From Gammaproteobacteria bacterium (GTDB lineage: Bacteria; Pseudomonadota; Gammaproteobacteria; Pseudomonadales; Azotimanducaceae), in assembly GCA_026707735.1 (NCBI GenBank), contig JAPOWH010000019.1, positions 238,470 through 302,469 of the forward strand: 64,000 nt of DNA. The letters are read 5' to 3'. Every line of letters begins with the position of its first letter. Within the stretch, counting starts at the first letter, position 1. Position numbers and translations under genes: made by a program. Under the pieces are notes generated by a model. That model ran no database searches. It had not been told where the DNA came from and saw only the letters and a program-made list of their open reading frames with translations. Positions 1 to 64,000 of the stretch are shown one piece after another.

Positions 1-296
1 TTTTCCAGTAGAAATGCGGTCCCTGATACCCTTGCCTCACAACGCAAAACGGGTTGCACCAACGTCAAATTCAAGCAATCGGTGATTGCTCTGGGAACTG
101 ACTACACACTACTATGTCCAAAAACCGACCATTAGCCGTTCTACTCAAAGCAAGGTTTTGGTGGGCAGAAGGTCGGTGGTTTAGGTCCGCTTTCGACGCG
201 AAGCCGCTTTGTAGGGACGCCAAAGCAAATCGGACCCGCTGACCGAATTCCTTGCCAACTCTTGATGGTTTTGAAGTCAATTGCAAGGAGAAATAC
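1..296. other. left edge, no gene recognised
   Basis: No open frame here has family resemblance or a convincing ribosome-binding site. An antisense frame across 71-328 overlaps the start of the next gene and looks like chance. The only clear signal is the AAGGAG at 285-290 that serves the TTG start at 297. Confidence 0.4.
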
Positions 297-830
297 TTGA
301 TCCTACGCGCAACGACGACACGTCTCAATTTACTCGCAGCTATTCAGATTGTCACAATTGCCTTAGCAATGGGGATTGCCACCTATTGGGTGAATGCGAA
401 TGGTGAGTCCACGGGAGAGAGCATTGATTCCGAGGGCGAGGAGTCAGGCACCCAATACCAAATTGACGAGACTTTCGATGAAACTAGAAACGGCGCCCGA
501 CTCGTCTTGAAGTACGACTCGAAAGTCCAAAACTTCACGGGTCACGTAGAGAACACCACCAAAGCCAAATTGACCAACGTTCGGGTCGAGGTCCATCTCT
601 CCAACGGAACTGAATTGGGACCAACGAAGCCACAGGATCTCGAGCCAAACCAGAAAATATCGGTGACGCTATCTGCAACTGACCAGAAATTCAAAACGTG
701 GGGAGCTCACCCCGAAGTAGGGAAACAGGGCTCAGGTGAACACGGAGGTTCGGAAGGAGACGGCGAACATAGCGGCAAGGAATCGTCGGGAGAGCATGGC
801 GACGAGTCCGAGCGCGGCGAACACAGCTAA
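297..830 (+). CDS. hypothetical membrane-anchored protein with beta-rich domain and acidic/His tail
   Basis: A 177-residue protein that I do not recognise by family. The TTG start is chosen because AAGGAG sits 6 bases upstream; the frame stays open to an earlier TTG at 252 that has no ribosome-binding site. One membrane helix (about residues 8-32) is followed by an acidic linker and a roughly 80-residue domain (motifs VLKYDSK, GHVENTT, VEVHLSNGTELGP) that looks like an FxLYD-type immunoglobulin-like fold found in secreted or anchored proteins. The tail (about 140-177) is low-complexity Gly/Glu/His/Ser and could bind metal. Probably an inner-membrane protein with a periplasmic domain. The fold is inferred from pattern only. 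Confidence 0.6.
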   Translation: MILRATTTRLNLLAAIQIVTIALAMGIATYWVNANGESTGESIDSEGEESGTQYQIDETFDETRNGARLVLKYDSKVQNFTGHVENTTKAKLTNVRVEVHLSNGTELGPTKPQDLEPNQKISVTLSATDQKFKTWGAHPEVGKQGSGEHGGSEGDGEHSGKESSGEHGDESERGEHS

Positions 831-1019
831 ACATACACACATACTTCAGATTCGGGTACACCGAGCATGTCACGTTGGTGCCAAGTGTCTTTTGGGCATT
901 CAGCGGCAGTGGCAGCGAAAACTGAGCAGCGATCAGAACATACAACACAGGAGACCTGTACCATGACGGAAATTCGCACACGTTACACATTTCCACCAAT
1001 GAAACTAAGAGAGTCAACT

Positions 1020-1619
1020 ATGAAATTGTTAGCAGTCCCAATAGTGGCCTTAATGACATTCGCGTTACCGCTTTCCGCAGACCAACTGGTTCTCGGCGCT
1101 TACTCCCATGCGACCGTTGACGATAAGGAAGCCGGCATCGATTTCGAAGTCGGCGGACTAAATTTCATGTATGCCAATTTTGAGGGTGACCTGTTTTGGG
1201 CCATCGGCGCTGGCGGGGCTAGAGGTGAAGACGAACTGTGCCAACTGGACTTCTGCATCGACTTCGAGACACAATCTAGAACACTTGATTTCTCGCTAGG
1301 GTTCAACTTCAACAATTGGCTCACTCCCTTTGTAACTGTAGCGAGATCAACCACTGACATTGACTGGGGCGTCACCGGACTAGGATTGGCAGATGCATCC
1401 GATAGCGAGTCGTCCATTGATGCAGGGCTTTGGATAGGCCGCAAAGACCTTCGGATCCAAATAGCAGCCCTGGGAGTCGACGACGAGTACCGCGCGGTAT
1501 CAATTGGAGGGTACACGGTGCTGAACAGTGGATTGGCTTTGGCAGGATTCTTTTCCAAGTCGATTGAAGGGGAAGGAGATGCGACAGGAATCTCTGTGGG
1601 ATTGGGCTGGAGTTTCTAA
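1020..1619 (+). CDS. putative outer-membrane beta-barrel protein
   Basis: A 199-residue protein with a clear Sec signal peptide (MKLLAVPIVALMTFALPLSA, cut before DQ). The ATG at 1020 is preferred because it starts exactly at the signal peptide; the frame is open back to 867 but that extension looks non-coding. The mature part alternates polar and hydrophobic residues with Gly/aromatic turns and ends GLGWSF. The terminal Phe is typical of outer-membrane barrels recognised by BamA. Cysteines in the motif CQLDFC could form a disulfide. The function is not recognisable. It converges with the next gene. Confidence 0.6.
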   Translation: MKLLAVPIVALMTFALPLSADQLVLGAYSHATVDDKEAGIDFEVGGLNFMYANFEGDLFWAIGAGGARGEDELCQLDFCIDFETQSRTLDFSLGFNFNNWLTPFVTVARSTTDIDWGVTGLGLADASDSESSIDAGLWIGRKDLRIQIAALGVDDEYRAVSIGGYTVLNSGLALAGFFSKSIEGEGDATGISVGLGWSF

Positions 1620-1662
1620 GGCACTCTAAATCGCTGTCAACACCCACAGCACGTTAGGAGCC

Positions 1663-1710
1663 TATAGCGCAAGTGCGGCGGTCACGCTTGAAGTGAGACC
1701 GTTCGCTATA
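1663..1710. terminator. hairpin between convergent genes, probable bidirectional terminator
   Basis: Outer arms TATAGCG (1663-1669) and CGCTATA (1704-1710) enclose inner arms CGGTCAC (679-685 of the thousand) and GTGAGACCG with one bulge, around a GCTTGAA loop. It lies where a plus-strand gene ending at 1619 and a minus-strand gene ending at 1706 converge. There is no long T-run, so it could also be a structured repeat. Confidence 0.45.
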
Positions 1711-2506
1711 GCGTATGGCGCAGGGAGAGCTTGAACCCTTGGCCCTTCAAACGTCCACGAGTCAAGTCCAAGTCGAGGAGCAAGGGTTCTCGACTGCCGC
1801 TTCGCCAAGCAACTTGCCCTACGTTGCGTGCCGTTCGAATCTCCCCGAGATCCATATATCGCCACGTCAAGTCCAACATCGTCCGTTGCTGGTTCAGAGC
1901 AAATGACAATCCCAGCGCTAGAACACCCGCAAAATTTGTCCGAGCGTCACCGGGAACGGTCGTGATCGTTCTAGGAAAGTCCATGCGCATATCGCTGCAT
2001 TCATTGCGAACGAATCCGAATCCAAAACCCACGAAGGGTGTGATCCCGCCGAAGCGAGAGCTCTTTCGATTTGTCAAATCCACATGTGCGACTAGGAGGC
2101 CTAGAGTCGATTCGATTGACGCAACGACGTCCTGTTGTTCTCCAGGCTGAAGGAAATTTGCCAATCCGACAAACTCGCTCTGACGGCGTTTCTCGGCGAC
2201 GAGTTCTGCTCGAAATCTTGAGGTTGCAGAGTATCCCAGACCAAGTTCGAATGCTGGTGCCGATTTGAATCCACCATCGGAGCGGTAGGGATGCCCGTCT
2301 CCGCCGGTTCCACATCCGTATAGTGCATATGGGTATAGGTTTAGGCAGTTGCGGTCTGTGAACACTGTATCGCTGGCTTGGTCAAGAGCAACTCCGAATC
2401 GAAGGTAGTAGTCTCCAGCAAGCGCCGGAAGAGAAACGCACAGCACACAGATCGTGGCAATAACTCGAGCTGCCCGAAGGTGAAAATATGGATGCGCCGC
2501 CTGCAT
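1706..2506 (-). CDS. outer-membrane beta-barrel protein (OmpW/acyloxyacyl-hydrolase-like barrel)
   Basis: A 266-residue exported protein. An N-terminal hydrophobic stretch (VIATICVLCVSLPALAG) forms a signal peptide after a somewhat long n-region, so the true start may lie a few codons inside. The mature sequence has regular amphipathic strands (FELGLGYSATSRFRAELVAE, TPFVGFGFGFVRNECSD, LDLTWRYMDLGEI) and ends in KLSLRHTL, as expected for an 8-stranded outer-membrane barrel of the OmpA/opacity type. I see no enzyme motif. Its role may be in adhesion or envelope structure; this is inferred only from fold. Confidence 0.6.
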   Translation of the reverse strand: MQAAHPYFHLRAARVIATICVLCVSLPALAGDYYLRFGVALDQASDTVFTDRNCLNLYPYALYGCGTGGDGHPYRSDGGFKSAPAFELGLGYSATSRFRAELVAEKRRQSEFVGLANFLQPGEQQDVVASIESTLGLLVAHVDLTNRKSSRFGGITPFVGFGFGFVRNECSDMRMDFPRTITTVPGDARTNFAGVLALGLSFALNQQRTMLDLTWRYMDLGEIRTARNVGQVAWRSGSREPLLLDLDLTRGRLKGQGFKLSLRHTL

Positions 2507-2600
2507 GCCTTTCCTGCCTTACTTTTGCTTTTTCGTTCTAGCCAAGAGCTAACGATTCGGCCGACATGTTAGCAGGTGAGGGCGACGGACTCTTAGGCCT

Positions 2601-2891
2601 TTAGGCGTCCTCGGATAGATTGTTGCGCACTTCGTACTCTACGAATCCGAGCTTGCGTAACTCTTGAGCCAAACGATTGAGGTCCTGCCATTCGCGTCGA
2701 TTGTTGCGAACGCTAACTAGCGAATGCATGACACCGTCAATGGGAATGGCAACGGCCCATGCAAGCGGTTTAGTCTTATTGTCTCCTAGACTCCCCCCCA
2801 ATATCAGCCGATGAACACGATAAACCAGCGGTTTGCCCATCGCATGTCGGTATTCGTCAATCTGAGTTGCAAGAATGGTCCTAGTTTGCAT
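2601..2891 (-). CDS. small hypothetical protein
   Basis: A 96-residue protein that I do not recognise. It has no signal peptide or membrane segment, and its composition is ordinary globular alpha/beta (LVYRVHRLILGGSLGD, LNRLAQELRKLGFVEYEV). The ATG start lacks a strong ribosome-binding site. It stands alone between a barrel-protein gene and a divergent operon. It is kept because no competing frame covers the region. Confidence 0.4.
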   Translation of the reverse strand: MQTRTILATQIDEYRHAMGKPLVYRVHRLILGGSLGDNKTKPLAWAVAIPIDGVMHSLVSVRNNRREWQDLNRLAQELRKLGFVEYEVRNNLSEDA

Positions 2892-3180
2892 AGCTAGTTC
2901 TTACAAGAGTAACTGCATATGTGGGCTTGTGATCTAGTGTGTGCGGACCAAGGCTGGCTGTAGCACTGCAGTTCTTTAGTTGGATATTCTGCACGACACA
3001 AAATTTTGGTGCATGACGACCATTAACCATGCTGAAGAAGTCTCAAGTACACTTCCATTAATACTGACATGAAAAATCATCACTTAATACAATTATGCAG
3101 ACAACATTGGCAATGATGTATTATGTAAGTTCATTGTCTTAGACAATTGTCGTTCACAGCATCGTCCAAAGGAGTTTCCA

Positions 3181-4776
3181 ATGCTAGGCCGCATTATCGC
3201 ATTTTGCGCTGTCTTCCTGCTCGTTTTCGCAACTGCATACGATCTAGAAGCGCGCCGATTCGGAGGATCATTCAAGTTCAAGTCGTCCTCGAGCTACGCC
3301 AAACCCAAGTGGAGCGGGTCTCGAAAACCTAAGGCGGCGCCAAGCCGCACCGCGCAAAACACACGTGGGGCAGCAACCACCCGGAACGTGTCGAGCGCTC
3401 AAGCGCGTGGCAGCAATTTGGCACGCACACCTACGAATCACTTTTCAAGCACCAAACAGAAAGCTGCCTATCAGAATTACCAGTCGCAACAGCAATCCAA
3501 GTTCCAAGGTCGTTCCATAACTTCGAAGTCGAAAGCCGCTTCGCGACCCCTTTACCAAAAGGCAGCGAGAAACGCTCGCACGTCGTCTGGCAACTATTGG
3601 GATAGACGGGACAACTTCTACGGTGGCTGGAACGCGCCCAACTATGTCTATTTCGGGGCGCCGAGCTACGGTATGTGGGACGGGTTCTTCCTGGGCTACA
3701 TGCTTTCACATGCTATGACTCCTTCCTATGCCCGTCTTGCCTATCACCACCAACATGATCCAGGAATGCGGGAATGGCGAACTGAAATGGATACGCTGGC
3801 TGCAAGCAATGAAGAACTCAAAGCTCAACTCGACGCTCTCGATGCACAAGTCGCCGAACTAAGTGGAACGGCAATCGATCCCACGTACTTGCCTGCGGGA
3901 GTGAATGCGGACTTGGTAATGCCACCTGACATGGTCGCCGAACTCAAGCCGACGTTCAAGCTATGCACGGCAGACAAGAATGGCAACTACTACGCATTCG
4001 GAAAGCTTCTCGAAGACCAGGCAGGTGGTCAGGTCAATGTGGAAGTCGTTACAACGGCGGGCTCAATGGAGAATCTCGAAGGCATGCAGAACGGACGTTG
4101 CGACGGCGCATTCGTGCAGCGCAATGCCTTTACGACATATGCCGACCGCAATCCCGATGGCGCTTACAACTTTGAAAGAGTGTCCACCCCGGCACTGGAA
4201 TACGCCCATCTAGTCTGCAATCGCAATAGCAAAGTGAAAGCAGTTGGCGATCTAATTGGAAAGTCGTTGCTAGTCGGCGAGGAAGGATCGGGAACGGAAG
4301 TCACTTGGACCGAAATCGTGGCCGTCGACGACACTTATAAGGAAGTCAGCACGCGAAATGTTGGCGGCATGTCGGCACTTCAAGACGTCATTGCGGGAAG
4401 AAGCGACTGCATGCTCTATGTGGCATCACTCAATACGCAACTGATGAAGCAAGCCAACAATCGCGGAAAGGAACTGATTCTGGTTCCTGTGAACGACCGA
4501 AACCTTGACGACAAGACCTATGGCGAAGGTGTGAAGTTCGACGGACACATAGATCAATCCGGCGAACAGGTCTACGAATTCACCGATTTGCCAAGCGAGC
4601 AGTATGCAAACATCCAGGACGGATTCATCTTCACACAAGTGAAGACCTTGAGCGTTCCCGTGGACATGGTCGCAAGCCTGGAATGGAAGGGTCAGCATCC
4701 TGAGGTCTACAACGACTTGCTTGCCGCCGTCGGTGGAATTCAACCTAGCATCGATTCCCTAACTGACAAACGCTGA
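3181..4776 (+). CDS. TAXI-type substrate-binding domain protein with low-complexity N-terminus
   Basis: A 531-residue exported protein, first gene of an operon; AGGAG lies 7 bases before the ATG. Residues 1-24 form a signal peptide. Residues about 25-145 are rich in Ser, Lys, Gln and Arg and probably disordered, followed by a Gly/Tyr/Trp-rich stretch and a short coiled coil (about 195-228). From about residue 255 to the end the sequence looks like a periplasmic binding fold of the TAXI/NMT1 type (KLCTADKNGNYYAFGKLL, GRCDGAFVQRNAF, LVGEEGSGTEVTW). TAXI proteins normally deliver solutes to TRAP transporters, but no TRAP permease is nearby, so it may be a sensor or scaffold. The downstream PspA-like and YjfK-like genes suggest an envelope role. 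Confidence 0.65.
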   Translation: MLGRIIAFCAVFLLVFATAYDLEARRFGGSFKFKSSSSYAKPKWSGSRKPKAAPSRTAQNTRGAATTRNVSSAQARGSNLARTPTNHFSSTKQKAAYQNYQSQQQSKFQGRSITSKSKAASRPLYQKAARNARTSSGNYWDRRDNFYGGWNAPNYVYFGAPSYGMWDGFFLGYMLSHAMTPSYARLAYHHQHDPGMREWRTEMDTLAASNEELKAQLDALDAQVAELSGTAIDPTYLPAGVNADLVMPPDMVAELKPTFKLCTADKNGNYYAFGKLLEDQAGGQVNVEVVTTAGSMENLEGMQNGRCDGAFVQRNAFTTYADRNPDGAYNFERVSTPALEYAHLVCNRNSKVKAVGDLIGKSLLVGEEGSGTEVTWTEIVAVDDTYKEVSTRNVGGMSALQDVIAGRSDCMLYVASLNTQLMKQANNRGKELILVPVNDRNLDDKTYGEGVKFDGHIDQSGEQVYEFTDLPSEQYANIQDGFIFTQVKTLSVPVDMVASLEWKGQHPEVYNDLLAAVGGIQPSIDSLTDKR

Positions 4777-4811
4777 CCCATCGAGCACCGTTAGATAGGG
4801 AGGATTTCGTC

Positions 4812-5573
4812 GTGTCCATGAAGGTGTACCTGTCGATGAAATTCGACGACATCAAGACGCGTTTCAGAAACCGCAAGGACCAGAGAGCCAGAGTCGACAA
4901 GGACCTTCCCTTGAATGTCAGGTGGGGTTCCCGAGTCGAGATCTCAGAGGCGCCGTTTCTCTTGCGCGAGGGGTATGGATTCGTGCCATACCCCGGACCG
5001 GAATCGCTCATAGGAGCTTTCAGTCGTGTAGACATGGCAGGATTGCCGACAGTTCGCTTCTACATGAAGGATCGGGAGAATCCCGATTCGGAATCGATGC
5101 TGCTGGTCGCCAGCTCGCCAGACGGCGGAAACACCCAAGACGAAATCTATCTCTTTCGAGAAAAGGAAGAGATTCCCATGTATTACACGCGGACGGATGA
5201 AGCTCCCAACGAAGATGCGGTGGAGAATGCGGTTGACTTTTGGATTGGGAAGGACGAGGGCATCATTGGGATGCCCTACTTTCACAGTCCCGATGAAGTC
5301 ACCTACGAAAGGCTTTGGGAGCCCGACAAAGATGAACGAATCGCTGGCGCCAAGTTCACCGAAGACATCAAGCTTGATCCTTACGGCGCGCAATCGTTGC
5401 AAGTCGAACACATGAGCACGATGCTTTATGCACGCACCTTCGAAGGGATTGGTGGTGAGCAGGATGAATACATGCTGCCAACCGTCGAACACGATGAAAG
5501 CGGATTTCGCGTGCGCATTTGGTTGGGACTGCCTTTGTCGGAAGCCGATTTGGGATTTCCCGATGCGGTGTAG
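4812..5573 (+). CDS. DUF2491 (YjfK-like) protein
   Basis: A 253-residue soluble protein resembling the DUF2491 family, to which E. coli YjfK belongs (motifs LPLNVRWGSRVE, YGFVPYPGPE, DEIYLFREKEEI, WIGKDEGIIGMPYF). The GTG start is supported by GGGAGGA 8 bases upstream. DUF2491 genes are known to travel with PspA/YjfJ-like coiled-coil genes, and here the next gene is such a protein. The molecular activity of the family is unknown, and a role in membrane-stress responses is inferred from context. It sits 35 bp after the TAXI-like gene, in the same operon. Confidence 0.7.
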   Translation: MSMKVYLSMKFDDIKTRFRNRKDQRARVDKDLPLNVRWGSRVEISEAPFLLREGYGFVPYPGPESLIGAFSRVDMAGLPTVRFYMKDRENPDSESMLLVASSPDGGNTQDEIYLFREKEEIPMYYTRTDEAPNEDAVENAVDFWIGKDEGIIGMPYFHSPDEVTYERLWEPDKDERIAGAKFTEDIKLDPYGAQSLQVEHMSTMLYARTFEGIGGEQDEYMLPTVEHDESGFRVRIWLGLPLSEADLGFPDAV

Positions 5574-5669
5574 CTCATAAATAACCCGTCCAACGCAATC
5601 ACTCACTCTCTAGAGAGAAATCACAAGAAAATCACAAACTAGAAAATTGTCACAACGAGGAAAAGCACC

Positions 5670-6443
5670 ATGTTGAAACATCTAACCTTTTGGAAGAACT
5701 ACGGCGAGGGGAAACTCGCCAAAGCAGGAGACGCCATTCTTGCAGGAATGGTTGAAATCGACCCCGAGGGAGTTTCCCGCGCCGAGATCGCGACCGAACG
5801 GGAGAAATTCGAGAAGTTTAGTTTGGAAGTGGAGGATTATCGCCAGACGTATCGCAAGGAAGCGCAGGAAGCAGAAGCTGCTCGCACATCCTACAACAAG
5901 AAAATGGACCAGATCCGAGCTCTCGAGAATGCGGCTGGATCAGCAGACTCCGCCGACAAGCAGGTCAAGTTTCAAGACGCGGCCGAAAAGCTTCGCAACG
6001 AGGCCGCGGAATTGCTGTCCATTGCCAAGACCGAAATCGAGGAAGCGGAGATAGCCAAGCAGGATTTGGATGAAGTGGAAGCCATCCAACAGGAGATGGC
6101 GGAGACTGTAAAGCTTCTCGAAAGCAATCTGAAGAAGGCGCAGGCGGAAATGGAAAGAGCTAAGCGCGCGGAATCCAGAGCGCAAAAGCGCGCGGAGCAC
6201 CAAGAACGATTGGCAGGAATTCGAGAGAATTCCGGCGCAATGGGCATAGCGTCTCAAGCAATGCAGAAGAAAGCGGAAGCAGCACGCATGAGCGCCAATG
6301 CCGCCAATCGTAGAGCAGAACTTCTCGGTGATGCCAAGGACAAGAAGGATGAGGTCTTCGGCGATGGCGACGTGGCCGCCGTTCTGGAGAGCGTTGAGAC
6401 CGCAAGTCAACCGCCGGCGCCCGACCTACCAGACAAGCTGTAG
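5670..6443 (+). CDS. PspA/IM30-like coiled-coil protein (YjfJ-like)
   Basis: A 257-residue, highly charged alpha-helical protein. Residues about 35-215 are almost continuous heptads rich in Ala, Glu, Lys and Arg, with an amphipathic N-terminus (LTFWKNYGEGKLAKAGDAIL) that could bind membrane, as in PspA/Vipp1. The C-terminal tail is acidic and Pro-rich. GAGGAA precedes the ATG. I assign it to a PspA/YjfJ-like role mainly from helix architecture and from its position directly after a YjfK-like gene. Sequence identity to classic PspA is not obvious, so it may only be a positional analogue. It is followed 9 bp later by a channel gene. Confidence 0.55.
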   Translation: MLKHLTFWKNYGEGKLAKAGDAILAGMVEIDPEGVSRAEIATEREKFEKFSLEVEDYRQTYRKEAQEAEAARTSYNKKMDQIRALENAAGSADSADKQVKFQDAAEKLRNEAAELLSIAKTEIEEAEIAKQDLDEVEAIQQEMAETVKLLESNLKKAQAEMERAKRAESRAQKRAEHQERLAGIRENSGAMGIASQAMQKKAEAARMSANAANRRAELLGDAKDKKDEVFGDGDVAAVLESVETASQPPAPDLPDKL

Positions 6444-6452
6444 ACCACAAAC

Positions 6453-7466
6453 ATGAAAAGGTTCATCGTTGCATGCCTATTGCTGGCCGCAGTTCCGTCC
6501 CTCGCGGAAACCGAGCTTTCGGTAGTGGTCAGCGAACTGGCGCCGTGCGCCATGCAACGCGACGGAGAATGGATGGGGTTTTCCGTCGAGTTGTGGGACA
6601 CCATCGCCGAAGAGCTCGACTGGAACTATGACATTGCGGCTCAGGACATTCCAACGATGCTTTCCCAAGTGGAATCAAAGGCTGTAGATGTTGGGATTGG
6701 ATGCATCAGCGTCAACTATGAGAGAGAGCAGAGCTTGGATTTCACACACCCGATTTTGGACGGTGGCGTCAAAGCGCTCAGTCGCAAGAGCATGGGAGTG
6801 CTTCCACAACTGAGTCGCGAGAGTCAGATCATGTTGGTGTTGCTTCTCAGTGTTGTTCTCGTGTTTGCGCACTTGATGTGGTTTTCAGAACGCGGGCGGG
6901 AAACTATCGATGATCGCTACTTTCCTGGCATATTCGAAGCGTGCTGGTTCAGCATCGTAACCATGTCGACGGTCGGCTACGGCGACGTCGCGCCACGACG
7001 GTGGCTGGGCCGGATCAGCGCCATGCTGATTATCTTGCTTGGAGTGACGACGTTCGGGATTATCTTTGGTCAGTTCGCCGCCGACGCCATTAGTCCGCCC
7101 GCGGCGAATCCAGTGTCCTCGTACTCAGATCTCCACAAGTATCGGATCGGAGCGAAGGTTGGAACGTATGCGTACGACTACCTAACGAACTCTGACTTGG
7201 AGGTCGTCGACTACGAGACTATGGAAGCGGCAATTGAGGATCTCCGCAATCGGGAAATAGACTTGGTGATTCACGACTATGTCGCAGTTAGCTACGCCGC
7301 AAGGAAAAACGGTGACCTGGTTGAGACCAACGCGATGTTCTATCCGCACCACTTAGGATTTGCTTTGGCTCAAGGTTCGCAACTGGTCGAGAGCATTAAT
7401 CGAACGTTGCTGCAGCTTCGAGAGGACGGTCGTTATCAGGCCATTCATGACAAGTGGATTAAGTAG
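6453..7466 (+). CDS. GluR0-like ligand-gated potassium channel (prokaryotic ionotropic glutamate receptor)
   Basis: A 337-residue protein with the architecture of the bacterial glutamate receptor GluR0: signal peptide (1-18), binding lobe S1 (about 20-112), membrane helix M1 (about 126-143), a pore helix with the potassium selectivity filter TVGYGD (173-178), helix M2 (about 190-210), then lobe S2 (about 222-337). The lobes look like a family-3 solute-binding protein interrupted by the pore (S1 motif GIGCISVNYERE, S2 motif DLVIHDYVAV). The intact filter predicts potassium selectivity. Binding of an amino acid or similar ligand in the periplasm is inferred. It is last in the operon with PspA/YjfK-like genes, so it may respond to envelope stress or adjust membrane potential. 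Confidence 0.88.
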   Translation: MKRFIVACLLLAAVPSLAETELSVVVSELAPCAMQRDGEWMGFSVELWDTIAEELDWNYDIAAQDIPTMLSQVESKAVDVGIGCISVNYEREQSLDFTHPILDGGVKALSRKSMGVLPQLSRESQIMLVLLLSVVLVFAHLMWFSERGRETIDDRYFPGIFEACWFSIVTMSTVGYGDVAPRRWLGRISAMLIILLGVTTFGIIFGQFAADAISPPAANPVSSYSDLHKYRIGAKVGTYAYDYLTNSDLEVVDYETMEAAIEDLRNREIDLVIHDYVAVSYAARKNGDLVETNAMFYPHHLGFALAQGSQLVESINRTLLQLREDGRYQAIHDKWIK

Positions 7467-7606
7467 ACGGAAGCCTTGCGCTGTTGTCAATCGTTGGCCA
7501 ATCGCAAAAATTCAGCTTGTCGCATGTGGCCCGATCGCGGCGGCCTGTTGCTTGTTCACTGCGTCCTCGCTGTTTTTCCGAGCAAACGACTATGTAAGGT
7601 TCCTGC

Positions 7607-8068
7607 TCAGCGCTGGTCAATCCACTCCACGAGAGCCTTGCTTGGGTCCGATAGCTCATCAAGGGATGTGAAGCAATATCGCTCCCATCCCACTCTTGGA
7701 AGTCCGGTGTACAGCATCAGATTTAGGGGATAGTTCTCGCAAGGAGTGCAGGTGCGTGAGTCATCCCGAAATAGAAATATAGCCTTCTTCCAAGCAGTGG
7801 CTAGTCCAAGCTCGAAAACTACCCCTTCGTCCGGTGGAACTCCGTTCACCACGGCAAAAATCCCGTCGGCGTTCCAAACGTCGGAAACATCTGCCTGTCC
7901 GATGTGATAAGCCCATCCCTTTGTGGTTCTGTCGATTTGGTTGTTGCGCTCGAATGGTTCGTACACAACCAAACCCAAGGACTGAAGTCTTGCAACCAGC
8001 TTACTTAGCGTTTCGCTCTGTAGTGGCGAGAAACCATAACCGTTGGCAAGGTATACGGATTTGCTCAT
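7607..8068 (-). CDS. nucleoside 2-deoxyribosyltransferase-family protein
   Basis: A 153-residue cytosolic protein with the short Rossmann-like pattern of the nucleoside 2-deoxyribosyltransferase family: an N-terminal strand (SVYLANGYGFSP), a middle motif ADVSDVWNADGIFAVVNG and the family signature D-E-G-V-V-F-E-L-G (PPDEGVVFELGLA), in which the Glu is the usual nucleophile. Members transfer deoxyribose between bases or cleave nucleoside or nucleotide glycosidic bonds; which substrate is used here cannot be read from sequence. It stands alone, converging with the channel operon. Confidence 0.8.
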   Translation of the reverse strand: MSKSVYLANGYGFSPLQSETLSKLVARLQSLGLVVYEPFERNNQIDRTTKGWAYHIGQADVSDVWNADGIFAVVNGVPPDEGVVFELGLATAWKKAIFLFRDDSRTCTPCENYPLNLMLYTGLPRVGWERYCFTSLDELSDPSKALVEWIDQR

Positions 8069-8967
8069 CGAATTTGCGTTTCCTTGTACTCGTCAATCAG
8101 GAGAAATCCAGGCCGCTATTGACGATACGCACTAAAAGCCAAATCGACAAGAGTCCGCCTTTCTGAACGTTGCCGCGATCGCAATAGTCTTTCCCAAGTA
8201 TAGATTGGAGCATTGTTCACAACACGAGTGCATAGTGCTTATTTGTCGCAGTAGGCCAGTTATGAGCAAATCGCTTTAGCCCTCCCCCAATAAGCACAAG
8301 TTAGCATTTGTTGTACCGCTCATCAGAACGGCCTCTAATCTCGAATTCGTTTTTGCTGTTTGGGTAGATATCAACCTAGGCAATGTTGTGGAGCAGATCA
8401 AGTATCTCTGTGCGTAGATAAGCTTGCAGCATTGCAGATGATTGTGCAAGCACGACAGAAATCGCTCGACGACCATCAATGGCGATTCGTCAAGTTGTTC
8501 AATGCGGTTTGGCCAGTATAGGGCTCAAGCGATTGATCGGTTTAAGGCATTTATTGACGGAACGACTTGCGATAGCTAGCGGGAACGATCGGTATTGATC
8601 ACTTGGACACAACTATTCTGATTACACAAGTCGGTCGATTAAATCAATCTACTCTTTACTGATTCATTGGTCGGCTAGCAACACGGTTCAATTAGAGACT
8701 TAGGTTGAAGACGCACGCTTGGTCTAAAGAGTCACATTTCTAGATCACCTGTTCAATACCCATCAACCGCGGAAGTGGCGCATATTCCGCCCTATGAGTG
8801 TTGCTGGCTCTACGCCAAAAGAGGGCACAGCTTATTCCTGTGAAAAATGCGTTGCACGATCCCATCATATGACCGCCGCTAGTAACTCTAACTGGTCTGC
8901 CTGAAACTTTGCAATCGCTGGTAGTATCTAATTTCAGAACAGTGGCATCAGTTCGAGCGGACATTCA
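8069..8967. other. 899-bp intergenic region without a recognised gene
   Basis: Several short frames on both strands (for example 8276-8479 and 8740-8964, both minus) have no family resemblance, signal peptide or ribosome-binding site and look like chance. The stretch separates a minus-strand gene from the first of three tandem paralogues and probably holds divergent promoters. I could not place them with confidence. Confidence 0.3.
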
Positions 8968-10923
8968 ATGAATTCACCTAAACGAAGAACCCCAGTTCGT
9001 ACTGCTGGACTAATCGTAATTGGAATGGTTGCGGGCGCAGGTGCCGTGATTGGGTTCTCGTTGCTTACCAATCAGGAGGGGGCACTAGACAAAGCAAACT
9101 CAATTGCAAGCGATGGCCTAACAAATCGTGCAACAAAAAGCGCGACAAGTCAAGGTTACTCTGATTCATCGGAATTGTTAGGAGAAAACTATAACGCTGA
9201 CCTGAATGAGTTATCGCAACTAGCAGCTGACTTCGCCGGAACGGTGGCTCTACACAATCTGCTTCTCAATACCGGAGAAGAAAGTCTTCAGACATTTTTA
9301 GAGCAATCCCGGAAGATCGACTCGCCGCACCGACGTCACGTTGCCGAACAGTCTATCTTCCAGCGATGGGGCGCATTGAACCCCAAGCGAGCGCTTTCGC
9401 AAATCTCTATGTTGCCCGATTACCGGCACGATGCTATGGTGGCGACGGTGTTTGGGGAGTGGTCGGTAGCCGACTTGGATAGCGCAGTGAGGCATGCCAA
9501 GTCTCTAGAGAACCAATATCGGTTCGCCGCGTTACAGGGGATTCTTAGAACAAGAGACGATCTGTCGAGTGACCTTCAACGGCAGATCGCCAAGCAGCTG
9601 GGCAACGAGCAGTACGCTTTGGACCTGAAACACAATTCAAGAGTATCTGAACCTAGCCAAAGTCCGGATCAGTCATGGCATGAGCTCGTCAATGATGACC
9701 AAGACGACGTGTCTCAACTAACCATATTGATCGAGCTCGCCGATTCCTTGGTGGAAAAGCAAGGGATCCAAGCGATTGGCCTAATCAACGAATCACTGAC
9801 TGATAGAAGTGTACGCTCGGCCGTTGTCAGATCTGCATTGCACCGAATCGCACGATCGAACCCGCAGAAGACTTTTCATCAGGCAATGTCGTTGCCTCGA
9901 GACTTGCGCGAGACATCCCTGCGCACCATTGTTGAAGCTTGGGCCCAATCAGATCCGATGGGAGCGCTTGATCGCATCGGATCGCTCAAGACGAACAGCA
10001 TGCAACGTACATTGCAGGAACGAGTCTTGCGAGCATGGGCCAACCGAGATCCCCAAAATCTCTTTGATAACGTTGAGCACCTACCCGAGAATCTGCAATC
10101 CTCAGGCGAGCAAGAGGCCATGCTCGGAGTGGCGCGATCCTCGCTGGCTGAAGCCGTCATGTACCTGTCAGTTTTGACGGACTCGAAGAGGAAATCAGAA
10201 CTAGCGAACGCAATTGCGTCGAGCTGGGCGCATCTCGACGCCTATGGAGCCCTTGACTGGGCGTTGTCGGTCGAACTCACCGACGACGCTGTGCATCGCA
10301 ACGTAATGTCGCGTGTATTGCGCGCGGTTGTGCAGATCGATCCTGATCTCGCCATGGAAACGGCATTGAACCTGCCGTTTTACAAGTCTCGATTTGGGCT
10401 GGAATCCGTGGTCATTGTTGACTTGGCTCAAGTGGATTTGGAAAAGGCCGTAGCGTTTCTTCCGAAAGTTCGTGAAGGAAGAACCAAGACAAGTGCATAC
10501 AGCAGCGTGGGTAAGGTCCTTGTGGAGAATGGAGAATTCGATCGAGCACGGAGGCTGAGTGGGCAGTTGCCGGAAAACGCTCGCTCGAGCTATTTGAGCT
10601 CAATATTCGGACATTGGGCACAACAGGATCCCCACTCGCTGTTTGAAGCGCTCGATCGGATTTCTGATGCTGGCACAAAAGCGCTGGCCGCACTCCAACT
10701 TGTGGTCCACAATTCTCGCGCAAAAATGCTAGAAGCAGATCAACTTGCCCATATTACGAGCCTCTTCGGCGATGGCACTTCAATCCCAGGGCACGGGAGC
10801 TTTGTAATCTCCGTTGACGAATCGGCTCAACGCGCTGCGAACCTCGATGTGGTTCGCATGACATTAGAGCAGTCGCTTGCTGAATCCCTGCTGAAAGAAG
10901 CAGTTAGGTCGAGTTCCGAGTAG
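8968..10923 (+). CDS. membrane-anchored alpha-helical repeat protein, paralogue 1 of 3
   Basis: A 651-residue protein with one N-terminal membrane helix (AGLIVIGMVAGAGAVIGFSLL, about 13-33), a polar linker, then a long helical-repeat region. The repeat unit, about 35 residues, centres on a W-x3-D/N-P-x2-A-hydrophobic signature (WGALNPKRAL, WSVADLDSAV, WAQSDPMGAL, WANRDPQNLF, WAHLDAYGAL, WAQQDPHSLF), suggesting an alpha-solenoid related in style to TPR/HEAT proteins. The repeat domain would face the periplasm. I do not recognise a named family. Genes at 12318 and 14190 share the same layout and are clear paralogues. A scaffold or binding role is likely, with no enzymatic motif seen. Confidence 0.7.
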   Translation: MNSPKRRTPVRTAGLIVIGMVAGAGAVIGFSLLTNQEGALDKANSIASDGLTNRATKSATSQGYSDSSELLGENYNADLNELSQLAADFAGTVALHNLLLNTGEESLQTFLEQSRKIDSPHRRHVAEQSIFQRWGALNPKRALSQISMLPDYRHDAMVATVFGEWSVADLDSAVRHAKSLENQYRFAALQGILRTRDDLSSDLQRQIAKQLGNEQYALDLKHNSRVSEPSQSPDQSWHELVNDDQDDVSQLTILIELADSLVEKQGIQAIGLINESLTDRSVRSAVVRSALHRIARSNPQKTFHQAMSLPRDLRETSLRTIVEAWAQSDPMGALDRIGSLKTNSMQRTLQERVLRAWANRDPQNLFDNVEHLPENLQSSGEQEAMLGVARSSLAEAVMYLSVLTDSKRKSELANAIASSWAHLDAYGALDWALSVELTDDAVHRNVMSRVLRAVVQIDPDLAMETALNLPFYKSRFGLESVVIVDLAQVDLEKAVAFLPKVREGRTKTSAYSSVGKVLVENGEFDRARRLSGQLPENARSSYLSSIFGHWAQQDPHSLFEALDRISDAGTKALAALQLVVHNSRAKMLEADQLAHITSLFGDGTSIPGHGSFVISVDESAQRAANLDVVRMTLEQSLAESLLKEAVRSSSE

Positions 10924-11126
10924 CAGAGCAGTTGAGGTGGATAGAACTCGTACACACAGTCAATTCGTGCACACCCGCTTCGGCCAACAAATAATCTTGC
11001 ACTGCGCACTTTGCAGTTCGTCACTTGAGCGCGATAATCGCCCCGTCCTGTGTCTATCTCTGTTTATAAACAACATTCAGCGGACTGAATAGAACGTCGT
11101 CGCGGTAGATTCAGAAGTTGCGACTT

Positions 11127-11429
11127 TCAAAGGACCTGTTCAAAGACTTCTAGTTGTGGATGGCCCACGTATGTGCCTTTGGGAGCACTCCGTTGCCCGT
11201 GGGCTTTACGAAATGCATCCGACTCAGTCCAAGCTTCAAATGCACCGCGCGACTCCCAGACTGAATGCGAGGCATACAGCGTGAACTCGTCGTTGGTGGG
11301 TCCACGCAATAGAGCAAACTGCTTGAATCCGGGCACATCAGCCAAGTGCGACTCTCGTGTCCGCCAAACGGTTTCAAATCCTTCCTCGAAACCTTTGTTG
11401 ATTTTGAACCGATTCATAGCTAGAAACAT
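11127..11429 (-). CDS. antibiotic biosynthesis monooxygenase (ABM) domain protein
   Basis: A 100-residue protein matching the ABM/heme-oxygenase-like ferredoxin-fold family (MNRFKINKGFEEGFETVW, DVPGFKQFALLRG, YASHSVWESRGAFEAW). The ATG at 11429 is chosen because GGAGA lies just upstream; the frame is open to 11489. These small dimers include quinol oxygenases (YgiN type) and heme-degrading proteins, and the substrate cannot be told from sequence. The gene is a single unit antisense to, and between, two of the helical-repeat paralogues, so it may have been inserted into a formerly continuous array. Confidence 0.8.
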   Translation of the reverse strand: MFLAMNRFKINKGFEEGFETVWRTRESHLADVPGFKQFALLRGPTNDEFTLYASHSVWESRGAFEAWTESDAFRKAHGQRSAPKGTYVGHPQLEVFEQVL

Positions 11430-12317
11430 GGAGCTTTCTCCTTGGTTTAGATGGCAATCACCAGTAGCCGATCTAGGTTCTTGTGCCACTCGACCTTTAT
11501 AGGCAACTGCGATATCTTGGATAGTACATCGCTGGTAAACAGTTCAACTAATTCCCCTTTGCAGAACACCTCACCGACGATGCGGAGTTAGACAACGCTG
11601 GAAATCTGGCTGCAAGGTTGAGATCGTGACGCGCGAACAGTGACCCCCACTCCCCTCGCGCTTACTTGTTATTACCTTGAGAATCTCCAGCTCGTATGCC
11701 ATGTCGAGGTTGAAAGTTGTCTCGTCGAATGCAAATAGCGCGGCGTGCCGCCTTTCAACGGGTTCCATGATTGCAGCAGTGCACGCGCAAAATTTGGAAG
11801 CACACTGAAAGTTGTAGTATTTCTTACATGCAGTGTGGAATTTGCTACAAACTTTGGTTCAGCTTGTTAATGCTCGAACCCCAATCCGTGTGATCGATCG
11901 AGGCCTCAGTGTTGCCCGCGGTTGCGAAGCCTGCTGCTCGCCAGGTTGGCAACACCACTCTCTCGCGTTTGGTCACTGAGAATTGGCTTGGACTGTCCAC
12001 AACTAACGACTTGGAAAAAACTGCGGCCTTTGAAGCGCTCTTCTTTGCGCCCTCAATTCTCGTCAGAGATGGTGGGGCATTGCGGTCATCGACTAAGTAC
12101 GCCGTATGCCACAGATGTTTTGCCACATTGAGGCCTATTTGCAAGATCGCGAAGAGACAGTCTAAATTCTTATGGGTGTGTTGCGAGGGCAATAGTAACG
12201 ATCTGGTGTGAGATTTGCATCTACAGCTGTAAATGCGTGAAAATCTTGTGATATCGCAGACATTCCTTTTATCACAACCGCTTCTACGAGAAATCAAAAT
12301 GGAGTGTAATTGGCATT
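11430..12317. other. 888-bp intergenic region without a recognised gene
   Basis: Frames at 11909-12211 (plus) and 11845-12297 (minus) overlap each other, and neither has a recognisable motif or ribosome-binding site. Part of this stretch may be a decayed gene. I found no repeat or insertion-sequence end that would prove it. Confidence 0.3.
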
Positions 12318-14057
12318 ATGTCTGGTAGCTTGCAAAAAACGATTAGTGCGTTAGCGGGACTATTGGTCGGCGCTGCCGTGGTGGGTGCGGGCGTGTTTGT
12401 TTACACGAGCTACGTCGCCCCTTCAAGAGACACTTCTTCAACCACGACGATTGGTACTTCAGAACTTCAGTCCAATACCACTACAGAGAGTCCCGTTGGC
12501 GAGCCTTCTGAGCAGTCTACAGACGCAGGGGAACTGAATCTTTCGGACCTCCTGAAACACAGCAAATCCAGTCGCGACGTGGCGCTATACAACCATCTAT
12601 TGAATGCCAATGCTGACCGTGCTGTTCGGCTCTTCGGTCAATCCCAGACCGTAGAACCGTTAAGTTTGCGTCACGAAGTTCAGGAATCGGCCGTCCGACG
12701 GCTCGCTCAGCTTGATCCTGAGCAGGCACTAAGAGAAATTAATCGCATGGCGGGACCTCGTCGCCATTCCTTGACTTCAGCGGTCTTTGACGAGTGGTCG
12801 GTGGCAGACTTAGAAGCAGCAATGGACGAGGCACGCAACCTAGACAAAGAATCTCAAGGCTACGCATTGGAAGGCGTACTCACTTCGCGACTCGACCTAT
12901 CGGAAAGCCAGCAGATTGAGCTGGCACGCAAGCTTGGGCTAGAGACGGTTTTCGCAGACCGTCGAGCCTTTTCGTTAGCAGGCGAGCCAATAGAGGACCC
13001 GGAGAAGGCTTGGATTAAGTTTCTAGAGGATTACGGTGGCGATGTGGCAAGTTTGACCGATACACAGTCTGCATTGCTACAACACATTATGGATTCTTGG
13101 ATGCAGCGAGACGAGATTGCAGGGCTAGCGAAGGCGGTCGACGTGGCATTGCACTCTAGTAGCAATAGTCCAGCCGTTCAATTACTACTCGAATCCTGGG
13201 CAAAAACCGACCCGTCGATGGCATTCAATGCTACTGCCACGATTGGTGACCCAGATATACGAAACCAAATGCAGCAAGCTATCGTGTCTGCTTGGGTCGA
13301 GCGGGACCCTATCACAGTCCTAGACTCCATTGACTTAATCCCCAGGGATCTTCAAGATTGGAGCAAGCAACAGGCGTTGGCGGCTCTGTCTGAAACATCC
13401 CCTGCAGAGGCGGCAAAGCGATTGGGCATTCTCTCCGACGATAGCAAGGGATCCGTTGCTGGCACTATCGTTACTTATTGGGCGATTACAGATCCTCAAG
13501 CTGCCCGCGATTGGATTCACTCTGCTCCTGAAGTCCAGGAAATGCGTTGGGGGCTGATGTACAGGCTGGTTCGGGCACTCGCCAAGACAGAATCGGAACT
13601 AGCTATGAAATGGGCTTTGGAGGAACCCGTGAACCCGCAACAGAGGGGTCGTGGTCTAGAAGTGGATGTGATCGCAACCGTAGCCTATGGCGGAAACATA
13701 GAATCGGCGCTGGCGTTGGCGGCGCAAGCACGCGACGTTGAGAACAGGCAATGGGCGTATGTGAGGATTGGAGGCGTCTTGGCGCAACGAGGCAGAATCG
13801 ACGAAGCGCTGAATCTGCTCGACGAAATTCCCGAACGCTATCAAAACATCTATCGAGAGCAGTTAATGTTCAATTGGGTGTATGCAGAGCCCGATGTGGC
13901 GTTCGCCCGAATTGACAGTCTGGCATCGGACAGCGTGAAGGCTGATTTGGCACGTACGTTGGCGTTCTACAACTCGATGTCGCACATGTTCTCGGACAAA
14001 CAAATGCGTCAGCTCAAGGAGTATCTCCCTGAAAGGCTACAGCACCTCATCGAGTAG
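12318..14057 (+). CDS. membrane-anchored alpha-helical repeat protein, paralogue 2 of 3
   Basis: A 579-residue protein with the same plan as its neighbours: an N-terminal membrane helix (ISALAGLLVGAAVVGAGVFVYT), a Ser/Thr-rich linker, then about nine helical repeats with the W-x3-D-P signature (LAQLDPEQAL, WSVADLEAAM, WAKTDPSMAF, WVERDPITVL, WAITDPQAAR, WVYAEPDVAF). It ends in a motif also seen in paralogue 3 (QLKEYLPE). The second repeat (EWSVADLEAAMDEARNL) closely matches paralogues 1 and 3, which supports duplication of one ancestral gene. The repeat domain is predicted to be periplasmic. Function unknown. Confidence 0.7.
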   Translation: MSGSLQKTISALAGLLVGAAVVGAGVFVYTSYVAPSRDTSSTTTIGTSELQSNTTTESPVGEPSEQSTDAGELNLSDLLKHSKSSRDVALYNHLLNANADRAVRLFGQSQTVEPLSLRHEVQESAVRRLAQLDPEQALREINRMAGPRRHSLTSAVFDEWSVADLEAAMDEARNLDKESQGYALEGVLTSRLDLSESQQIELARKLGLETVFADRRAFSLAGEPIEDPEKAWIKFLEDYGGDVASLTDTQSALLQHIMDSWMQRDEIAGLAKAVDVALHSSSNSPAVQLLLESWAKTDPSMAFNATATIGDPDIRNQMQQAIVSAWVERDPITVLDSIDLIPRDLQDWSKQQALAALSETSPAEAAKRLGILSDDSKGSVAGTIVTYWAITDPQAARDWIHSAPEVQEMRWGLMYRLVRALAKTESELAMKWALEEPVNPQQRGRGLEVDVIATVAYGGNIESALALAAQARDVENRQWAYVRIGGVLAQRGRIDEALNLLDEIPERYQNIYREQLMFNWVYAEPDVAFARIDSLASDSVKADLARTLAFYNSMSHMFSDKQMRQLKEYLPERLQHLIE

Positions 14058-14189
14058 ATGAAGAGTCTGATGGTTCATTACACAACCACGTGCGTTCAAA
14101 GTTGCTGTGAAGCTCGAGATTTAGCTTTTTTGTGCATTGACATTAGCAAGTCTCTGGTTTTCTTGCGTATGTCTTCAAGAGGTATCTAG

Positions 14190-16022
14190 GTGAATTCAGA
14201 ATCGTCCGCCAGTCCTCCAAAGTCCAGGAATGCACCAGCATTCTTGGTGGGTCTGCTAATTGGATTTGTAGCTGCTGGAATTGGCGCGTTTTTCTTCGTG
14301 GATAGACCACGCGATGACTCGATGTCGTCCGCGCAAACATCTGTGGGTGTCGATCAGTCGGAGATGCGGGCGAACGCGACCGAATCTCCTAGTCAGATTA
14401 CCGATGTGTCAGATCTTGAAGCACTACTCACCCAAAAGAGCTCCTATGGAAGAGCCATATCGCTGCAACGGATTACGGCTGGTGCCGGGAGACAAGAGCT
14501 CAATCGGTGGTTTTTGCTTGCTGAAGACCTAAGCTTAAGCGGTTTGCGCGACGAGATACAAACCGTAGTGGTTCAGAGACTTGGCAGAATCGACCCTGAG
14601 AACACTCTGCGAAAAGTCGACACTTTCGCCAAGATCCGCCGGAGTCGCTTACATGGGAGCGTTTTTGAAGAGTGGTCTGCCATAGATTTGGAAGGATCGC
14701 TCGAGTTTGCGAAAAACATGTCGCAGGACAGCAAAACAGCGGCACTTGCAGGCATCCTCCGTTCACGAATCGATCTTACGGACGGCGCTCGCCTTGAAAT
14801 TGCCATTCAGCTAGGAAACGAACAGTTCGTTTTGGATCAATTGGCGAATCTAAGCGGTCACGACGCCATCGATGATCCTGCAGTGGCGTGGCGTGAGTTC
14901 GCGGTGCTTCACGGAACTGATGTCGAAAGACTAAGTACCGATCAGCGGAATCTGCTTGGACGTATTGCTCTCGCGTGGACCAATCGAGACGGGTTTGGCA
15001 GCATGTTGCAGGCGATTAGTGCGTCGCTTGACGACTACGACGCTAGCGTGGCCGTCATTGGACTTCTAATGGACGAAGTTGTTGCACAGGATCCCCGCAT
15101 TGTGTTGGACGCCGCGGTGGGAATGGATCCAGAGCTCCGTGCAACAGTAGTGAACGCCCTAGAGAGTTTGGCTGCCACAAATCCCGCAGTCGCTTTGGAG
15201 ATCGCTGCGATTATGGAATCAGGCAGCACGGTAGTGGCGTTGCAGCGTGCTGTAATTGGCGCGTGGATGGACGCCGATCCAAAAGCTGTGCTTGATGCTC
15301 GGAACAGCATGGCTGCGGAATTTCGTGAATGGATTGAACAATCCGCGCTTATGAGTATGGTTAGGACTCTTCCCGAGGAAGTCCCTCCATATATACCCAC
15401 TATCAAGAACGACAGGGCAAAAGAGATCGTCGCCATCAATCTCTCATTGAACTGGGCACGAAAGGATCCTATGGCTGTATTCGACTGGCTGCAATCGGAA
15501 CCCGAAGTTGAGCAATGGTATCACCATATTTTTTCAGACGTACTGGAAAATCTTACAAACCGCGATCCAGAGGAGGCGATGCGTTTCGCATTGGGGCAAC
15601 CGCCTCGAGAATACGATGGAATTGGTTGGGAATCCGCAGTAGTTTCGAAAGTTGCTCAATCTGACATGGAGGCGGCGCTCGGCATGACAGACCGTGCTCG
15701 AGACGAGCAAACACGAGACTCCATGATGAGGTCTCTTGGCCAGGTTCTCATCAACCAAGCCCAATTCGAAAAGGCTATGGATTGGGCTGACAAACTAAAA
15801 GAAGAGCAGCGGGATGAGTACATGGAAAGGGTGGTTACGAGCTGGGTATGGGGAAACCCCGAACAACTGTACGAGAAAATGGATGAATTGCCCTCAGACA
15901 ATCTCAGAGAGATTGCTGCCGATTGGCTCATCGATGCAGATGAGCACCAGAAAGCTTTCACCGCAGAGCAGATTGAGGAGCTTAAGAAGTACCTACCAGA
16001 GGAAAGCTCCGAGTCTCAATAG
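14190..16022 (+). CDS. membrane-anchored alpha-helical repeat protein, paralogue 3 of 3
   Basis: A 610-residue protein starting at GTG with AGAGG upstream. It has the membrane helix (APAFLVGLLIGFVAAGIGAF), a linker, and repeats carrying the family signature (LGRIDPENTL, WSAIDLEGSL, WMDADPKAVL, WARKDPMAVF, LTNRDPEEAM, WVWGNPEQLY), ending EELKKYLPE. It lies 132 bp after paralogue 2, close enough for a shared transcript. Its divergence from the other two is substantial outside the motif, so the duplications are not recent. No catalytic motif is visible. Confidence 0.7.
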   Translation: MNSESSASPPKSRNAPAFLVGLLIGFVAAGIGAFFFVDRPRDDSMSSAQTSVGVDQSEMRANATESPSQITDVSDLEALLTQKSSYGRAISLQRITAGAGRQELNRWFLLAEDLSLSGLRDEIQTVVVQRLGRIDPENTLRKVDTFAKIRRSRLHGSVFEEWSAIDLEGSLEFAKNMSQDSKTAALAGILRSRIDLTDGARLEIAIQLGNEQFVLDQLANLSGHDAIDDPAVAWREFAVLHGTDVERLSTDQRNLLGRIALAWTNRDGFGSMLQAISASLDDYDASVAVIGLLMDEVVAQDPRIVLDAAVGMDPELRATVVNALESLAATNPAVALEIAAIMESGSTVVALQRAVIGAWMDADPKAVLDARNSMAAEFREWIEQSALMSMVRTLPEEVPPYIPTIKNDRAKEIVAINLSLNWARKDPMAVFDWLQSEPEVEQWYHHIFSDVLENLTNRDPEEAMRFALGQPPREYDGIGWESAVVSKVAQSDMEAALGMTDRARDEQTRDSMMRSLGQVLINQAQFEKAMDWADKLKEEQRDEYMERVVTSWVWGNPEQLYEKMDELPSDNLREIAADWLIDADEHQKAFTAEQIEELKKYLPEESSESQ

Positions 16023-16176
16023 CGCTGGGAAGCAAAGCCCAAATAATTCAGAGAATAGACATCCTTAGCATGCACTATCTCTCAACCTCGAAAAAATTTC
16101 CATCATGGTGGCACAAGCTCGTCAATGAGGTGTTGTACAACCGCTAGGACGTCTTTAGTTCGTCTCCTCTTAGACA

Positions 16177-16536
16177 TTAGAAAGCGATGACATCCTGCGT
16201 TTCGTCTCCTTTTCCTGGGTTGTCACCTTTTGGTCTTGCACGACGTGCAGAACGGACTCGTTTGGGGAGGTGAATTGAGTCTGCCACAAACCCCAGTTCA
16301 TCGCTTGAGGGATCCAGAACATTCTCAATTTGGTTCCGGCATCCGAACAGGTGGAAGAACATGATTATGGTCCCTATGGCTATTCCAGGATCTCCAGATT
16401 CAGTCCTTTGAACGGTCCCAATCGATACTCCAGCTTTCAGCGCGAGGTCTTTTTGAGACCACCGCCTTCTGAGCCGTGCGATTCGCAGGTCTTCTCCGAG
16501 TTTCTTGGTTGTACGTTTGACGGCGTAGATTGCCAT
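16177..16536 (-). CDS. XRE-family helix-turn-helix regulator
   Basis: A 119-residue protein with an XRE/HipB-like DNA-binding domain (about residues 13-65: LGEDLRIARLRRRWSQKDLA, SIGTVQRTESGD) and a basic C-terminal tail (RARPKGDNPGKG). It resembles the HipB antitoxin class, but no HipA kinase gene is next to it; the next gene on this strand is absent and the divergent neighbour encodes a nuclease-like protein. It probably represses its own promoter through the palindrome about 70 bp upstream. Confidence 0.75.
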   Translation of the reverse strand: MAIYAVKRTTKKLGEDLRIARLRRRWSQKDLALKAGVSIGTVQRTESGDPGIAIGTIIMFFHLFGCRNQIENVLDPSSDELGFVADSIHLPKRVRSARRARPKGDNPGKGDETQDVIAF

Positions 16537-16603
16537 ATGGTGCGATGCTAGAGACGAGACTCTGTGTATATTACCTTATAAATAATTCGTTATTAGACTT
16601 TAT

Positions 16604-16619
16604 ACCTAAAATATTAGGT
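16604..16619. promoter_or_regulatory. palindrome upstream of XRE gene, candidate operator
   Basis: A perfect inverted repeat ACCTAA-AATA-TTAGGT in an AT-rich stretch 68 bp before the XRE start and about 150 bp before the divergent nuclease-like gene. Position and symmetry fit binding of an XRE dimer. Binding itself is inferred. Confidence 0.45.
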
Positions 16620-16765
16620 GTTAAGTAGGGATTCGTGACAACGCGCGCCAGCTTATTGAGACAAGAGTGAAAGAATTTCGACATATTCTGTCGTTGATCT
16701 TGCTATCGTGACACTAGACTGATCGTATCAGAGCGCCGTTAGGGCAACGTAAAGCCAATCGAGGG

Positions 16766-18280
16766 ATGCGACTGAGCAGTAATTTGAAAGCAACCAGCCA
16801 CAAACCCTATCTGTCAAAGTCTCGGTTCATGTCGGGCATGCAGTGCGAATTGCGCCTTTGGAACGAGGTGTTCGATCGAGATCTCATGCGTGAGCCTGAT
16901 GCAGCAATTCAGTACAGATTCGATATGGGAACGGAAGTTGGGGAGGTGGCTCGAAATCGATATCCAAAAGGAAGACTCATCGGGCACGATCCGGAGCATT
17001 TTCGAGAGGCTATCGAGGAGACGCAGGAGCTCCTTGAGGACTCGTCGATACCTACGCTGTTCGAACCTGCATTTCAGTTCAAGCGTGTTCGGTGTCGGGT
17101 CGACGTGTTGCAACGGCTTGGCGATGGCGGCTGGCGCATTGTTGAGGTCAAGTCGTCCACAAAACCGAAACGGGAGCACGTAGAAGATCTAGCCCTTCAG
17201 ATCTGGGTGTTGCGAGGATGCAAGATTGACGTACGCGATGCTTGCGTGTTAACGCTCGACAGAGACTACGTTCGTGGCGAGTCGCTCGATGTACGCAAAC
17301 TCTTCAAGGAGCACCCTCTATGGCAGGAGGTTCAGGAGTTTGTTGAACCTGTTGGTACCTATGTCGACTTCATGAAACGCATCCTCACTTACCCAGAGCC
17401 TCCCGATGTAGCTATGGGAGACCATTGCAACGACCCATATGCGTGCCCATTCATCGATCACTGCTCGGGCAAGTTGCCCGCGCTCGACCATCCCATAAGT
17501 GAGTTCTGGAATTTCTCGCTAAAGCAGCAATTGTTGGATTGTGGAATCGAGGAGATTCGGGACGTGCCAGAGGACTATCCCCTCTCTGAAGTCAATAGGC
17601 AAATCCGTAAGTGCGTTCTTGACAACAGGAATCGATGGAGGAACCGAAGTGAATTGGTGGAGAGGATCAGTAGTCTCAGCACACCCATTCGTCACTTGGA
17701 TTTTGAAACGATCGCCCCGGTTGTCCCCTTATTCGAGGGTACACGTCCCTACCAAGCGATTCCGTTCATGTTCTCCGTGCATAGGGAATCCAAGAATGGT
17801 TCACTTATACATAGCGACTACCTGCATGAAGAGTTCACGGACCCTCGACGCGCTGTTGCTGAACAGCTAATTGAGCAATTGGGCACGAACGGATCGGTAA
17901 CGATGTATACGCAATATGAAAAGACGCAAATCGAAAATCTAGCGAGCGAGATTCCAGATCTTGAGTCGCCACTCCTAAGGATTCGAGATCGACTCGTAGA
18001 CGTCGCTCCATTTGTTCGCCACCACTACTACCACCCGGAATTTCGTGGATCCTTTTCCTTGAAGAGCGTCGTTCCAGTCATGGGCAAGTCGGATTACTCG
18101 GATCTAGAGATCGACGACGGTACATTGGCCTCAATCGCCTACCTATACGCGATGGAAACCGAGAGTGTAGATGAACGGGAGAGGACTTTTCACAATCTCA
18201 GAGAGTACTGCAAGCGAGACACATTGGCGACGTACAAGATCCTTGAGAGCTTAAGAAGGAGAGTGGATTTGGAGCCGTAG
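16766..18280 (+). CDS. DUF2779 / Cas4-like PD-(D/E)XK nuclease-family protein
   Basis: A 504-residue protein in two parts. Residues about 14-240 look like a Cas4/RecB-type PD-(D/E)XK nuclease: D113 and the E-V-K motif (E127-K129) supply the metal site, and four cysteines (C27, C221, C227, C233) are spaced as in Fe-S cluster nucleases. Residues about 300-500 match DUF2779, with an RNase-H/DEDD-like start (HLDFET) and later Asp/His motifs. It therefore probably acts on DNA or RNA ends, but no partner shows the pathway. The sterol operon begins within 100 bp on the same strand; a functional link is unlikely, although co-transcription is possible. Confidence 0.75.
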   Translation: MRLSSNLKATSHKPYLSKSRFMSGMQCELRLWNEVFDRDLMREPDAAIQYRFDMGTEVGEVARNRYPKGRLIGHDPEHFREAIEETQELLEDSSIPTLFEPAFQFKRVRCRVDVLQRLGDGGWRIVEVKSSTKPKREHVEDLALQIWVLRGCKIDVRDACVLTLDRDYVRGESLDVRKLFKEHPLWQEVQEFVEPVGTYVDFMKRILTYPEPPDVAMGDHCNDPYACPFIDHCSGKLPALDHPISEFWNFSLKQQLLDCGIEEIRDVPEDYPLSEVNRQIRKCVLDNRNRWRNRSELVERISSLSTPIRHLDFETIAPVVPLFEGTRPYQAIPFMFSVHRESKNGSLIHSDYLHEEFTDPRRAVAEQLIEQLGTNGSVTMYTQYEKTQIENLASEIPDLESPLLRIRDRLVDVAPFVRHHYYHPEFRGSFSLKSVVPVMGKSDYSDLEIDDGTLASIAYLYAMETESVDERERTFHNLREYCKRDTLATYKILESLRRRVDLEP

Positions 18281-18352
18281 CCTGCTTTTGCATGCTCTGT
18301 GAGAGGCCACTCGTCTTCCTCTGCCAGTTCTCCATTTGTCTATACTTTTTTG

Positions 18353-18931
18353 GTGAACGACGCGACACGATCTGAAGTTGTCTCAAGCGACGACGAGCCT
18401 TTGATCCTCGTCGACACTGAGGACCGACAGATTGGAACTCTAGACAAAGCCGCCTGCCATGATGGACAAGGTAGGTTGCATCGTGCGTTCTCGCTTTTCG
18501 TCTTCAATCGGCACGGCGAAACCCTAATTCAACGCCGGCACTCGGACAAACGACTTTGGCCAGGATATTGGTCGAATGGTTGCTGCTCCCATCCGCGAAA
18601 TGGCGAAATTATCGAAGATGCCGTTGTACGTCGCGCTGAGCAGGAATTGGGACTTTCCGTGAATCCAGACTTTCTATTCAAATTTCGCTACAGGGCAACT
18701 TACTTAGCTATGGGGTCGGAGTTTGAACTCTGTTCTGTATTTGTGAGTCACACTGCGGATGAGCCGAACGTCAATGCGACTGAAATCGCAGAATGGCGGT
18801 GGGTAGCTCCCCACGACCTAGACAGAGAAATCGAGAATGACTCCATTACCTTTACTCCATGGTTGCAAATCGAATGGAAGCGGATGCGGACCGAATTTCT
18901 CAATGAAATCCAGTCTTTGGGAGCGGAATAG
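18353..18931 (+). CDS. idi: isopentenyl-diphosphate delta-isomerase, type I
   Basis: A 192-residue Nudix-fold enzyme that interconverts IPP and DMAPP in the cytosol. Motifs include LILVDTEDRQIG at the start, SLFVFNRHGETLIQRR, the catalytic cysteine region SNGCCSHP (C78 aligned with the E. coli catalytic Cys) and the late EIAEWRW motif with its catalytic Glu. The frame is open to a GTG at 18299; GTG at 18353 gives the normal family length, but neither start has a strong ribosome-binding site. First gene of the sterol operon, followed by HMG-CoA reductase-mevalonate kinase. A type I isomerase fits an organism using the mevalonate pathway. Confidence 0.92.
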   Translation: MNDATRSEVVSSDDEPLILVDTEDRQIGTLDKAACHDGQGRLHRAFSLFVFNRHGETLIQRRHSDKRLWPGYWSNGCCSHPRNGEIIEDAVVRRAEQELGLSVNPDFLFKFRYRATYLAMGSEFELCSVFVSHTADEPNVNATEIAEWRWVAPHDLDREIENDSITFTPWLQIEWKRMRTEFLNEIQSLGAE

Positions 18932-19059
18932 CAACACAAATCAATAGCTTATGCGGCCCGATGCAACGCGGCTGCAGATCAGTAGATACTTCGATTAACC
19001 AAGTAGAATGTGCATCGAAACGGCGTGTTGACGGATTGCACCCAAGGACGAATATCAGC

Positions 19060-21354
19060 ATGGCAGCAGATCCTGCATTTAATCAAAGCTCGCGAATCCC
19101 CAACTTCTTCAAGCTTGGAGTCAGTGCTCGAATTGAGGCGCTTCGTGCACACACCAACTTGACGGAGGAAGACCTCTTATCTCTCGAACACGGCTCTCAC
19201 ACACTGAAGTGCCACGTTGCTGACAAGATGATCGAGAACGTGGTCGGCGTGTTTGGCTTGCCGCTTGGTCTGGGGCTCAATTTTCTCGTCGACGGACGCG
19301 AAGTGATTGTTCCGCTCTCGGTTGAGGAACCGTCCATCGTTGCCGGTTTGTCTGGCGCTGCTCGGACGGCCCGTCTCTCAGGTGGCTACCGCACCGAAGT
19401 GTCGGACCCTGTTCTAATTGGCCAAGTGCAGATTGTGGACCTAGACGACGTTGAAGCTGCGAAAAAGGCGTTGCTCGATCATGAGGACGAAATTGTCAAT
19501 CTAGCGAATAGCTTGCATCCTAAGATGGTGGCTAGAGGCGGCGGGGCACAGAGCATTGAAGTGTTTCACCATCGAGCCCCCGAAGGCGGCGTTGACGGTG
19601 CGCCCCAACGCGACATGCTGGTGTTGCATTTGCTCGTCGACACCAGAGATGCGATGGGCGCAAATATAGTCAACAGCATGTGCGAAGGAGTGGCGAGCTT
19701 CATTGAGGGCATCGCAGGGGGTAGCGTCTTCTTGCGAATTCTTTCAAATTTGACTGATCGTGCTCTTGTTCGGGCGCGTGTCAACATCCCAGTCGAAAAT
19801 CTGACCATGAAAGGCTATTCCGGCGAGGAAGTACGCGACGGGATAGTGCTCGCCAACGACTTGGCCCTAGTCGATCCATACAGGGCTACCACGCACAACA
19901 AAGGCATCATGAATGGCGTAGACGCCATTGCAATCGCGACCGGCAATGACTTTCGAGCAATCGAGGCGGCGGCACACGCCTATGCGGCTAGAACCGGGCA
20001 CTATCGCGCACTGACTCGCTGGTACGTAGCCGACACCGGTGACTTGAGTGGGGAAATCGAAATGCCTATGAAAGTGGGCACGGTCGGCGGCTCGCTCGAG
20101 ACTAATCCATCGGTAGGTCTCAACCATCGTCTTCTGGGAAATCCAAATGCATCCGAGCTGGCCGGAATTATTGGAGCTGTAGGATTGGCGCAGAACTACG
20201 CTGCGTTGCGGTCATTGACTACCGCGGGAATCCAGCAAAATCACATGACGCTGCATGCACGCAGTGTTGCATCGACTGCAAACGTTCCAAGGGCAATTTT
20301 TGACGAGGTGGTTGATGCACTGATCGAAAGTGGCCAGATTAAAGTTTGGAATGCGGAGAGAATCGTTCGCCGAATGACGATGAAGCGAAGCGTTCAAATA
20401 GACGGGACCGAGCCTAGGAGTTCTGCATGTGGAAAGGTGATTCTCTTGGGTGAGCACGCCGTCGTCTACGGACGTTCCGCGTTGGCAGCTCCGGTTCCTT
20501 TGGCTGTGGAAGCTCGCGTTGTTGATGCCAAAAATGGTGTTGAGCTCCTAATTCCGCGCTGGGGAGTTGAACAGCGAATACCTCCCCTGAGCGAACATCC
20601 GGCAGGGGTTGCAGGCATCCTTGCACTCTTGCTGCAACGATTGGAACTCACCAATCGGTCGATGAAGATCGAAGTTTTTCCGAACGTGCCTCGAGCCGTC
20701 GGATTGGGCGGGTCTGCCGCCCTCGCCGTGAGCGTAATTCGAGCCTTTGACTCCCATTTCTCTTTGGGGCTCGATGACCGCCGCGTCAACGAATTCGCGT
20801 TCGATTGCGAGCGTTCTGCCCACGGCACGCCTTCTGGTGTGGACAACACGGTGGCCACCTACGGGAAGCCGATTCTGTTCCGCGGTCCAGGCGAGAATGG
20901 GCAGTCGTCGTTCGAGGATGTCCACTTGTCACGGCCTCTACCGCTGGTGGTTGCCAAAACCGGCAAAGAAAGTCTTACTGCCCGAACCGTGGCGCAAGTT
21001 GCCCGGTCTTGGCGTAGCAACAAAGCACGCTACGAGAGTGTCTTCGATCAGATTGACTTGTTGACACTGGCCGCTGTGGAGGCTTCTCGAGACGGAGCGT
21101 TCGATGAACTTGGCGAACTGATGAATCTTTGCCATGGGTTTCTCAACGCATTGCAGGTCTCAACGAGGGAGATTGAAGAGATCGTGGAAGTTGCACGTCG
21201 CCGCGGCGCAGTTGGCGCGAAGCTAACGGGAGGCGGGGGAGGCGGCTCGATAGTAGCGCTCTGCCCTGATGGATCAGATTCGGTGGTTTCGGGCATCGAG
21301 GCGATGGGCTACGAGGCATTCGCCTTTGAAGTTGGCTCTGTCGATGCGGCCTAG
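19060..21354 (+). CDS. HMG-CoA reductase (class II) fused to mevalonate kinase
   Basis: A 764-residue bifunctional protein. Residues about 10-430 are a class II HMG-CoA reductase: catalytic Glu in ENVVGVFG (E59), the DAMGAN motif (197-202) and the C-terminal catalytic His in LHARSVA (H399). Residues about 450-764 are a GHMP-family mevalonate kinase: GKVILLGEHAVVYG (from 458), the ATP loop GLGGSAAL (from 548), HGTPSGVDN and KLTGGGGGGS (from about 721). Together they convert HMG-CoA to mevalonate and then mevalonate-5-phosphate. The ATG at 19060 has AAGGA upstream; the frame is open to 18961. No stop or frameshift separates the halves. The fusion gives stoichiometric supply to the downstream sterol genes. 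Confidence 0.93.
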   Translation: MAADPAFNQSSRIPNFFKLGVSARIEALRAHTNLTEEDLLSLEHGSHTLKCHVADKMIENVVGVFGLPLGLGLNFLVDGREVIVPLSVEEPSIVAGLSGAARTARLSGGYRTEVSDPVLIGQVQIVDLDDVEAAKKALLDHEDEIVNLANSLHPKMVARGGGAQSIEVFHHRAPEGGVDGAPQRDMLVLHLLVDTRDAMGANIVNSMCEGVASFIEGIAGGSVFLRILSNLTDRALVRARVNIPVENLTMKGYSGEEVRDGIVLANDLALVDPYRATTHNKGIMNGVDAIAIATGNDFRAIEAAAHAYAARTGHYRALTRWYVADTGDLSGEIEMPMKVGTVGGSLETNPSVGLNHRLLGNPNASELAGIIGAVGLAQNYAALRSLTTAGIQQNHMTLHARSVASTANVPRAIFDEVVDALIESGQIKVWNAERIVRRMTMKRSVQIDGTEPRSSACGKVILLGEHAVVYGRSALAAPVPLAVEARVVDAKNGVELLIPRWGVEQRIPPLSEHPAGVAGILALLLQRLELTNRSMKIEVFPNVPRAVGLGGSAALAVSVIRAFDSHFSLGLDDRRVNEFAFDCERSAHGTPSGVDNTVATYGKPILFRGPGENGQSSFEDVHLSRPLPLVVAKTGKESLTARTVAQVARSWRSNKARYESVFDQIDLLTLAAVEASRDGAFDELGELMNLCHGFLNALQVSTREIEEIVEVARRRGAVGAKLTGGGGGGSIVALCPDGSDSVVSGIEAMGYEAFAFEVGSVDAA

Positions 21355-21408
21355 GCACGGCGACGCCACAATTTACCCAGGACTGAGCATCCGCAATTAG
21401 CGGCGCCC

Positions 21409-22557
21409 GTGGCAAACGAAGTCGATAAAGGAAGAGATTCAGGTTTGCGCGCTGCAGAATCCTCTGCGGCGCCTGTTCTTGTAACAGGGTCGTCAGGTCA
21501 TGTTGGCGCAAACCTCGTAAGTCGACTAGTTCATGATGGAGTTCGCGTGAGGGTGCTGTTGCAGAGGGACTGCAACAACGAGGCATTGGAAGGACTTGAG
21601 GTCGAACGGGTCTACGGTGACATTCGAGACCTTGACTCGACGCGACAAGCGCTTGACGGATGTCGGAATGTCTACCATTGCGCGGCAAAGATATCGACGA
21701 TTGACGGAAATCAAGTCCACAAGCGCGAGGTGTACGAGTGCAACGTTCTAGGGACGCGCAACGTACTCCAGGCAGCGCGCGAGACCGATGCGGGCAGGGT
21801 CGTGGTTACGGGATCCTTCAGTGCTGTGGGATACGATCTCGACGATCCCTCAGCCCCAAGCGACGAAACCATGCAGTTCTACCCCATGGAGCGAACCATG
21901 CCCTACGAGCGCAGCAAGGTTCTAGTAGAACACGAGTGTCTCAGGGCAGTTGCACTTGGTCAAGATGTCGTCATTGCGACATGCTGCGCGGTAGTCGGAG
22001 GAGCTGACTACCTGCCCTCGAGATTGGGCCGTACGCTTTGCCTGTACACCAGCGGAAAAGTTCGTGCATACGTGGATGGCGGATTTGCGTTCGTCGCGGC
22101 GCGGGATATAGTCGAGGGTCACCTGCTGTGCATGAGTCGCGGCAAGGCAGGCCAGAAGTACATTTTCGCAAGCGAGTACAAGACAATATCTGACATTTTG
22201 GACCTTTACGAGGAGGTGTCCGGCATACCACGTCCGAGACGCCGCATTCCTACACCTATCATGTACGTACTTTCAGAATTGGCGAGCTACTACTTGAGCC
22301 GATTTCATCCCGATTTTCCGCAACGCTTCACTCCGGGTGCCATTCGGTTACTCAAGAAGTGCCGGCACGCCAACATCGATAAGGCGAAACGCGAACTCGG
22401 TTATCAACCAACAAGCATTCGCGAGGCGGTCAAGGAGGCCTATGCGTTTCACTATGCTCGAGGCTCTATCACCAATCCGCGCGCGAAGCCGCCAGCGCCG
22501 CCATTCTCCTCTGTTCAGGATGAACCCACCATGGATGCAATCCCCACTCCATCATGA
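21409..22557 (+). CDS. sdmB: NAD(P)-dependent sterol dehydrogenase (3-beta-HSD / SdmB-like SDR)
   Basis: A 382-residue extended short-chain dehydrogenase. The cofactor loop is TGSSGHVG near residue 30 and the catalytic YxxxK is Y166-K170 (YERSK), with the preceding Ser motif VTGSFSAVG. The family includes sterol-4-alpha-carboxylate 3-dehydrogenases, and in Methylococcus the SdmB reductase works with the Rieske enzyme SdmA to remove a C-4 methyl group. Here the next gene is a Rieske oxygenase overlapping by ATGA (22554-22557), so I infer the same pairing: oxidation at C-3 with decarboxylation of the C-4 carboxylate. The GTG start follows the previous gene by 54 bp. The gene symbol is by analogy. 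Confidence 0.8.
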   Translation: MANEVDKGRDSGLRAAESSAAPVLVTGSSGHVGANLVSRLVHDGVRVRVLLQRDCNNEALEGLEVERVYGDIRDLDSTRQALDGCRNVYHCAAKISTIDGNQVHKREVYECNVLGTRNVLQAARETDAGRVVVTGSFSAVGYDLDDPSAPSDETMQFYPMERTMPYERSKVLVEHECLRAVALGQDVVIATCCAVVGGADYLPSRLGRTLCLYTSGKVRAYVDGGFAFVAARDIVEGHLLCMSRGKAGQKYIFASEYKTISDILDLYEEVSGIPRPRRRIPTPIMYVLSELASYYLSRFHPDFPQRFTPGAIRLLKKCRHANIDKAKRELGYQPTSIREAVKEAYAFHYARGSITNPRAKPPAPPFSSVQDEPTMDAIPTPS

Positions 22558-23654
22558 GCTTGAATTTGAACTCCCCACCCTCATTTGAAGACGCGAAGCG
22601 TTTGCGTCAGCAGGCACGTGCTACCGGTCTGGACCCGAATCACTGGTATGCCGTCGAAGAAGTGCGCAACATCAAACCGGAATCGGTCGTGGAGATAGTC
22701 TTCTGGAAGCACTCCATTGCGCTCTTTCGCACCAAATCCGGATCGTTCCATGCTGTTGAGAACCGCTGTGCCCACCGGCAGATAAAGCTCTCGCTGGGTA
22801 GCGTAGACGATTGTCGACTTGTGTGCGCGTATCACGGATGGCAATACGAGGGGGACGGTAAGTGCGTTGAGATTCCGCACGATAGATTCGGACGGGGCTT
22901 TCCCAAGCTCACTCTGCGTAAGTACCCGGTCAAGGTGCGATACGGGCTAGTCTGGCTATTTCCAGGCGACCTCGAAGAGGCGGAACGGCGACAGATTCCA
23001 GACATTCCGGAACTCGAGAGTGCGAAACCTTGGGCTTGCGTGCCACTGGTTTTCACTTGGGCGGCACACCATTCGATGGTGATTGACAATGTCAGCGACT
23101 TCACGCATGCTCACTTGCACAGACGCTACAAACCATTCGAAGGCGCCGATCTAACACGGTGCGAAACGATTAATGACAGTGTCCATGTCGCGTACGACTC
23201 ACAGGTTGGTCGAGGCCGCATATCTGGCCGGTTTGTCGAACATGACAAGATAGATACCAGCCACATAGAGCTTTGCTACGAGTATCCATACCAGTGGTCC
23301 AACACAGACGACTGGATCAAGCACTGGCTATTTGTGCTTCCAATCGACGAAAGGACAACCCGCTGTTTCTTCCTGTTCTATTTCAAGTCGCTGAAGATTC
23401 CGCTGTTGCCGGTACGAATTCCACGTTTCGCGATGAAAATGGTCATGACGGTTTCCAATCACTTTCTGATCGCCCCGCTGCTTGATCAGGACCGGTTTGC
23501 AGTCGAAGCGGAGCAGACGGCCTACGAGCAGCATTGGGATGCGCCTCCTGTAGAACTGAATCCCGCAGTGAATGCCTTCCAGACGCTAACTGTGCGAAAG
23601 TGGCGCGAATGCCTGGAGCGTGAAGAGAAGGCTGTACCGATCGCAAGATCCTGA
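22554..23654 (+). CDS. sdmA: Rieske non-heme iron oxygenase (SdmA-like sterol C-4 demethylase)
   Basis: A 366-residue oxygenase. The Rieske [2Fe-2S] ligands are C72-x-H74 and C91-x2-H94. The catalytic mononuclear iron site is D182, H185 and H189 in DNVSDFTHAHLH; the His-to-His spacing is one residue shorter than the usual D-x2-H-x4-H. Bacterial SdmA oxidises a sterol C-4 methyl to a carboxylate for the dehydrogenase to remove, and the ATGA overlap with the SDR gene supports that role. DAF-36-type sterol desaturases are a related alternative. No ferredoxin or reductase gene is in the operon, so electrons must come from elsewhere. Confidence 0.82.
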   Translation: MSLNLNSPPSFEDAKRLRQQARATGLDPNHWYAVEEVRNIKPESVVEIVFWKHSIALFRTKSGSFHAVENRCAHRQIKLSLGSVDDCRLVCAYHGWQYEGDGKCVEIPHDRFGRGFPKLTLRKYPVKVRYGLVWLFPGDLEEAERRQIPDIPELESAKPWACVPLVFTWAAHHSMVIDNVSDFTHAHLHRRYKPFEGADLTRCETINDSVHVAYDSQVGRGRISGRFVEHDKIDTSHIELCYEYPYQWSNTDDWIKHWLFVLPIDERTTRCFFLFYFKSLKIPLLPVRIPRFAMKMVMTVSNHFLIAPLLDQDRFAVEAEQTAYEQHWDAPPVELNPAVNAFQTLTVRKWRECLEREEKAVPIARS

Positions 23655-23666
23655 GGCCGGTGAGCA

Positions 23667-24734
23667 ATGCTATCTAGCAGCTCAGTCCTGCAATCGCTAG
23701 CGGCACTGCTTGGTTTCGTCGTCGCGCTGTTCATTGGATCCAAACTACTTCCTGGACGCCGAGTTGAGCTGAAGGACGACACAGGATCTCTCCGAGTCTT
23801 CAAGTTGAACGGACTTGTTCTGTTTCTTGCCACAGTCCTCGTAGTAGGCATTTGTCAGGTCATGGGGTGGTTTTCGCTCTCGTTCCTCTATAACCACTTT
23901 GTCGCTCTTTTCGTTTGGGCCAATGTACTTGCCTTTGCTCTTTCGGGTTGGCTATATTGGCGAGGCTCACGCGGTTCTGGCGAATCTAGGGGATTTTTGT
24001 ACGATTTTTTCTTCGGAAGGGACCTCAATCCTATGTTGTTTGGAGTTGATCTGAAGTTCTTCAGCTACCGACCGTCGTTGATCGCGCTTGCGCTGTTCAA
24101 CATATCGTTCGCCGTCGTGCAATTTGAAACCCAAGGGGAGCTATCCCCTGCCATGCTGCTTTATCAGGTTTTCACCTTTGTCTACGTATTCAACTATTTT
24201 CAGTTCGAATATGGGATGGTGCACACATGGGACATCGTGAGCGAACGTTTTGGATGGATGCTTGTGTGGGGAAACTTCGTGCTGGTGCCCTTCTTCTACT
24301 GCATTGCCGGATGGACATTGGTACACGCGGAAGGAGATCTTTCGCTACCTTTCGCAATAGCTTTAGTGTTGCTGTACTTGTTCGGTTTCTGGTTGTTTCG
24401 AGGTGCCAACGAGCAAAAGCATCGCTTCAAGCAGGATGAACACGTGAAGATTTGGGGACGGCCAGCGGAAACGCTGGACGGGCGTTTGCTGGTATCGGGA
24501 TTTTGGGGTATTGGCCGGCACCTCAACTACACAGGCGAGATTTGCGTGTATGTGGCGTTTGTTCTTACGGTTGGTTTCGAGTCCTGGATCCCCTACCTCT
24601 TGCTAGTCTGGCTAATCGGGTTGCTAGTGCACAGGTCATGGCGAGATGAGCGAAGATGCCGCGCCAAGTATGGCGAGCTCTGGGATCGGTACATGGAACG
24701 TGCGCGATTTTCGATGATTCCCTTCGTCCATTGA
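23667..24734 (+). CDS. sterol C-14 reductase (ERG24/DHCR-type membrane reductase)
   Basis: A 355-residue polytopic membrane protein with about nine hydrophobic segments. The C-terminal third has the ERG4/ERG24 family signatures: LLVSGFWGIGRHLNYTGE and the NADPH-site motif H-R-x2-R-D-E-x2-C-x2-KYG (HRSWRDERRCRAKYG) followed by W-x2-Y. These enzymes reduce sterol double bonds with NADPH. Position between C-4 demethylation genes and CYP51 points to delta14 reduction after 14-demethylation; delta7 or delta24 reduction cannot be excluded from sequence. GGTGAG precedes the ATG, 12 bp after the Rieske gene. Confidence 0.85.
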   Translation: MLSSSSVLQSLAALLGFVVALFIGSKLLPGRRVELKDDTGSLRVFKLNGLVLFLATVLVVGICQVMGWFSLSFLYNHFVALFVWANVLAFALSGWLYWRGSRGSGESRGFLYDFFFGRDLNPMLFGVDLKFFSYRPSLIALALFNISFAVVQFETQGELSPAMLLYQVFTFVYVFNYFQFEYGMVHTWDIVSERFGWMLVWGNFVLVPFFYCIAGWTLVHAEGDLSLPFAIALVLLYLFGFWLFRGANEQKHRFKQDEHVKIWGRPAETLDGRLLVSGFWGIGRHLNYTGEICVYVAFVLTVGFESWIPYLLLVWLIGLLVHRSWRDERRCRAKYGELWDRYMERARFSMIPFVH

Positions 24735-24742
24735 GAAGAACG

Positions 24743-26128
24743 ATGGCGGATCAGATTCACGACATAGACACCACGCGTCCAATTGACGGAGATAGGGTTC
24801 CTGAATTGGCCGGTGGATTGCCGCTACTTGGTCACCTAACCGAATTCCAGAAGGATCCGGTCGCTCTGCTGCTGCGCGGTTGCAGGGATCACGGCGACTT
24901 GTATCGCTTTCGAATCGGACCGTGCGACTTTGTTTTGTTCAGCGGGTTGGAAGCTCACGAGGCCTACTTCAAGGCTCCAGACGATCAACTTGATCCCAAG
25001 TCCGTATACCAGTTTACGGTTCCAATATTTGGGAAGGGAGTGGCATACGACGTCGCACCGGAAATCATGACCGAGCAGCTAGGGTTTCTCTTTCCAGCCC
25101 TGCGGGAATCCGCGATGCGGCGCTATGTCGCGATCATGTACGACGAAGCGAGTAGATTTGCAGATCGGATGGGCACAGAAGGCAAACTCGATCTTCCTGT
25201 GGCGATGAATGAGCTAACCGTGAATATCGCGAGTCGCTGCTTCTTGGGAGAGGAAATTCGGCAGGAGGTGGACGCCGAGTTTGCCGAGGCGTATCACGAA
25301 CTCCAAAATGGCATAAACACGATCGGCTTCTTCTTCCCCAGAATCCCGATTCCCGCACATAGGCGACGGGATAAGGCGCGAAGACAGATCACGGAGATCT
25401 TCACACGTGTGATGGCTGAGCATCGTGACATCGAGACCGAGTCCGAGAGCTTCATGCAAACGCTCATGAAAGCGCACTACAAAGATGGCCGGAAACTTAC
25501 CGTTGACGAGATTACTGGCATCTTGGTTACAGCACTGTTTGCTGGTCAGCACACTAGCGCAGTGCTCGCCACGTGGACGGGTCTAGAGCTGGCAAGGGAT
25601 GAAACCTACCTCAATCGGGTGAGGGAGGAGATGCAGGAAGTCTACAAGGAAGAAGGCGAGATGAGTCTCGCCGGTCTCAGACATCAGCAAGCACTGGAAA
25701 ACGCCGTGCGAGAATGCGAACGGCTGCATCCCCCGTTGATACTTCTCATCCGCAAAGTGATGAGGCCACTGAAGTATCGCAACCTTGTCGTTCCCGAAAA
25801 TACGATGGCGGTTGTTTCTCCCGCGGTATCGCATCGACTCGAGCACTTGTTTTCGGACCCGGATCGGTTCAATCCCGATCGGTTCATGTCTCCCCTAAAC
25901 GAAGACATGCAGGGATTGATCGGCTTCGGTGGTGGCAAGCACCGCTGCATGGGCAAGAACTTCGCCATTCTGCAGATCAAAGCGCTCTGGACCGCTCTGC
26001 TGGACCGGTTCGAATTCTCGCTCGACGCTCCATTTCCCTCTCCGAACTACGGCAGTTGGGTGACCGGACCGAGATTGCCCTGCCTATTGCAATACCGCAG
26101 TCGTTCGCCGCAAAGCGTCTTTCATTGA
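24743..26128 (+). CDS. cyp51: cytochrome P450 CYP51, sterol 14-alpha-demethylase
   Basis: A 461-residue soluble-type P450. The heme thiolate motif is FGGGKHRCMG with C402. The I-helix motif AGQHTS (267-272), with His before Thr, is diagnostic of CYP51, and the K-helix E-x2-R is E324-R327. The N-terminus lacks a membrane anchor, as in other bacterial CYP51s. The enzyme removes the 14-alpha methyl of lanosterol-type sterols in three oxidations. The start at 24743 avoids a long overlap with the reductase gene. No ferredoxin is fused, unlike the Methylococcus CYP51. The stop overlaps the next TTG start (TTGA). Confidence 0.94.
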   Translation: MADQIHDIDTTRPIDGDRVPELAGGLPLLGHLTEFQKDPVALLLRGCRDHGDLYRFRIGPCDFVLFSGLEAHEAYFKAPDDQLDPKSVYQFTVPIFGKGVAYDVAPEIMTEQLGFLFPALRESAMRRYVAIMYDEASRFADRMGTEGKLDLPVAMNELTVNIASRCFLGEEIRQEVDAEFAEAYHELQNGINTIGFFFPRIPIPAHRRRDKARRQITEIFTRVMAEHRDIETESESFMQTLMKAHYKDGRKLTVDEITGILVTALFAGQHTSAVLATWTGLELARDETYLNRVREEMQEVYKEEGEMSLAGLRHQQALENAVRECERLHPPLILLIRKVMRPLKYRNLVVPENTMAVVSPAVSHRLEHLFSDPDRFNPDRFMSPLNEDMQGLIGFGGGKHRCMGKNFAILQIKALWTALLDRFEFSLDAPFPSPNYGSWVTGPRLPCLLQYRSRSPQSVFH

Positions 26129-29100
26129 TCGACTCCACATCTACCAGCTACGATGTCGCCATCGTTGGCGCGGGGCCCGTCGGCAGCTTGTGCGCACTTG
26201 CACATGCCCGAAAGGGGGCTCGCGTTGCCCTGCTTGAAGCCAACCCGAAAGCTTCAACTCGTCTCGCAGGCGAGTGGCTGCATCCACCAGCAGTTCGCAT
26301 GTTGGAGGAGAACGGAATCTCCCTGAAAGCTTGTTTTCATAGCAGTCCAGGCAACGGTTTCGTGGTATTTCCTGAAGATCGCTCGGAGCCGATTCTGCTT
26401 CCCTACCAGAATGGAGCCATCGGCAAGACGTGCGAGCACTCCGCGCTTGTATCCACGCTTCACAAAGCCTTGGAAGACGAGCCGGAAGTGGATTTCTACG
26501 AAGGCGCGCGGGTGCGTGACGTCGAGAACGGAACTATTACCTTTTCTCTCGATGGCACACAGAATTCGCTTGCGACAGATAGGTTGATTGGCGCGGATGG
26601 CCGTGCGTCAATGGTTCGCAAATCACTAGGGCTTCCTGTTGAACGGGTTACGTGCTCGCGGATGATTGGGGTCGTCGCAGAGGGTGTCAGTCTTCCCTAC
26701 GAGGGTTACGGGCATGTGGTCCTCGGTGGACCGGGACCCGTTCTCATATTTCAGCTGGGAGAGAATAGGGTTCGCATTGTCGTTGACGTCCCACTGGATC
26801 ACTGGACTCCTCGAGATCGGATGGCGATGCTTACGGAGTCTTACGCCTATCTCTTGCCAGAAGCTGTCCGCCAACCATTTGTCTCGGAGCTTCGAGCTGG
26901 AAGGTTCCAAGCTGCAGGAAATGAGCTACTGCCCCGTACAACTTACGGAACCTCGCGGCGAGTGTTAATAGGCGATGCGGCAGGTCACTACCATCCCCTG
27001 ACGGCTGTTGGGATAACTCTCGGTTTCGGCGATGCATTGACTCTAGCCGCCACACCGGATTTTGGTGCGTTTGCCACCAAGCGATTGGAAGCCATTCGAA
27101 CTCCCGAGCGTCTTGCGCTCGGTCTCTACGAAGTCTTTGCCGACTACCGAGCCGAGGCGATTGCCGTGAGGCAGGCAACCTACCGTCGATGGCGGTCTAG
27201 CCCCAAGGTACGCAAGCAGACAATGGATCTTCTTGCCTGTGAAGACGTGTCACTCACTCGACTGGGATTGACGTTTTTCACAATCATGGCACAGGCCATA
27301 AAGAGCACTTTTCCAAGGTCGTTTGGTTCGGAAGCATGGCGTCGGGCTCGGGAGGTTTCCCAAGCGCTAGTGAGCCGCGTCGGGCACTTCTTGCGGAGTT
27401 TCCAATCGCTGAAGACCGAAGCCGTCAGCACAGCCCGCGAACAAAGCAAGCGGCTCTGGGATAGATGGTCACGCTCGTTGTTGACTTCCGTGCTACCGCA
27501 TGCGCACGAATCCCAAACAGCCAAACCAGAATTTTCTCTCGCCCCAGAAGGGACGGAGGAGGCCCTGCGCCGCGCAACAGAGCGGCTTTTAGTTCTGCAG
27601 GCAAAAGACGGAAGCTGGGAAGGTGAGATGGTTTGGTGTCCGATGCTCACTGCGCAATACGTACTGCTCAGCTACATTTTGGATGAGGAACTCGAACCAC
27701 AGCGCGTACGTCTCGTGTTGCGAAATTTCGAGCGCACTCAACTCGCGGAGGGCTTGTGGGGACTCCACGAGCACTCGCACCCATATCTGTTTGTTACAAC
27801 TCTTGTATACGTAGCAGCCCGCCTCCTCGGAGTCGACAAAGATGATCCACTCATCGCGAGGGCTGGCAGATTCGTTAGATCGGAGAGCGTGCTCGGCATA
27901 CCGAGTTGGGGGAAGTTCTGGCTGGCTCTCCTGAATCTGTTCGACTGCAAGGGACTACATCCCGTATTGCCGGAATTGTGGGTCTTTCCAACTTGGCACC
28001 CGCTGCATCCGTCGAAATGGTACTGTCATACGCGCCTCATATACATGTCGCTGGCCGTTGTCTACTCGAGTCGATTTCAGGCACCAGTGACTCCGCTGAT
28101 TGCGTCCCTGCGGAACGAACTTTTTGGAGATGACTTCGACGGAGTTGACTTTGCTTCTGCACGCATGCAGCTGCGCAAAGAGGATGTCTTCACGCTGCCG
28201 ACGGCTCGGTTGCGATGTGGCTATGCAATTGGCCGAATTATCGACCGATTCCATGGAAAGCGACTCCGACGCAAGTGCGTTCAGTCTCTGGTCGAGCGAA
28301 TTCGTTGGGAATTGCACAGCTCCGATCACACGAGCATCTCTCCCGTCAGCGGGTTTCTCAACATTCTTGCCCTGTGGCTGCATGATTCGCAGGATGACGA
28401 CTGTCGTAGAGCATTAGCTCAGATTGACGGGTGGATCTGGGAGGATGAAAAAGGCGGAACTCGGATTACAGGAGCGAGAAGCGTCTCTTGGGACACAGGC
28501 TTTGCCTTGCAGGCTTTGGCGGAGGCACCGGAGTCTGTTGAGACCAAGAAAGCCATCGAACTCGGAACGGATTTCCTGGTCAGCCAGCAAATACGCGAGA
28601 GTTTCGAGGGTTACGAATCCGCCTTTCGGAGCGATCCAAAAGGCGGTTGGTGCTTTGCTGGAATCTGGCACGGCTGGCCGGTTTCCGATTGCACAGCCGA
28701 AGCTCTTCATGGTCTGCTTGTAACACGGCCGGAGTCAATCGATTCGGAAGCGATCGCGGAAGCAGTCGGCTTTATGCTCCGAAGCCAGAACAAGGATGGA
28801 GGATTTGGAAGCTACGAAGCACGACGCTCGATGTTCACTCTTGAGTGGCTGAACCCAGCCGAAATGTTCGGCGAATCGATGACCGAGAAGTCCTACGTGG
28901 AATGTACGGCTTCGTGCCTCGCAGCACTTGCAAGCAGCAAGAAACACCTTGCCAACCTAGTTGACGAGCGGGTGGAAAACTCAATAGCTCGAGGCGAGTC
29001 TTGGCTTCGGCGGACTCAGCGAAGCGATGGGTCTTGGCGAGGAGTTTGGGGAGTGCAGTTCATATACGGGACTCTCTTCGGCATCAGAGGGCTTCGAGCC

Positions 29101-29505
29101 GCAGGGTGCAGCGCAAGCGACGCAGCTCTGCGACTAGGTTGCAGGTGGTTGCTGGAACGCCAGCGAGAAGACGGAGGTTGGGGCGAACACCACAGCGGCT
29201 GTCTGAGTGGTGAGTATGTTCCGCACAACGAGAGTCAAGTCATTCAGACTGCTTGGGCATTGATAGCACTTCTCGAAGCGGGCGAATCCAACTGGCAAGC
29301 AATTTCTCGGGGCGCAAAATTCCTGGCTGACAGCCAATTGGAAGACGGGACGTGGCCACGGCAGGACATGGCGGGCGTATTTTTCCGCACAGCGCTATTG
29401 GACTACGAACTCTATCGACAGTACTTTCCGCTGCATGCTCTTGGCTTGTTCGAACAGCGACGAGCCTCGCGCAAAGATGCATACGCAACTTCAGCAGGCA
29501 CATAG
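26125..29505 (+). CDS. squalene monooxygenase fused to oxidosqualene cyclase
   Basis: A 1126-residue fusion. Residues 1 to about 430 are a FAD monooxygenase: dinucleotide loop G15-x-G-x2-G20, and the second FAD motif GDAAGHYHPLTAVG (from 283) that matches squalene epoxidase more than other flavin hydroxylases. A basic helical linker (about 400-470) leads to a triterpene cyclase (about 472-1126) with QW repeats (QAKDGSW, QNKDGGFG, QRSDGSW, QREDGGWG) and the oxidosqualene cyclase motif DCTAE (855-859) rather than the DxDD of squalene-hopene cyclases. The residue two before it is Val (V853), as in lanosterol synthases. It would turn squalene into oxidosqualene and cyclise it. The TTG start at 26125 overlaps the CYP51 stop. 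Confidence 0.93.
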   Translation: MIDSTSTSYDVAIVGAGPVGSLCALAHARKGARVALLEANPKASTRLAGEWLHPPAVRMLEENGISLKACFHSSPGNGFVVFPEDRSEPILLPYQNGAIGKTCEHSALVSTLHKALEDEPEVDFYEGARVRDVENGTITFSLDGTQNSLATDRLIGADGRASMVRKSLGLPVERVTCSRMIGVVAEGVSLPYEGYGHVVLGGPGPVLIFQLGENRVRIVVDVPLDHWTPRDRMAMLTESYAYLLPEAVRQPFVSELRAGRFQAAGNELLPRTTYGTSRRVLIGDAAGHYHPLTAVGITLGFGDALTLAATPDFGAFATKRLEAIRTPERLALGLYEVFADYRAEAIAVRQATYRRWRSSPKVRKQTMDLLACEDVSLTRLGLTFFTIMAQAIKSTFPRSFGSEAWRRAREVSQALVSRVGHFLRSFQSLKTEAVSTAREQSKRLWDRWSRSLLTSVLPHAHESQTAKPEFSLAPEGTEEALRRATERLLVLQAKDGSWEGEMVWCPMLTAQYVLLSYILDEELEPQRVRLVLRNFERTQLAEGLWGLHEHSHPYLFVTTLVYVAARLLGVDKDDPLIARAGRFVRSESVLGIPSWGKFWLALLNLFDCKGLHPVLPELWVFPTWHPLHPSKWYCHTRLIYMSLAVVYSSRFQAPVTPLIASLRNELFGDDFDGVDFASARMQLRKEDVFTLPTARLRCGYAIGRIIDRFHGKRLRRKCVQSLVERIRWELHSSDHTSISPVSGFLNILALWLHDSQDDDCRRALAQIDGWIWEDEKGGTRITGARSVSWDTGFALQALAEAPESVETKKAIELGTDFLVSQQIRESFEGYESAFRSDPKGGWCFAGIWHGWPVSDCTAEALHGLLVTRPESIDSEAIAEAVGFMLRSQNKDGGFGSYEARRSMFTLEWLNPAEMFGESMTEKSYVECTASCLAALASSKKHLANLVDERVENSIARGESWLRRTQRSDGSWRGVWGVQFIYGTLFGIRGLRAAGCSASDAALRLGCRWLLERQREDGGWGEHHSGCLSGEYVPHNESQVIQTAWALIALLEAGESNWQAISRGAKFLADSQLEDGTWPRQDMAGVFFRTALLDYELYRQYFPLHALGLFEQRRASRKDAYATSAGT

Positions 29506-29506
29506 A

Positions 29507-29608
29507 AAACCTCTAGCTGGTCAGCGAGGAACCATCTACTCGCGAATGAAATTTCTTTACTCCTCAATAGATGGAGTGTGCATCAACTAACTTCTATGCG
29601 AGAGGTTT
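29507..29608. terminator. nested inverted repeats between convergent sterol operons
   Basis: Outer arms AAACCTCT (29507-29514) and AGAGGTTT (29601-29608) enclose inner arms CCATCTA (29532-29538) and TAGATGG (29568-29574). They sit between the ends of the plus-strand and minus-strand sterol operons, so a bidirectional termination role is possible. Loops are long and there is no T-run. Confidence 0.3.
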
Positions 29609-29621
29609 GGTTGCGATGGAA

Positions 29622-30365
29622 CTACGCCAGCACGCTGTAGTTGCCATCCGCGATTAATCGAATGGAGGTATAGAGCCCCAACAGAGGGAAGAGAACCCAA
29701 GGAGCATTGGTTCCCCATATATATAAGTACAAGTCCATTCGCGATATGGCCGCTTGGCGATTCGCCACGAAGAAACTGACCCAGTAGACGCTGGTCATGT
29801 AGACCCACTGCCAACAAAGAATCAGTCCAATCATTCCCGTTACGTAGGCGGGGAGAATATGGATTGTGATCGCGGCATATAGAAACAGAGTTGGGAGCAA
29901 CGTGAAGAAACCATTGGAGATGTCCACATTGAATCCAAATGTGCGACGATCTGCGAAAGACGGGTCGTATTGGGAGTAAGTAGCCCACACATCCGCCCAG
30001 AGCGATGGTGAGAAGACCCGTGTTAACGGAACTTTGGACGAAAAGAACTCGACATGGGGAAGCCGACCCGTCTGGGTTCGCCAATTGCGCCAATACTCGG
30101 TCCGTCTCTCGACGCGTGATCTTCGGAGGTACAAACACGTTTCCCAATAGCAAATCAGCACATTGATAGAAAAGAAGACGGAGAGAGCCCCATGGACGAG
30201 ACCGAGGTCCCCTTGAAGGTAATAGCGAGTTCCCAGACCGGCGCCAATCAAAACGCAGACGACTAGCGCAGCGAAGGACAACACCCGAATTTTCAGTTTG
30301 CTGCTGGAGTCGGTTTCCTGGTTTCCTTCCAATTCGAGATTAGCGTGCCTTGATTGTCGGTTCAC
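29622..30365 (-). CDS. EBP/EXPERA-like membrane protein, candidate delta8-delta7 sterol isomerase
   Basis: A 247-residue membrane protein with about five hydrophobic helices. Its key residues follow the emopamil-binding protein (EBP) spacing as I recall human EBP: E75 in helix 2 (EBP E80), W127-x2-Y130-x3-D134, then D148 exactly 14 residues later (EBP E122), and N220-x2-W223 with P227 (EBP N193, W196). Two deviations stand out: E122 is replaced by Asp, and the residue matching H76 is Ile. EBP moves the sterol double bond from C8 to C7. The GTG start overlaps the squalene synthase stop (GTGA), so it is translated with sterol genes. The fold is well supported by pattern; catalysis is inferred. 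Confidence 0.6.
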   Translation of the reverse strand: MNRQSRHANLELEGNQETDSSSKLKIRVLSFAALVVCVLIGAGLGTRYYLQGDLGLVHGALSVFFSINVLICYWETCLYLRRSRVERRTEYWRNWRTQTGRLPHVEFFSSKVPLTRVFSPSLWADVWATYSQYDPSFADRRTFGFNVDISNGFFTLLPTLFLYAAITIHILPAYVTGMIGLILCWQWVYMTSVYWVSFFVANRQAAISRMDLYLYIWGTNAPWVLFPLLGLYTSIRLIADGNYSVLA

Positions 30366-31444
30366 TTATGTGATTGGTGGATTCTTGTCTCGACTGCCGA
30401 TTTACTAGGCATCGCACGGTTGAACATCCAACGCAACGCCCAATTTGAGCGAATAGCAACACTAACTGCCGCGACCAAGCTGTAAACCTGTCCACGTGAA
30501 ATCTTCACTTCACTCCCATTGCGAAAATTGGGATTTGAGTGAATTCGGCGGTAAGTCAAGCACGCGAATGCAAGGGTCCATGCTAGGAACCGGCGAATGC
30601 CTGTCTCGTGGGATGGAATGACGTGGATGTAACGGAGACTCTTTTCTAGGCAACCTCGTACGACACCTAGAAGATGAACAACCTTCAATTCCGTAGATTC
30701 GGCTTCCTGCATTGAGGATGGAAGAGCTTCGGCCGGTCCATAGGAAATTGTTCGAGGTAGCCAGCATTTGCCATGGAGTATGTCCTCCCTGTGGTCTTTC
30801 AGGATATTTATGAGTTGTAGTCCAAGACCGAACTCGGTCGCCAAAGTTAGAAGTTCGTCGCGGCGAGCGGCGATTTCAACGGAATAGGTGCAGAGTACTT
30901 CGGTGATCATTTCGCCCACTACGCCCGCCACAAAATAGCAGTAACGCTCAACCTGAGCCACGTCTTGCAGTCCATCGGAACCTGTACTGACGAACTCTGA
31001 CATTCCCTGGCACATGATTTTGATGCATCTATCGATCGGAGCGCTTTTGGCACTTGGCAATTGCCGATGAAAATCTACAACGAGACGCGTGTTCACCACG
31101 AGATCTCTCTCATCGCTGTTCGTCCCATCAGACAACTTTGGAACAAGGTCCTCTGCAAAGGAATCTGCCGACTCGTTGTGAGCTACCACACGGGCAAATC
31201 TGCTTAGGAAACGCCGTTTGGTCTGTATGTCGAGATCCGGCGAATCTTCAATCGTGTCCGCAATTCGACATAGCAGGTAGACGTTACCAATAACGAAGCG
31301 TATTTCTTCAGGCAATTGTGGGATTGTCAATGCAAATGTCCGCGATACTCGGCTGAGTGCGTAAGTCTGAAACTCAAGCACTGAGTCCTTCGCGGACTGT
31401 TCGGACCGTGGGATTCGATCGCGCGATGTAGCTTTGTCGGTCAC
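30362..31444 (-). CDS. squalene synthase
   Basis: A 360-residue trans-isoprenyl diphosphate synthase of the squalene/phytoene class. The first Asp-rich motif is D63-T-I-E-D67, the second N213-ILKD-x2-ED (D217, E220, D221), with SRTFALTIPQLP before them and the squalene-synthase motif YCYFVAGVVGEMIT (168-181) between. The C-terminus is hydrophobic and may associate with membrane. It condenses two farnesyl-PP to squalene with NADPH. The single-gene form resembles sterol-type squalene synthase rather than the HpnCDE route. GTG start. It feeds the squalene monooxygenase-cyclase encoded convergently. Confidence 0.93.
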   Translation of the reverse strand: MTDKATSRDRIPRSEQSAKDSVLEFQTYALSRVSRTFALTIPQLPEEIRFVIGNVYLLCRIADTIEDSPDLDIQTKRRFLSRFARVVAHNESADSFAEDLVPKLSDGTNSDERDLVVNTRLVVDFHRQLPSAKSAPIDRCIKIMCQGMSEFVSTGSDGLQDVAQVERYCYFVAGVVGEMITEVLCTYSVEIAARRDELLTLATEFGLGLQLINILKDHREDILHGKCWLPRTISYGPAEALPSSMQEAESTELKVVHLLGVVRGCLEKSLRYIHVIPSHETGIRRFLAWTLAFACLTYRRIHSNPNFRNGSEVKISRGQVYSLVAAVSVAIRSNWALRWMFNRAMPSKSAVETRIHQSHK

Positions 31445-31736
31445 GCTACACGACTTTCATTCGTTCCAAAGCATGCAAAGGAAACGACCCCCAACCTAAC
31501 AAGCCCATTTGAAGTTGAAAATGGTACTACAACTACCGTACAAAATTCGACGACCGCGGTCTGACCTCCTTTCACTATTGGGGTCAGTAGAACTGCCACG
31601 AAAGCAAATTGTCGGTGCAATTGGTGGGTGGGCCTAGAGAAGCTCCATTTCCATCGGGAGCCGCCAAGCGAATTGCACTAGCGAATAGGATCAGCTGAAC
31701 TCGGCGAATAGACCGGGTTCGATCTAACGAGATTTC

Positions 31737-32732
31737 CTATTGTGGCTTGCGAGCGTGGACCAGGAAACTTGGCGTAAAGATGCCCAGCTTGCCCGCTTCG
31801 ACCAGGGCGTCTGCTGCGGCATTCAAGAGTCGGGATGCCTCGGAGACGCCTGCGGGGACTACTTTTATCCTTTCCAACATGCCAGTAGTCTTCGCAATGA
31901 CCGCCCGTCCCATTGGCGTGCGTGCAAACGAGGACAGGGAAATGTCTCTCCCTTGTAGTGCCATGTACCACGGAGTCGAAGGGTCACCTTCTACTGCTTG
32001 CTGGTCTTTTGCCTCAATGACCTCGAATCCCGCGGCTTGCACTGTTTCGATGTACTTTCCTGTAGTCGAAAGATTGGGTGTCGCGTTGTTGTGCTCGATT
32101 TGAGCTTTGATTTCGTTGTGCTTGCTGTTGGAGCGGTCGAAATCGTCTGTGAGAGTCCAGTCGATAATGGCGGCTTCGGCGCCAGGTTTCAGCAATCGAA
32201 AGAGCTCGCGAAACGCCATGTCCCTATCGGGTGCGTGGCAGATTGCTTCGATTGAATACATGGCATCAAATGTGGCTTCGTTGTACGGTACGTCCATAAA
32301 GTCTGCGTACAAGAAGGAACACGACTCAAGCAGTCCTGCTTTCCGCACCAAGTCTCTCCCTCGCCGAAGCTGCTGCATATTGATGTTGATTCCCACGATG
32401 CGGGCACCTGTAGCCTTGGCGATATTGATTAGCGGCCCGCCAACTCCGCACCCGATGTCTGCCACTTCCATTTTTGGACCAAGACGCAGGAGTTTGCCGA
32501 TTCCTTCGTTGTGACGGCGGAGAGACTTTGGCAGGCTCTCTCCTGGACGCCGAGGGGCGAAGTGAAATGTTGGACCCCATCCAAACTCGTAGAACGAAGT
32601 GACAGCGTCGTAGTAGCTGCTGACAAGCCGCGGCTGCTCACGAATCCGAATGGTGTCGTCGCTCGAAAGCTCTGTAACTTGCCGGAAGTCTCGGAAGTTC
32701 TGCACGGCCTCTTTTAACTTGTTTCCGCTCAA
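31737..32732 (-). CDS. smt: sterol 24-C-methyltransferase
   Basis: A 331-residue SAM-dependent methyltransferase of the ERG6/SMT family. Sterol-binding region I (YYDAVTSFYEFGWGPTFHF, 40-58) matches the SMT signature Y-E-x-GWG-x2-FHF, the SAM motif is DIGCGVGGP (92-100), region III is SIEAICHAPD, and the C-terminal SMT domain ends AGKLGIFTPSFLVHARKP. It adds methyl from SAM to C-24 of a sterol side chain that has a delta24 bond. The TTG start is supported by AGGA 7 bases upstream. It heads the minus-strand sterol group, with 292 bp without a recognised gene before squalene synthase. Confidence 0.93.
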   Translation of the reverse strand: MSGNKLKEAVQNFRDFRQVTELSSDDTIRIREQPRLVSSYYDAVTSFYEFGWGPTFHFAPRRPGESLPKSLRRHNEGIGKLLRLGPKMEVADIGCGVGGPLINIAKATGARIVGININMQQLRRGRDLVRKAGLLESCSFLYADFMDVPYNEATFDAMYSIEAICHAPDRDMAFRELFRLLKPGAEAAIIDWTLTDDFDRSNSKHNEIKAQIEHNNATPNLSTTGKYIETVQAAGFEVIEAKDQQAVEGDPSTPWYMALQGRDISLSSFARTPMGRAVIAKTTGMLERIKVVPAGVSEASRLLNAAADALVEAGKLGIFTPSFLVHARKPQ

Positions 32733-32975
32733 TTTGGTTCCTGTTAACTGGCTCGCGATTGGTTCGGTTTGAAGTCGCTAGTCTACATTGCCGCAGCGGG
32801 CAGTTCGATCGGGAGAGTGCGATTACACGGCGCAGTATGCACGAAGGACTTTAGAATTCTCTTAAGGAAAGTCAGGCAGAAATTGAGACCCAACTAGTAG
32901 GAATCAACAAGAACCATGGCTACTTGCGTGGCATACTCTAACGTGCTGGTCTAATCTCTTAGAACGATAGGAATC

Positions 32976-33323
32976 TTGACGAAGAGCAAATACATACCAG
33001 GCGAACGAATCAGGGAGTTCACTGACCGAATTGCGCCAAGCGAAGCGGTTGATGCAGCGTACGAGTGCGGTCTGTATGATGGAGACTATGCGGTCGTGCA
33101 TAACCCAAGAACACAATTGCGGCCGGAGCTCGAAACAGCTCGAACTGCAGCCTCAATTCAATGGCGCGATGGTCTGGTATCACTTGAGGAAATTATCGAT
33201 TGGGTCCGAAGAGGCGCCCGACATCCGATAACCAAGCAAGCGTCTTATCAGGTCGCTCTGGGCGAGGAGAAGACAATTGCCCTGCTACTCATAAACCGTG
33301 GACTTTTCAAGCGGCATTGGTAA
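32976..33323 (+). CDS. small hypothetical protein
   Basis: A 115-residue soluble protein that I do not recognise. The TTG start has AGGA 5 bases upstream. It is mostly charged and helical in the second half (VSLEEIIDWVRRG, EEKTIALLLINRGLF), without signal peptide or membrane segment. It is divergent from the sterol methyltransferase and 200 bp from the convergent sugar transporter gene, and belongs to neither operon. Confidence 0.4.
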   Translation: MTKSKYIPGERIREFTDRIAPSEAVDAAYECGLYDGDYAVVHNPRTQLRPELETARTAASIQWRDGLVSLEEIIDWVRRGARHPITKQASYQVALGEEKTIALLLINRGLFKRHW

Positions 33324-33523
33324 GCGAGAATTCTAGTTACGCGTAGTCCACAATACACCTAGGAATTGTCTGGCTTCTTTGTAATCAAGCAGCGCACTTG
33401 ATATACCAATCGGGGTAACCGGACTCTTCTAAATGGGATCGTGCGGAACGAACTGCCACGAACTCCGATCTCTCCTCAAGCCAACCAAGAGTTGCCAACA
33501 AAATGCTGGACTCGACACACGGC

Positions 33524-34945
33524 CTACACCAACCCTCTGCGCTCCTCAAGCTGTGCCCGGACTTCGTACGCCTTCGATTCTGTGATGCTGTAGCGAGCAA
33601 TCAAAAGGATCGCCAAGAGCGACAAGACAACCGGAACCACGACGTCGTAGACACGCATCAAAAATAACGTCTGCTCAGATTGATTGCCTTCGAGTGCGAC
33701 ATCGAACCCCGTTGCATTGAGAAGATAGCCACTTCCAAGCAATGCCGCCGCCATTCCAAGCTTGACCATGAACCAAAAAATTGAACCATACATGCCCTCG
33801 CGACGCTGTCCAGTGTTTAGTTCATCGACGTCGCACACATCCGCAATCATCGAAGCCATCAAAGTGAAGAGTGAACCTAGCCCGAATGCTATTAGAGGTG
33901 CGCAGATCAACAGGAGATACGGGTACTCTGGGTTGTAGCAAATCCATTTGAGTCCATAGCCGATTGCAGAAATGGTTATGCAAATAGCGAAAGTCTTTCG
34001 CTTCCCTATGCGGGATCCCAGATAGGTTGTCAACGCAATAACGAGAAACGTCGCGATTGAAGAAATGACGCCGAAAATCAGTATGAGATTGGCTGCAGCA
34101 TCGGTATCTCCCGCATAAAGGTAGAAGACAGTGACGTAAAACTGAAATGCCGCAATGAGTTGAAACCCGTTGAAGACGAGGAACGTCGCTCCAGCGAGCA
34201 TCAGGAAATCCCTATTGGCGATCGTTGTGCCAAAGCCTCTTAGGAAACCGAAGATTTGTGTGCTGATCGATACAGAGTTTTCACTGGAGCTGCCCTTTCC
34301 AAACCGTTCTCGCAGCGCCAACGCTGGAACAATTCCGAACGCAATGCAACCGACCGCGACGACTATCGCCAAGATTGACGCTCCGTTGCCCAACCCTCCG
34401 AATTGGTCTAGTTCCATGAATTTCAAGAAGGCGGGGGAGATTACGTAAGCCAACTGGCCGATGATGTTCTGCACGCCCATGAGTCGGGTTCGTTCGTGAT
34501 AGTCCGGAGTCAGTTCATAGCCCAGCGCCACCCACGGAGTTGCGAACACGGTGTATGCCAAGTAGAAGAACAGCGATACGAGAAGGAAATACCAAAAGTA
34601 GTAGCCCTCTGATCGACCCTCCGGCAATTGCCATAGCACGATGAAGATCAAACCTGCAGCGAATACACCGCCAAACATGTAGGGCCTTCGACGCCCCCAG
34701 CGAGATCTTGTGTTGTCCGAGATGTAGCCCATGATAGGGTCGGTCCAGGCGTCCATCAGACGCGGAATCCCACTCAACCAACCGACGAGCGCCGGGTTCA
34801 TTCCAAATGCGAGGTTGAGAACCACCATCATGCTCCCGCTGGCAGCAGCAAGCATGTTGTTCGCAAACGCACCGCATCCGTATGCGATCTTCTTCTCGAA
34901 CGGAATTCGGTCTGCGGGGTTAGTTACATGGTGGCGTTCCGTCAT
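33524..34945 (-). CDS. GPH-family (MelB-like) sugar:cation symporter
   Basis: A 473-residue inner-membrane transporter with about 12 helices. The N-terminus (KIAYGCGAFANNM) and the motif D-x2-TDPIMGYISDNTRSRWGRRRPYM mark the glycoside-pentoside-hexuronide symporter family; the Asp residues of the TDP motif normally bind the cation. It imports sugars or short oligosaccharides. It is the last gene of the glycoside-use operon and overlaps the preceding hydrolase gene by ATGA (34942-34945), so its substrate is probably the product of the GH3 and TIM-barrel enzymes. Confidence 0.88.
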   Translation of the reverse strand: MTERHHVTNPADRIPFEKKIAYGCGAFANNMLAAASGSMMVVLNLAFGMNPALVGWLSGIPRLMDAWTDPIMGYISDNTRSRWGRRRPYMFGGVFAAGLIFIVLWQLPEGRSEGYYFWYFLLVSLFFYLAYTVFATPWVALGYELTPDYHERTRLMGVQNIIGQLAYVISPAFLKFMELDQFGGLGNGASILAIVVAVGCIAFGIVPALALRERFGKGSSSENSVSISTQIFGFLRGFGTTIANRDFLMLAGATFLVFNGFQLIAAFQFYVTVFYLYAGDTDAAANLILIFGVISSIATFLVIALTTYLGSRIGKRKTFAICITISAIGYGLKWICYNPEYPYLLLICAPLIAFGLGSLFTLMASMIADVCDVDELNTGQRREGMYGSIFWFMVKLGMAAALLGSGYLLNATGFDVALEGNQSEQTLFLMRVYDVVVPVVLSLLAILLIARYSITESKAYEVRAQLEERRGLV

Positions 34946-36264
34946 TGCGATCCATTCTCGACTAGCATCGGTGCATTTGCATGAGCGGCATTGCCCTGGT
35001 CGTCATATGCGTAAACGAAGATCCGGTAATTGCCAGAGTTGGGTGGCGCGGTAAGTTTTGCGGTTGACTGAAAGCGATCTGCAATAAGAAAAGGAATGTC
35101 GTCAATGGACTCCTCAAAATCCCCACCTTCACCTGTCGAATCACTTTCCTTCTTCAGTGTCCACAAGAGGGTAACTGGATCCTCATCAGGGTCGCGGACC
35201 TCAACTGTCACCTCGTACGTTTCTCCAACGATCAGACGTATTCCGTCATAGGCGGTCTTGCCTCCCACAGTGACGCGACCAATTGCCGGAGCACGATTTT
35301 CCGGCCATTCGCCGTTCCATATGTGATACATCACATCCACCGCTTCCGTTGGCTCGCCACTCTCGAGAAACATGCTGTACCAGGTCGGCGTTCTTTCCTG
35401 CTTCTGCCCCCAAAAGAAGATGTAGGTTCCGAGGAGGTTGCTGTCGTTGGGGAGGATCAAATCGTTGTAGGTATCCACCAACCTCTGGGCTTTTTCGCTG
35501 CTTGTATGCTCGATTGGAGCATTCCACGGAGTCATTGCGATTTCCCAATGTCCGAGAGGTCCCCACTCGGTGATCATGAAGGGCACTTCCCTTAGCGAGG
35601 ATTTGGCGTACTTGGGCAGATCGGCGATGGCTCCATAGAGTTGAATGCTGATGAAGTCCAGATCCGGCGCGCGACGCTGCAATATCCGCACGATGCTCGT
35701 ATCCGCGCCGGCGACGGTTGTCGTAGTGGGGTGGTAGGGATCGATTTCGTGGATGCGTTTGGATATGTCGTTGACCGCGTCGTAGACTCGCGGATTGCGC
35801 ATGTTGTAGTTCAGTTCGTTGCCGACGATCCATGCAAGCAAAGCTGGGTGGTCCTTGTAGCGATGAACTATGGATTCGACGAGATCAAACTGCTCCTGAA
35901 CTCGCACAGGATTGTTGTAGTCGAAGCCAAATCTTTCCGACACCACGGGAAGGCATAGCGCTACTGTCAGGCCGTGCCGATGGGCTGCGTCGAGCTTGTC
36001 GAGAGCCATGTCGACTCCCCAAGTGCGAATTGAATTGCCTCCATTCGCAGCAACCTTTCCATAGTCCGATCCGGTCGCTCCAGCACCCTTGACAAAGTAG
36101 GGCTTGCCCTCGCGCAGCATCTGGTAGCCATTCTCGGTCTTGACTACTTCGACCTTGATAGGACCTTCGATTTCCTCATCCGCTACAGAAAAGGGACAGA
36201 ATGCGAGCGCTGCGACAACAGCGATGGCAGGAAGAGGTTGTAGCAAACAGACAGACTTTCTCAT
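34942..36264 (-). CDS. secreted glycoside hydrolase with GH2/GH5-type TIM barrel
   Basis: A 440-residue exported enzyme. The ATG at 36264 starts exactly at the signal peptide (MRKSVCLLQPLPAIAVVAAL) and overlaps the GH3 stop (ATGA). Residues about 30-330 form a clan GH-A TIM barrel: general acid/base E150 in WIVGNELN and nucleophile E233 in MITEWGP. The C-terminal 110 residues look like a beta-sandwich (RLIVGETYEVTVEVRDPDEDP) of PKD/Ig type. Substrate is not certain; clan GH-A with a GH3 partner suggests a beta-glucan or other beta-glucoside. It acts in the periplasm or outside. Confidence 0.8.
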   Translation of the reverse strand: MRKSVCLLQPLPAIAVVAALAFCPFSVADEEIEGPIKVEVVKTENGYQMLREGKPYFVKGAGATGSDYGKVAANGGNSIRTWGVDMALDKLDAAHRHGLTVALCLPVVSERFGFDYNNPVRVQEQFDLVESIVHRYKDHPALLAWIVGNELNYNMRNPRVYDAVNDISKRIHEIDPYHPTTTTVAGADTSIVRILQRRAPDLDFISIQLYGAIADLPKYAKSSLREVPFMITEWGPLGHWEIAMTPWNAPIEHTSSEKAQRLVDTYNDLILPNDSNLLGTYIFFWGQKQERTPTWYSMFLESGEPTEAVDVMYHIWNGEWPENRAPAIGRVTVGGKTAYDGIRLIVGETYEVTVEVRDPDEDPVTLLWTLKKESDSTGEGGDFEESIDDIPFLIADRFQSTAKLTAPPNSGNYRIFVYAYDDQGNAAHANAPMLVENGSQ

Positions 36265-38216
36265 AGATGCGAGTAGATGGTGGACCTTTCTTGTCTGACG
36301 CGAACTGGGTGGCTCGTCGAATCCGTTTCGTCCAGCCCAGGCATAGTCGGATTTACATCCCTGTACGTCAGCCCAAATCCGTAGGGAAACAAGGGATCGT
36401 AATTCGGGTCTCCGCGATTGACCCGCGTTTGATGTGGTGTGCGTGGCCAAGAAAAAGACAAGCGACCTTGAAAATCGTGCTGAATCGTTCCGTCTGGCCC
36501 TCGCAACAGCACATCTGCGATGCCTCCACCTTCCGTCCCGGGCAACCACGCGACGACAAAGGCATCGCACGCGTTCAGTTCGGGGTTGGTCCATCTTGGC
36601 CGACCAGTGAGGAATATGGCAATTACGGGAATGCCTCGAGATTTGAACTCCCGCATCAAATGGAGGGGTTCGGATGACTCTTTGGAGAAACTCAGATGGT
36701 TCAGGTCTCCATCCCCCTCGGCATAGGGGTCTTCGCCGAACACGACGATCCCCACATCGAACTCATCGGAATCCCGCAAGGAATCCACCAGGGCTATAGA
36801 CCCTCCCACTTCGCGGACGGCATTTTCAATCGAGGAGTAGATCGTCTCCCCCTGCGGAAAATCCTCGTTCGTGTTCTCATGGCCTTGCCAAGTAAGGGAC
36901 CAGCCTCCGCACTGCTTGGGAATGTTTGCCGCTCCATCGCCCGTAATGGCAATCCGAGCATTGCGCTGCAACGGAAGCAGGTTGTTCGCATTCTTGAGCA
37001 ATACGAGCGACTTACGAACGGCTTCTCTTGCCAAATCCCTATGTCTTCTGCTTCCCAAACGTTCGCAATCGAGAGACGACAAGCGTTTACCTGGTTCGGT
37101 CCGATCCAACAAACCCGCATGTTCCTTAACCCGAAGAATGCGTGTGACAGCTTCGTCAATCCGATCCTCGGAAATCCTCTCCCCGCGTGCGGCTTCGATA
37201 AGGTAGTCGAGCACGCCACGCCAATCGCTGCTGACCATTAGCATGTCGATGCCAGCGTTTACTGCCAATTCGCACGATTTTGCCGGATCTTCGTCGAGCT
37301 GAAGGAACCCATCCCAATCACTTACTACAAATCCACGAAAACCCAATTGCTGCTTCAAGACACCATTCAGAAGGTAGGAACTGCCGTGCACTTTGCTGCC
37401 ACACCAACTGTTGAACGCAGCCATGACCACCAGCGCGCCTGCTTCGATGCCTCTCAAGTGTCCGGGAGCGTGGACATGCAATAGTTCATATTCAGTGCAC
37501 AGGGTGTCGCCCTGATCTCTGCCACCTTCCGTTCCACCCTCGCCTATGAAGTGTTTGCAAGTTGCAAGAATCCTTCCATCCGACATGAAGCTCGAACTTC
37601 CAGGATTTCCCTGCAATCCCCAAATCGCTCGGCTTGCATAGCTCTCAACAATGTCGGGGTCCTCCGAGTAGCCTTCGTATGAACGTCCCCACCGATCATC
37701 CCTTACCACCGCAAGAGTCGGAGCGAATGTCCAATCAATTCCCGTGGCGTAGACTTCCCTTGCAGTAGCTTCCAGTACGCGCTCGACGAGGTCGGGGTCA
37801 CGAGCGGCACCGAGGCCGATGTTGTGTGGAAAGATCGTGGCGCCAAAGACGTTGGAATGACCGTGAACCGCGTCTGTCCCCCACAAAATTGGGACGTTGT
37901 GTCTACTAAATTCGGATGTCGCGTCTCGAAACGCCTGAGCCTGTTCGGCCCACTCGCCCGCATCGGCGTGCTTGTTGGCATTTGGGAAGATGCCGCCGCC
38001 GTTGAGAATCGATCCAATGCCGTTCTTGCCCGCTTCCTGTGGAGTGATCGAGGCGAATTCTGCTTGGATCATTTGGGCGGCTTTCTCTTCGAGGCTAAGG
38101 TTCGAGAGAACCCTCGCTACCTTCGCTTCGATCTCACGAGACCGTTGAGGATTTCTCCCAAAAGGGTCTCGACACATGGGCCAACGGACGTCTTCCTTCC
38201 GTCTAGCTAGAGTCAA
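36261..38216 (-). CDS. GH3 family beta-glucosidase
   Basis: A 651-residue glycoside hydrolase family 3 enzyme. The N-terminal barrel has LSLEEKAAQMIQ, WGTDAVHGHSNVFGATIFPHNIGL, CKHFIGEG and the nucleophile Asp in VVSDWDG (D300); the C-terminal alpha/beta domain (SLVLLKNANNLLPL) is present. The FPHN and GTDAVHGH motifs fit exo-beta-1,3/1,4-glucosidases. No signal peptide is visible, so it is likely cytosolic or needs another start. The TTG at 38216 overlaps the lacI stop (TTGA); an ATG at 38177 is an alternative. It would release glucose from imported beta-glucosides. Confidence 0.9.
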   Translation of the reverse strand: MTLARRKEDVRWPMCRDPFGRNPQRSREIEAKVARVLSNLSLEEKAAQMIQAEFASITPQEAGKNGIGSILNGGGIFPNANKHADAGEWAEQAQAFRDATSEFSRHNVPILWGTDAVHGHSNVFGATIFPHNIGLGAARDPDLVERVLEATAREVYATGIDWTFAPTLAVVRDDRWGRSYEGYSEDPDIVESYASRAIWGLQGNPGSSSFMSDGRILATCKHFIGEGGTEGGRDQGDTLCTEYELLHVHAPGHLRGIEAGALVVMAAFNSWCGSKVHGSSYLLNGVLKQQLGFRGFVVSDWDGFLQLDEDPAKSCELAVNAGIDMLMVSSDWRGVLDYLIEAARGERISEDRIDEAVTRILRVKEHAGLLDRTEPGKRLSSLDCERLGSRRHRDLAREAVRKSLVLLKNANNLLPLQRNARIAITGDGAANIPKQCGGWSLTWQGHENTNEDFPQGETIYSSIENAVREVGGSIALVDSLRDSDEFDVGIVVFGEDPYAEGDGDLNHLSFSKESSEPLHLMREFKSRGIPVIAIFLTGRPRWTNPELNACDAFVVAWLPGTEGGGIADVLLRGPDGTIQHDFQGRLSFSWPRTPHQTRVNRGDPNYDPLFPYGFGLTYRDVNPTMPGLDETDSTSHPVRVRQERSTIYSHL

Positions 38217-39253
38217 TTACCGACTCCAATGCGCCGTCCCAAGGAATCACGTGCGACGATCTCACACCCAAACTCCAAGTTCATTTCTTGAGGTGGATTT
38301 CCAGCCAATGAATCAATCAACAGGGAAGCGGCCACTCTTGCCATCTCGAATATGGGTTGACGAACCGTTGTCAGGAATGGCCATGTTCGAGTCGCGGTTG
38401 GCGAATCGTCAAACCCGACAATGGACACGTCTTCAACGGGTTTCAGACCGGCTTGATTCAGCGCAACAATTGCTCCGGCAGCCATGTCGTCGTTGCTCGC
38501 GATGATCGCCGTTGGCTTTTCTTGCAGCTCCAGCAGCTTGCGAGCGGACGCGTTGCCCGATTCGAAATCGAACATCCCCGAGACGACCAGGTTTGGATCG
38601 GAGTCGAGAGCCAAGTCCCGCACGCAGCGCAAGAAACCACTTCTCCGTCGCTCGGTTGCGCCGTGTACCGGGTCTCCCTCGATAAATCCTATGCGCTCGT
38701 GGCCAAAAGAACTGACATACCTCGCAAGCTGGTAGGTAGCCTCTTCATCATTGGGTCGGACGGAAATCCAGTCGCTACGCACGTGTCGGGGCGATAGTTG
38801 CGCGAAGGGTGTGCCAAGGTCAAGAAGCGTATCTGTAATCTCAGTTCTATCTCCCATTGGAGCTGGGAGAACGATGCCGTCAACGCGGCTTTGACGTACA
38901 AACTTGGTGATTTCGTCGCGCGAGACACTCACTTCAGCTGGGCGAACCAGCAAGGTATAGTTCGACGACTCACATGCGGCGTAAGCGCCTTCCACGACTC
39001 GTTTGAGGTAGGAGAATTCATGGGGATTCTCGAGGATCAGCCCGATGTTGTAGGACCGTCGGGAGGCCAGGCTGCGTGCAGAGGGATGCGGGACATAGTC
39101 CAGCGACGCTGCCGCGTCGAGCACACGCATCCGCATTGCTTCGCGAACGTACTTTTCTTGATTGAACACGCGGGAGACTGTCTTGATGGAGACTCCCGCC
39201 GTGTTCGCAACGTCCGTAATGGTTGAACGCTTCAATTCTCCGCCTGACTGCAT
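38213..39253 (-). CDS. LacI-family transcriptional regulator
   Basis: A 346-residue regulator. The N-terminal helix-turn-helix and hinge are canonical (STITDVANTAGVSIKTVSRVFN, then YVPHPSARSLAS), followed by a periplasmic-binding-like effector domain (IGLILENPHEFSYL, DGIVLPAP, IIASNDDMAAGAI, VSIVGFDDSP). It likely senses a sugar from the locus and controls the adjacent hydrolase, transporter and TonB receptor genes. It lies between the receptor and the GH3 gene, on the same strand. A palindrome lies 8 bp before its ATG and a LacI-type site lies before the receptor gene. Confidence 0.92.
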   Translation of the reverse strand: MQSGGELKRSTITDVANTAGVSIKTVSRVFNQEKYVREAMRMRVLDAAASLDYVPHPSARSLASRRSYNIGLILENPHEFSYLKRVVEGAYAACESSNYTLLVRPAEVSVSRDEITKFVRQSRVDGIVLPAPMGDRTEITDTLLDLGTPFAQLSPRHVRSDWISVRPNDEEATYQLARYVSSFGHERIGFIEGDPVHGATERRRSGFLRCVRDLALDSDPNLVVSGMFDFESGNASARKLLELQEKPTAIIASNDDMAAGAIVALNQAGLKPVEDVSIVGFDDSPTATRTWPFLTTVRQPIFEMARVAASLLIDSLAGNPPQEMNLEFGCEIVARDSLGRRIGVGN

Positions 39254-39260
39254 TCAAAAG

Positions 39261-39275
39261 AGTGCTTGCAGCACT
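39261..39275. promoter_or_regulatory. palindrome just upstream of lacI-family gene
   Basis: A perfect inverted repeat AGTGCT-TGC-AGCACT ends 8 bp before the regulator's ATG, in the 73-bp gap after the receptor gene. It could be an operator for autoregulation, or part of a weak terminator that reduces transcription from the receptor gene into the rest of the operon. Confidence 0.35.
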
Positions 39276-39326
39276 TCCTCAACTGCTATTTTCCTTCCTC
39301 AAAATGGTTTCAACCGAAAAGACTTT

Positions 39327-42044
39327 CTAGTTGAACGCTTTGCTGAAACGCAGTCCCATGGACCTCGGAGGGAAGAAGTTCGCTCGCCAGTAGCCTGGGC
39401 CGGGGTCCGCCCATGATCGGATCACTTCGTCCGTCATGTTGTAGCCAAACGCAACTACGGCCCAAGCCTGACGTTCGTTGATGATCTTGAAGTGCATGTT
39501 GACCGTCATGAAGCCTTCTTGCCCGGCGTGAAAAGGACCGTCGTCATAGTTGGTGTCGTTGAAGAACATCTCGGACTGCCAGTTCAGCGTCACTGAAGGA
39601 CCATACTGGTAGCCGTTGCCCGTCCACCAGGAGTGCTCGGCGGTAACAGAGAAGGACCACTCGGGCGACCACGGCAGTTTGTTTCCAGACAAGTCCGTCG
39701 GACGACGAAATCCGCCGGCTTCCAGCGGTTGAGAGAGATCTTCAGCCGGACAAGCTTTGAGATTCAGATAGGCACGTTCGAAGCAGAACAGCCCATCATC
39801 TGCGCCGTCGAGCTTGCCGATCTCGGCATTGAGGTAGGAAGCCCATCCGAACAAGTGTCCGCCACGCCATGGCTCGAGCCAATCGAACTCCAATTCGATT
39901 CCGAAAATATCTGCCTCAGCCAGATTGGTGGTCAGCAAAGTGCCGATTTCTCGATCGGTGTGCTGGGATCTACCAACGATCACCCATGATGTTCGCTGCA
40001 TGTTGGAGTAGTCGCTCAGAAACACATTGCCAAGCAGGCGCATTTTTCTGTCGAGCACCTCGGCCTTCATTCCGAATTCGTAGGTCGTTACGTTTTCTGG
40101 ATCGTAGGGGAATGCCGTTACTTCTCCACACTCACAGACATCAACCTTGTCTCCAAACCCTCCAGCCTTGAAGCCCGTCGCGATGCTGCCGTAAACAAAC
40201 ACTTCGTTGGTTACGAGGTAGTCAGCACCGATTCTCCAAGTTCCTTGGCTCCAATCAGCCGTATAGGTATTGTCGGTACCAGGAATTCGATCGGGAAAGT
40301 TCTCGGCCAAGGAGCCCATTTCTGGAGTCAGTTTGTCGGCCTGATACCAAGCAGGATCTGCATGCCAGCCTGGCACAACTCCAATCAGACCCCACGACTC
40401 GAACCAGAAAGGCGCGGGGGATGGGTCGTAGAGACCCGGGTTCACCCAATAGCCGATGGTGGAGTGGTTGGAACCATTCTTATCGAACTTTTCGTCCCAT
40501 GTCTGACGGTAGCCGACTGTTACGTTGATGTCTGGATCGATTGAGTAGTCGACTTGCGCGAATATGGCTTGGGTGTTAACACCTCGATCTGGCTGAACGA
40601 ACGACTGCGCAAGTGGAATTCCGCCTCCGCAGCAGAATGGAAGTTCTACATCGAAGCGAATCTGGTTCTCTTCAGACATGAGGAACGCGCCCGCAATCCA
40701 GTTCAGGGGTCCCGACCCAGTCGACTTGAACTGCAGCTCGTGGACCATCGACTCGTATGTCGAATCCCTAGTGGTCAGCTGCAAGTCCTCAAACGGAAAC
40801 TTGACCTGAAGGGGAAAGCCCAATCTTTCAAAGGCAGCGGCGTCGCGTACGAGCGGCGGAGCGCCGCAGCAAAAGCGCACGATGCCGTAGCCCGGGTGTT
40901 CGGGATCTACAAAAGCACCACCATCGCCATCGTATTGCTGAAATCGGTCCTGCGTCGACGCGGCCATTCGATACTCGATGGAGACTTCGTCAAAGTAGTC
41001 TGAGACAAATTCCAATCGGAATGTGTTGATTGTGAAATCCAGTTCGCCTGGAACATTGATTCGGGCATGCCAAAGGTCGTGATCGCACTCAAAGAAAGTG
41101 CTCTCTGCCTTTTCGCAGTCCTTTAGTGAAATTCCGCCTGGACTCGCGTCGTTGTAGATGTCGTACGTCAGCTTTAGGTCGCCATACTCCATCATGTCGA
41201 AACGCAATGCGGCGCGGAACGCCCAACGATTGACTGCGAAATATGCGTCGCTGTCGTCAACGGGTCTATTGCGGCGCTGGTCTGTGTTTGGAATGCCATC
41301 GGCCGGTATTTCGGGCACACCATCGCCATTGACGTCCATTTCCAGATCGAATTCGTCACTCACTTGGTCAATGAAGCTGTCTGCCCGTTCGAACATCGAG
41401 GAAACGCGTAATGCTGCAGTCTCCCCAAGTGGCAGATTGAACCAGCCTCTCCCGGCCATCTTGTTGAAATTCCCAACATCGAATTCGAATGATCCATCCG
41501 TTGCATCGGAAGAGGGGTTCGAGGTCACGATGTTGATGCTGCCCGACGTTGAATTGCGTCCGAAAAGCGTTCCCTGAGGACCTCGCATGATTTCGACCCG
41601 GTCGACGTCATGAAGCAATGCCAATCCAGCTTGAGGTCGAGGGGAGTACATGCCGTCCACGTGCATGGACACGGTCGGGTCGCCCAGTTCTGTGAAATTG
41701 TTCGAAGTGATGCCTCGCACGGTGACCTGAACCCCTGAATCGGAAGGGGATGTGCCGACTTGCATATTGGGAACCAAGTCGCCCAAATCGGTTACATCGG
41801 ACACATTCTGTTCCGTAAGTCTTTGCTGTGACACTGCAGACACGGAAACCGGCGTTGTCATGAGATCTGTGGCGCGCTTCGTGGCGGTCACAATGATTTC
41901 TTCCATTTCGGATGATTGCGCCGATTCGCCTTCATCTGCGTCTTGCTGTCCATAAACAGTCTGTGCACAAAGCAAAAACACTCCGGTTGAGAGTAGGAAT
42001 GCTCTGCACCACGAAGAAGTTGCGATTAGTGTTTCTCTTGCCAT
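39327..42044 (-). CDS. TonB-dependent outer-membrane receptor
   Basis: A 905-residue outer-membrane receptor. The ATG at 42044 follows GGGAA and begins a signal peptide ending VYGQ. A TonB-box-like MEEIIVTATKR leads into the plug (QNVSDVTDLGDLVPNMQV, RVEIMRGPQGTLFGRNSTSGSINIVT) and a long beta-barrel ending RFSKAFN with the terminal aromatic-containing strand. It resembles the carbohydrate/siderophore receptors common in marine Gammaproteobacteria. Association with a LacI regulator, two glycoside hydrolases and a sugar symporter points to uptake of an oligosaccharide through the outer membrane. Confidence 0.93.
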   Translation of the reverse strand: MARETLIATSSWCRAFLLSTGVFLLCAQTVYGQQDADEGESAQSSEMEEIIVTATKRATDLMTTPVSVSAVSQQRLTEQNVSDVTDLGDLVPNMQVGTSPSDSGVQVTVRGITSNNFTELGDPTVSMHVDGMYSPRPQAGLALLHDVDRVEIMRGPQGTLFGRNSTSGSINIVTSNPSSDATDGSFEFDVGNFNKMAGRGWFNLPLGETAALRVSSMFERADSFIDQVSDEFDLEMDVNGDGVPEIPADGIPNTDQRRNRPVDDSDAYFAVNRWAFRAALRFDMMEYGDLKLTYDIYNDASPGGISLKDCEKAESTFFECDHDLWHARINVPGELDFTINTFRLEFVSDYFDEVSIEYRMAASTQDRFQQYDGDGGAFVDPEHPGYGIVRFCCGAPPLVRDAAAFERLGFPLQVKFPFEDLQLTTRDSTYESMVHELQFKSTGSGPLNWIAGAFLMSEENQIRFDVELPFCCGGGIPLAQSFVQPDRGVNTQAIFAQVDYSIDPDINVTVGYRQTWDEKFDKNGSNHSTIGYWVNPGLYDPSPAPFWFESWGLIGVVPGWHADPAWYQADKLTPEMGSLAENFPDRIPGTDNTYTADWSQGTWRIGADYLVTNEVFVYGSIATGFKAGGFGDKVDVCECGEVTAFPYDPENVTTYEFGMKAEVLDRKMRLLGNVFLSDYSNMQRTSWVIVGRSQHTDREIGTLLTTNLAEADIFGIELEFDWLEPWRGGHLFGWASYLNAEIGKLDGADDGLFCFERAYLNLKACPAEDLSQPLEAGGFRRPTDLSGNKLPWSPEWSFSVTAEHSWWTGNGYQYGPSVTLNWQSEMFFNDTNYDDGPFHAGQEGFMTVNMHFKIINERQAWAVVAFGYNMTDEVIRSWADPGPGYWRANFFPPRSMGLRFSKAFN

Positions 42045-42089
42045 TTCCCTGTCAGACAAAGTGTTTGAAAAGGGGTTTATAACCATTTA

Positions 42090-42103
42090 TGACAACGCTG
42101 TCA
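42090..42103. promoter_or_regulatory. LacI-type operator candidate before the TonB receptor gene
   Basis: TGACAACGCTGTCA has matching arms (TGACA/TGTCA) around a central CG, the usual form of LacI-family operators. It lies 46 bp before the receptor ATG, in the promoter region, and the regulator gene is part of the same locus. The rest of 42045-42390 holds no gene that I can support. Confidence 0.5.
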
Positions 42104-42390
42104 ATTTATCCTATGCAATGCTCATCGAAGTTGGAAATTGGTAAGACGAGCAGGGCAGACAGCTGCTTTGTCAAAGTGTGCACAGTTGATGCGATTTAGG
42201 AATTGGCGGCCAATGGAGACGGGCGGGAATCGTCAGTGAAAGTTCAAGTGATCGAGGTTGAGGCTACGGCTGGCGGTCCCCCCTTTCCACTTCGATTATG
42301 GCAGCCCGAAACACACCGTTGGTGCAGATTTCCTGGGCAGTCCGAACTTAATTCAAACAATGCCCACCAACAGTGGATCCTAAATGGCTC

Positions 42391-43605
42391 CTAGACCAGC
42401 TGCGAAAGAAAGGTCTTCGCGGGAACGCGGATTGGAGAATGAAAGTCGAAGCAATTTCGAGCTTCAAATGCAGTGTCGAATGAAATTTGGAACACGTGTT
42501 GCGCGCCGGTCTGGTCCTGAAAGTACCGCAATTGCGGTGACAAGGATGAGGAGGCACCAGCCTTAACTTCCACCAAGAACCATGGTTCGCTATTTTTTAC
42601 GACTACGAAGTCGACTTCACGCTTTTGAGTGTCGCGCAGAAAATGAAGTGAGTAGACTCCCAATCCACTTTCGGTCCACCAATTCACAGACTTGAGTAAT
42701 GCACTCGCAACAATGTTCTCCGCCCTTGCACCGACGTCCTGCACCTGAGACCAATCCCACAAGTAGAACTTTGGTTCTTTGCGCAGAGATCTAGCTACGT
42801 TCTTGTACCAAGGAGTCACCCGGAAGCAGTAATACAGAGATTCCAGAATCGCGACCCACCGACGAATGCTGTCCACTGAAGCTTGCGTCGCGCGGGAAAG
42901 TCCCAGGTAATTCGACAGTTGGCCGACTCTGCTTCGAATCTGCAGAGCAAGCGACTCGATCTGACTTAATTCCCGCACTCGGGTCAGGTCACGGACTTCC
43001 TCACGAAGCACCTGCTCGTTCAAACCAAGTGTCCATCGATTGTGAAACCGCTGGTTTGCTCGATTAAACGGTTCTGGGAATCCTCCAAAACGCAAGAGTG
43101 CTTCCCATTGGTCGTCATCTATCTCTTGTGGGGCTGTTGCAATCTCTGATTCTCGATCTGGACTACGAACTAGCTCTCCGACTGAAAGAGGATGCAATGT
43201 ATAGGGGAAGTATCGTCCGCGAAGACTATCTCCTCCTCGACTGAAGACGTTCAACTGAGCGCTTCCAGTTACGATTGCCCGAAATGTGGAGTACGAGTCG
43301 TGCAGACCCTTCAGAAAGTCTCGCCACCGACTGTATTTGTGCAGTTCGTCGAATAGGCAAACCAACGATTCCTCGGTAACTTGGTCAAGACCGATCTCAG
43401 ACGCGAGGCCAGCTGTGTCTTGAAGAAATTGTTGTCGATGGGCGACGTTGTCCCAATTGAGGTAGTGAGAGCGAGGGAGACGATCGGAAATGTTCCGCAC
43501 TGTCGTAGTCTTTCCCACCTGCCTAGGTCCCGACAAGAAGATCATTTGTCGGTACTCATCTAGGAGTGATAGGAACTCCCTTTCTACATACCTCTCGATA
43601 AGCAT
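42391..43605 (-). CDS. AAA ATPase with DUF4143 domain
   Basis: A 404-residue ATPase of the AAA_14/DUF4143 group. The Walker A is SGPRQVGKTTT and the Walker B region is LVCLFDELHKY, followed by an arginine-sensor-like motif (IVTGSAQLNVFSRG). The C-terminal DUF4143 part contains the nuclease-like motif REVDFVV and the late LVEVKAG, a layout often compared with PD-(D/E)XK folds. These genes are common in accessory regions, and their role is unknown. ATG at 43605 is used; the frame extends five codons into the inverted repeat upstream. It ends a minus-strand accessory group. Confidence 0.85.
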   Translation of the reverse strand: MLIERYVEREFLSLLDEYRQMIFLSGPRQVGKTTTVRNISDRLPRSHYLNWDNVAHRQQFLQDTAGLASEIGLDQVTEESLVCLFDELHKYSRWRDFLKGLHDSYSTFRAIVTGSAQLNVFSRGGDSLRGRYFPYTLHPLSVGELVRSPDRESEIATAPQEIDDDQWEALLRFGGFPEPFNRANQRFHNRWTLGLNEQVLREEVRDLTRVRELSQIESLALQIRSRVGQLSNYLGLSRATQASVDSIRRWVAILESLYYCFRVTPWYKNVARSLRKEPKFYLWDWSQVQDVGARAENIVASALLKSVNWWTESGLGVYSLHFLRDTQKREVDFVVVKNSEPWFLVEVKAGASSSLSPQLRYFQDQTGAQHVFQISFDTAFEARNCFDFHSPIRVPAKTFLSQLV

Positions 43606-43655
43606 TTGAAGTATTATCATAAAAAAATCATGATAATTTTACGATAATACTTCAA
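43606..43655. repeat. perfect 13-bp inverted repeat at the ATPase start
   Basis: TTGAAGTATTATC (43606-43618) and GATAATACTTCAA (43643-43655) are perfect reverse complements around a 24-base AT-rich loop that itself contains a smaller ATCAT/ATGAT repeat. The structure ends directly at the ATPase start codon, so it could be an operator, an RNA hairpin that covers the ribosome-binding site, or a remnant of a mobile element end. Confidence 0.6.
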
Positions 43656-43817
43656 AAATACACGTCGGGAGGTTGGAATTGCTTTGCGGATGCAGTTGTC
43701 CAAACACAGTCGATCGCGGATGGCGACGGGCTATGGTGGGTGAGCGAATCTGCCCGTGTGCCTCGGTTTTGACTCGTCGTCTCCGTGTTTGCTCTATTCT
43801 GGGTGGGTTTCGATTCC

Positions 43818-44114
43818 CTAACCTGCTGCCTTTCTGAGACTAACGAAGCGCGACACGGTAATTTCATCTGCACGGGCACGCATCTTCGCAATGTCATAGC
43901 TATTTTGCATTCGCATGAGAGTATCCATCGACACATCGAACGCCTTTTCGATTCGCAATGCCATAGTTGGTGATAGACGAGTTCGCCCGTTTAGCACAGC
44001 CGACAATGCCGCACGGGTGACGCCAAGAACTTTCGCGGATTGGGTAACCGTGAGGTCGAGTGGATCAATGATCTCCCACTTGACAAACTCGCCTGGATGG
44101 ACGGGCGCTTTCAT
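43818..44114 (-). CDS. higA: HigA-type antitoxin, orphan
   Basis: A 98-residue XRE protein of the HigA/VapI class: it starts MKAPVHPGEFVKWEI, has the helix-turn-helix TVTQSAKVLGVTRAALSAVLNGR and the typical PTMALRIEKAFDVSMDTLMRMQ segment. The ATG at 44114 matches the family start. HigA normally follows a HigB mRNA-cleaving toxin, but the 97 bp upstream cannot encode one and the next gene upstream is unrelated. It is therefore an orphan antitoxin or regulator. Confidence 0.85.
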   Translation of the reverse strand: MKAPVHPGEFVKWEIIDPLDLTVTQSAKVLGVTRAALSAVLNGRTRLSPTMALRIEKAFDVSMDTLMRMQNSYDIAKMRARADEITVSRFVSLRKAAG

Positions 44115-44211
44115 TCGTATCCCACCTTCGGGATTCCGCTTGGATTCACTAAGAGTGTCAGGTGACATTGGATACTAGGAACACCGAGCTTGATTCCGGA
44201 GCGAAACCCAA

Positions 44212-44493
44212 TCAGCGTGGAGGCGAGGCTCGATTGTCACTAGGATCATTCTTCAGTTCCGCAAACCGTCCTGTCGTTCTTCGAGTCAAACGACACAACC
44301 TACGAACTTCCGCTAACTGTTGAGTCTTGCATTGGCCGAGAATTTCGAGCCAATTTACGGACAAGCCAGCGACATCAGGATCGGTATGTCGCAAGCGAAA
44401 CTCGGATCCATTGGGGCTCCCATCCTCCAATACCATGCTCGGTTTAACATAACGGACAATATGGTCATTTGCTGGGAGGTCATCACCTTTCAT
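44212..44493 (-). CDS. small conserved-looking protein of a two-gene pair
   Basis: A 93-residue protein that I cannot name. Its layout (D-H-I-V-R-Y-V-K-P, then GSEFRLRH, GLSVNWLE, and a C-terminal GRFAELKND) looks like a compact conserved domain rather than chance. The ATG overlaps the stop of the upstream 200-residue gene (ATGA, 44490-44493), so the two are translated together. It has no signal peptide or membrane helix. Its place between HigA and other accessory genes suggests a stress or conflict function; this is inference only. Confidence 0.55.
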   Translation of the reverse strand: MKGDDLPANDHIVRYVKPSMVLEDGSPNGSEFRLRHTDPDVAGLSVNWLEILGQCKTQQLAEVRRLCRLTRRTTGRFAELKNDPSDNRASPPR

Positions 44494-45092
44494 TCGTAGA
44501 GCATCGAAGTTAAGTCGAACGCGTCAATTTGACGTTTCACACCTTCTAATGTATCTCGCCCAGCAACTCTAGATACGTGCCTAGCGTTATGCCGTTGCTT
44601 GAAAATGACATATTGAATTTCGTTATCACCTAGGAACTGTAGTCCCAACTGCGAAACCTGCCTGTCCATCCACATCATTCGGAGATTTCCGTTGTCAATT
44701 AGCACAACGCTGCCCTTTCGAATGTCGTGCTCTGTTCGTACGAAGAGCCAAAAATCGTCAACTGATCCTTGGTTAAGACTGTAGCCGTCGTTTACGGCGA
44801 AATTTTGAAGAGCCGATAGCCTTGCCTGATAGGCGTTTAACTTTTCCTCAAATGGGGGTTTACGATCATATGCTGTGATGGCGTTCCCATCACGCACGCC
44901 ACTGGCTATACCAAGAGCCCCTTGGAGAGAGTAAATCGAACTACCCACGTCAATTGGATCGATTTCAAACCCAGGGAAGATTCTAATTCGCTGGGTCGCC
45001 AGACGTTCGTTTGGCTCAACAGCTGTTGCGATTGTAGGTGGGAGCGACGGATCGTACTCTCGATCAAGGTCATCTACTATAGCGCTACTCAT
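44490..45092 (-). CDS. hypothetical protein of a two-gene pair
   Basis: A 200-residue soluble protein, not recognised. The ATG at 45092 (MSSAIVDDLDREYDPSLPP) gives the most natural N-terminus; the frame is open to 45176 but that part overlaps a likely upstream remnant. The N-terminal half has a PPTIATAVEPNE stretch and the C-terminal half alternates strands and helices (GSVVLIDNGNLRMMW, GDNEIQYVIFKQR). It overlaps the 93-residue partner gene by ATGA. Confidence 0.5.
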   Translation of the reverse strand: MSSAIVDDLDREYDPSLPPTIATAVEPNERLATQRIRIFPGFEIDPIDVGSSIYSLQGALGIASGVRDGNAITAYDRKPPFEEKLNAYQARLSALQNFAVNDGYSLNQGSVDDFWLFVRTEHDIRKGSVVLIDNGNLRMMWMDRQVSQLGLQFLGDNEIQYVIFKQRHNARHVSRVAGRDTLEGVKRQIDAFDLTSMLYE

Positions 45093-45106
45093 TGCAGGCA
45101 CGTCCG

Positions 45107-45352
45107 CTAAGTGATTACATCCGTCAGCTTCCAGTGATTGCGCTGGATTTCCGTGCTCGTCATGCCGAGGAACCATTGAACAATTTTGCTGTGGGCGTCA
45201 GAAAACCAAGAGTCCGTTTTCGACTTGACAACAGAACCTTGGTGTCCGCGAGCACGAAGTTCAAAAAGCAACTTGTGCGTGTTGGGATCATCTCTAGATT
45301 CCACGGTTCGGATTGCAACATGGAGCAGCGAACCGGCCCAAGGCAACTCTTG
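45107..45352 (-). pseudogene. C-terminal gene fragment, possibly TIGR04255-like
   Basis: An open stretch of about 80 codons that begins after a TAA (45353-45355) and ends 15 bp before the 200-residue gene. Its last 30 residues (DSWFSDAHSKIVQWF, TSTEIQRNHW) resemble the conserved end of TIGR04255 proteins. The upstream part of such a gene is missing or broken: adjacent frames to about 45520 carry stops. I read it as the remaining end of a decayed first gene of a three-gene unit. The family assignment is tentative. From 45356 to 45741 I see nothing else. Confidence 0.3.
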
Positions 45353-45741
45353 TTAACTTTAATCGATAGCAGATCGTAGCTTGTAGCAATGCTCCAACGA
45401 ACAATTCCGCATGCCTAAGACAGAATCCAGCGAACATTGTTCCCACTGAGCTAGCCCACACAATGGAAATGCACTGGGCACATGCCGTCCGATTGCTAAC
45501 GAGGTCATGTCGCCAAGGCAATTTCGGACGAGTTCAGTTGGCTACTGCTGCACGACATCGATTAGTGCGGAATCCTCCATCGCACTTCCGAACCCAAATT
45601 CACTAGTCCTACAAGAAAGTAGGTAGTTAGGAAATTTTTCGGTGTCAGGATTTCGCGTCTCCACACGCTGCTAGCCCGTTCCAGTTTCAAGCATCTTGCG
45701 AAGCTTGTTGGGGTATTTGTTTTCCAATTGCAATCGTACAT

Positions 45742-46383
45742 TCAGAGCTTGGGAATCTTTCTTGGTGGCACTCTGACAGTGCCTTTGCTAGTCGCGGACA
45801 ACAGTAGGATTTCGACGCCTCCGCCGGCTTGGCCAAAGTTTGGAGCGGAGTTCCCGCATTGAATTTGGATACTTTGTGCCGGTCGAATTTCGTAGCAGAT
45901 CCACGCCGGATAGGGATTGGGGAGTCCGAAACGACTGACCGCTGCTTGGCCAGAGTGCGCTATTCCGGCTTCACGTGCCGTTGTGATATAGGTGTTGGCA
46001 AGGATCGATCTATTTGCCATGTCGATGCGGCGATCTTTCATGAATGCGGTGTACCTGAGATAGCGCTCATGAGGACTAACACTTGAGAAATAGCTGCCAT
46101 GAGTCAGGATTGCGGGCATTTCTTGGTGGGGGTATGGATCTAGGCTAGCAAGAAGTTCGTCTTGATCATTGGGCTCAGTCTCTTCAAAAAATACTTGGAA
46201 CCACTCCGCCTTCTTTTGGAATACGGCACTCAGGCCAATAGACAAGCCCTCATCAGGAATGAGCACAGCTAGTTCTGCATTCAGGAAGACGACAGACTGA
46301 TCCTGGGCTATTTGGTAGCCCATTCCCGACTCGGGTTGCCGTAGTAGGTAATTGCGTTGACCGTCGTCGAGCGAGTAGATCAT
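45742..46383 (-). CDS. hypothetical protein
   Basis: A 213-residue soluble protein, not recognised. It starts MIYSLDDGQRNYLLRQPESGMGYQI and has a middle with PYPHQEMPAILTHGSYF and a Gly-rich C-terminal part (NSAPNFGQAGGGVEILL) ending in a basic tail. The ATG lies in a region with no clear ribosome-binding site. No membrane segment or signal peptide. It is flanked by accessory genes and is probably part of the same variable island. Confidence 0.5.
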   Translation of the reverse strand: MIYSLDDGQRNYLLRQPESGMGYQIAQDQSVVFLNAELAVLIPDEGLSIGLSAVFQKKAEWFQVFFEETEPNDQDELLASLDPYPHQEMPAILTHGSYFSSVSPHERYLRYTAFMKDRRIDMANRSILANTYITTAREAGIAHSGQAAVSRFGLPNPYPAWICYEIRPAQSIQIQCGNSAPNFGQAGGGVEILLLSATSKGTVRVPPRKIPKL

Positions 46384-46516
46384 TTGACATCAGCCAGCTG
46401 TGTAGCGATCATTGAGCCGATTGTAGTTGTGTCAATACTTATCCACATCGTTCGGATTGAACCGCTTTAGTACCGTACGAAGCAAATTGTCGATTGCTAT
46501 CCGGAAATCGTGCGCA

Positions 46517-46545
46517 TAGCGTGAAATTTCATAGCGGATACGCTA
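46517..46545. promoter_or_regulatory. candidate operator of the higBA remnant
   Basis: The palindrome TAGCG-GATA-CGCTA (46532-46545) lies 6 bp before the former toxin start, and an extra half-site TAGCG is at 46517-46521. Position and symmetry fit an autoregulatory HigA operator. Confidence 0.4.
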
Positions 46546-46550
46546 AATTC

Positions 46551-46880
46551 ATGCAATGAGCTGAACAGTCGAAATGGTCTCCCCCTGTTAATCCCGAAGT
46601 TGAGGAGTTGCCAGTAGCATTAGGTGCCCGATTAGTTAGACTTCTAGGGGTGTTGGAGAAGGTGGGGCTAGAAGCTCTTCGCGTACCTCATTCCACGCAT
46701 CTCGAGGGCAAGCTGTGCGAGCTACGGGTTCGAACCGAAGGAGGAATAGCTCGAGGAATCTACGAGACAGGTGAGGGCAGACGTGTGGTGGTATTGCATG
46801 TTTTTCAGCAGAAATAGCAAAAAACGCCACGACAAGCGATTGCAAACGCCAAGATGCGCATGAAACAGGTAGTGTCATGA
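46551..46880 (+). pseudogene. higB: HigB/Gp49-family toxin, broken by two stop codons
   Basis: The frame from ATG at 46551 encodes a recognisable Gp49/HigB-like RelE-superfamily toxin: NPEVEELPVALGARL, LEGKLCELRV, GIARGIYETGEGRRVVVLHVF and QKTPRQAIANAKMR. It is interrupted by TGA at 46557-46559, straight after the second codon, and by TAG at 46815-46817, inside the conserved K-x-x-QKTP motif near the end. The family toxin cleaves mRNA on ribosomes. The frame's final TGA overlaps the antitoxin ATG (ATGA), showing that the original operon structure is intact. At most a 69-residue product from a TTG at 46608 could be made. Confidence 0.75.
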
Positions 46881-47161
46881 CCAAACTAAGAGACTTGAAA
46901 GAACGATTGATGCAAGACCCAGAGTTTCAAGAGGAATACGAACGCATCGACGAAGAGTACTCACTCATCGAGTCATTGGTTCGCGCGCGCGCCGAAGCGA
47001 ATTTGACCCAGGAGCAACTGGCTGAGCGCCTTGGAACGACCCAGTCCGCGGTTGCGCGGATGGAAGGAGGCGGCGTATCGCCGTCCATAGCCACTATTCG
47101 TCGCTACGCACGGGCTACAGGCAAGCGATTGGAGATTGAACTCGTATCTGCCGAAGCCTGA
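46877..47161 (+). CDS. higA: HigA-type XRE antitoxin
   Basis: A 94-residue protein with an N-terminal helical arm (KLRDLKERLMQDPEFQEEYE) and an XRE helix-turn-helix (NLTQEQLAERLGTTQSAVARMEGG, about 42-66), as in antitoxins paired with Gp49/HigB-like toxins. In an intact system it binds the toxin and represses the operon. Its ATG overlaps the last codons of the broken toxin gene. The gene itself is complete, so it may persist as a regulator or as protection against related toxins. Confidence 0.85.
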   Translation: MTKLRDLKERLMQDPEFQEEYERIDEEYSLIESLVRARAEANLTQEQLAERLGTTQSAVARMEGGGVSPSIATIRRYARATGKRLEIELVSAEA

Positions 47162-47950
47162 AGACGTGCAGTGACTTGTCTCTGCTTGAACTGAACATTT
47201 GAGGTTCACGCTCAATCTGTTGGATTACATCCGATTCGAGGTATGGATTCTTAATAGCACACTGTCAGCTGAAGTGGCTTTGTAGAGCCGACCTTCGAGG
47301 GGCGAGTGGCCTGGGACTCGATCTCGATGTCCATTTCGAAGGATCGGAACCCGCACGCCTTCCATCCGTTGATGCGGATATGGAACTCGTTCCCGAGGCA
47401 ATTTCGGAACCTGCGCCAGTGGGACCGTCCATATGATCCACGGATTTCACGGCGAAGAATCCAGAAGGTGTGTCGATGACCCCCTAACACACGACAACAA
47501 ATTCTCCGCTTGGACGACCGGCAAATTCCCATCTCTTTTCCGTTGGTAATTGTCGATTGACCGCTGCGTTAGCAGCGAAGGCCTTCGCCTCATCGCAGGC
47601 GAGCAAAGGTTCCAAGACACTCAAATTCGATTCGAAGAGGTCGCGTCCAGTTTCGCAAGCTGGTCTCTGTCTTCTGCCTTACGATAATTTGTACTATATT
47701 TTTGTTCAGATGTTGACAGAAAGCGCTGATTTTTCTGCAGGGGCGTAATTGTCAAATGTGATCTTCAGATATAGTGCTCCACAGACACTGTAGACCTCTT
47801 CTCAAATGACTCTTGGTGGACCAACACAGTGGCCGTTTAGGCTCGAACTATTCTCATACAATACGGGTGATCTAGTGCCTACCAATCAGTCTATGCTTGC
47901 CTACCACGGCTGGGAACGCACATTTGGATGTCAGTTCGGAGATTGAGGCA
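47162..47950. other. 789-bp intergenic region without a recognised gene
   Basis: Frames at 47251-47532 (minus) and across about 47280-47470 (plus) have no motif that I know and overlap each other. A decayed gene is possible at 47250-47530. The right part should hold the promoter of the efflux operon, but I could not place it. Confidence 0.3.
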
Positions 47951-49123
47951 ATGTCGGATTCCGCAACAGAAACGAAGAACGTGCAAGAGTCGCCGAGATG
48001 GAAAGGTATTCTGCAGCTCACGATCATTGTCTTGGTTGTTGCTACAGCGATTTGGTTTGCCCGTGCACCAAGCCGAGAATTTTTTGAATTGGACATGGGT
48101 GGTGGATTAACAAGACTCGATCCTACAGCTGAAATCCTGCAGCCCGAACCGACCAGTGCGGCTCACACCATCGCCCTGACCGGAACTGTCGGCACACTCG
48201 GAGAAGTTGTAGTTGTTCCCGAATCATCTGGAGACATTGTCTATGTGGCAGAGAATTTTCGCAATGGCGGAGAGTTCACTAAGGATGAAACTCTCGTTCA
48301 GATAGATAAGACAACGTACCAAATTGCCCTGGATAATGCGAACCTGGCACTGGAAGATGCAGAAGCACATCTGCGCGAAGTACTCGACAAGCATTCGCGG
48401 GGAGACCTCTCTCTTGCTCGTAACGACGACGGGGAGATTAATCTTTGGATGAACCTTGACGGCGAGATAGATCAAGCCAAGGCTCGAGTCGAGATGGCCA
48501 AGAACCGCATCAGGCTAAGGGAAATCGCACTAGATGAAACCAGAATCAGAATGCCGTTTGACGGGTACGTCATGGCAACTCAGATTTCCGTCGGGCAAGT
48601 TGTCACCAGTCATTCTTCTCGAATTGGTCAGGTATATGCGAAGAACGAACTGCGGGTTCGCGTTCCGATATCGTCGTTCGACCTCGACTCATTGCAACCA
48701 GTAATAGGCCGCGCTGCCAAAGTTATCGTTGATGGCCGGGCGTACCAAACGGAAGTGGAACGTGTCTCAAGACGTGTAGATGTCGAGACTCGACTAGGGT
48801 CTTTGTATCTGTTCGTGCTGGACCAGGAGAATACTGAGTATCTACCGCGCCCGGGATCTTTCGCGGACGTGATTATTGAAGGGCCGCAACGCGAGAACGT
48901 TTTTGTTCTGCCCGAAGCAAGCCTTCAAATCAATGGCTCGGTTTGGCTGGTGAATGACGGAGAGTTGGTTTCATTTACTCCGAAGTCGTTGGGTTACACG
49001 AACGATGGGTGGTTGGTGTCAGCGTTTGATCCGATGGACGGAGTTGTGGTGGGAAGCATATCGGGAGCGCGTGAAGGTCTAGCCGTGAATACGACCCTTG
49101 TGCAACAACCACAACCACACTAG
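47951..49123 (+). CDS. RND efflux periplasmic adaptor (membrane fusion protein)
   Basis: A 390-residue HlyD/AcrA-type adaptor. ATG at 47951 follows GAGG. A membrane helix (about 22-42) anchors it to the inner membrane; then come a lipoyl half (GTVGTLGEVVVVPESSGDI), an alpha-helical hairpin (LDNANLALEDAEAHLREVL, and AKNRIRLREIALDETRIRMPFDGYV), the second lipoyl half and beta-barrel domains. It links the inner-membrane pumps encoded downstream to an outer-membrane channel, which is not in the window. First gene of the efflux operon; the next pump starts 47 bp later. Confidence 0.9.
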   Translation: MSDSATETKNVQESPRWKGILQLTIIVLVVATAIWFARAPSREFFELDMGGGLTRLDPTAEILQPEPTSAAHTIALTGTVGTLGEVVVVPESSGDIVYVAENFRNGGEFTKDETLVQIDKTTYQIALDNANLALEDAEAHLREVLDKHSRGDLSLARNDDGEINLWMNLDGEIDQAKARVEMAKNRIRLREIALDETRIRMPFDGYVMATQISVGQVVTSHSSRIGQVYAKNELRVRVPISSFDLDSLQPVIGRAAKVIVDGRAYQTEVERVSRRVDVETRLGSLYLFVLDQENTEYLPRPGSFADVIIEGPQRENVFVLPEASLQINGSVWLVNDGELVSFTPKSLGYTNDGWLVSAFDPMDGVVVGSISGAREGLAVNTTLVQQPQPH

Positions 49124-49170
49124 TCGAATCGCCTTCCGAACGGCGGCGCATTAGCACCTAGGAATAAATT

Positions 49171-52100
49171 ATGGCCGAACCCGCGGATTCACAATCATCG
49201 GCATCGGCGAACAATCCTGGAGTCATCGATTGGTTTTGCCGTAATCCAGTTGCAGCCTACGTGCTGCTATTCATAGTTTTTGCCTGCGGCATCCTCGCAT
49301 CCAGTCAGATTCCCGTCGAGACTTTTCCCAAATACGACCCGGGGATTATCCGCGTCACCGTTCCCTATCCAGGCGCCACTCCCGTTGAAGTCGAGGAAGA
49401 CATCGTTTGGCACATCGAGGAGAGTCTTGTAGGTACGGTGGGCGTTGCCCATAGCATTGCAATCTCGGAGCAAGGCTTTGCCACCATTGACGTAGAACTC
49501 GATGGTTCAGCCGATTCCATTAGCACGCTCAACAACGTGCGCACGGCGGTGGAGCGAATCGAGGATTTCCCTCCTGTAAACGCTGATCAACCTGAAATAA
49601 CAAAGCTTGAAGTGCAGCGCAATGTGCTGAGTATTGCGGTGAGCTCGGTCGCGTTGAGTCCCGTTGAACTCCGAGACGTCGCGGAGATCTTGAGGAACCG
49701 TCTGCTATTGATTCCGGGAATTTCGATAGTTGACCTTTTTGGCGTACCGGAACAAGAAATCCATGTTGAGATTAGCGAGGAGGTTTTGCGCCGACACGGT
49801 CTTACATTGCAGGACATCGTAGACGCAATTAGATTTTCCTCCGTGAATGTCACCGGCGGAGACCTTCGAACGGACTCGGGTGACATAGTAATGAGTACGC
49901 TCGCCAAGCGAGACTACGCGGAAGAGTTCGCCGACATCCCGATAATTTCGAAGCCGGATGGCTCCATTGTTCGATTGGGTGAATTAGCAGAATTGACCGA
50001 TGGACTCATTGAACAGAGGATTTCAGCAACATTAAACGGTTCGCCTACGATCTTCTTGCAAGTGAAGGTCGCTTCAGGACTTTCTGCTGAAGCAGCTAGT
50101 TCAAGGGTGCGAGAGTTCATCAGCAACTATCCCGCCCCCGATCATGTTGGCCTATCAATTTGGGAAGACGAATCGCTAGCGGTAGCGGACAGTATCAGCT
50201 TAGTTCTGCAGAACGGCGTTATTGGCCTGACGCTCGTGTTCCTGGTCTTGCTGCTTGTCTTTGATTTGCGAATCGCAACCTGGGTTGCGCTTGGCGTTCC
50301 AGTTGTCTTTGTGGGATCGCTGGTAACTTTTCCGTTTCTTGGACTTTCAATAAACGTCGTAACGCTTTTTGCGTTCTTCATATTGATCGCCCTGGTTGTG
50401 GATGACTCGATAATCGTTGCGGAGAGTATCGATGCAGCAAGGTCCGAAGGACTCGCAGGTGAACAAGCGGCGATTTCGGGCATTAGAAGGGTTCTATCGC
50501 CGATCACTCTAGCCGCCCTGACGACGATGGCGGCCTTTGCCACTCTGTTTCCGCTGCAGGGAGCAATCGGTCAAATGTTCTCTACGATTCCCTTTGTTGT
50601 CATTGTGGTGTTGGCGTTAGCACTTTTGGAGTCGGTTTTTGTTTTACCAGGCCATCTGGCGAAGTCGCGGCAGACTAGGACTTGGCCACTATCCCTGCTT
50701 CAGCAACGAGTACAGAATTCACTGCAAGGCCCCATTGAGTCGAGGATCGTACCGATGATTACATTTTCGGCACGGCGGCCAATTTGGCCGCTTGCCATCG
50801 TCGTGATACTGTTCCTCTTGAGTTGCTGCCTCATATCGTTCCAAGTTGTTCGCTTCAGTCCGACGCTCAACATCTTGGAAGACAACAGCATTCAAGCCGA
50901 TCTTGTGCTTCCCCCAAACTCGCTAGAGCAAGATCTAATCGACGCCACTGATCTTGTAGTTGCGGCGGCTCAGGACGTCAGTGGCGAGTTAGGTGGAAAT
51001 GCCATCATGGGCATTGTGGTGACTACTGGAGTTCAAATTCCAGTGGAAGCCTACGAAGGCGCAGACTACAGGAAATATCGAGGCAACGTTGCGTCAATCC
51101 AATTGAAACTTCGGGATGTTTCCTTACGGGATGTGTCAGTGGACGAATTTAGATATAGATGGCAGCAAAAACTAAAGGGTGGCACAGGGGCTGACTCGGT
51201 ATCTTTTCCTACCCGCAGCAATCGGCCAACTGAGCGCGTCTCATATGCCCTGATACATGCTGACCATGAAGTCTTGAAAAGTGCGGTTTCCGAGGTGGAA
51301 AGCGCATGGGCAGATTTCCCGGGTGTCATTGAAGTGGAGAATTCCATGGATGCCGACAGCCGAACATTGAACGTGCAATTGAACGACGCAGGCCATGCGG
51401 CGGGGCTTTCTCCTGCTGCAGTAGCAACCCAGCTGAGAAATTCATTTTATGGTGCAGAAGCACAGCGCATTCAACGCGGACGGGAAGAAATCTTGGTTAT
51501 GGTGCGCTATCCGGAAAAGCGCCGTGCCAGTTACGCGGAATTGCAAAATGAGCGCATCAATCTACCAAACAGCCGCAGGCAAACTCCCTTATATACCGTC
51601 GCCGAAACGGTGGAGAATGAAACTCCATCTAAGAGATTTCGTATCGACGGCCAAAATGCAGCAATAGTGACCGCCCATCTCGACTATAGAACTGCCCAGA
51701 TCGGCGGCATCGCAGAGCGGTCGGATGCGCAGATTCTTCCCGCACTCCAAGGCCGCTTCCCGAATCTGCAAGTCCGTCGACATGGCATATCGAAAGAACT
51801 GAAACGGATGAGCGACACTTTGCTGATCTCGGTGCCGCTCGCGATACTTTTGATCTATGGTTTGATCGCGTCGTTTCTTCGAAGCTTTATTCAGCCCTTG
51901 CTTGCGTTGGCCGGTGTGCCAATGGCCTTCGTCGGAGCCGTTGCCGGACACTGGATTCTAGGCTATGAGCTAACCATCATCTCGATTTTTGGACTGATTG
52001 CCGTATCGGGCGTTATCGTTAACGACACAATATTGCTCATGCACCGATACAACCTGATCCGTAGGCAGGGAGAGATTCCCGAAATTGCGGCTATTTCAGC

Positions 52101-52335
52101 TGCAGCACAACAAAGAGCCCGCGCGATTCTGATAACAAGCTTGACTACCGTGTTCGGACTGCTTCCCATCTTGTTCAGCGATGCGGAATCCATTCAGTTT
52201 CTGATTCCGCTCGTTGTCAGTTTGACGTTCGGGTTGATTTTTGCGGGCATTGGACTGCTCTTCTTTCTCCCCTCGGTATTGATGATGACTGAACTAGTAA
52301 AAGTCAGATTGTCATCTCTCCGAATCCAGCCGTGA
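49171..52335 (+). CDS. RND efflux pump, inner-membrane permease 1
   Basis: A 1054-residue AcrB/MMPL-superfamily (HAE1-like) proton antiporter with 12 helices and two large periplasmic loops. The N-terminal helix is followed by ETFPKYDPGIIRVTVPYPGATP; helix 4 carries the proton-relay Asp pair (LVVDDSIIV), and the C-terminal half has VSGVIVNDTI and ends with an intact last helix (GLIFAGIGLLFFLPSVLMM). Substrate cannot be predicted. It is paired with a second, different permease, which suggests a mixed pump like MdtBC or two pumps sharing one adaptor. Confidence 0.93.
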   Translation: MAEPADSQSSASANNPGVIDWFCRNPVAAYVLLFIVFACGILASSQIPVETFPKYDPGIIRVTVPYPGATPVEVEEDIVWHIEESLVGTVGVAHSIAISEQGFATIDVELDGSADSISTLNNVRTAVERIEDFPPVNADQPEITKLEVQRNVLSIAVSSVALSPVELRDVAEILRNRLLLIPGISIVDLFGVPEQEIHVEISEEVLRRHGLTLQDIVDAIRFSSVNVTGGDLRTDSGDIVMSTLAKRDYAEEFADIPIISKPDGSIVRLGELAELTDGLIEQRISATLNGSPTIFLQVKVASGLSAEAASSRVREFISNYPAPDHVGLSIWEDESLAVADSISLVLQNGVIGLTLVFLVLLLVFDLRIATWVALGVPVVFVGSLVTFPFLGLSINVVTLFAFFILIALVVDDSIIVAESIDAARSEGLAGEQAAISGIRRVLSPITLAALTTMAAFATLFPLQGAIGQMFSTIPFVVIVVLALALLESVFVLPGHLAKSRQTRTWPLSLLQQRVQNSLQGPIESRIVPMITFSARRPIWPLAIVVILFLLSCCLISFQVVRFSPTLNILEDNSIQADLVLPPNSLEQDLIDATDLVVAAAQDVSGELGGNAIMGIVVTTGVQIPVEAYEGADYRKYRGNVASIQLKLRDVSLRDVSVDEFRYRWQQKLKGGTGADSVSFPTRSNRPTERVSYALIHADHEVLKSAVSEVESAWADFPGVIEVENSMDADSRTLNVQLNDAGHAAGLSPAAVATQLRNSFYGAEAQRIQRGREEILVMVRYPEKRRASYAELQNERINLPNSRRQTPLYTVAETVENETPSKRFRIDGQNAAIVTAHLDYRTAQIGGIAERSDAQILPALQGRFPNLQVRRHGISKELKRMSDTLLISVPLAILLIYGLIASFLRSFIQPLLALAGVPMAFVGAVAGHWILGYELTIISIFGLIAVSGVIVNDTILLMHRYNLIRRQGEIPEIAAISAAAQQRARAILITSLTTVFGLLPILFSDAESIQFLIPLVVSLTFGLIFAGIGLLFFLPSVLMMTELVKVRLSSLRIQP

Positions 52336-52369
52336 ACTCCAGCAGGTTAATCCTGCAATCAGAAGCGAA

Positions 52370-55300
52370 GTGAACAACGGAACTATTTCGACAACGACGT
52401 CGAGATCCTTGTTCGAATACATGGCAACAAATCCTATTGCCGTGTGGCTGACTACTGTTCTGCTATTGGGAGTTGGACTGTATGCGCTTTTGACGATAAC
52501 CGTTGAGAGATTTCCGACGATAGATTTTCGCACTGTCATAGTAACGGTGCCGTACGACGGCGCGACGCCGCGAGAAGTCGAGGAAGACATCATTTGGCGC
52601 ATTGAAGAGAGCCTCGTAGGCATCGATGGAGTGGAACGAATTTCCGGTAATTCGTGGGAAGGATTGGGCGAAGTAGCCATTGAATTCGTGCAATGGCAGA
52701 ACATGACAACCAAGCTCGAAGAGGTCAGAACAGCGATCGATGGCATCGAGGACTTTCCACCAATCGGAGCGGATGAAGCCGAAATAGCAAAGCACGAAGT
52801 CATGCGCCGAATAATGTCATTGGTCATTACCTCAGAAACCGCGACTGAGGACGAATTGAGACTTGCAGCGGATGAACTGCGTGAAGATTTGCTCTTGCTG
52901 CCCCGTGTAACTTTTGTCGATCTGTTGGGAGCCAGAGACCGAGAAATCCAGATCTACCTCGATGAAACTCGCTTGCGCAGTCATCAACTCAATATTGGCG
53001 AAGTTGCAGCTCGAGTTCGCGGTTCGTCCATCAACCTGTCTGGCGGACCTCTAAGAACCGAATCCGGAATTACGGTGTTGAGTTCCCTAGAGAAGCGTCA
53101 AACTGCGGCAGAGTTCGAGGACATCGTAATCCTCTCCAAACCAGATGGTTCGATTGTTCGGTTGGGCGATATTGGCACATTACGAGATGGCTTTAGTGAA
53201 GACCCATTACTCAACACTGTCGATGGCGCCTCCGCCGTATTTCTTGAAGTTAGTGCCCCTAGCGGAATAAACCCACAGAAAGTACGGGATGAAGTCGAAC
53301 GTCGGCTCGCGACCTATGAAATGCCGCCAGACATCGAGTTGGGCATATGGATGGACACCACGGTGTCAGTCACCAAACCATTGACCGCAGTGGCCGGCAG
53401 TGCAATCACTGGCATTGCACTGGTGTTCATTATTCTCATTCTGCTGCTGGATCTACGTATCGGCATCTGGGTGGCCATCGGCATACCCACGGCAATAATC
53501 GGGTCGTTCATTCTTCTTGTTCCCATGGGGCAGACGCTGCACATCATGTCGGTGATCGGCTTTGCGATAGTTGTCGGCATCGTCGTGGACGACGCCATCG
53601 TCGTTGGTGAGAACATCTCGCGTTATCGGGAAAGTGGCATGCCCGCTCGGCAGTCATCGATTGTTGGGGCACGGGAAGTCATGGCCCCGGTTGTCGTAGG
53701 TGTTCTGACAACTGTATTGATGTTCATGGCATTGATTCCGCTAGATGGCGCCATTGGACAGATGTTCTCCAAGATCGGCATTCTTGTATTCGCAGTGCTG
53801 GTTTTCTCTCTAATTGACGCCTTCTTTTTGTTGCCAGCACATGTTTCGGGATCTGGGCAATTGGCACTTTGGCCGCTTCATCAAATACAAGGCGCAGCCC
53901 AAAGAGGATTCGACGGATTCATAGAAACGAGTATGGCTCCAGCGATCGAGTACTCAATTCGTCGACCCATTCCGATGATTCTGATTTTCGCCGGTATTGC
54001 AACGATTGCGGTTGGTCTTTTTCAAACTGATGTGCTTCGCTTCAACAGTGCTGGAAATCGACTGGATGAACAGCAATTGCAGCTGGATTTAACACTGAAT
54101 CCCGGCTCGACGTTCGAAGACTCATTGCAGGCTGCCGAGCAGATTGTTGAAGCAGCACGAACTGCCCATTCGATTACGGGCGGAACCGCCATCAACGCGA
54201 TAAACACCATTGTTGGTCAACATCGACCCATGGAAACAACAGTTGGCTTGTCCAAGGCTGAACCCGGTACTAATCTTGCCAGCGTGCAACTTAGATTGAA
54301 CACGTTTCCAGATCGCGAGGTGTCCGTTGCCGAACTTCGAAATGTTTGGCTCGAATCAATTGGTTCTATTCAGGGGGCTGAAAAGATTGCCTTCCCGCAG
54401 CCTACGGGATATGCCTCCGCGGGTATTAGCCTGATCCTGCAACATCCAAATGATGAACACCTACTGGCGGCGGCAAGAGAACTTAAGCGGCGCCTGGTTG
54501 AACATGAACCAATCTACGAAATTACGGACACTCTCGACCAGGGCAAACTGCGTTATGAAGTTCAACTCACCGATTTGGGTGTCGCTTGTGGGTTGACTCC
54601 CGCTCTCTTGGCTGTGCAGCTTCGAAATCGCTTTTTTGGGTTCGAAGCCCAAAGAGTCGTTAGAAATCAGGACGAACTGAAGGTGATGGCCCGCTATCCG
54701 ATCGAGAACCGTTTGAGTCCAGAGGACCTTCAAGATGAACGGATAAATCTGCCCAACGGTGAACTGGCCGCATTTACTGATATTGCCAATATTGAAGAGT
54801 CGCAGGAGTTGGCACAACGCCAACGAGTGAATGGTCTTCCGTCTGTTTCGATAACCAGTAATTTCAATGTCGCGGCGACGAGTACAAGGGAGCTCGGGGG
54901 TCTGGTTCTTGGGAATTGGCTACCCGAGTTGCGGCAAACCTATCCGGGCCTTCGATTCATGCCAGACGGATCGACCCGGGATACGCGGAAAATTCTGAAC
55001 ATGCTCTCGGTCACGTTTCCCGCAGCACTGTTGCTAATGTTCGGCTTGATATCGATTCAACTCCGAAGCATCTTGCAACCCTTGTACATTCTGGTTTGCG
55101 TTCCCATGACTGTTGCTGGTGTCTTTTACCTTCATATCTTGCTTGGATACGATTTTGGCCTGACATCGATATTCGGAACTGTCGCCATAACAGGAATTGT
55201 TGTAAATGATGGTCTAGTGTTTCTCGACATGTACAACAAGATTCGGCAAAACAATCCTAGTTTGAGAGTTGAAAACGCTATTTTGCAAGCTGCGAGAATT

Positions 55301-55435
55301 AGGGCGCGTCCCATTCTTCTCACGACTATTACAACGATTGTAGGGCTGCTGCCCTTGCTCTACAATCGGGCGGAATCCGTTGATCCCTTCCTTGGTGTTG
55401 TGGTCAGCCTTGTCGGAGGATTGTCCGACGCATAA
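52370..55435 (+). CDS. RND efflux pump, inner-membrane permease 2, lacking the last helix
   Basis: A 1021-residue RND permease related to the first (shared ERFP-, EVEEDIIWRIEESLVG and helix-4 IVVDDAIVVGEN motifs; second-half ITGIVVNDG). GTG start. It stops at VVVSLVGGLSDA, exactly where permease 1 continues into its twelfth membrane helix, so about 35 residues are missing. No alternative frame restores them, and the next gene starts 9 bp after the stop. With 11 helices its C-terminus would end at the opposite membrane face. It may still work within a mixed trimer, or be damaged. Confidence 0.88.
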   Translation: MNNGTISTTTSRSLFEYMATNPIAVWLTTVLLLGVGLYALLTITVERFPTIDFRTVIVTVPYDGATPREVEEDIIWRIEESLVGIDGVERISGNSWEGLGEVAIEFVQWQNMTTKLEEVRTAIDGIEDFPPIGADEAEIAKHEVMRRIMSLVITSETATEDELRLAADELREDLLLLPRVTFVDLLGARDREIQIYLDETRLRSHQLNIGEVAARVRGSSINLSGGPLRTESGITVLSSLEKRQTAAEFEDIVILSKPDGSIVRLGDIGTLRDGFSEDPLLNTVDGASAVFLEVSAPSGINPQKVRDEVERRLATYEMPPDIELGIWMDTTVSVTKPLTAVAGSAITGIALVFIILILLLDLRIGIWVAIGIPTAIIGSFILLVPMGQTLHIMSVIGFAIVVGIVVDDAIVVGENISRYRESGMPARQSSIVGAREVMAPVVVGVLTTVLMFMALIPLDGAIGQMFSKIGILVFAVLVFSLIDAFFLLPAHVSGSGQLALWPLHQIQGAAQRGFDGFIETSMAPAIEYSIRRPIPMILIFAGIATIAVGLFQTDVLRFNSAGNRLDEQQLQLDLTLNPGSTFEDSLQAAEQIVEAARTAHSITGGTAINAINTIVGQHRPMETTVGLSKAEPGTNLASVQLRLNTFPDREVSVAELRNVWLESIGSIQGAEKIAFPQPTGYASAGISLILQHPNDEHLLAAARELKRRLVEHEPIYEITDTLDQGKLRYEVQLTDLGVACGLTPALLAVQLRNRFFGFEAQRVVRNQDELKVMARYPIENRLSPEDLQDERINLPNGELAAFTDIANIEESQELAQRQRVNGLPSVSITSNFNVAATSTRELGGLVLGNWLPELRQTYPGLRFMPDGSTRDTRKILNMLSVTFPAALLLMFGLISIQLRSILQPLYILVCVPMTVAGVFYLHILLGYDFGLTSIFGTVAITGIVVNDGLVFLDMYNKIRQNNPSLRVENAILQAARIRARPILLTTITTIVGLLPLLYNRAESVDPFLGVVVSLVGGLSDA

Positions 55436-55444
55436 GGCTGAACA

Positions 55445-55999
55445 ATGAAAAGGCTCTTCGCCGCAACATCAATGTTTATTGCAGCAGCAATACTTGCTAT
55501 CCCAATCTTCGGCCAAATTCCGCCTCAGAGTCCGCCACCCTCTGCAGAACAAATGGCGAAATTTGAAGAATTGGCGAAGGAAATGAAGGAATTTAGAAAA
55601 TCGATGGTAGACAAACTCTTTGAGAGTAGCGACGAGGACGACAACGGCTCTCTAAGTAAAGAAGAGCTAGTCGAGTTCGCAGTGGCGATGTCGTTGGCCG
55701 AGTTGGAGGCCTTGCGCGGTCGCCTTAGCGGAGTTCCGGAACCAACGGAAGAAGAAATCAAGCAAGTGAAGGAGAGGGAACTATCCGACGCCGATAGGCT
55801 GTTTCCGATGATCGATACAGACAAGAGCGGAGGAATTTCGAAGAAAGAGCTACTTACTGGAATGTATGGGGAGGACTACTCAGACGACGAGGAGGACGAC
55901 AACAAGAAGGAAGACGAAAGTGGCACGAACGAGTCGGACTCCAGCGAAGAAGCCAGCGATTCGGACGATGTCAGTGGATCCGCTTCGGAAGAACCTTGA
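55445..55999 (+). CDS. secreted EF-hand calcium-binding protein
   Basis: A 184-residue exported protein. A signal peptide (1 to about 23, ending IFGQ) is followed by a helical region and two EF-hand loops: D63-x-D65-x-N67-G-S-L-x3-E74 and D124-x-D126-x-S128-G-G-I-x3-E135. The last 40 residues are almost all Asp, Glu and Ser. It probably binds calcium in the periplasm or outside. It is 9 bp after the second pump gene and reads as part of the efflux operon, which is unusual for an RND locus. Confidence 0.85.
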   Translation: MKRLFAATSMFIAAAILAIPIFGQIPPQSPPPSAEQMAKFEELAKEMKEFRKSMVDKLFESSDEDDNGSLSKEELVEFAVAMSLAELEALRGRLSGVPEPTEEEIKQVKERELSDADRLFPMIDTDKSGGISKKELLTGMYGEDYSDDEEDDNKKEDESGTNESDSSEEASDSDDVSGSASEEP

Positions 56000-56181
56000 A
56001 ACTCATCTGCGTGAATTGTCAAACATCTCCAAGTTACCAAGTTGTCCATTGAATAAGGGCTCTCCGTAGTACCGTCGCACTCTCATCTTGGCCACCATGC
56101 GACGGGCGTGAATACGGAAACCAAAAAAAGCGTTTGTTCTAAAGACAAAGGAGTGCATCGCTCACGGGACCAGTGCCGGGT

Positions 56182-57165
56182 CTATTCCGGTATTTCGAGA
56201 TAGCGCAAAGGCTGTTCGCAAGTGATATCCGTGAATGTGGTTGTTTCGGTTGAGGTGAACTTGCCAACAACAAGCGCAGAACCCGCCATGTCGAAGTTGC
56301 TTCTGCGTACTACGTAGCCATCGCAGTTTTCTATGAAGGAAAAATGATGATCCATAACCATGGATGTGATCTTGAACAATAGACGCCGTCTAACGGTGTT
56401 CTCGAGTCTCAACATTACGTAGTGCTTTACGGATTCATCACTCTTGTCCACCGTGATTTCTCCAGCAAACTTGCCTTTGCCGAAGAGGCCACCTACAGCC
56501 CGCATAGCGTCTGCCTCAGACATCGGTGCATCTTCGGCAACTTCCGAATCAAGACTGTCGGCAGTTTCTTCCATTGCCTTCGCACCTTCCGACATGTCTA
56601 TATCCCAAACAAATGTAGCTTCAGTGTCAGTTTCGCTCGCAAGTCTTATCTTTTCAGCGTCTATTGCAAAGGCCATGCTGCCCTGAAATGGACTATTGGA
56701 AATTGCCCGTGCAAGGGTGTAATCGACCTGTTCGCCATCGCGATGCACGCCTCCTGTCTCACTTACCATCCATGTGTTGGAGTTTTCCTCAGATTCTTCC
56801 TCAGTTGAATCTTCCACACGCACTGTACGCGTGTAGGAACCCACTGGGATTCCCATGTAGACTTTGCTCAGAGCGTTTGCGAGCAATTCTTTGTGCTCTT
56901 GAGAAAGCGAAGATGGCTCGAGCAATTCAACTGCGACCTCTCGTTGTAATGCTCGATACTCATCTCTATCTTCGGTCGTGGCCAACACAGTAAATTCGCT
57001 GCCAGGTGTCGATTCCTCTTGTCCGACAATACCGACAGAAACAGCGAGAACCCAAGCCAAGGCACACCAGCTTGCTTTGATTGGCATCTGCAGCTTAACG
57101 ATCGGTTCCATAGGTATCGCCAAGAACTTGTTCGAATGGGGACGTTGAGACCGATTTGCGATCAT
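56182..57165 (-). CDS. secreted hypothetical protein
   Basis: A 327-residue exported protein, not recognised. The ATG at 57165 overlaps the stop of the TlpA-like gene (ATGA), so translation is coupled; a hydrophobic segment at about 30-48 (WCALAWVLAVSVGIVGQ) acts as signal peptide after a long n-region, and an internal ATG at 57087 is possible. The mature part is acidic, with a conserved-looking C-terminal domain holding four beta-rich segments and two cysteines (FIENCDGYVV, ITCEQPLRYL) that could form a disulfide. It is likely to act with its thioredoxin-like partner in the periplasm. Confidence 0.6.
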   Translation of the reverse strand: MIANRSQRPHSNKFLAIPMEPIVKLQMPIKASWCALAWVLAVSVGIVGQEESTPGSEFTVLATTEDRDEYRALQREVAVELLEPSSLSQEHKELLANALSKVYMGIPVGSYTRTVRVEDSTEEESEENSNTWMVSETGGVHRDGEQVDYTLARAISNSPFQGSMAFAIDAEKIRLASETDTEATFVWDIDMSEGAKAMEETADSLDSEVAEDAPMSEADAMRAVGGLFGKGKFAGEITVDKSDESVKHYVMLRLENTVRRRLLFKITSMVMDHHFSFIENCDGYVVRRSNFDMAGSALVVGKFTSTETTTFTDITCEQPLRYLEIPE

Positions 57166-58952
57166 TCGGTAACCGCTTTCAAGGTATTGGGTTCGTCCGA
57201 GGATGACTCTTCGTGAACTCCATACTGAGCCACCAGAAATTCCTCGAGCCTATCCGGAAAGACATCTTTTCCAATGATGCATCCCTTTTTGTCCAATACA
57301 TACCCCTTGGGGATAGTTTGTGCGCCGTATGTCTTGCTGACAGTTCCGTCTGCATCGGAATCGTCCCCGATTTGACCAAGGTTCAACCAGGGAATTTCAT
57401 GGACGTCGGTGGCTTGCTGCCAATCTTCCATAGTGCTATCGATCGAGACGGCAAGAATCTCGAAACCATTGGCACGATAGTCTGCATATAGTTCCTTCAA
57501 TTCAGGAAAAGCAGCGATGCACGGTCCGCACCAGGAAGCCCAGAAATCGACAAACACCACTTCGTTTTTCTCCAGCACTCCACTTAACGACACGTCTGTT
57601 CCGTCCAAATCAGGAAGAGTGAACTCGGGCGCCATTTGTCCCACCTGCAATAGCTGATTATTCTCGGCGGTTTCGATGCTGGCCAAGAGACTGGTTCTTT
57701 GTGTTGCTACCCTCCGAGCTACGACATCCTCGCTCAATTCGCTGGCTAGCTCGTCATAGATGGCCACCGCCTTGCGAGGTTCATCGCTAGATGGGCCATA
57801 AGCACCTAGTTCCAACGCGATCAGTCGTTTCATTGGGTCCTGATCGTTCAGAGCAGTGTTCTCCAATGAGGAAATCTGGATTTCGTTTCTCGCTGTGTAT
57901 GACTCCCAATATGGCGGATACTCCATTCCCACCACCGTCAATGGTTGAATCACTTCCTCTGGCACGAGATGTTCGCATCCCTCCGCAAGCAAGTATTCCG
58001 CGGGCTTCCTTTCAACATTGGGTCGTGCTTCCGTGCTGCCCGATTCCATCAGCTGAGTTTGGTACTCCACAAACTCCTCGATAAACGTATCGGTAAGCTC
58101 TCGATATTCAGGACTAGACTCATGCTTTCCAATCACTTCGGCGTGGGTTCCCGTACCCTCTAAATGAAGCAGATTTGCGGATCCGCCATAGGGACGGACG
58201 GAGATTTCAGCACCTGGTTCGACGATTGCATTTGCCATTGCATAGTAGGCGGGATCAGCTTGAATCATGACTCTTACCACTGTCGGTTCGGAAATCTCTG
58301 CTTCCAACTCGAACCTTCCATCTTGCATCAGTACTGTCCCGAAGTCCGAAAAGGTAAATTGGTCGCGTTGAAATTGACCCATGGCAACCGCACTGGCAGT
58401 GAAGGAAGTCAATTCCTGCTCCATGTCGCTGAAGTCACCCGATATCAAGAACTTTCTATCGGAATCCAACACCTGGCTTGATCGACCAAGAGTCATTAGC
58501 CTACCGATGGGCATTGGGACAGTTCGCGCCACCATGACAAATTCCAGGACGTCGTTCGGGGCGACGACCGATCTGATTGGTCGCGGCGGGAATCCCTCGA
58601 CGTCGACTGAAATTTCGACCATGGTAGGAACATCAAAGCTCCCGCTCAATGTGACCTTGCCGTCTACGAAATTGCCCGATGCGAATTCGACAAATTCGAC
58701 ATCCCCATGCTCATTGGTTGTCTCATACTTGGCGACAACTCGAGAGTTGGCCAGATCAACGGTGTTCTCCTCATATTGGGTTCCGGCGTCGGCGTCAAAA
58801 GCTTGAACTGCGAAACCATAGTCAATGTCCGGCGTTGATTCAATGTATTCGCCCGTAATTGTGATGGTGTTCGCTGGAGGAGAGGCACAAGAAGCGACTA
58901 AGACAAACACGCCTATGAGGCCAATCATTGCTGCAGTTTGTTTCGTACTCAT
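57162..58952 (-). CDS. lipoprotein with C-terminal TlpA-like thioredoxin domain
   Basis: A 596-residue lipoprotein. The N-terminal signal ends in a lipobox (LVASCASPP), with acylation at the Cys. Residues about 30-440 are beta-rich and then helical, similar in layout to DUF4369-containing thiol-disulfide proteins. Residues about 445-575 are a TlpA/ResA-like thioredoxin fold with the active-site WCGPC (in VDFWASWCGPC) and the cis-Pro motif TIPKGYVLD. It would act as a periplasmic disulfide reductase or isomerase. It is translationally coupled to the following secreted protein, which contains cysteines. Confidence 0.85.
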   Translation of the reverse strand: MSTKQTAAMIGLIGVFVLVASCASPPANTITITGEYIESTPDIDYGFAVQAFDADAGTQYEENTVDLANSRVVAKYETTNEHGDVEFVEFASGNFVDGKVTLSGSFDVPTMVEISVDVEGFPPRPIRSVVAPNDVLEFVMVARTVPMPIGRLMTLGRSSQVLDSDRKFLISGDFSDMEQELTSFTASAVAMGQFQRDQFTFSDFGTVLMQDGRFELEAEISEPTVVRVMIQADPAYYAMANAIVEPGAEISVRPYGGSANLLHLEGTGTHAEVIGKHESSPEYRELTDTFIEEFVEYQTQLMESGSTEARPNVERKPAEYLLAEGCEHLVPEEVIQPLTVVGMEYPPYWESYTARNEIQISSLENTALNDQDPMKRLIALELGAYGPSSDEPRKAVAIYDELASELSEDVVARRVATQRTSLLASIETAENNQLLQVGQMAPEFTLPDLDGTDVSLSGVLEKNEVVFVDFWASWCGPCIAAFPELKELYADYRANGFEILAVSIDSTMEDWQQATDVHEIPWLNLGQIGDDSDADGTVSKTYGAQTIPKGYVLDKKGCIIGKDVFPDRLEEFLVAQYGVHEESSSDEPNTLKAVTE

Positions 58953-59218
58953 TGGTGAATCCAGCAGGGGCTACACAATCTATACGAGTAAGTCTATAGC
59001 AGAGATTGGCGGTTTTGAGTAGGTGCGAATTTGACAAGTACCATGTCTGCCGATTGTTGTCGGCCATGTGATAGGGCGCCGATTCGCCCTGTTCCTCCCG
59101 GACTAAACTGGGCACTAGCTCAACAATCTTTACAAACCAATTACGACATCCATTGGTTCGACGTCGAGCTTCAGTTCGTCGGCGAAATCTCAGTTGCTGG
59201 ATTCATCTATATTCCGTT

Positions 59219-60331
59219 CTATATTTGGGGGTAGTGTGTGCCCTTGAGCAGATCGCCCGACGTGCGAGAATTGGGATTGTTCTCGTTCTCGTCGTCACTG
59301 CCCATGTACTCGAACCCCGAGAAATCCAGGACGCTTCCGCTTGTGTCTGTTTCCCCCTCTGTGTAGACGGTGACAACAGAGTCAAGGAAGAGCTCCAGCT
59401 CAAACACGTCGACATCGTCGGATTCCTCGATTGCGCCCGGCGTGGAGTAAGTCCAGGAGCGAGAGCTTGACGAGACGTAGGTGGCTGCGCCTGCGCTGTC
59501 CCCATGATCAGCTAGGATTTCAATGACGACGTGGAGTATGTAGTCTCCCGTTGCGCCGTCGAATCCTTCTACTTCTATATAGTAGGTTCCAGCGGGAACG
59601 ACGACATCCAGAGAGAAGTTGGATCCCGTGCCCGCATCGTCGTCCGACACGTCGACGGAACCATCTTCATTGTGCAGCCGACCGACAGTGTCGAGACTCC
59701 CTGTCGTGTAAGCAGCGATCAGACCTTCCTCAGGCACCTGGATCGTGAAATAGTCCACGTCGTCGGATGAACCGATTGTGCCCTGCGTGGAGAATCCCGA
59801 TTCCACTAGAGTCGCCTCGGCAGTCGTGTCGCCATGGTCGTCCCGTGGTATTGGCGGTGTGACTGGACCCTGAGGATCAAACCAAGTTTCAATGTGTGGG
59901 GAAAAGTAGCGAAACTGGCTGAAGTAGCCCACATTGTCTTCACACTCCTCGTTAGAAGCAGCATGGATTCCCACCAACACGCTCTCATTGGAACCATCGA
60001 GGTAGAGCCGTACTCCCTATCCGCTGGTGCCGCCTTCCAAAGCTCCCACGTCAATGGTAACCGGAACCGCATTGTATATAGTGAAGCAATCGTCTTCATC
60101 GTCGCACGCTTCAAGAGTCAAGTCGTTTTCCGTGGTTCCCGAGTAGTACTTCTGGCGTCCTCCGTCGGCGTGATGAGCAGCAATTGCCGTCAGTCCCGAT
60201 CCGACTTTACTCGTGAACAAGCCCGAGAATAGTGATTCCATGAGCGCCAGCATACACCCAGATGAATCTATCAGATTTGAGGGGGAGAAAGCTACAGAAG
60301 TGGCGGAGAAATTAGGAAATCTACTCTCCAA
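59219..60331 (-). pseudogene. trypsin-like serine protease with PPC domains, decayed
   Basis: Two adjacent segments in one frame make up the C-terminal half of a trypsin-like peptidase. The first (60331-60020) ends VTIDVGALEGGTSG and is stopped by TAG at 60017-60019, where the catalytic motif should read GGTSGSG; a single C-to-A change would give this stop. The second continues LYLDGSNESVLVGIHAASNEECEDNVGYFSQFRYF and then two prepeptidase C-terminal (PPC) beta-sandwich domains (GTIGSSDDVDYFTI, GTYYIEVEGF, GAIEESDDVDVFEL), ending prematurely at 59219 inside the GTHY-strand. The N-terminal part with the catalytic His and Asp is missing. Non-functional. Confidence 0.75.
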
Positions 60332-60542
60332 GGAAACTTGGAGTAGTCAAACGCTTGCACAATCAGTTATTGATGACAATGGAACCTGCCCCGCTACACT
60401 AGATTCAAGAAACGTTTTTACAATTCTGACGTGTCAACATTACGGTAAATGCCTATGGTCTCAGTGCTTTGGATTATTGGAGTTTGCATGGTCGCATGCT
60501 GGCCATGCGAACTATTGGGCGGCTCAATCCAAACGTGAGTGA
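60240..60542 (+). CDS. small hypothetical protein, doubtful
   Basis: A 100-residue frame starting ATGAGC at 60240, not recognised. It is helical and acidic at the N-terminus (ESIRFEGEKATEVAEKLGNLL), then Cys/Trp-rich (CQHYGKCLWSQC). It overlaps the protease remnant at one side and the end of the NTPase gene by 19 bp on the other strand. It lacks a strong ribosome-binding site. It may be a real accessory gene, but chance is as likely. Confidence 0.3.
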   Translation: MSASIHPDESIRFEGEKATEVAEKLGNLLSKETWSSQTLAQSVIDDNGTCPATLDSRNVFTILTCQHYGKCLWSQCFGLLEFAWSHAGHANYWAAQSKRE

Positions 60543-63500
60543 AGCATTCCAAATTCCCACTTGGCACCATCGAAAAAAGCAATCTGACTGAAGGAACGTC
60601 GACGGTAGTGGAATCGTTCTAAGACTCCGCCAGGTTGCATGAGCTTCTCGCCTTTCATTGCGTAGATTATTGCTAGGCCTTTGTCCTGCAGCCGATTTCT
60701 AACGTATTCGACATCGCCCAAAAGCACGGATGGCAGAATTGGGTGGTGTTCACCTGCGCACACGTACACCAAGTCGCCGCTACCATTCGTGAATCCACCG
60801 TTCCCGTTCCACCAAAGGTTGTTGCCGCACAGAGTTCTCGCAGGAACTTGCAGGTAATTGCTCGTGCCAGTACAGTCGTACTCCCAATCGCAGGAAATTA
60901 CATTCCATACCGGGACAACATCAACGGATCGCATGCCAGATGCAAAATCTGGAAACTCTTGTTTCGGTCCTTCCTGACCGTCGAAAGCGGATCCCCAAGG
61001 ATACTCGGCAACGAATCCCTGGCGTAGCACCGGTGCCTTGGGCAACGACCGGTCAAACAAATTTTCATCTCTGAATTCGTCGTAAGCCTGTCTTCCGAGA
61101 TCGGGCTCTATTAGATAGCCTTGAATTTCAAACCACTGTTGTCTATACACTCCTTTTTCTCTAATGTCCTTTTCTCTCCCATCCCATATAAAGAGTGCTG
61201 AAAGTGGGAGTTTCTTCCATGATTCAAGTGGCTGCGATTGAACGACTTCCTCCCATTCGGGAATTGCTGGATCAGCAATCCATTCGTCGAAGTTGGAAGT
61301 CAGCGCCTCATTCAGATCTTCTGAACGAGGCAGTGCCCAGGTGCACGTAACATTTTCTTCGTGTTCTTTTTGAACCCAAACGGTAGGATCAAAGTTTCGA
61401 CCTGCAGGAAAGATCAGACTTGGCGGGCGACGTTCGAGTTTCGATTTTTCTTGTCTACGTTCGACATGGTCGTGAAGATTAGATGCTAGCTGGTTCAGTG
61501 CAATCCAAGAGTATTTCTTTGCTATGCGTTCCGCCCACTTTTCCTTTCCCCTGCCCCCGCCGTACTTTTGCACTATATGTCTGTCGTAGTGTTCACACTC
61601 GGAGTCCACGAAGCAAAAATCTCGAGCGACACGTTTGGCGATCCACTTCCCCATGTCTCTCTTTGAAATAGCTTCTGTCCACGAACCAATGCTACTCATG
61701 GTGTACTTGAAGAAATCACTAGAGCGCTCATCGGGGTTGAAACGAATGTGCTTTGCCCAAGCATCGACTTCTTCATCACGAGGGAGATCGAGAGACCAAT
61801 CCTGCATCGCCGGTGTATTAGTGATTACTTCGGGAATGACATTTGTCGCATTTCCCGGAGCGATTCGGCAAGCCAACTCGCAAATGCAACGCATGTGGTC
61901 CCTTATGACTGCATTATTGAACCTCTCAGGGGTTTGCTGATATAAATCATAGAGATAGCCAGCCGTCCGAACAGCGACTGATGTATCTCGAGATCTCAGC
62001 AACGCTCCGTAGGAGGCTAACAGAACACGTTCACGCACCTCATCGTCATTAATTGACGCAAATCTTTCGACAATCGATGGAAGTGCAGCGGGAACGGCAC
62101 TCAAGATTGCGATGGCAGCACGAGTGGCATTGTCTTTGACCCGCCTGTCCGCTGCACTGGTAAGCCACAGTAGCAGTATTAGCCAGCGTTCGGCAATATC
62201 TATTCCAATGTCAACCAATGGCAGTTCACCCGCCGAACCGATTAAGTTACTTACAACACCACCGGACTCATACGAGTGATGAAAGTAGAAGCACCAAAAC
62301 GCATCTCTGTCGGCCAGAGGCAGGTCTGCAAGTGAATCGTGGAACCACGTCGCATCAATCGCCGACTTGCGCCATCCGCAACTGAGTAGAGCATCTGCCA
62401 CATCGTAGGTGAACCCATCGATGTCGAACGCTTCACCAATGAGGCGTGCTGTCGTTGGAGTTAACGAACTGGGATCCCGAAAAATCAGAGCGCTAATGGT
62501 TGTTCTGACCAGCTCCTCATGGATTGAAGAATCGGGGGCCAAGTCTGGCAGCTCAAATCCAATTGCAGTTTCTGGAGCAATGACGGCAAACTCGACCAAT
62601 ACACCTCGGTTACTTATGACCGTCGCCGCATTTCGAATCCAAGGGTGCATGATTTTCCTCGCTTCCGTTAAATCACGAAGCAATGCGCCTTGTGGAATGC
62701 GACTAAATAGTTCTTCAGCAATGAGGAAATCCCCCAAACGTTCGAAAGCTGGCCGGAGTACTCGTTCGTCTTGCCAGTCTGCGTTGTGAGATACATCTTC
62801 AATCAGCAGCCTTTCACCAAGCAACCAATCCAGCACCTTATCTGGCTGACCGAAATCGGTTTTGAGAATTGCTACAGCATCGGTCCATGACAGAGAACTG
62901 TGATTGGCTGCTACGATTGTCTTGACGACCTTTAGCATGCAGTTAGCTGGCCCATTTGTGTGTGCGCTTCCAAAATCTACGCTGAACTTGCATGCCTTGA
63001 TCTCAAAGAATTTACGAATGATCGAAGCGCCGCTTCCACTCCATCCTGGTGGCAATCGTTCTACTTTCTCTGCAACGAGTGTGTCGCATACTAAGCTCAG
63101 ATAGAGAGGATTCGAGAACTCTGGCGGCAGAATTGGAGCAATTGGAGGCTTCAAATTAAAGTGTCGGAAATACAACTGGCAAGCCTCACGTTCAATTCCA
63201 GCAAAGCCACGATGGTTTGTGACGTGGAAGTTTGCGTGTTGGGGTACACAGCTTTGAAGATAGGTAGTTCTGCAAGTGACAAGTAATCTAACGAATGGTC
63301 TCTTACTAACTTGGTGGACTATTCCGGGGATTCGGGCAATCCAGTAGGAGTGAGGTTTCGTTTCATTAATTGCATCTATCACCAGAAGCAAGGGCGAACC
63401 TGAATCTTCACCAGCAGCGTTCAAGCAGTCCAGAAACTCATCGGCTGCGAGACTTACCGATAAACCCAGAGCTTCCGAGATGCAACGCCATGGGTCGTGC

Positions 63501-64000
63501 TGGCTATCGAAGGAATGACCAAAGACTATGCAGGAACGCAATTCCCCTGCGAGTCGGATCTTTGCAGCGTCGCATACTCCATGCGTTTTGCCTGTACCGG
63601 GATCGCCGATCACTACGCAAAAGTGTTGAAATGCAAGGGCACACTCGTCTGAACGCAACCATGCCAGCAACGAATCGACCTCCTGCATTAGACCTCGTAG
63701 TCGATCTAGATGCTCAGCCGGAAATGCACACTCGTACTCTTGCATGAACTGACGCCAGGCAATTGATTCCGATCGAGTAGCTCCGAAACGTTCGTCAATG
63801 TCATGTGCAAGAGTGTCTTCGATGATTCTCAGTTCTCTCAATACATTGGTCACTTCGTCGACCAATGCTTCGTACTGTTCTTTTGGCAAATCACCAAATT
63901 GATTAAGTACTGAACTCAAAGACTGCAGTTTCTCAATAAGTAAGCGTGTTTCTTGCAACGTGTGGAAGGGCCAAGCTGGCGATTCATCGTTACCTTCGAG
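60524..64000 (-). CDS. STAND/NACHT-like NTPase, 5' end beyond the window
   Basis: A large predicted NTPase of which at least 1158 codons are visible; the frame is open to the window edge, so the true start lies outside. A helical N-terminal part (about 110 residues after TTG at 63958) leads to the P-loop GDPGTGKTH and Walker B LLLVIDAINE, followed by the sensor-like LLVTCRTTYL. The rest is a long helical region and a distinctive C-terminal domain (WNVISCDWEYDCTG, YVCAGEHHPILPSVLLGD). The ATPase core resembles STAND proteins, which include antiphage Avs-type sensors, so a defence role is plausible. The N-terminal effector is not visible. Confidence 0.7.
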   Translation of the reverse strand, partial: LEGNDESPAWPFHTLQETRLLIEKLQSLSSVLNQFGDLPKEQYEALVDEVTNVLRELRIIEDTLAHDIDERFGATRSESIAWRQFMQEYECAFPAEHLDRLRGLMQEVDSLLAWLRSDECALAFQHFCVVIGDPGTGKTHGVCDAAKIRLAGELRSCIVFGHSFDSQHDPWRCISEALGLSVSLAADEFLDCLNAAGEDSGSPLLLVIDAINETKPHSYWIARIPGIVHQVSKRPFVRLLVTCRTTYLQSCVPQHANFHVTNHRGFAGIEREACQLYFRHFNLKPPIAPILPPEFSNPLYLSLVCDTLVAEKVERLPPGWSGSGASIIRKFFEIKACKFSVDFGSAHTNGPANCMLKVVKTIVAANHSSLSWTDAVAILKTDFGQPDKVLDWLLGERLLIEDVSHNADWQDERVLRPAFERLGDFLIAEELFSRIPQGALLRDLTEARKIMHPWIRNAATVISNRGVLVEFAVIAPETAIGFELPDLAPDSSIHEELVRTTISALIFRDPSSLTPTTARLIGEAFDIDGFTYDVADALLSCGWRKSAIDATWFHDSLADLPLADRDAFWCFYFHHSYESGGVVSNLIGSAGELPLVDIGIDIAERWLILLLWLTSAADRRVKDNATRAAIAILSAVPAALPSIVERFASINDDEVRERVLLASYGALLRSRDTSVAVRTAGYLYDLYQQTPERFNNAVIRDHMRCICELACRIAPGNATNVIPEVITNTPAMQDWSLDLPRDEEVDAWAKHIRFNPDERSSDFFKYTMSSIGSWTEAISKRDMGKWIAKRVARDFCFVDSECEHYDRHIVQKYGGGRGKEKWAERIAKKYSWIALNQLASNLHDHVERRQEKSKLERRPPSLIFPAGRNFDPTVWVQKEHEENVTCTWALPRSEDLNEALTSNFDEWIADPAIPEWEEVVQSQPLESWKKLPLSALFIWDGREKDIREKGVYRQQWFEIQGYLIEPDLGRQAYDEFRDENLFDRSLPKAPVLRQGFVAEYPWGSAFDGQEGPKQEFPDFASGMRSVDVVPVWNVISCDWEYDCTGTSNYLQVPARTLCGNNLWWNGNGGFTNGSGDLVYVCAGEHHPILPSVLLGDVEYVRNRLQDKGLAIIYAMKGEKLMQPGGVLERFHYRRRSFSQIAFFDGAKWEFGMLHSRLD

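Follow-up and report, generated by a model that had tools for sequence, protein, structure and literature searches.

A gammaproteobacterial locus with ten relatives of isoprenoid and sterol enzymes, including a membrane protein with a predicted EBP fold

Organization of the locus and its host genome

The window, which here means the whole stretch of 64,000 nucleotides that was analysed, lies on contig C9 of a gammaproteobacterial assembly (3.37 Mb, 29 contigs) and includes ten genes related to isoprenoid or sterol enzymes packed in about 14 kb of one bacterial genome. Table 1 shows their coordinates and main supporting evidence. All ten genes listed in an earlier note on this DNA were found on the strands and at about the positions that it gave, and for nine the family assignment is supported at E 0.001 (Pfam, NCBIfam). 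The identification of an EBP-like protein is the weakest of the ten; it has no Pfam match at E 0.001, but its predicted fold matches EBP. The Idi ORF starts at 18299, which is a small correction. The HMG-CoA reductase-mevalonate kinase (HMGR-MK) fusion most likely starts at 19060, rather than at 18961 where the long ORF opens, since its listed relatives are 748-784 amino acids long. The description of the genes as having overlapping starts and stops needs a minor adjustment. There are three true 4-bp stop/start overlaps, between the SdmB-like and SdmA-like genes (ATGA, 22554-22557), CYP51 and the monooxygenase-cyclase (SMO-OSC) fusion (TTGA, 26125-26128), and squalene synthase and the EBP-like gene (GTGA, 30362-30365). 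However, the CYP51 start is most likely the ATG at 24743, 8 bp past the reductase stop, so the overlap of these two genes is confined to the long ORF.

Table 1. Genes of the locus, with positions given in the window
Predicted product	Position	Strand	Evidence
Idi, isopentenyl-diphosphate isomerase type 1, NUDIX	18299..18931	+	NCBIfam NF002995 178 bits (cut-off 127); TIGR02150 147.5 (105.8)
HMG-CoA reductase (degradative/class II type)-mevalonate kinase fusion, 764 aa	19060..21354	+	TIGR00532 385 bits (cut-off 260), TIGR00549 232 (163), single ORF
SdmB-like/MsbA-like NAD(P)-dependent SDR, predicted C-4 decarboxylase-reductase	21409..22557	+	Best NCBIfam model SdmB NF052578
SdmA-like/MsbB-like Rieske oxygenase, predicted C-4 methyl oxidation	22554..23654	+	Best NCBIfam model SdmA NF052579; PF00355 Rieske
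Sterol C-14 reductase, ERG24/MsbC type	23667..24734	+	PF01222 236.5 bits; 4quv
CYP51 sterol 14alpha-demethylase, 461 aa	24743..26128	+	CYP51 chains head PDB list; YQFTVPIFGKGVAYD motif
Squalene monooxygenase-oxidosqualene cyclase fusion, 1126 aa, TTG start	26125..29505	+	PF08491, PF13249, PF13243 above cut-off
EBP-fold membrane protein, predicted sterol double-bond isomerase, unnamed family	29622..30365	-	Predicted fold
Squalene synthase	30362..31444	-	PF00494 142 bits; PDB matches
Sterol C-24 methyltransferase (SMT)	31737..32732	-	PF08498 Sterol_MT_C + methyltransferase domain

The arrangement agrees with that of clusters of the msb/CSG type. The genes for the SDR, the Rieske protein, ERG24, CYP51 and (SMO)OSC follow each other on one strand; the monooxygenase is fused to the cyclase in one 1126-aa ORF with the SE domain and both cyclase Pfam domains; and both the SMT and the squalene synthase genes are found downstream on the opposite strand. 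The same ten genes, in identical order and on the same strands, were found in congener G260 (locus L133), so the arrangement is not due to chance. Congener G157 (L134), whose contig starts just upstream of SdmB, has seven of the ten (SdmB, SdmA, reductase, CYP51, SMO-OSC, EBP-like and squalene synthase). Six (SdmB, SdmA, reductase, CYP51, SMO-OSC and squalene synthase) are together in congener G105 (L135), with the EBP-like and HMGR-MK genes on other contigs.

The earlier note had considered that the contig could be eukaryotic or chimeric. This explanation was rejected and is, in our estimate, extremely improbable: the genes flanking the locus are bacterial, the host assembly is 95.8% complete and 0.04% contaminated, one congener has the full cluster and two others have its core, and no evidence in favour of such an origin was found. 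Genome quality and conservation in congeners, together with the family and PDB matches, support the view that this is a bacterial locus for sterol biosynthesis. A strong cyclase match (E < 1e-200) was found in four of the 390 genomes of the order. These are the window's genome and three others of its genus, which indicates a single lineage within the order. At E 0.001 there were cyclase matches in 30 of the 390 genomes; after these four, the best E value was 2.1e-67, and no match passed the family's own cut-off. The EBP-like protein is encoded in nine of the 390, including all four genomes with a strong cyclase match.

Other genes of the window were recorded as well. A protein that resembles a bacterial glutamate receptor channel is encoded at 6453-7466 (+); it is ligand-gated ion channel-like, with a solute-binding domain (residues 28-336) that spans an Ion_trans_2 pore domain (131-209). 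Three tandem paralogues (8968-16022, +; 579-651 aa, 25-30% pairwise identity) have a hydrophobic N-terminal stretch recognized by eye. A sugar-use cluster (33524-42086, -) includes genes for an MFS transporter, a glycosidase-like protein, a GH3 enzyme, a LacI regulator and a TonB receptor. Two neighbouring AcrB-family (RND) pump genes (49171-55435, +) are preceded by a HlyD-type gene at 47897, and a 1144-aa protein encoded at 60524-63958 (-) had no Pfam match at E 0.001.

Predicted enzymes and order of the steps

Idi and HMGR-MK, directly upstream of the sterol genes, would couple the cluster to isoprenoid supply. The HMGR-MK fusion was rejected as a sterol-specific novelty. Both Pfam parts are present in all 120 matches listed, the window's own copy included, of 6885 homologues, and a match was found in 18 of the 31 family genomes, in 15 of which it is single and near full length. 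The fusion is therefore a general trait of the group. As for the remaining mevalonate genes, diphosphomevalonate decarboxylase (MVD) was found over its cut-off on contig C12, adjoined by a phosphomevalonate-kinase-like gene (83 bits, below the cut-off of 166). The genome has no match to Dxr, the sole MEP gene looked for, or to either domain of HMG-CoA synthase. A divergent HMG-CoA synthase may be missed, since PF08540 (HMGS-C) matches in the family, found in 8 of its 31 genomes, peak at 46 bits. The idea that sterols are made from one locus is therefore not entirely accurate, since a decarboxylase gene and a kinase-like gene of the later mevalonate pathway are on another contig and HMG-CoA synthase was not found in the genome.

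The squalene synthase, which would join two farnesyl diphosphates, exceeded the PF00494 cut-off and was below that of TIGR01559 (109 of 287 bits). Its PDB list is led by 3wcb and 3wca (3wcb, 'Farnesyltransferase, putative', E 1.9e-17), followed by squalene synthases from E 6e-13. The cyclase part of the fusion is nearest in the PDB to human lanosterol synthase (1w6k, E 9.4e-130), with hopene cyclase (SHC) far behind (best E 1.2e-47). It includes a DCTAE motif and, two residues before the Asp of the motif, a Val that is also found in 1w6k and that we take to be the residue numbered 453. The motif HGWPV was present in all 40 cyclase ORFs, a count that includes the window's own and repeated copies from the same genomes. 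TIGR01787 was over its cut-off and TIGR03463 was under (724 of 851 bits). In a tree of 31 rows, some of which share one genome and whose group labels were assigned manually according to record titles, the cyclase groups with those of five other gammaproteobacteria (SH-aLRT 99). Gammaproteobacterial cyclases do not form one clade, since they need three label changes; the groups as a whole need five, against a possible minimum of four. Among 1255 homologues of the fusion, the 120 listed have lengths of 1065-1186 aa and cover 94-100% of it. The SMO-OSC fusion was rejected as a new feature, since it is mentioned in PMC10070321 and described in PMC7074536. The fused enzyme would epoxidise squalene and then fold it to lanosterol.

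The SMT would add one carbon at C-24. PF08498 scored 69 bits (cut-off 21.7), next to a Pfam methyltransferase domain, and the sequence FYEFGWGPTFHF, read in the translation, is presumably the sterol-binding region. Bacterial SMTs were reported to be active in vitro in 8 of 10 cases from sponge symbionts and 12 of 14 environmental ones (PMC10070321). C-24 methylation, which the earlier note had proposed, is thus well supported by the enzyme family and by the published activity of SMTs of similar clusters.

The prediction of C-14 demethylation is also well supported by the enzyme family, and that of C-4 demethylation was sustained in part. The latter is predicted from homology to SdmA and SdmB, and both proteins are below the NCBIfam equivalog cut-offs (SdmB-like, NF052578, 296 of 600 bits, about half; SdmA-like, NF052579, 406 of 600 bits, about two thirds), for which reason we label them only as 'SdmA-like' and 'SdmB-like'. 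Among published SdmAB pairs, the number of methyl groups removed differs between species and can be none, one or two (PMC10202945). The pair in the window would remove at least one; PF01073 (3Beta_HSD) is among the weaker Pfam matches of the SDR. CYP51 is nearest to solved CYP51 chains, with 6mcw, which we take to be the Methylococcus enzyme, at E 2.5e-106. The residue that sets the C-4 preference is Phe in the window's enzyme and Ile in 6mcw, its best solved match. Phe was found in 32 of 33 CYP51 ORFs, a set that includes the window and repeated copies from the same genomes; the motif was not found in locus L149. Ile at this position allows C-4-dimethyl substrates and Phe favours C-4-monomethyl substrates (PMC2850312). 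Then, we predict, by analogy with trypanosome CYP51 enzymes, that one C-4 methyl is lost before the C-14 methyl, a plant-like order. CYP51 would take off the C-14 methyl once C-4 demethylation has begun, and the ERG24-type reductase, whose best solved relative is the Delta(14)-sterol reductase 4quv (E 1.3e-68), would afterwards saturate the C-14 double bond.

The SDR and Rieske proteins also have another conceivable function. The closest published locus, msbA-F, was assigned to synthesis of the sarasinoside core, and MsbA and MsbB were proposed as possible installers of a C-23 oxo group (PMC7074536). By the same logic, the cluster could build the core of a glycosylated sterol compound such as a sarasinoside-like saponin, in which the 4,4-dimethyl groups are kept and the pair oxidises, for example, C-23. 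However, SdmB and SdmA are the curated models that fit the pair best, although under cut-off, the CYP51 Phe fits C-4-monomethyl substrates, and no glycosyltransferase was recognized among the 20 other window ORFs scanned. We regard saponin core synthesis as quite unlikely. It is instead probable that the locus belongs to the msb/CSG kind of cluster known from the literature and leads from farnesyl diphosphate through lanosterol to a C-14- and C-4-demethylated, C-24-methylated sterol, with the EBP-fold protein shifting a ring double bond. Judging from the gene content, the host likely makes demethylated, side-chain-methylated, eukaryote-like sterols, and the end product would be a Delta7 (or Delta8) sterol of the 24-methylene type.

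Elsewhere in the genome, a second ERG4/ERG24-family protein (G000:C8:18928-19998, L088), which shares 33% identity with the cluster reductase and whose gene adjoins an ion-channel gene, could be a further sterol reductase, e.g., for the side chain. A search with PF04116 did not identify a C-5 desaturase. Two PF04116 proteins, both under cut-off, were rejected as candidates: one is nearest to OlsE and the other matches OlsE weakly.

The EBP-fold family

The EBP-fold protein was not linked to EBP by sequence searches. PF05241 (EBP/EXPERA) scored 10.4 bits, below the gathering score of 25.7; it matched 36 of 60 family members at E values up to 10 (best 0.0064), and the next family, DUF1673, matched eight (best E 0.0012). 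Neither single-sequence nor profile searches retrieved an EBP from the PDB, and there was no PDB sequence match. Comparison with EBP by hhalign gave a probability of 2%, although the short alignment still pairs an Asn and a Trp with N193 and W196. On the other hand, the predicted fold is that of the human sterol isomerase EBP, which scored 4.6 Z units above sigma-2. In a MAFFT alignment, EBP W101, Y104, N193 and W196 pair with W127, Y130, N220 and W223, which are conserved in 207, 208, 204 and 208 of 208 EBP-like proteins, respectively. Compared with human EBP (6oht, 8w0r), the bacterial protein shares 14% identity and has no clear counterpart of His76. E75 is conserved in 207 of the 208 proteins, and if it corresponds to Glu80, an equivalence that, as that of D148 with E122, is taken from conservation and ungapped spacing from W127, the place of His76 is Ile, Val, Ala or Leu in all 208 and there are about 30 extra residues from the E75 helix to the WxxY helix. 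MAFFT instead set His76, the first residue of the aligned fragment, on H58, a position that is His in 178 of the 208 proteins; this leaves Glu80 on a Ser, and E122 was placed on a Pro.

Within the proposed pathway, the EBP-fold protein would move the Delta8 double bond, most likely to Delta7. Two other activities were weighed. It is possible, with a somewhat lower degree of belief than an even chance would warrant, that the protein acts outside the biosynthetic path, binding sterols or modifying those of the host, either as a carrier similar to TMEM97 or as an isomerase of sponge sterols. Against this stand the advantage of EBP over sigma-2 in the fold comparison, the near-invariance of the four residues aligned with those of EBP and the 4-bp overlap of the gene with squalene synthase. 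Plant branch-point isomerases with skeletal-rearrangement chemistry are EBP-like. The existence of these plant enzymes (PMC9999417), the lack of a clear His and the Asp that by spacing replaces Glu122, which suggest altered proton handling, would be compatible with an isomerase that yields another product, e.g., Delta8(14) or a rearranged skeleton; nothing points directly to a different product, and we consider it unlikely.

A genome scan identified 224 stretches encoding an EBP-like protein, and gene context was counted in the best 80, which represent at least nine phyla as read from record titles. Many of the loci are in jk18 bins, a name series used in PMC9531527 for an Ircinia MAG. A cyclase match was found beside the EBP-like gene by tblastn in 20 of the 80 loci (gap 29-3890 bp, median 1243). 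Of the 60 others, 15 have an SMT or ERG24 homologue (tblastn) and 45, many of them cut by contig ends, were negative for all six sterol queries at E 1e-20. Among the 49 genomes of such cyclase-free loci that were searched, the SMO-OSC profile matched 31 at E 0.001, mostly weakly. The match was below 1e-200 in 12, of which one covered the SMO part only (466 positions) and one was split over two frames; the other 37 had no such match. These locus and genome counts for SMO-OSC, SMT and ERG24 indicate that the family is linked to sterol genes yet not confined to producers. That the family is also spread among genomes lacking a strong match to the cyclase suggests that associated bacteria modify sterols. 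We tentatively propose, at slightly less than even confidence, that an unrecognised bacterial branch of the EBP superfamily, seemingly devoid of the catalytic His, handles sterols in at least nine phyla, both in de novo clusters with the plant order and in cyclase-free remodellers of sponge sterols, and would supply the nuclear double-bond step that is missing from the bacterial route to 24-alkylated sterols.

Two further contexts were observed. The window's genome has a second EBP-like copy (G000:C17:19327-20010; L100, L132), with no other sterol query match within its 3.7-kb locus; the preceding gene resembles gamma-glutamyltranspeptidase by eye. In eight Dadabacteria loci (L008, L009, L011, L013, L015, L021, L027 and L065) the EBP-like gene is near ThiD-type and FolD-type genes, and no SMO-OSC match was found in the seven of these eight genomes that were searched (1.6-1.8 Mb; all except that of L011).

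Comparison with published bacterial sterol clusters

24-Alkylated steranes are read as biomarkers of eukaryotes and sponges, and this interpretation is affected by a bacterial route that is nearly complete and comes with its supply genes. The CYP51 residue makes the pathway order directly testable, and the EBP-fold family provides a concrete candidate gene for a step that is unnamed in the available accounts of bacterial sterol clusters. Among the papers listed from the open-access literature, none dealt with a bacterial EBP, judged by titles and abstract openings. As far as this literature reaches, three elements are new, namely the family with the EBP fold, the use of the CYP51 residue as a guide to the pathway and the mevalonate head joined to the cluster.

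The cluster type itself is already known: Mohanty et al. describe the same kinds of enzymes, Kelly et al. found the cluster in many MAGs and Brown et al. demonstrate that SMTs of this sort are active. The rarity of bacterial sterol synthesis that the earlier note implied is consequently a dated view: clusters of this type were published (PMC7074536, PMC9531527), and cholesterol is also known from bacteria (PMC10202945). The latter source deals with SdmA and SdmB of Methylococcus capsulatus and Calothrix; the curated models closest to the window's Rieske and SDR proteins are likewise SdmA and SdmB. The clusters that Brown et al. (2023) found in metagenomes combine, as in the window, SMT with sdmA/sdmB and a cyclase, and fused SMO/OSC homologues are mentioned; isomerase, erg2 and ebp are absent from the main text (PMC10070321).

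Kelly et al. (2022) reported CSGs in 115 of 537 Ircinia MAGs from ten phyla (PMC9531527). These share with the window the ERG24-CYP51-LSS core, an upstream 'DFR' and hypothetical protein, and a downstream SMT or FDFT1 on the opposite strand. They differ in that, in the available portion of the paper, SdmA/SdmB are not annotated, ERG2 is noted in several, and neither an EBP-type protein nor mevalonate genes are named. The msbA-F locus was described by Mohanty et al. (2020) in a gammaproteobacterial symbiont of the sponge Melophlus sarasinorum (PMC7074536). Its published description, on which this comparison is based, matches the window in an msbA oxidoreductase gene overlapping the msbB Rieske gene, the msbC sterol reductase, the msbD C-14 demethylase, the msbE bifunctional squalene epoxidase-cyclase with a 'key valine' and the msbF SMT. 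In msb, however, squalene synthase is on a separate scaffold and the flanking genes are reportedly not sterol-like (PMC7074536), whereas in the window the genes for Idi, HMGR-MK, squalene synthase and the EBP-fold protein adjoin the cluster.
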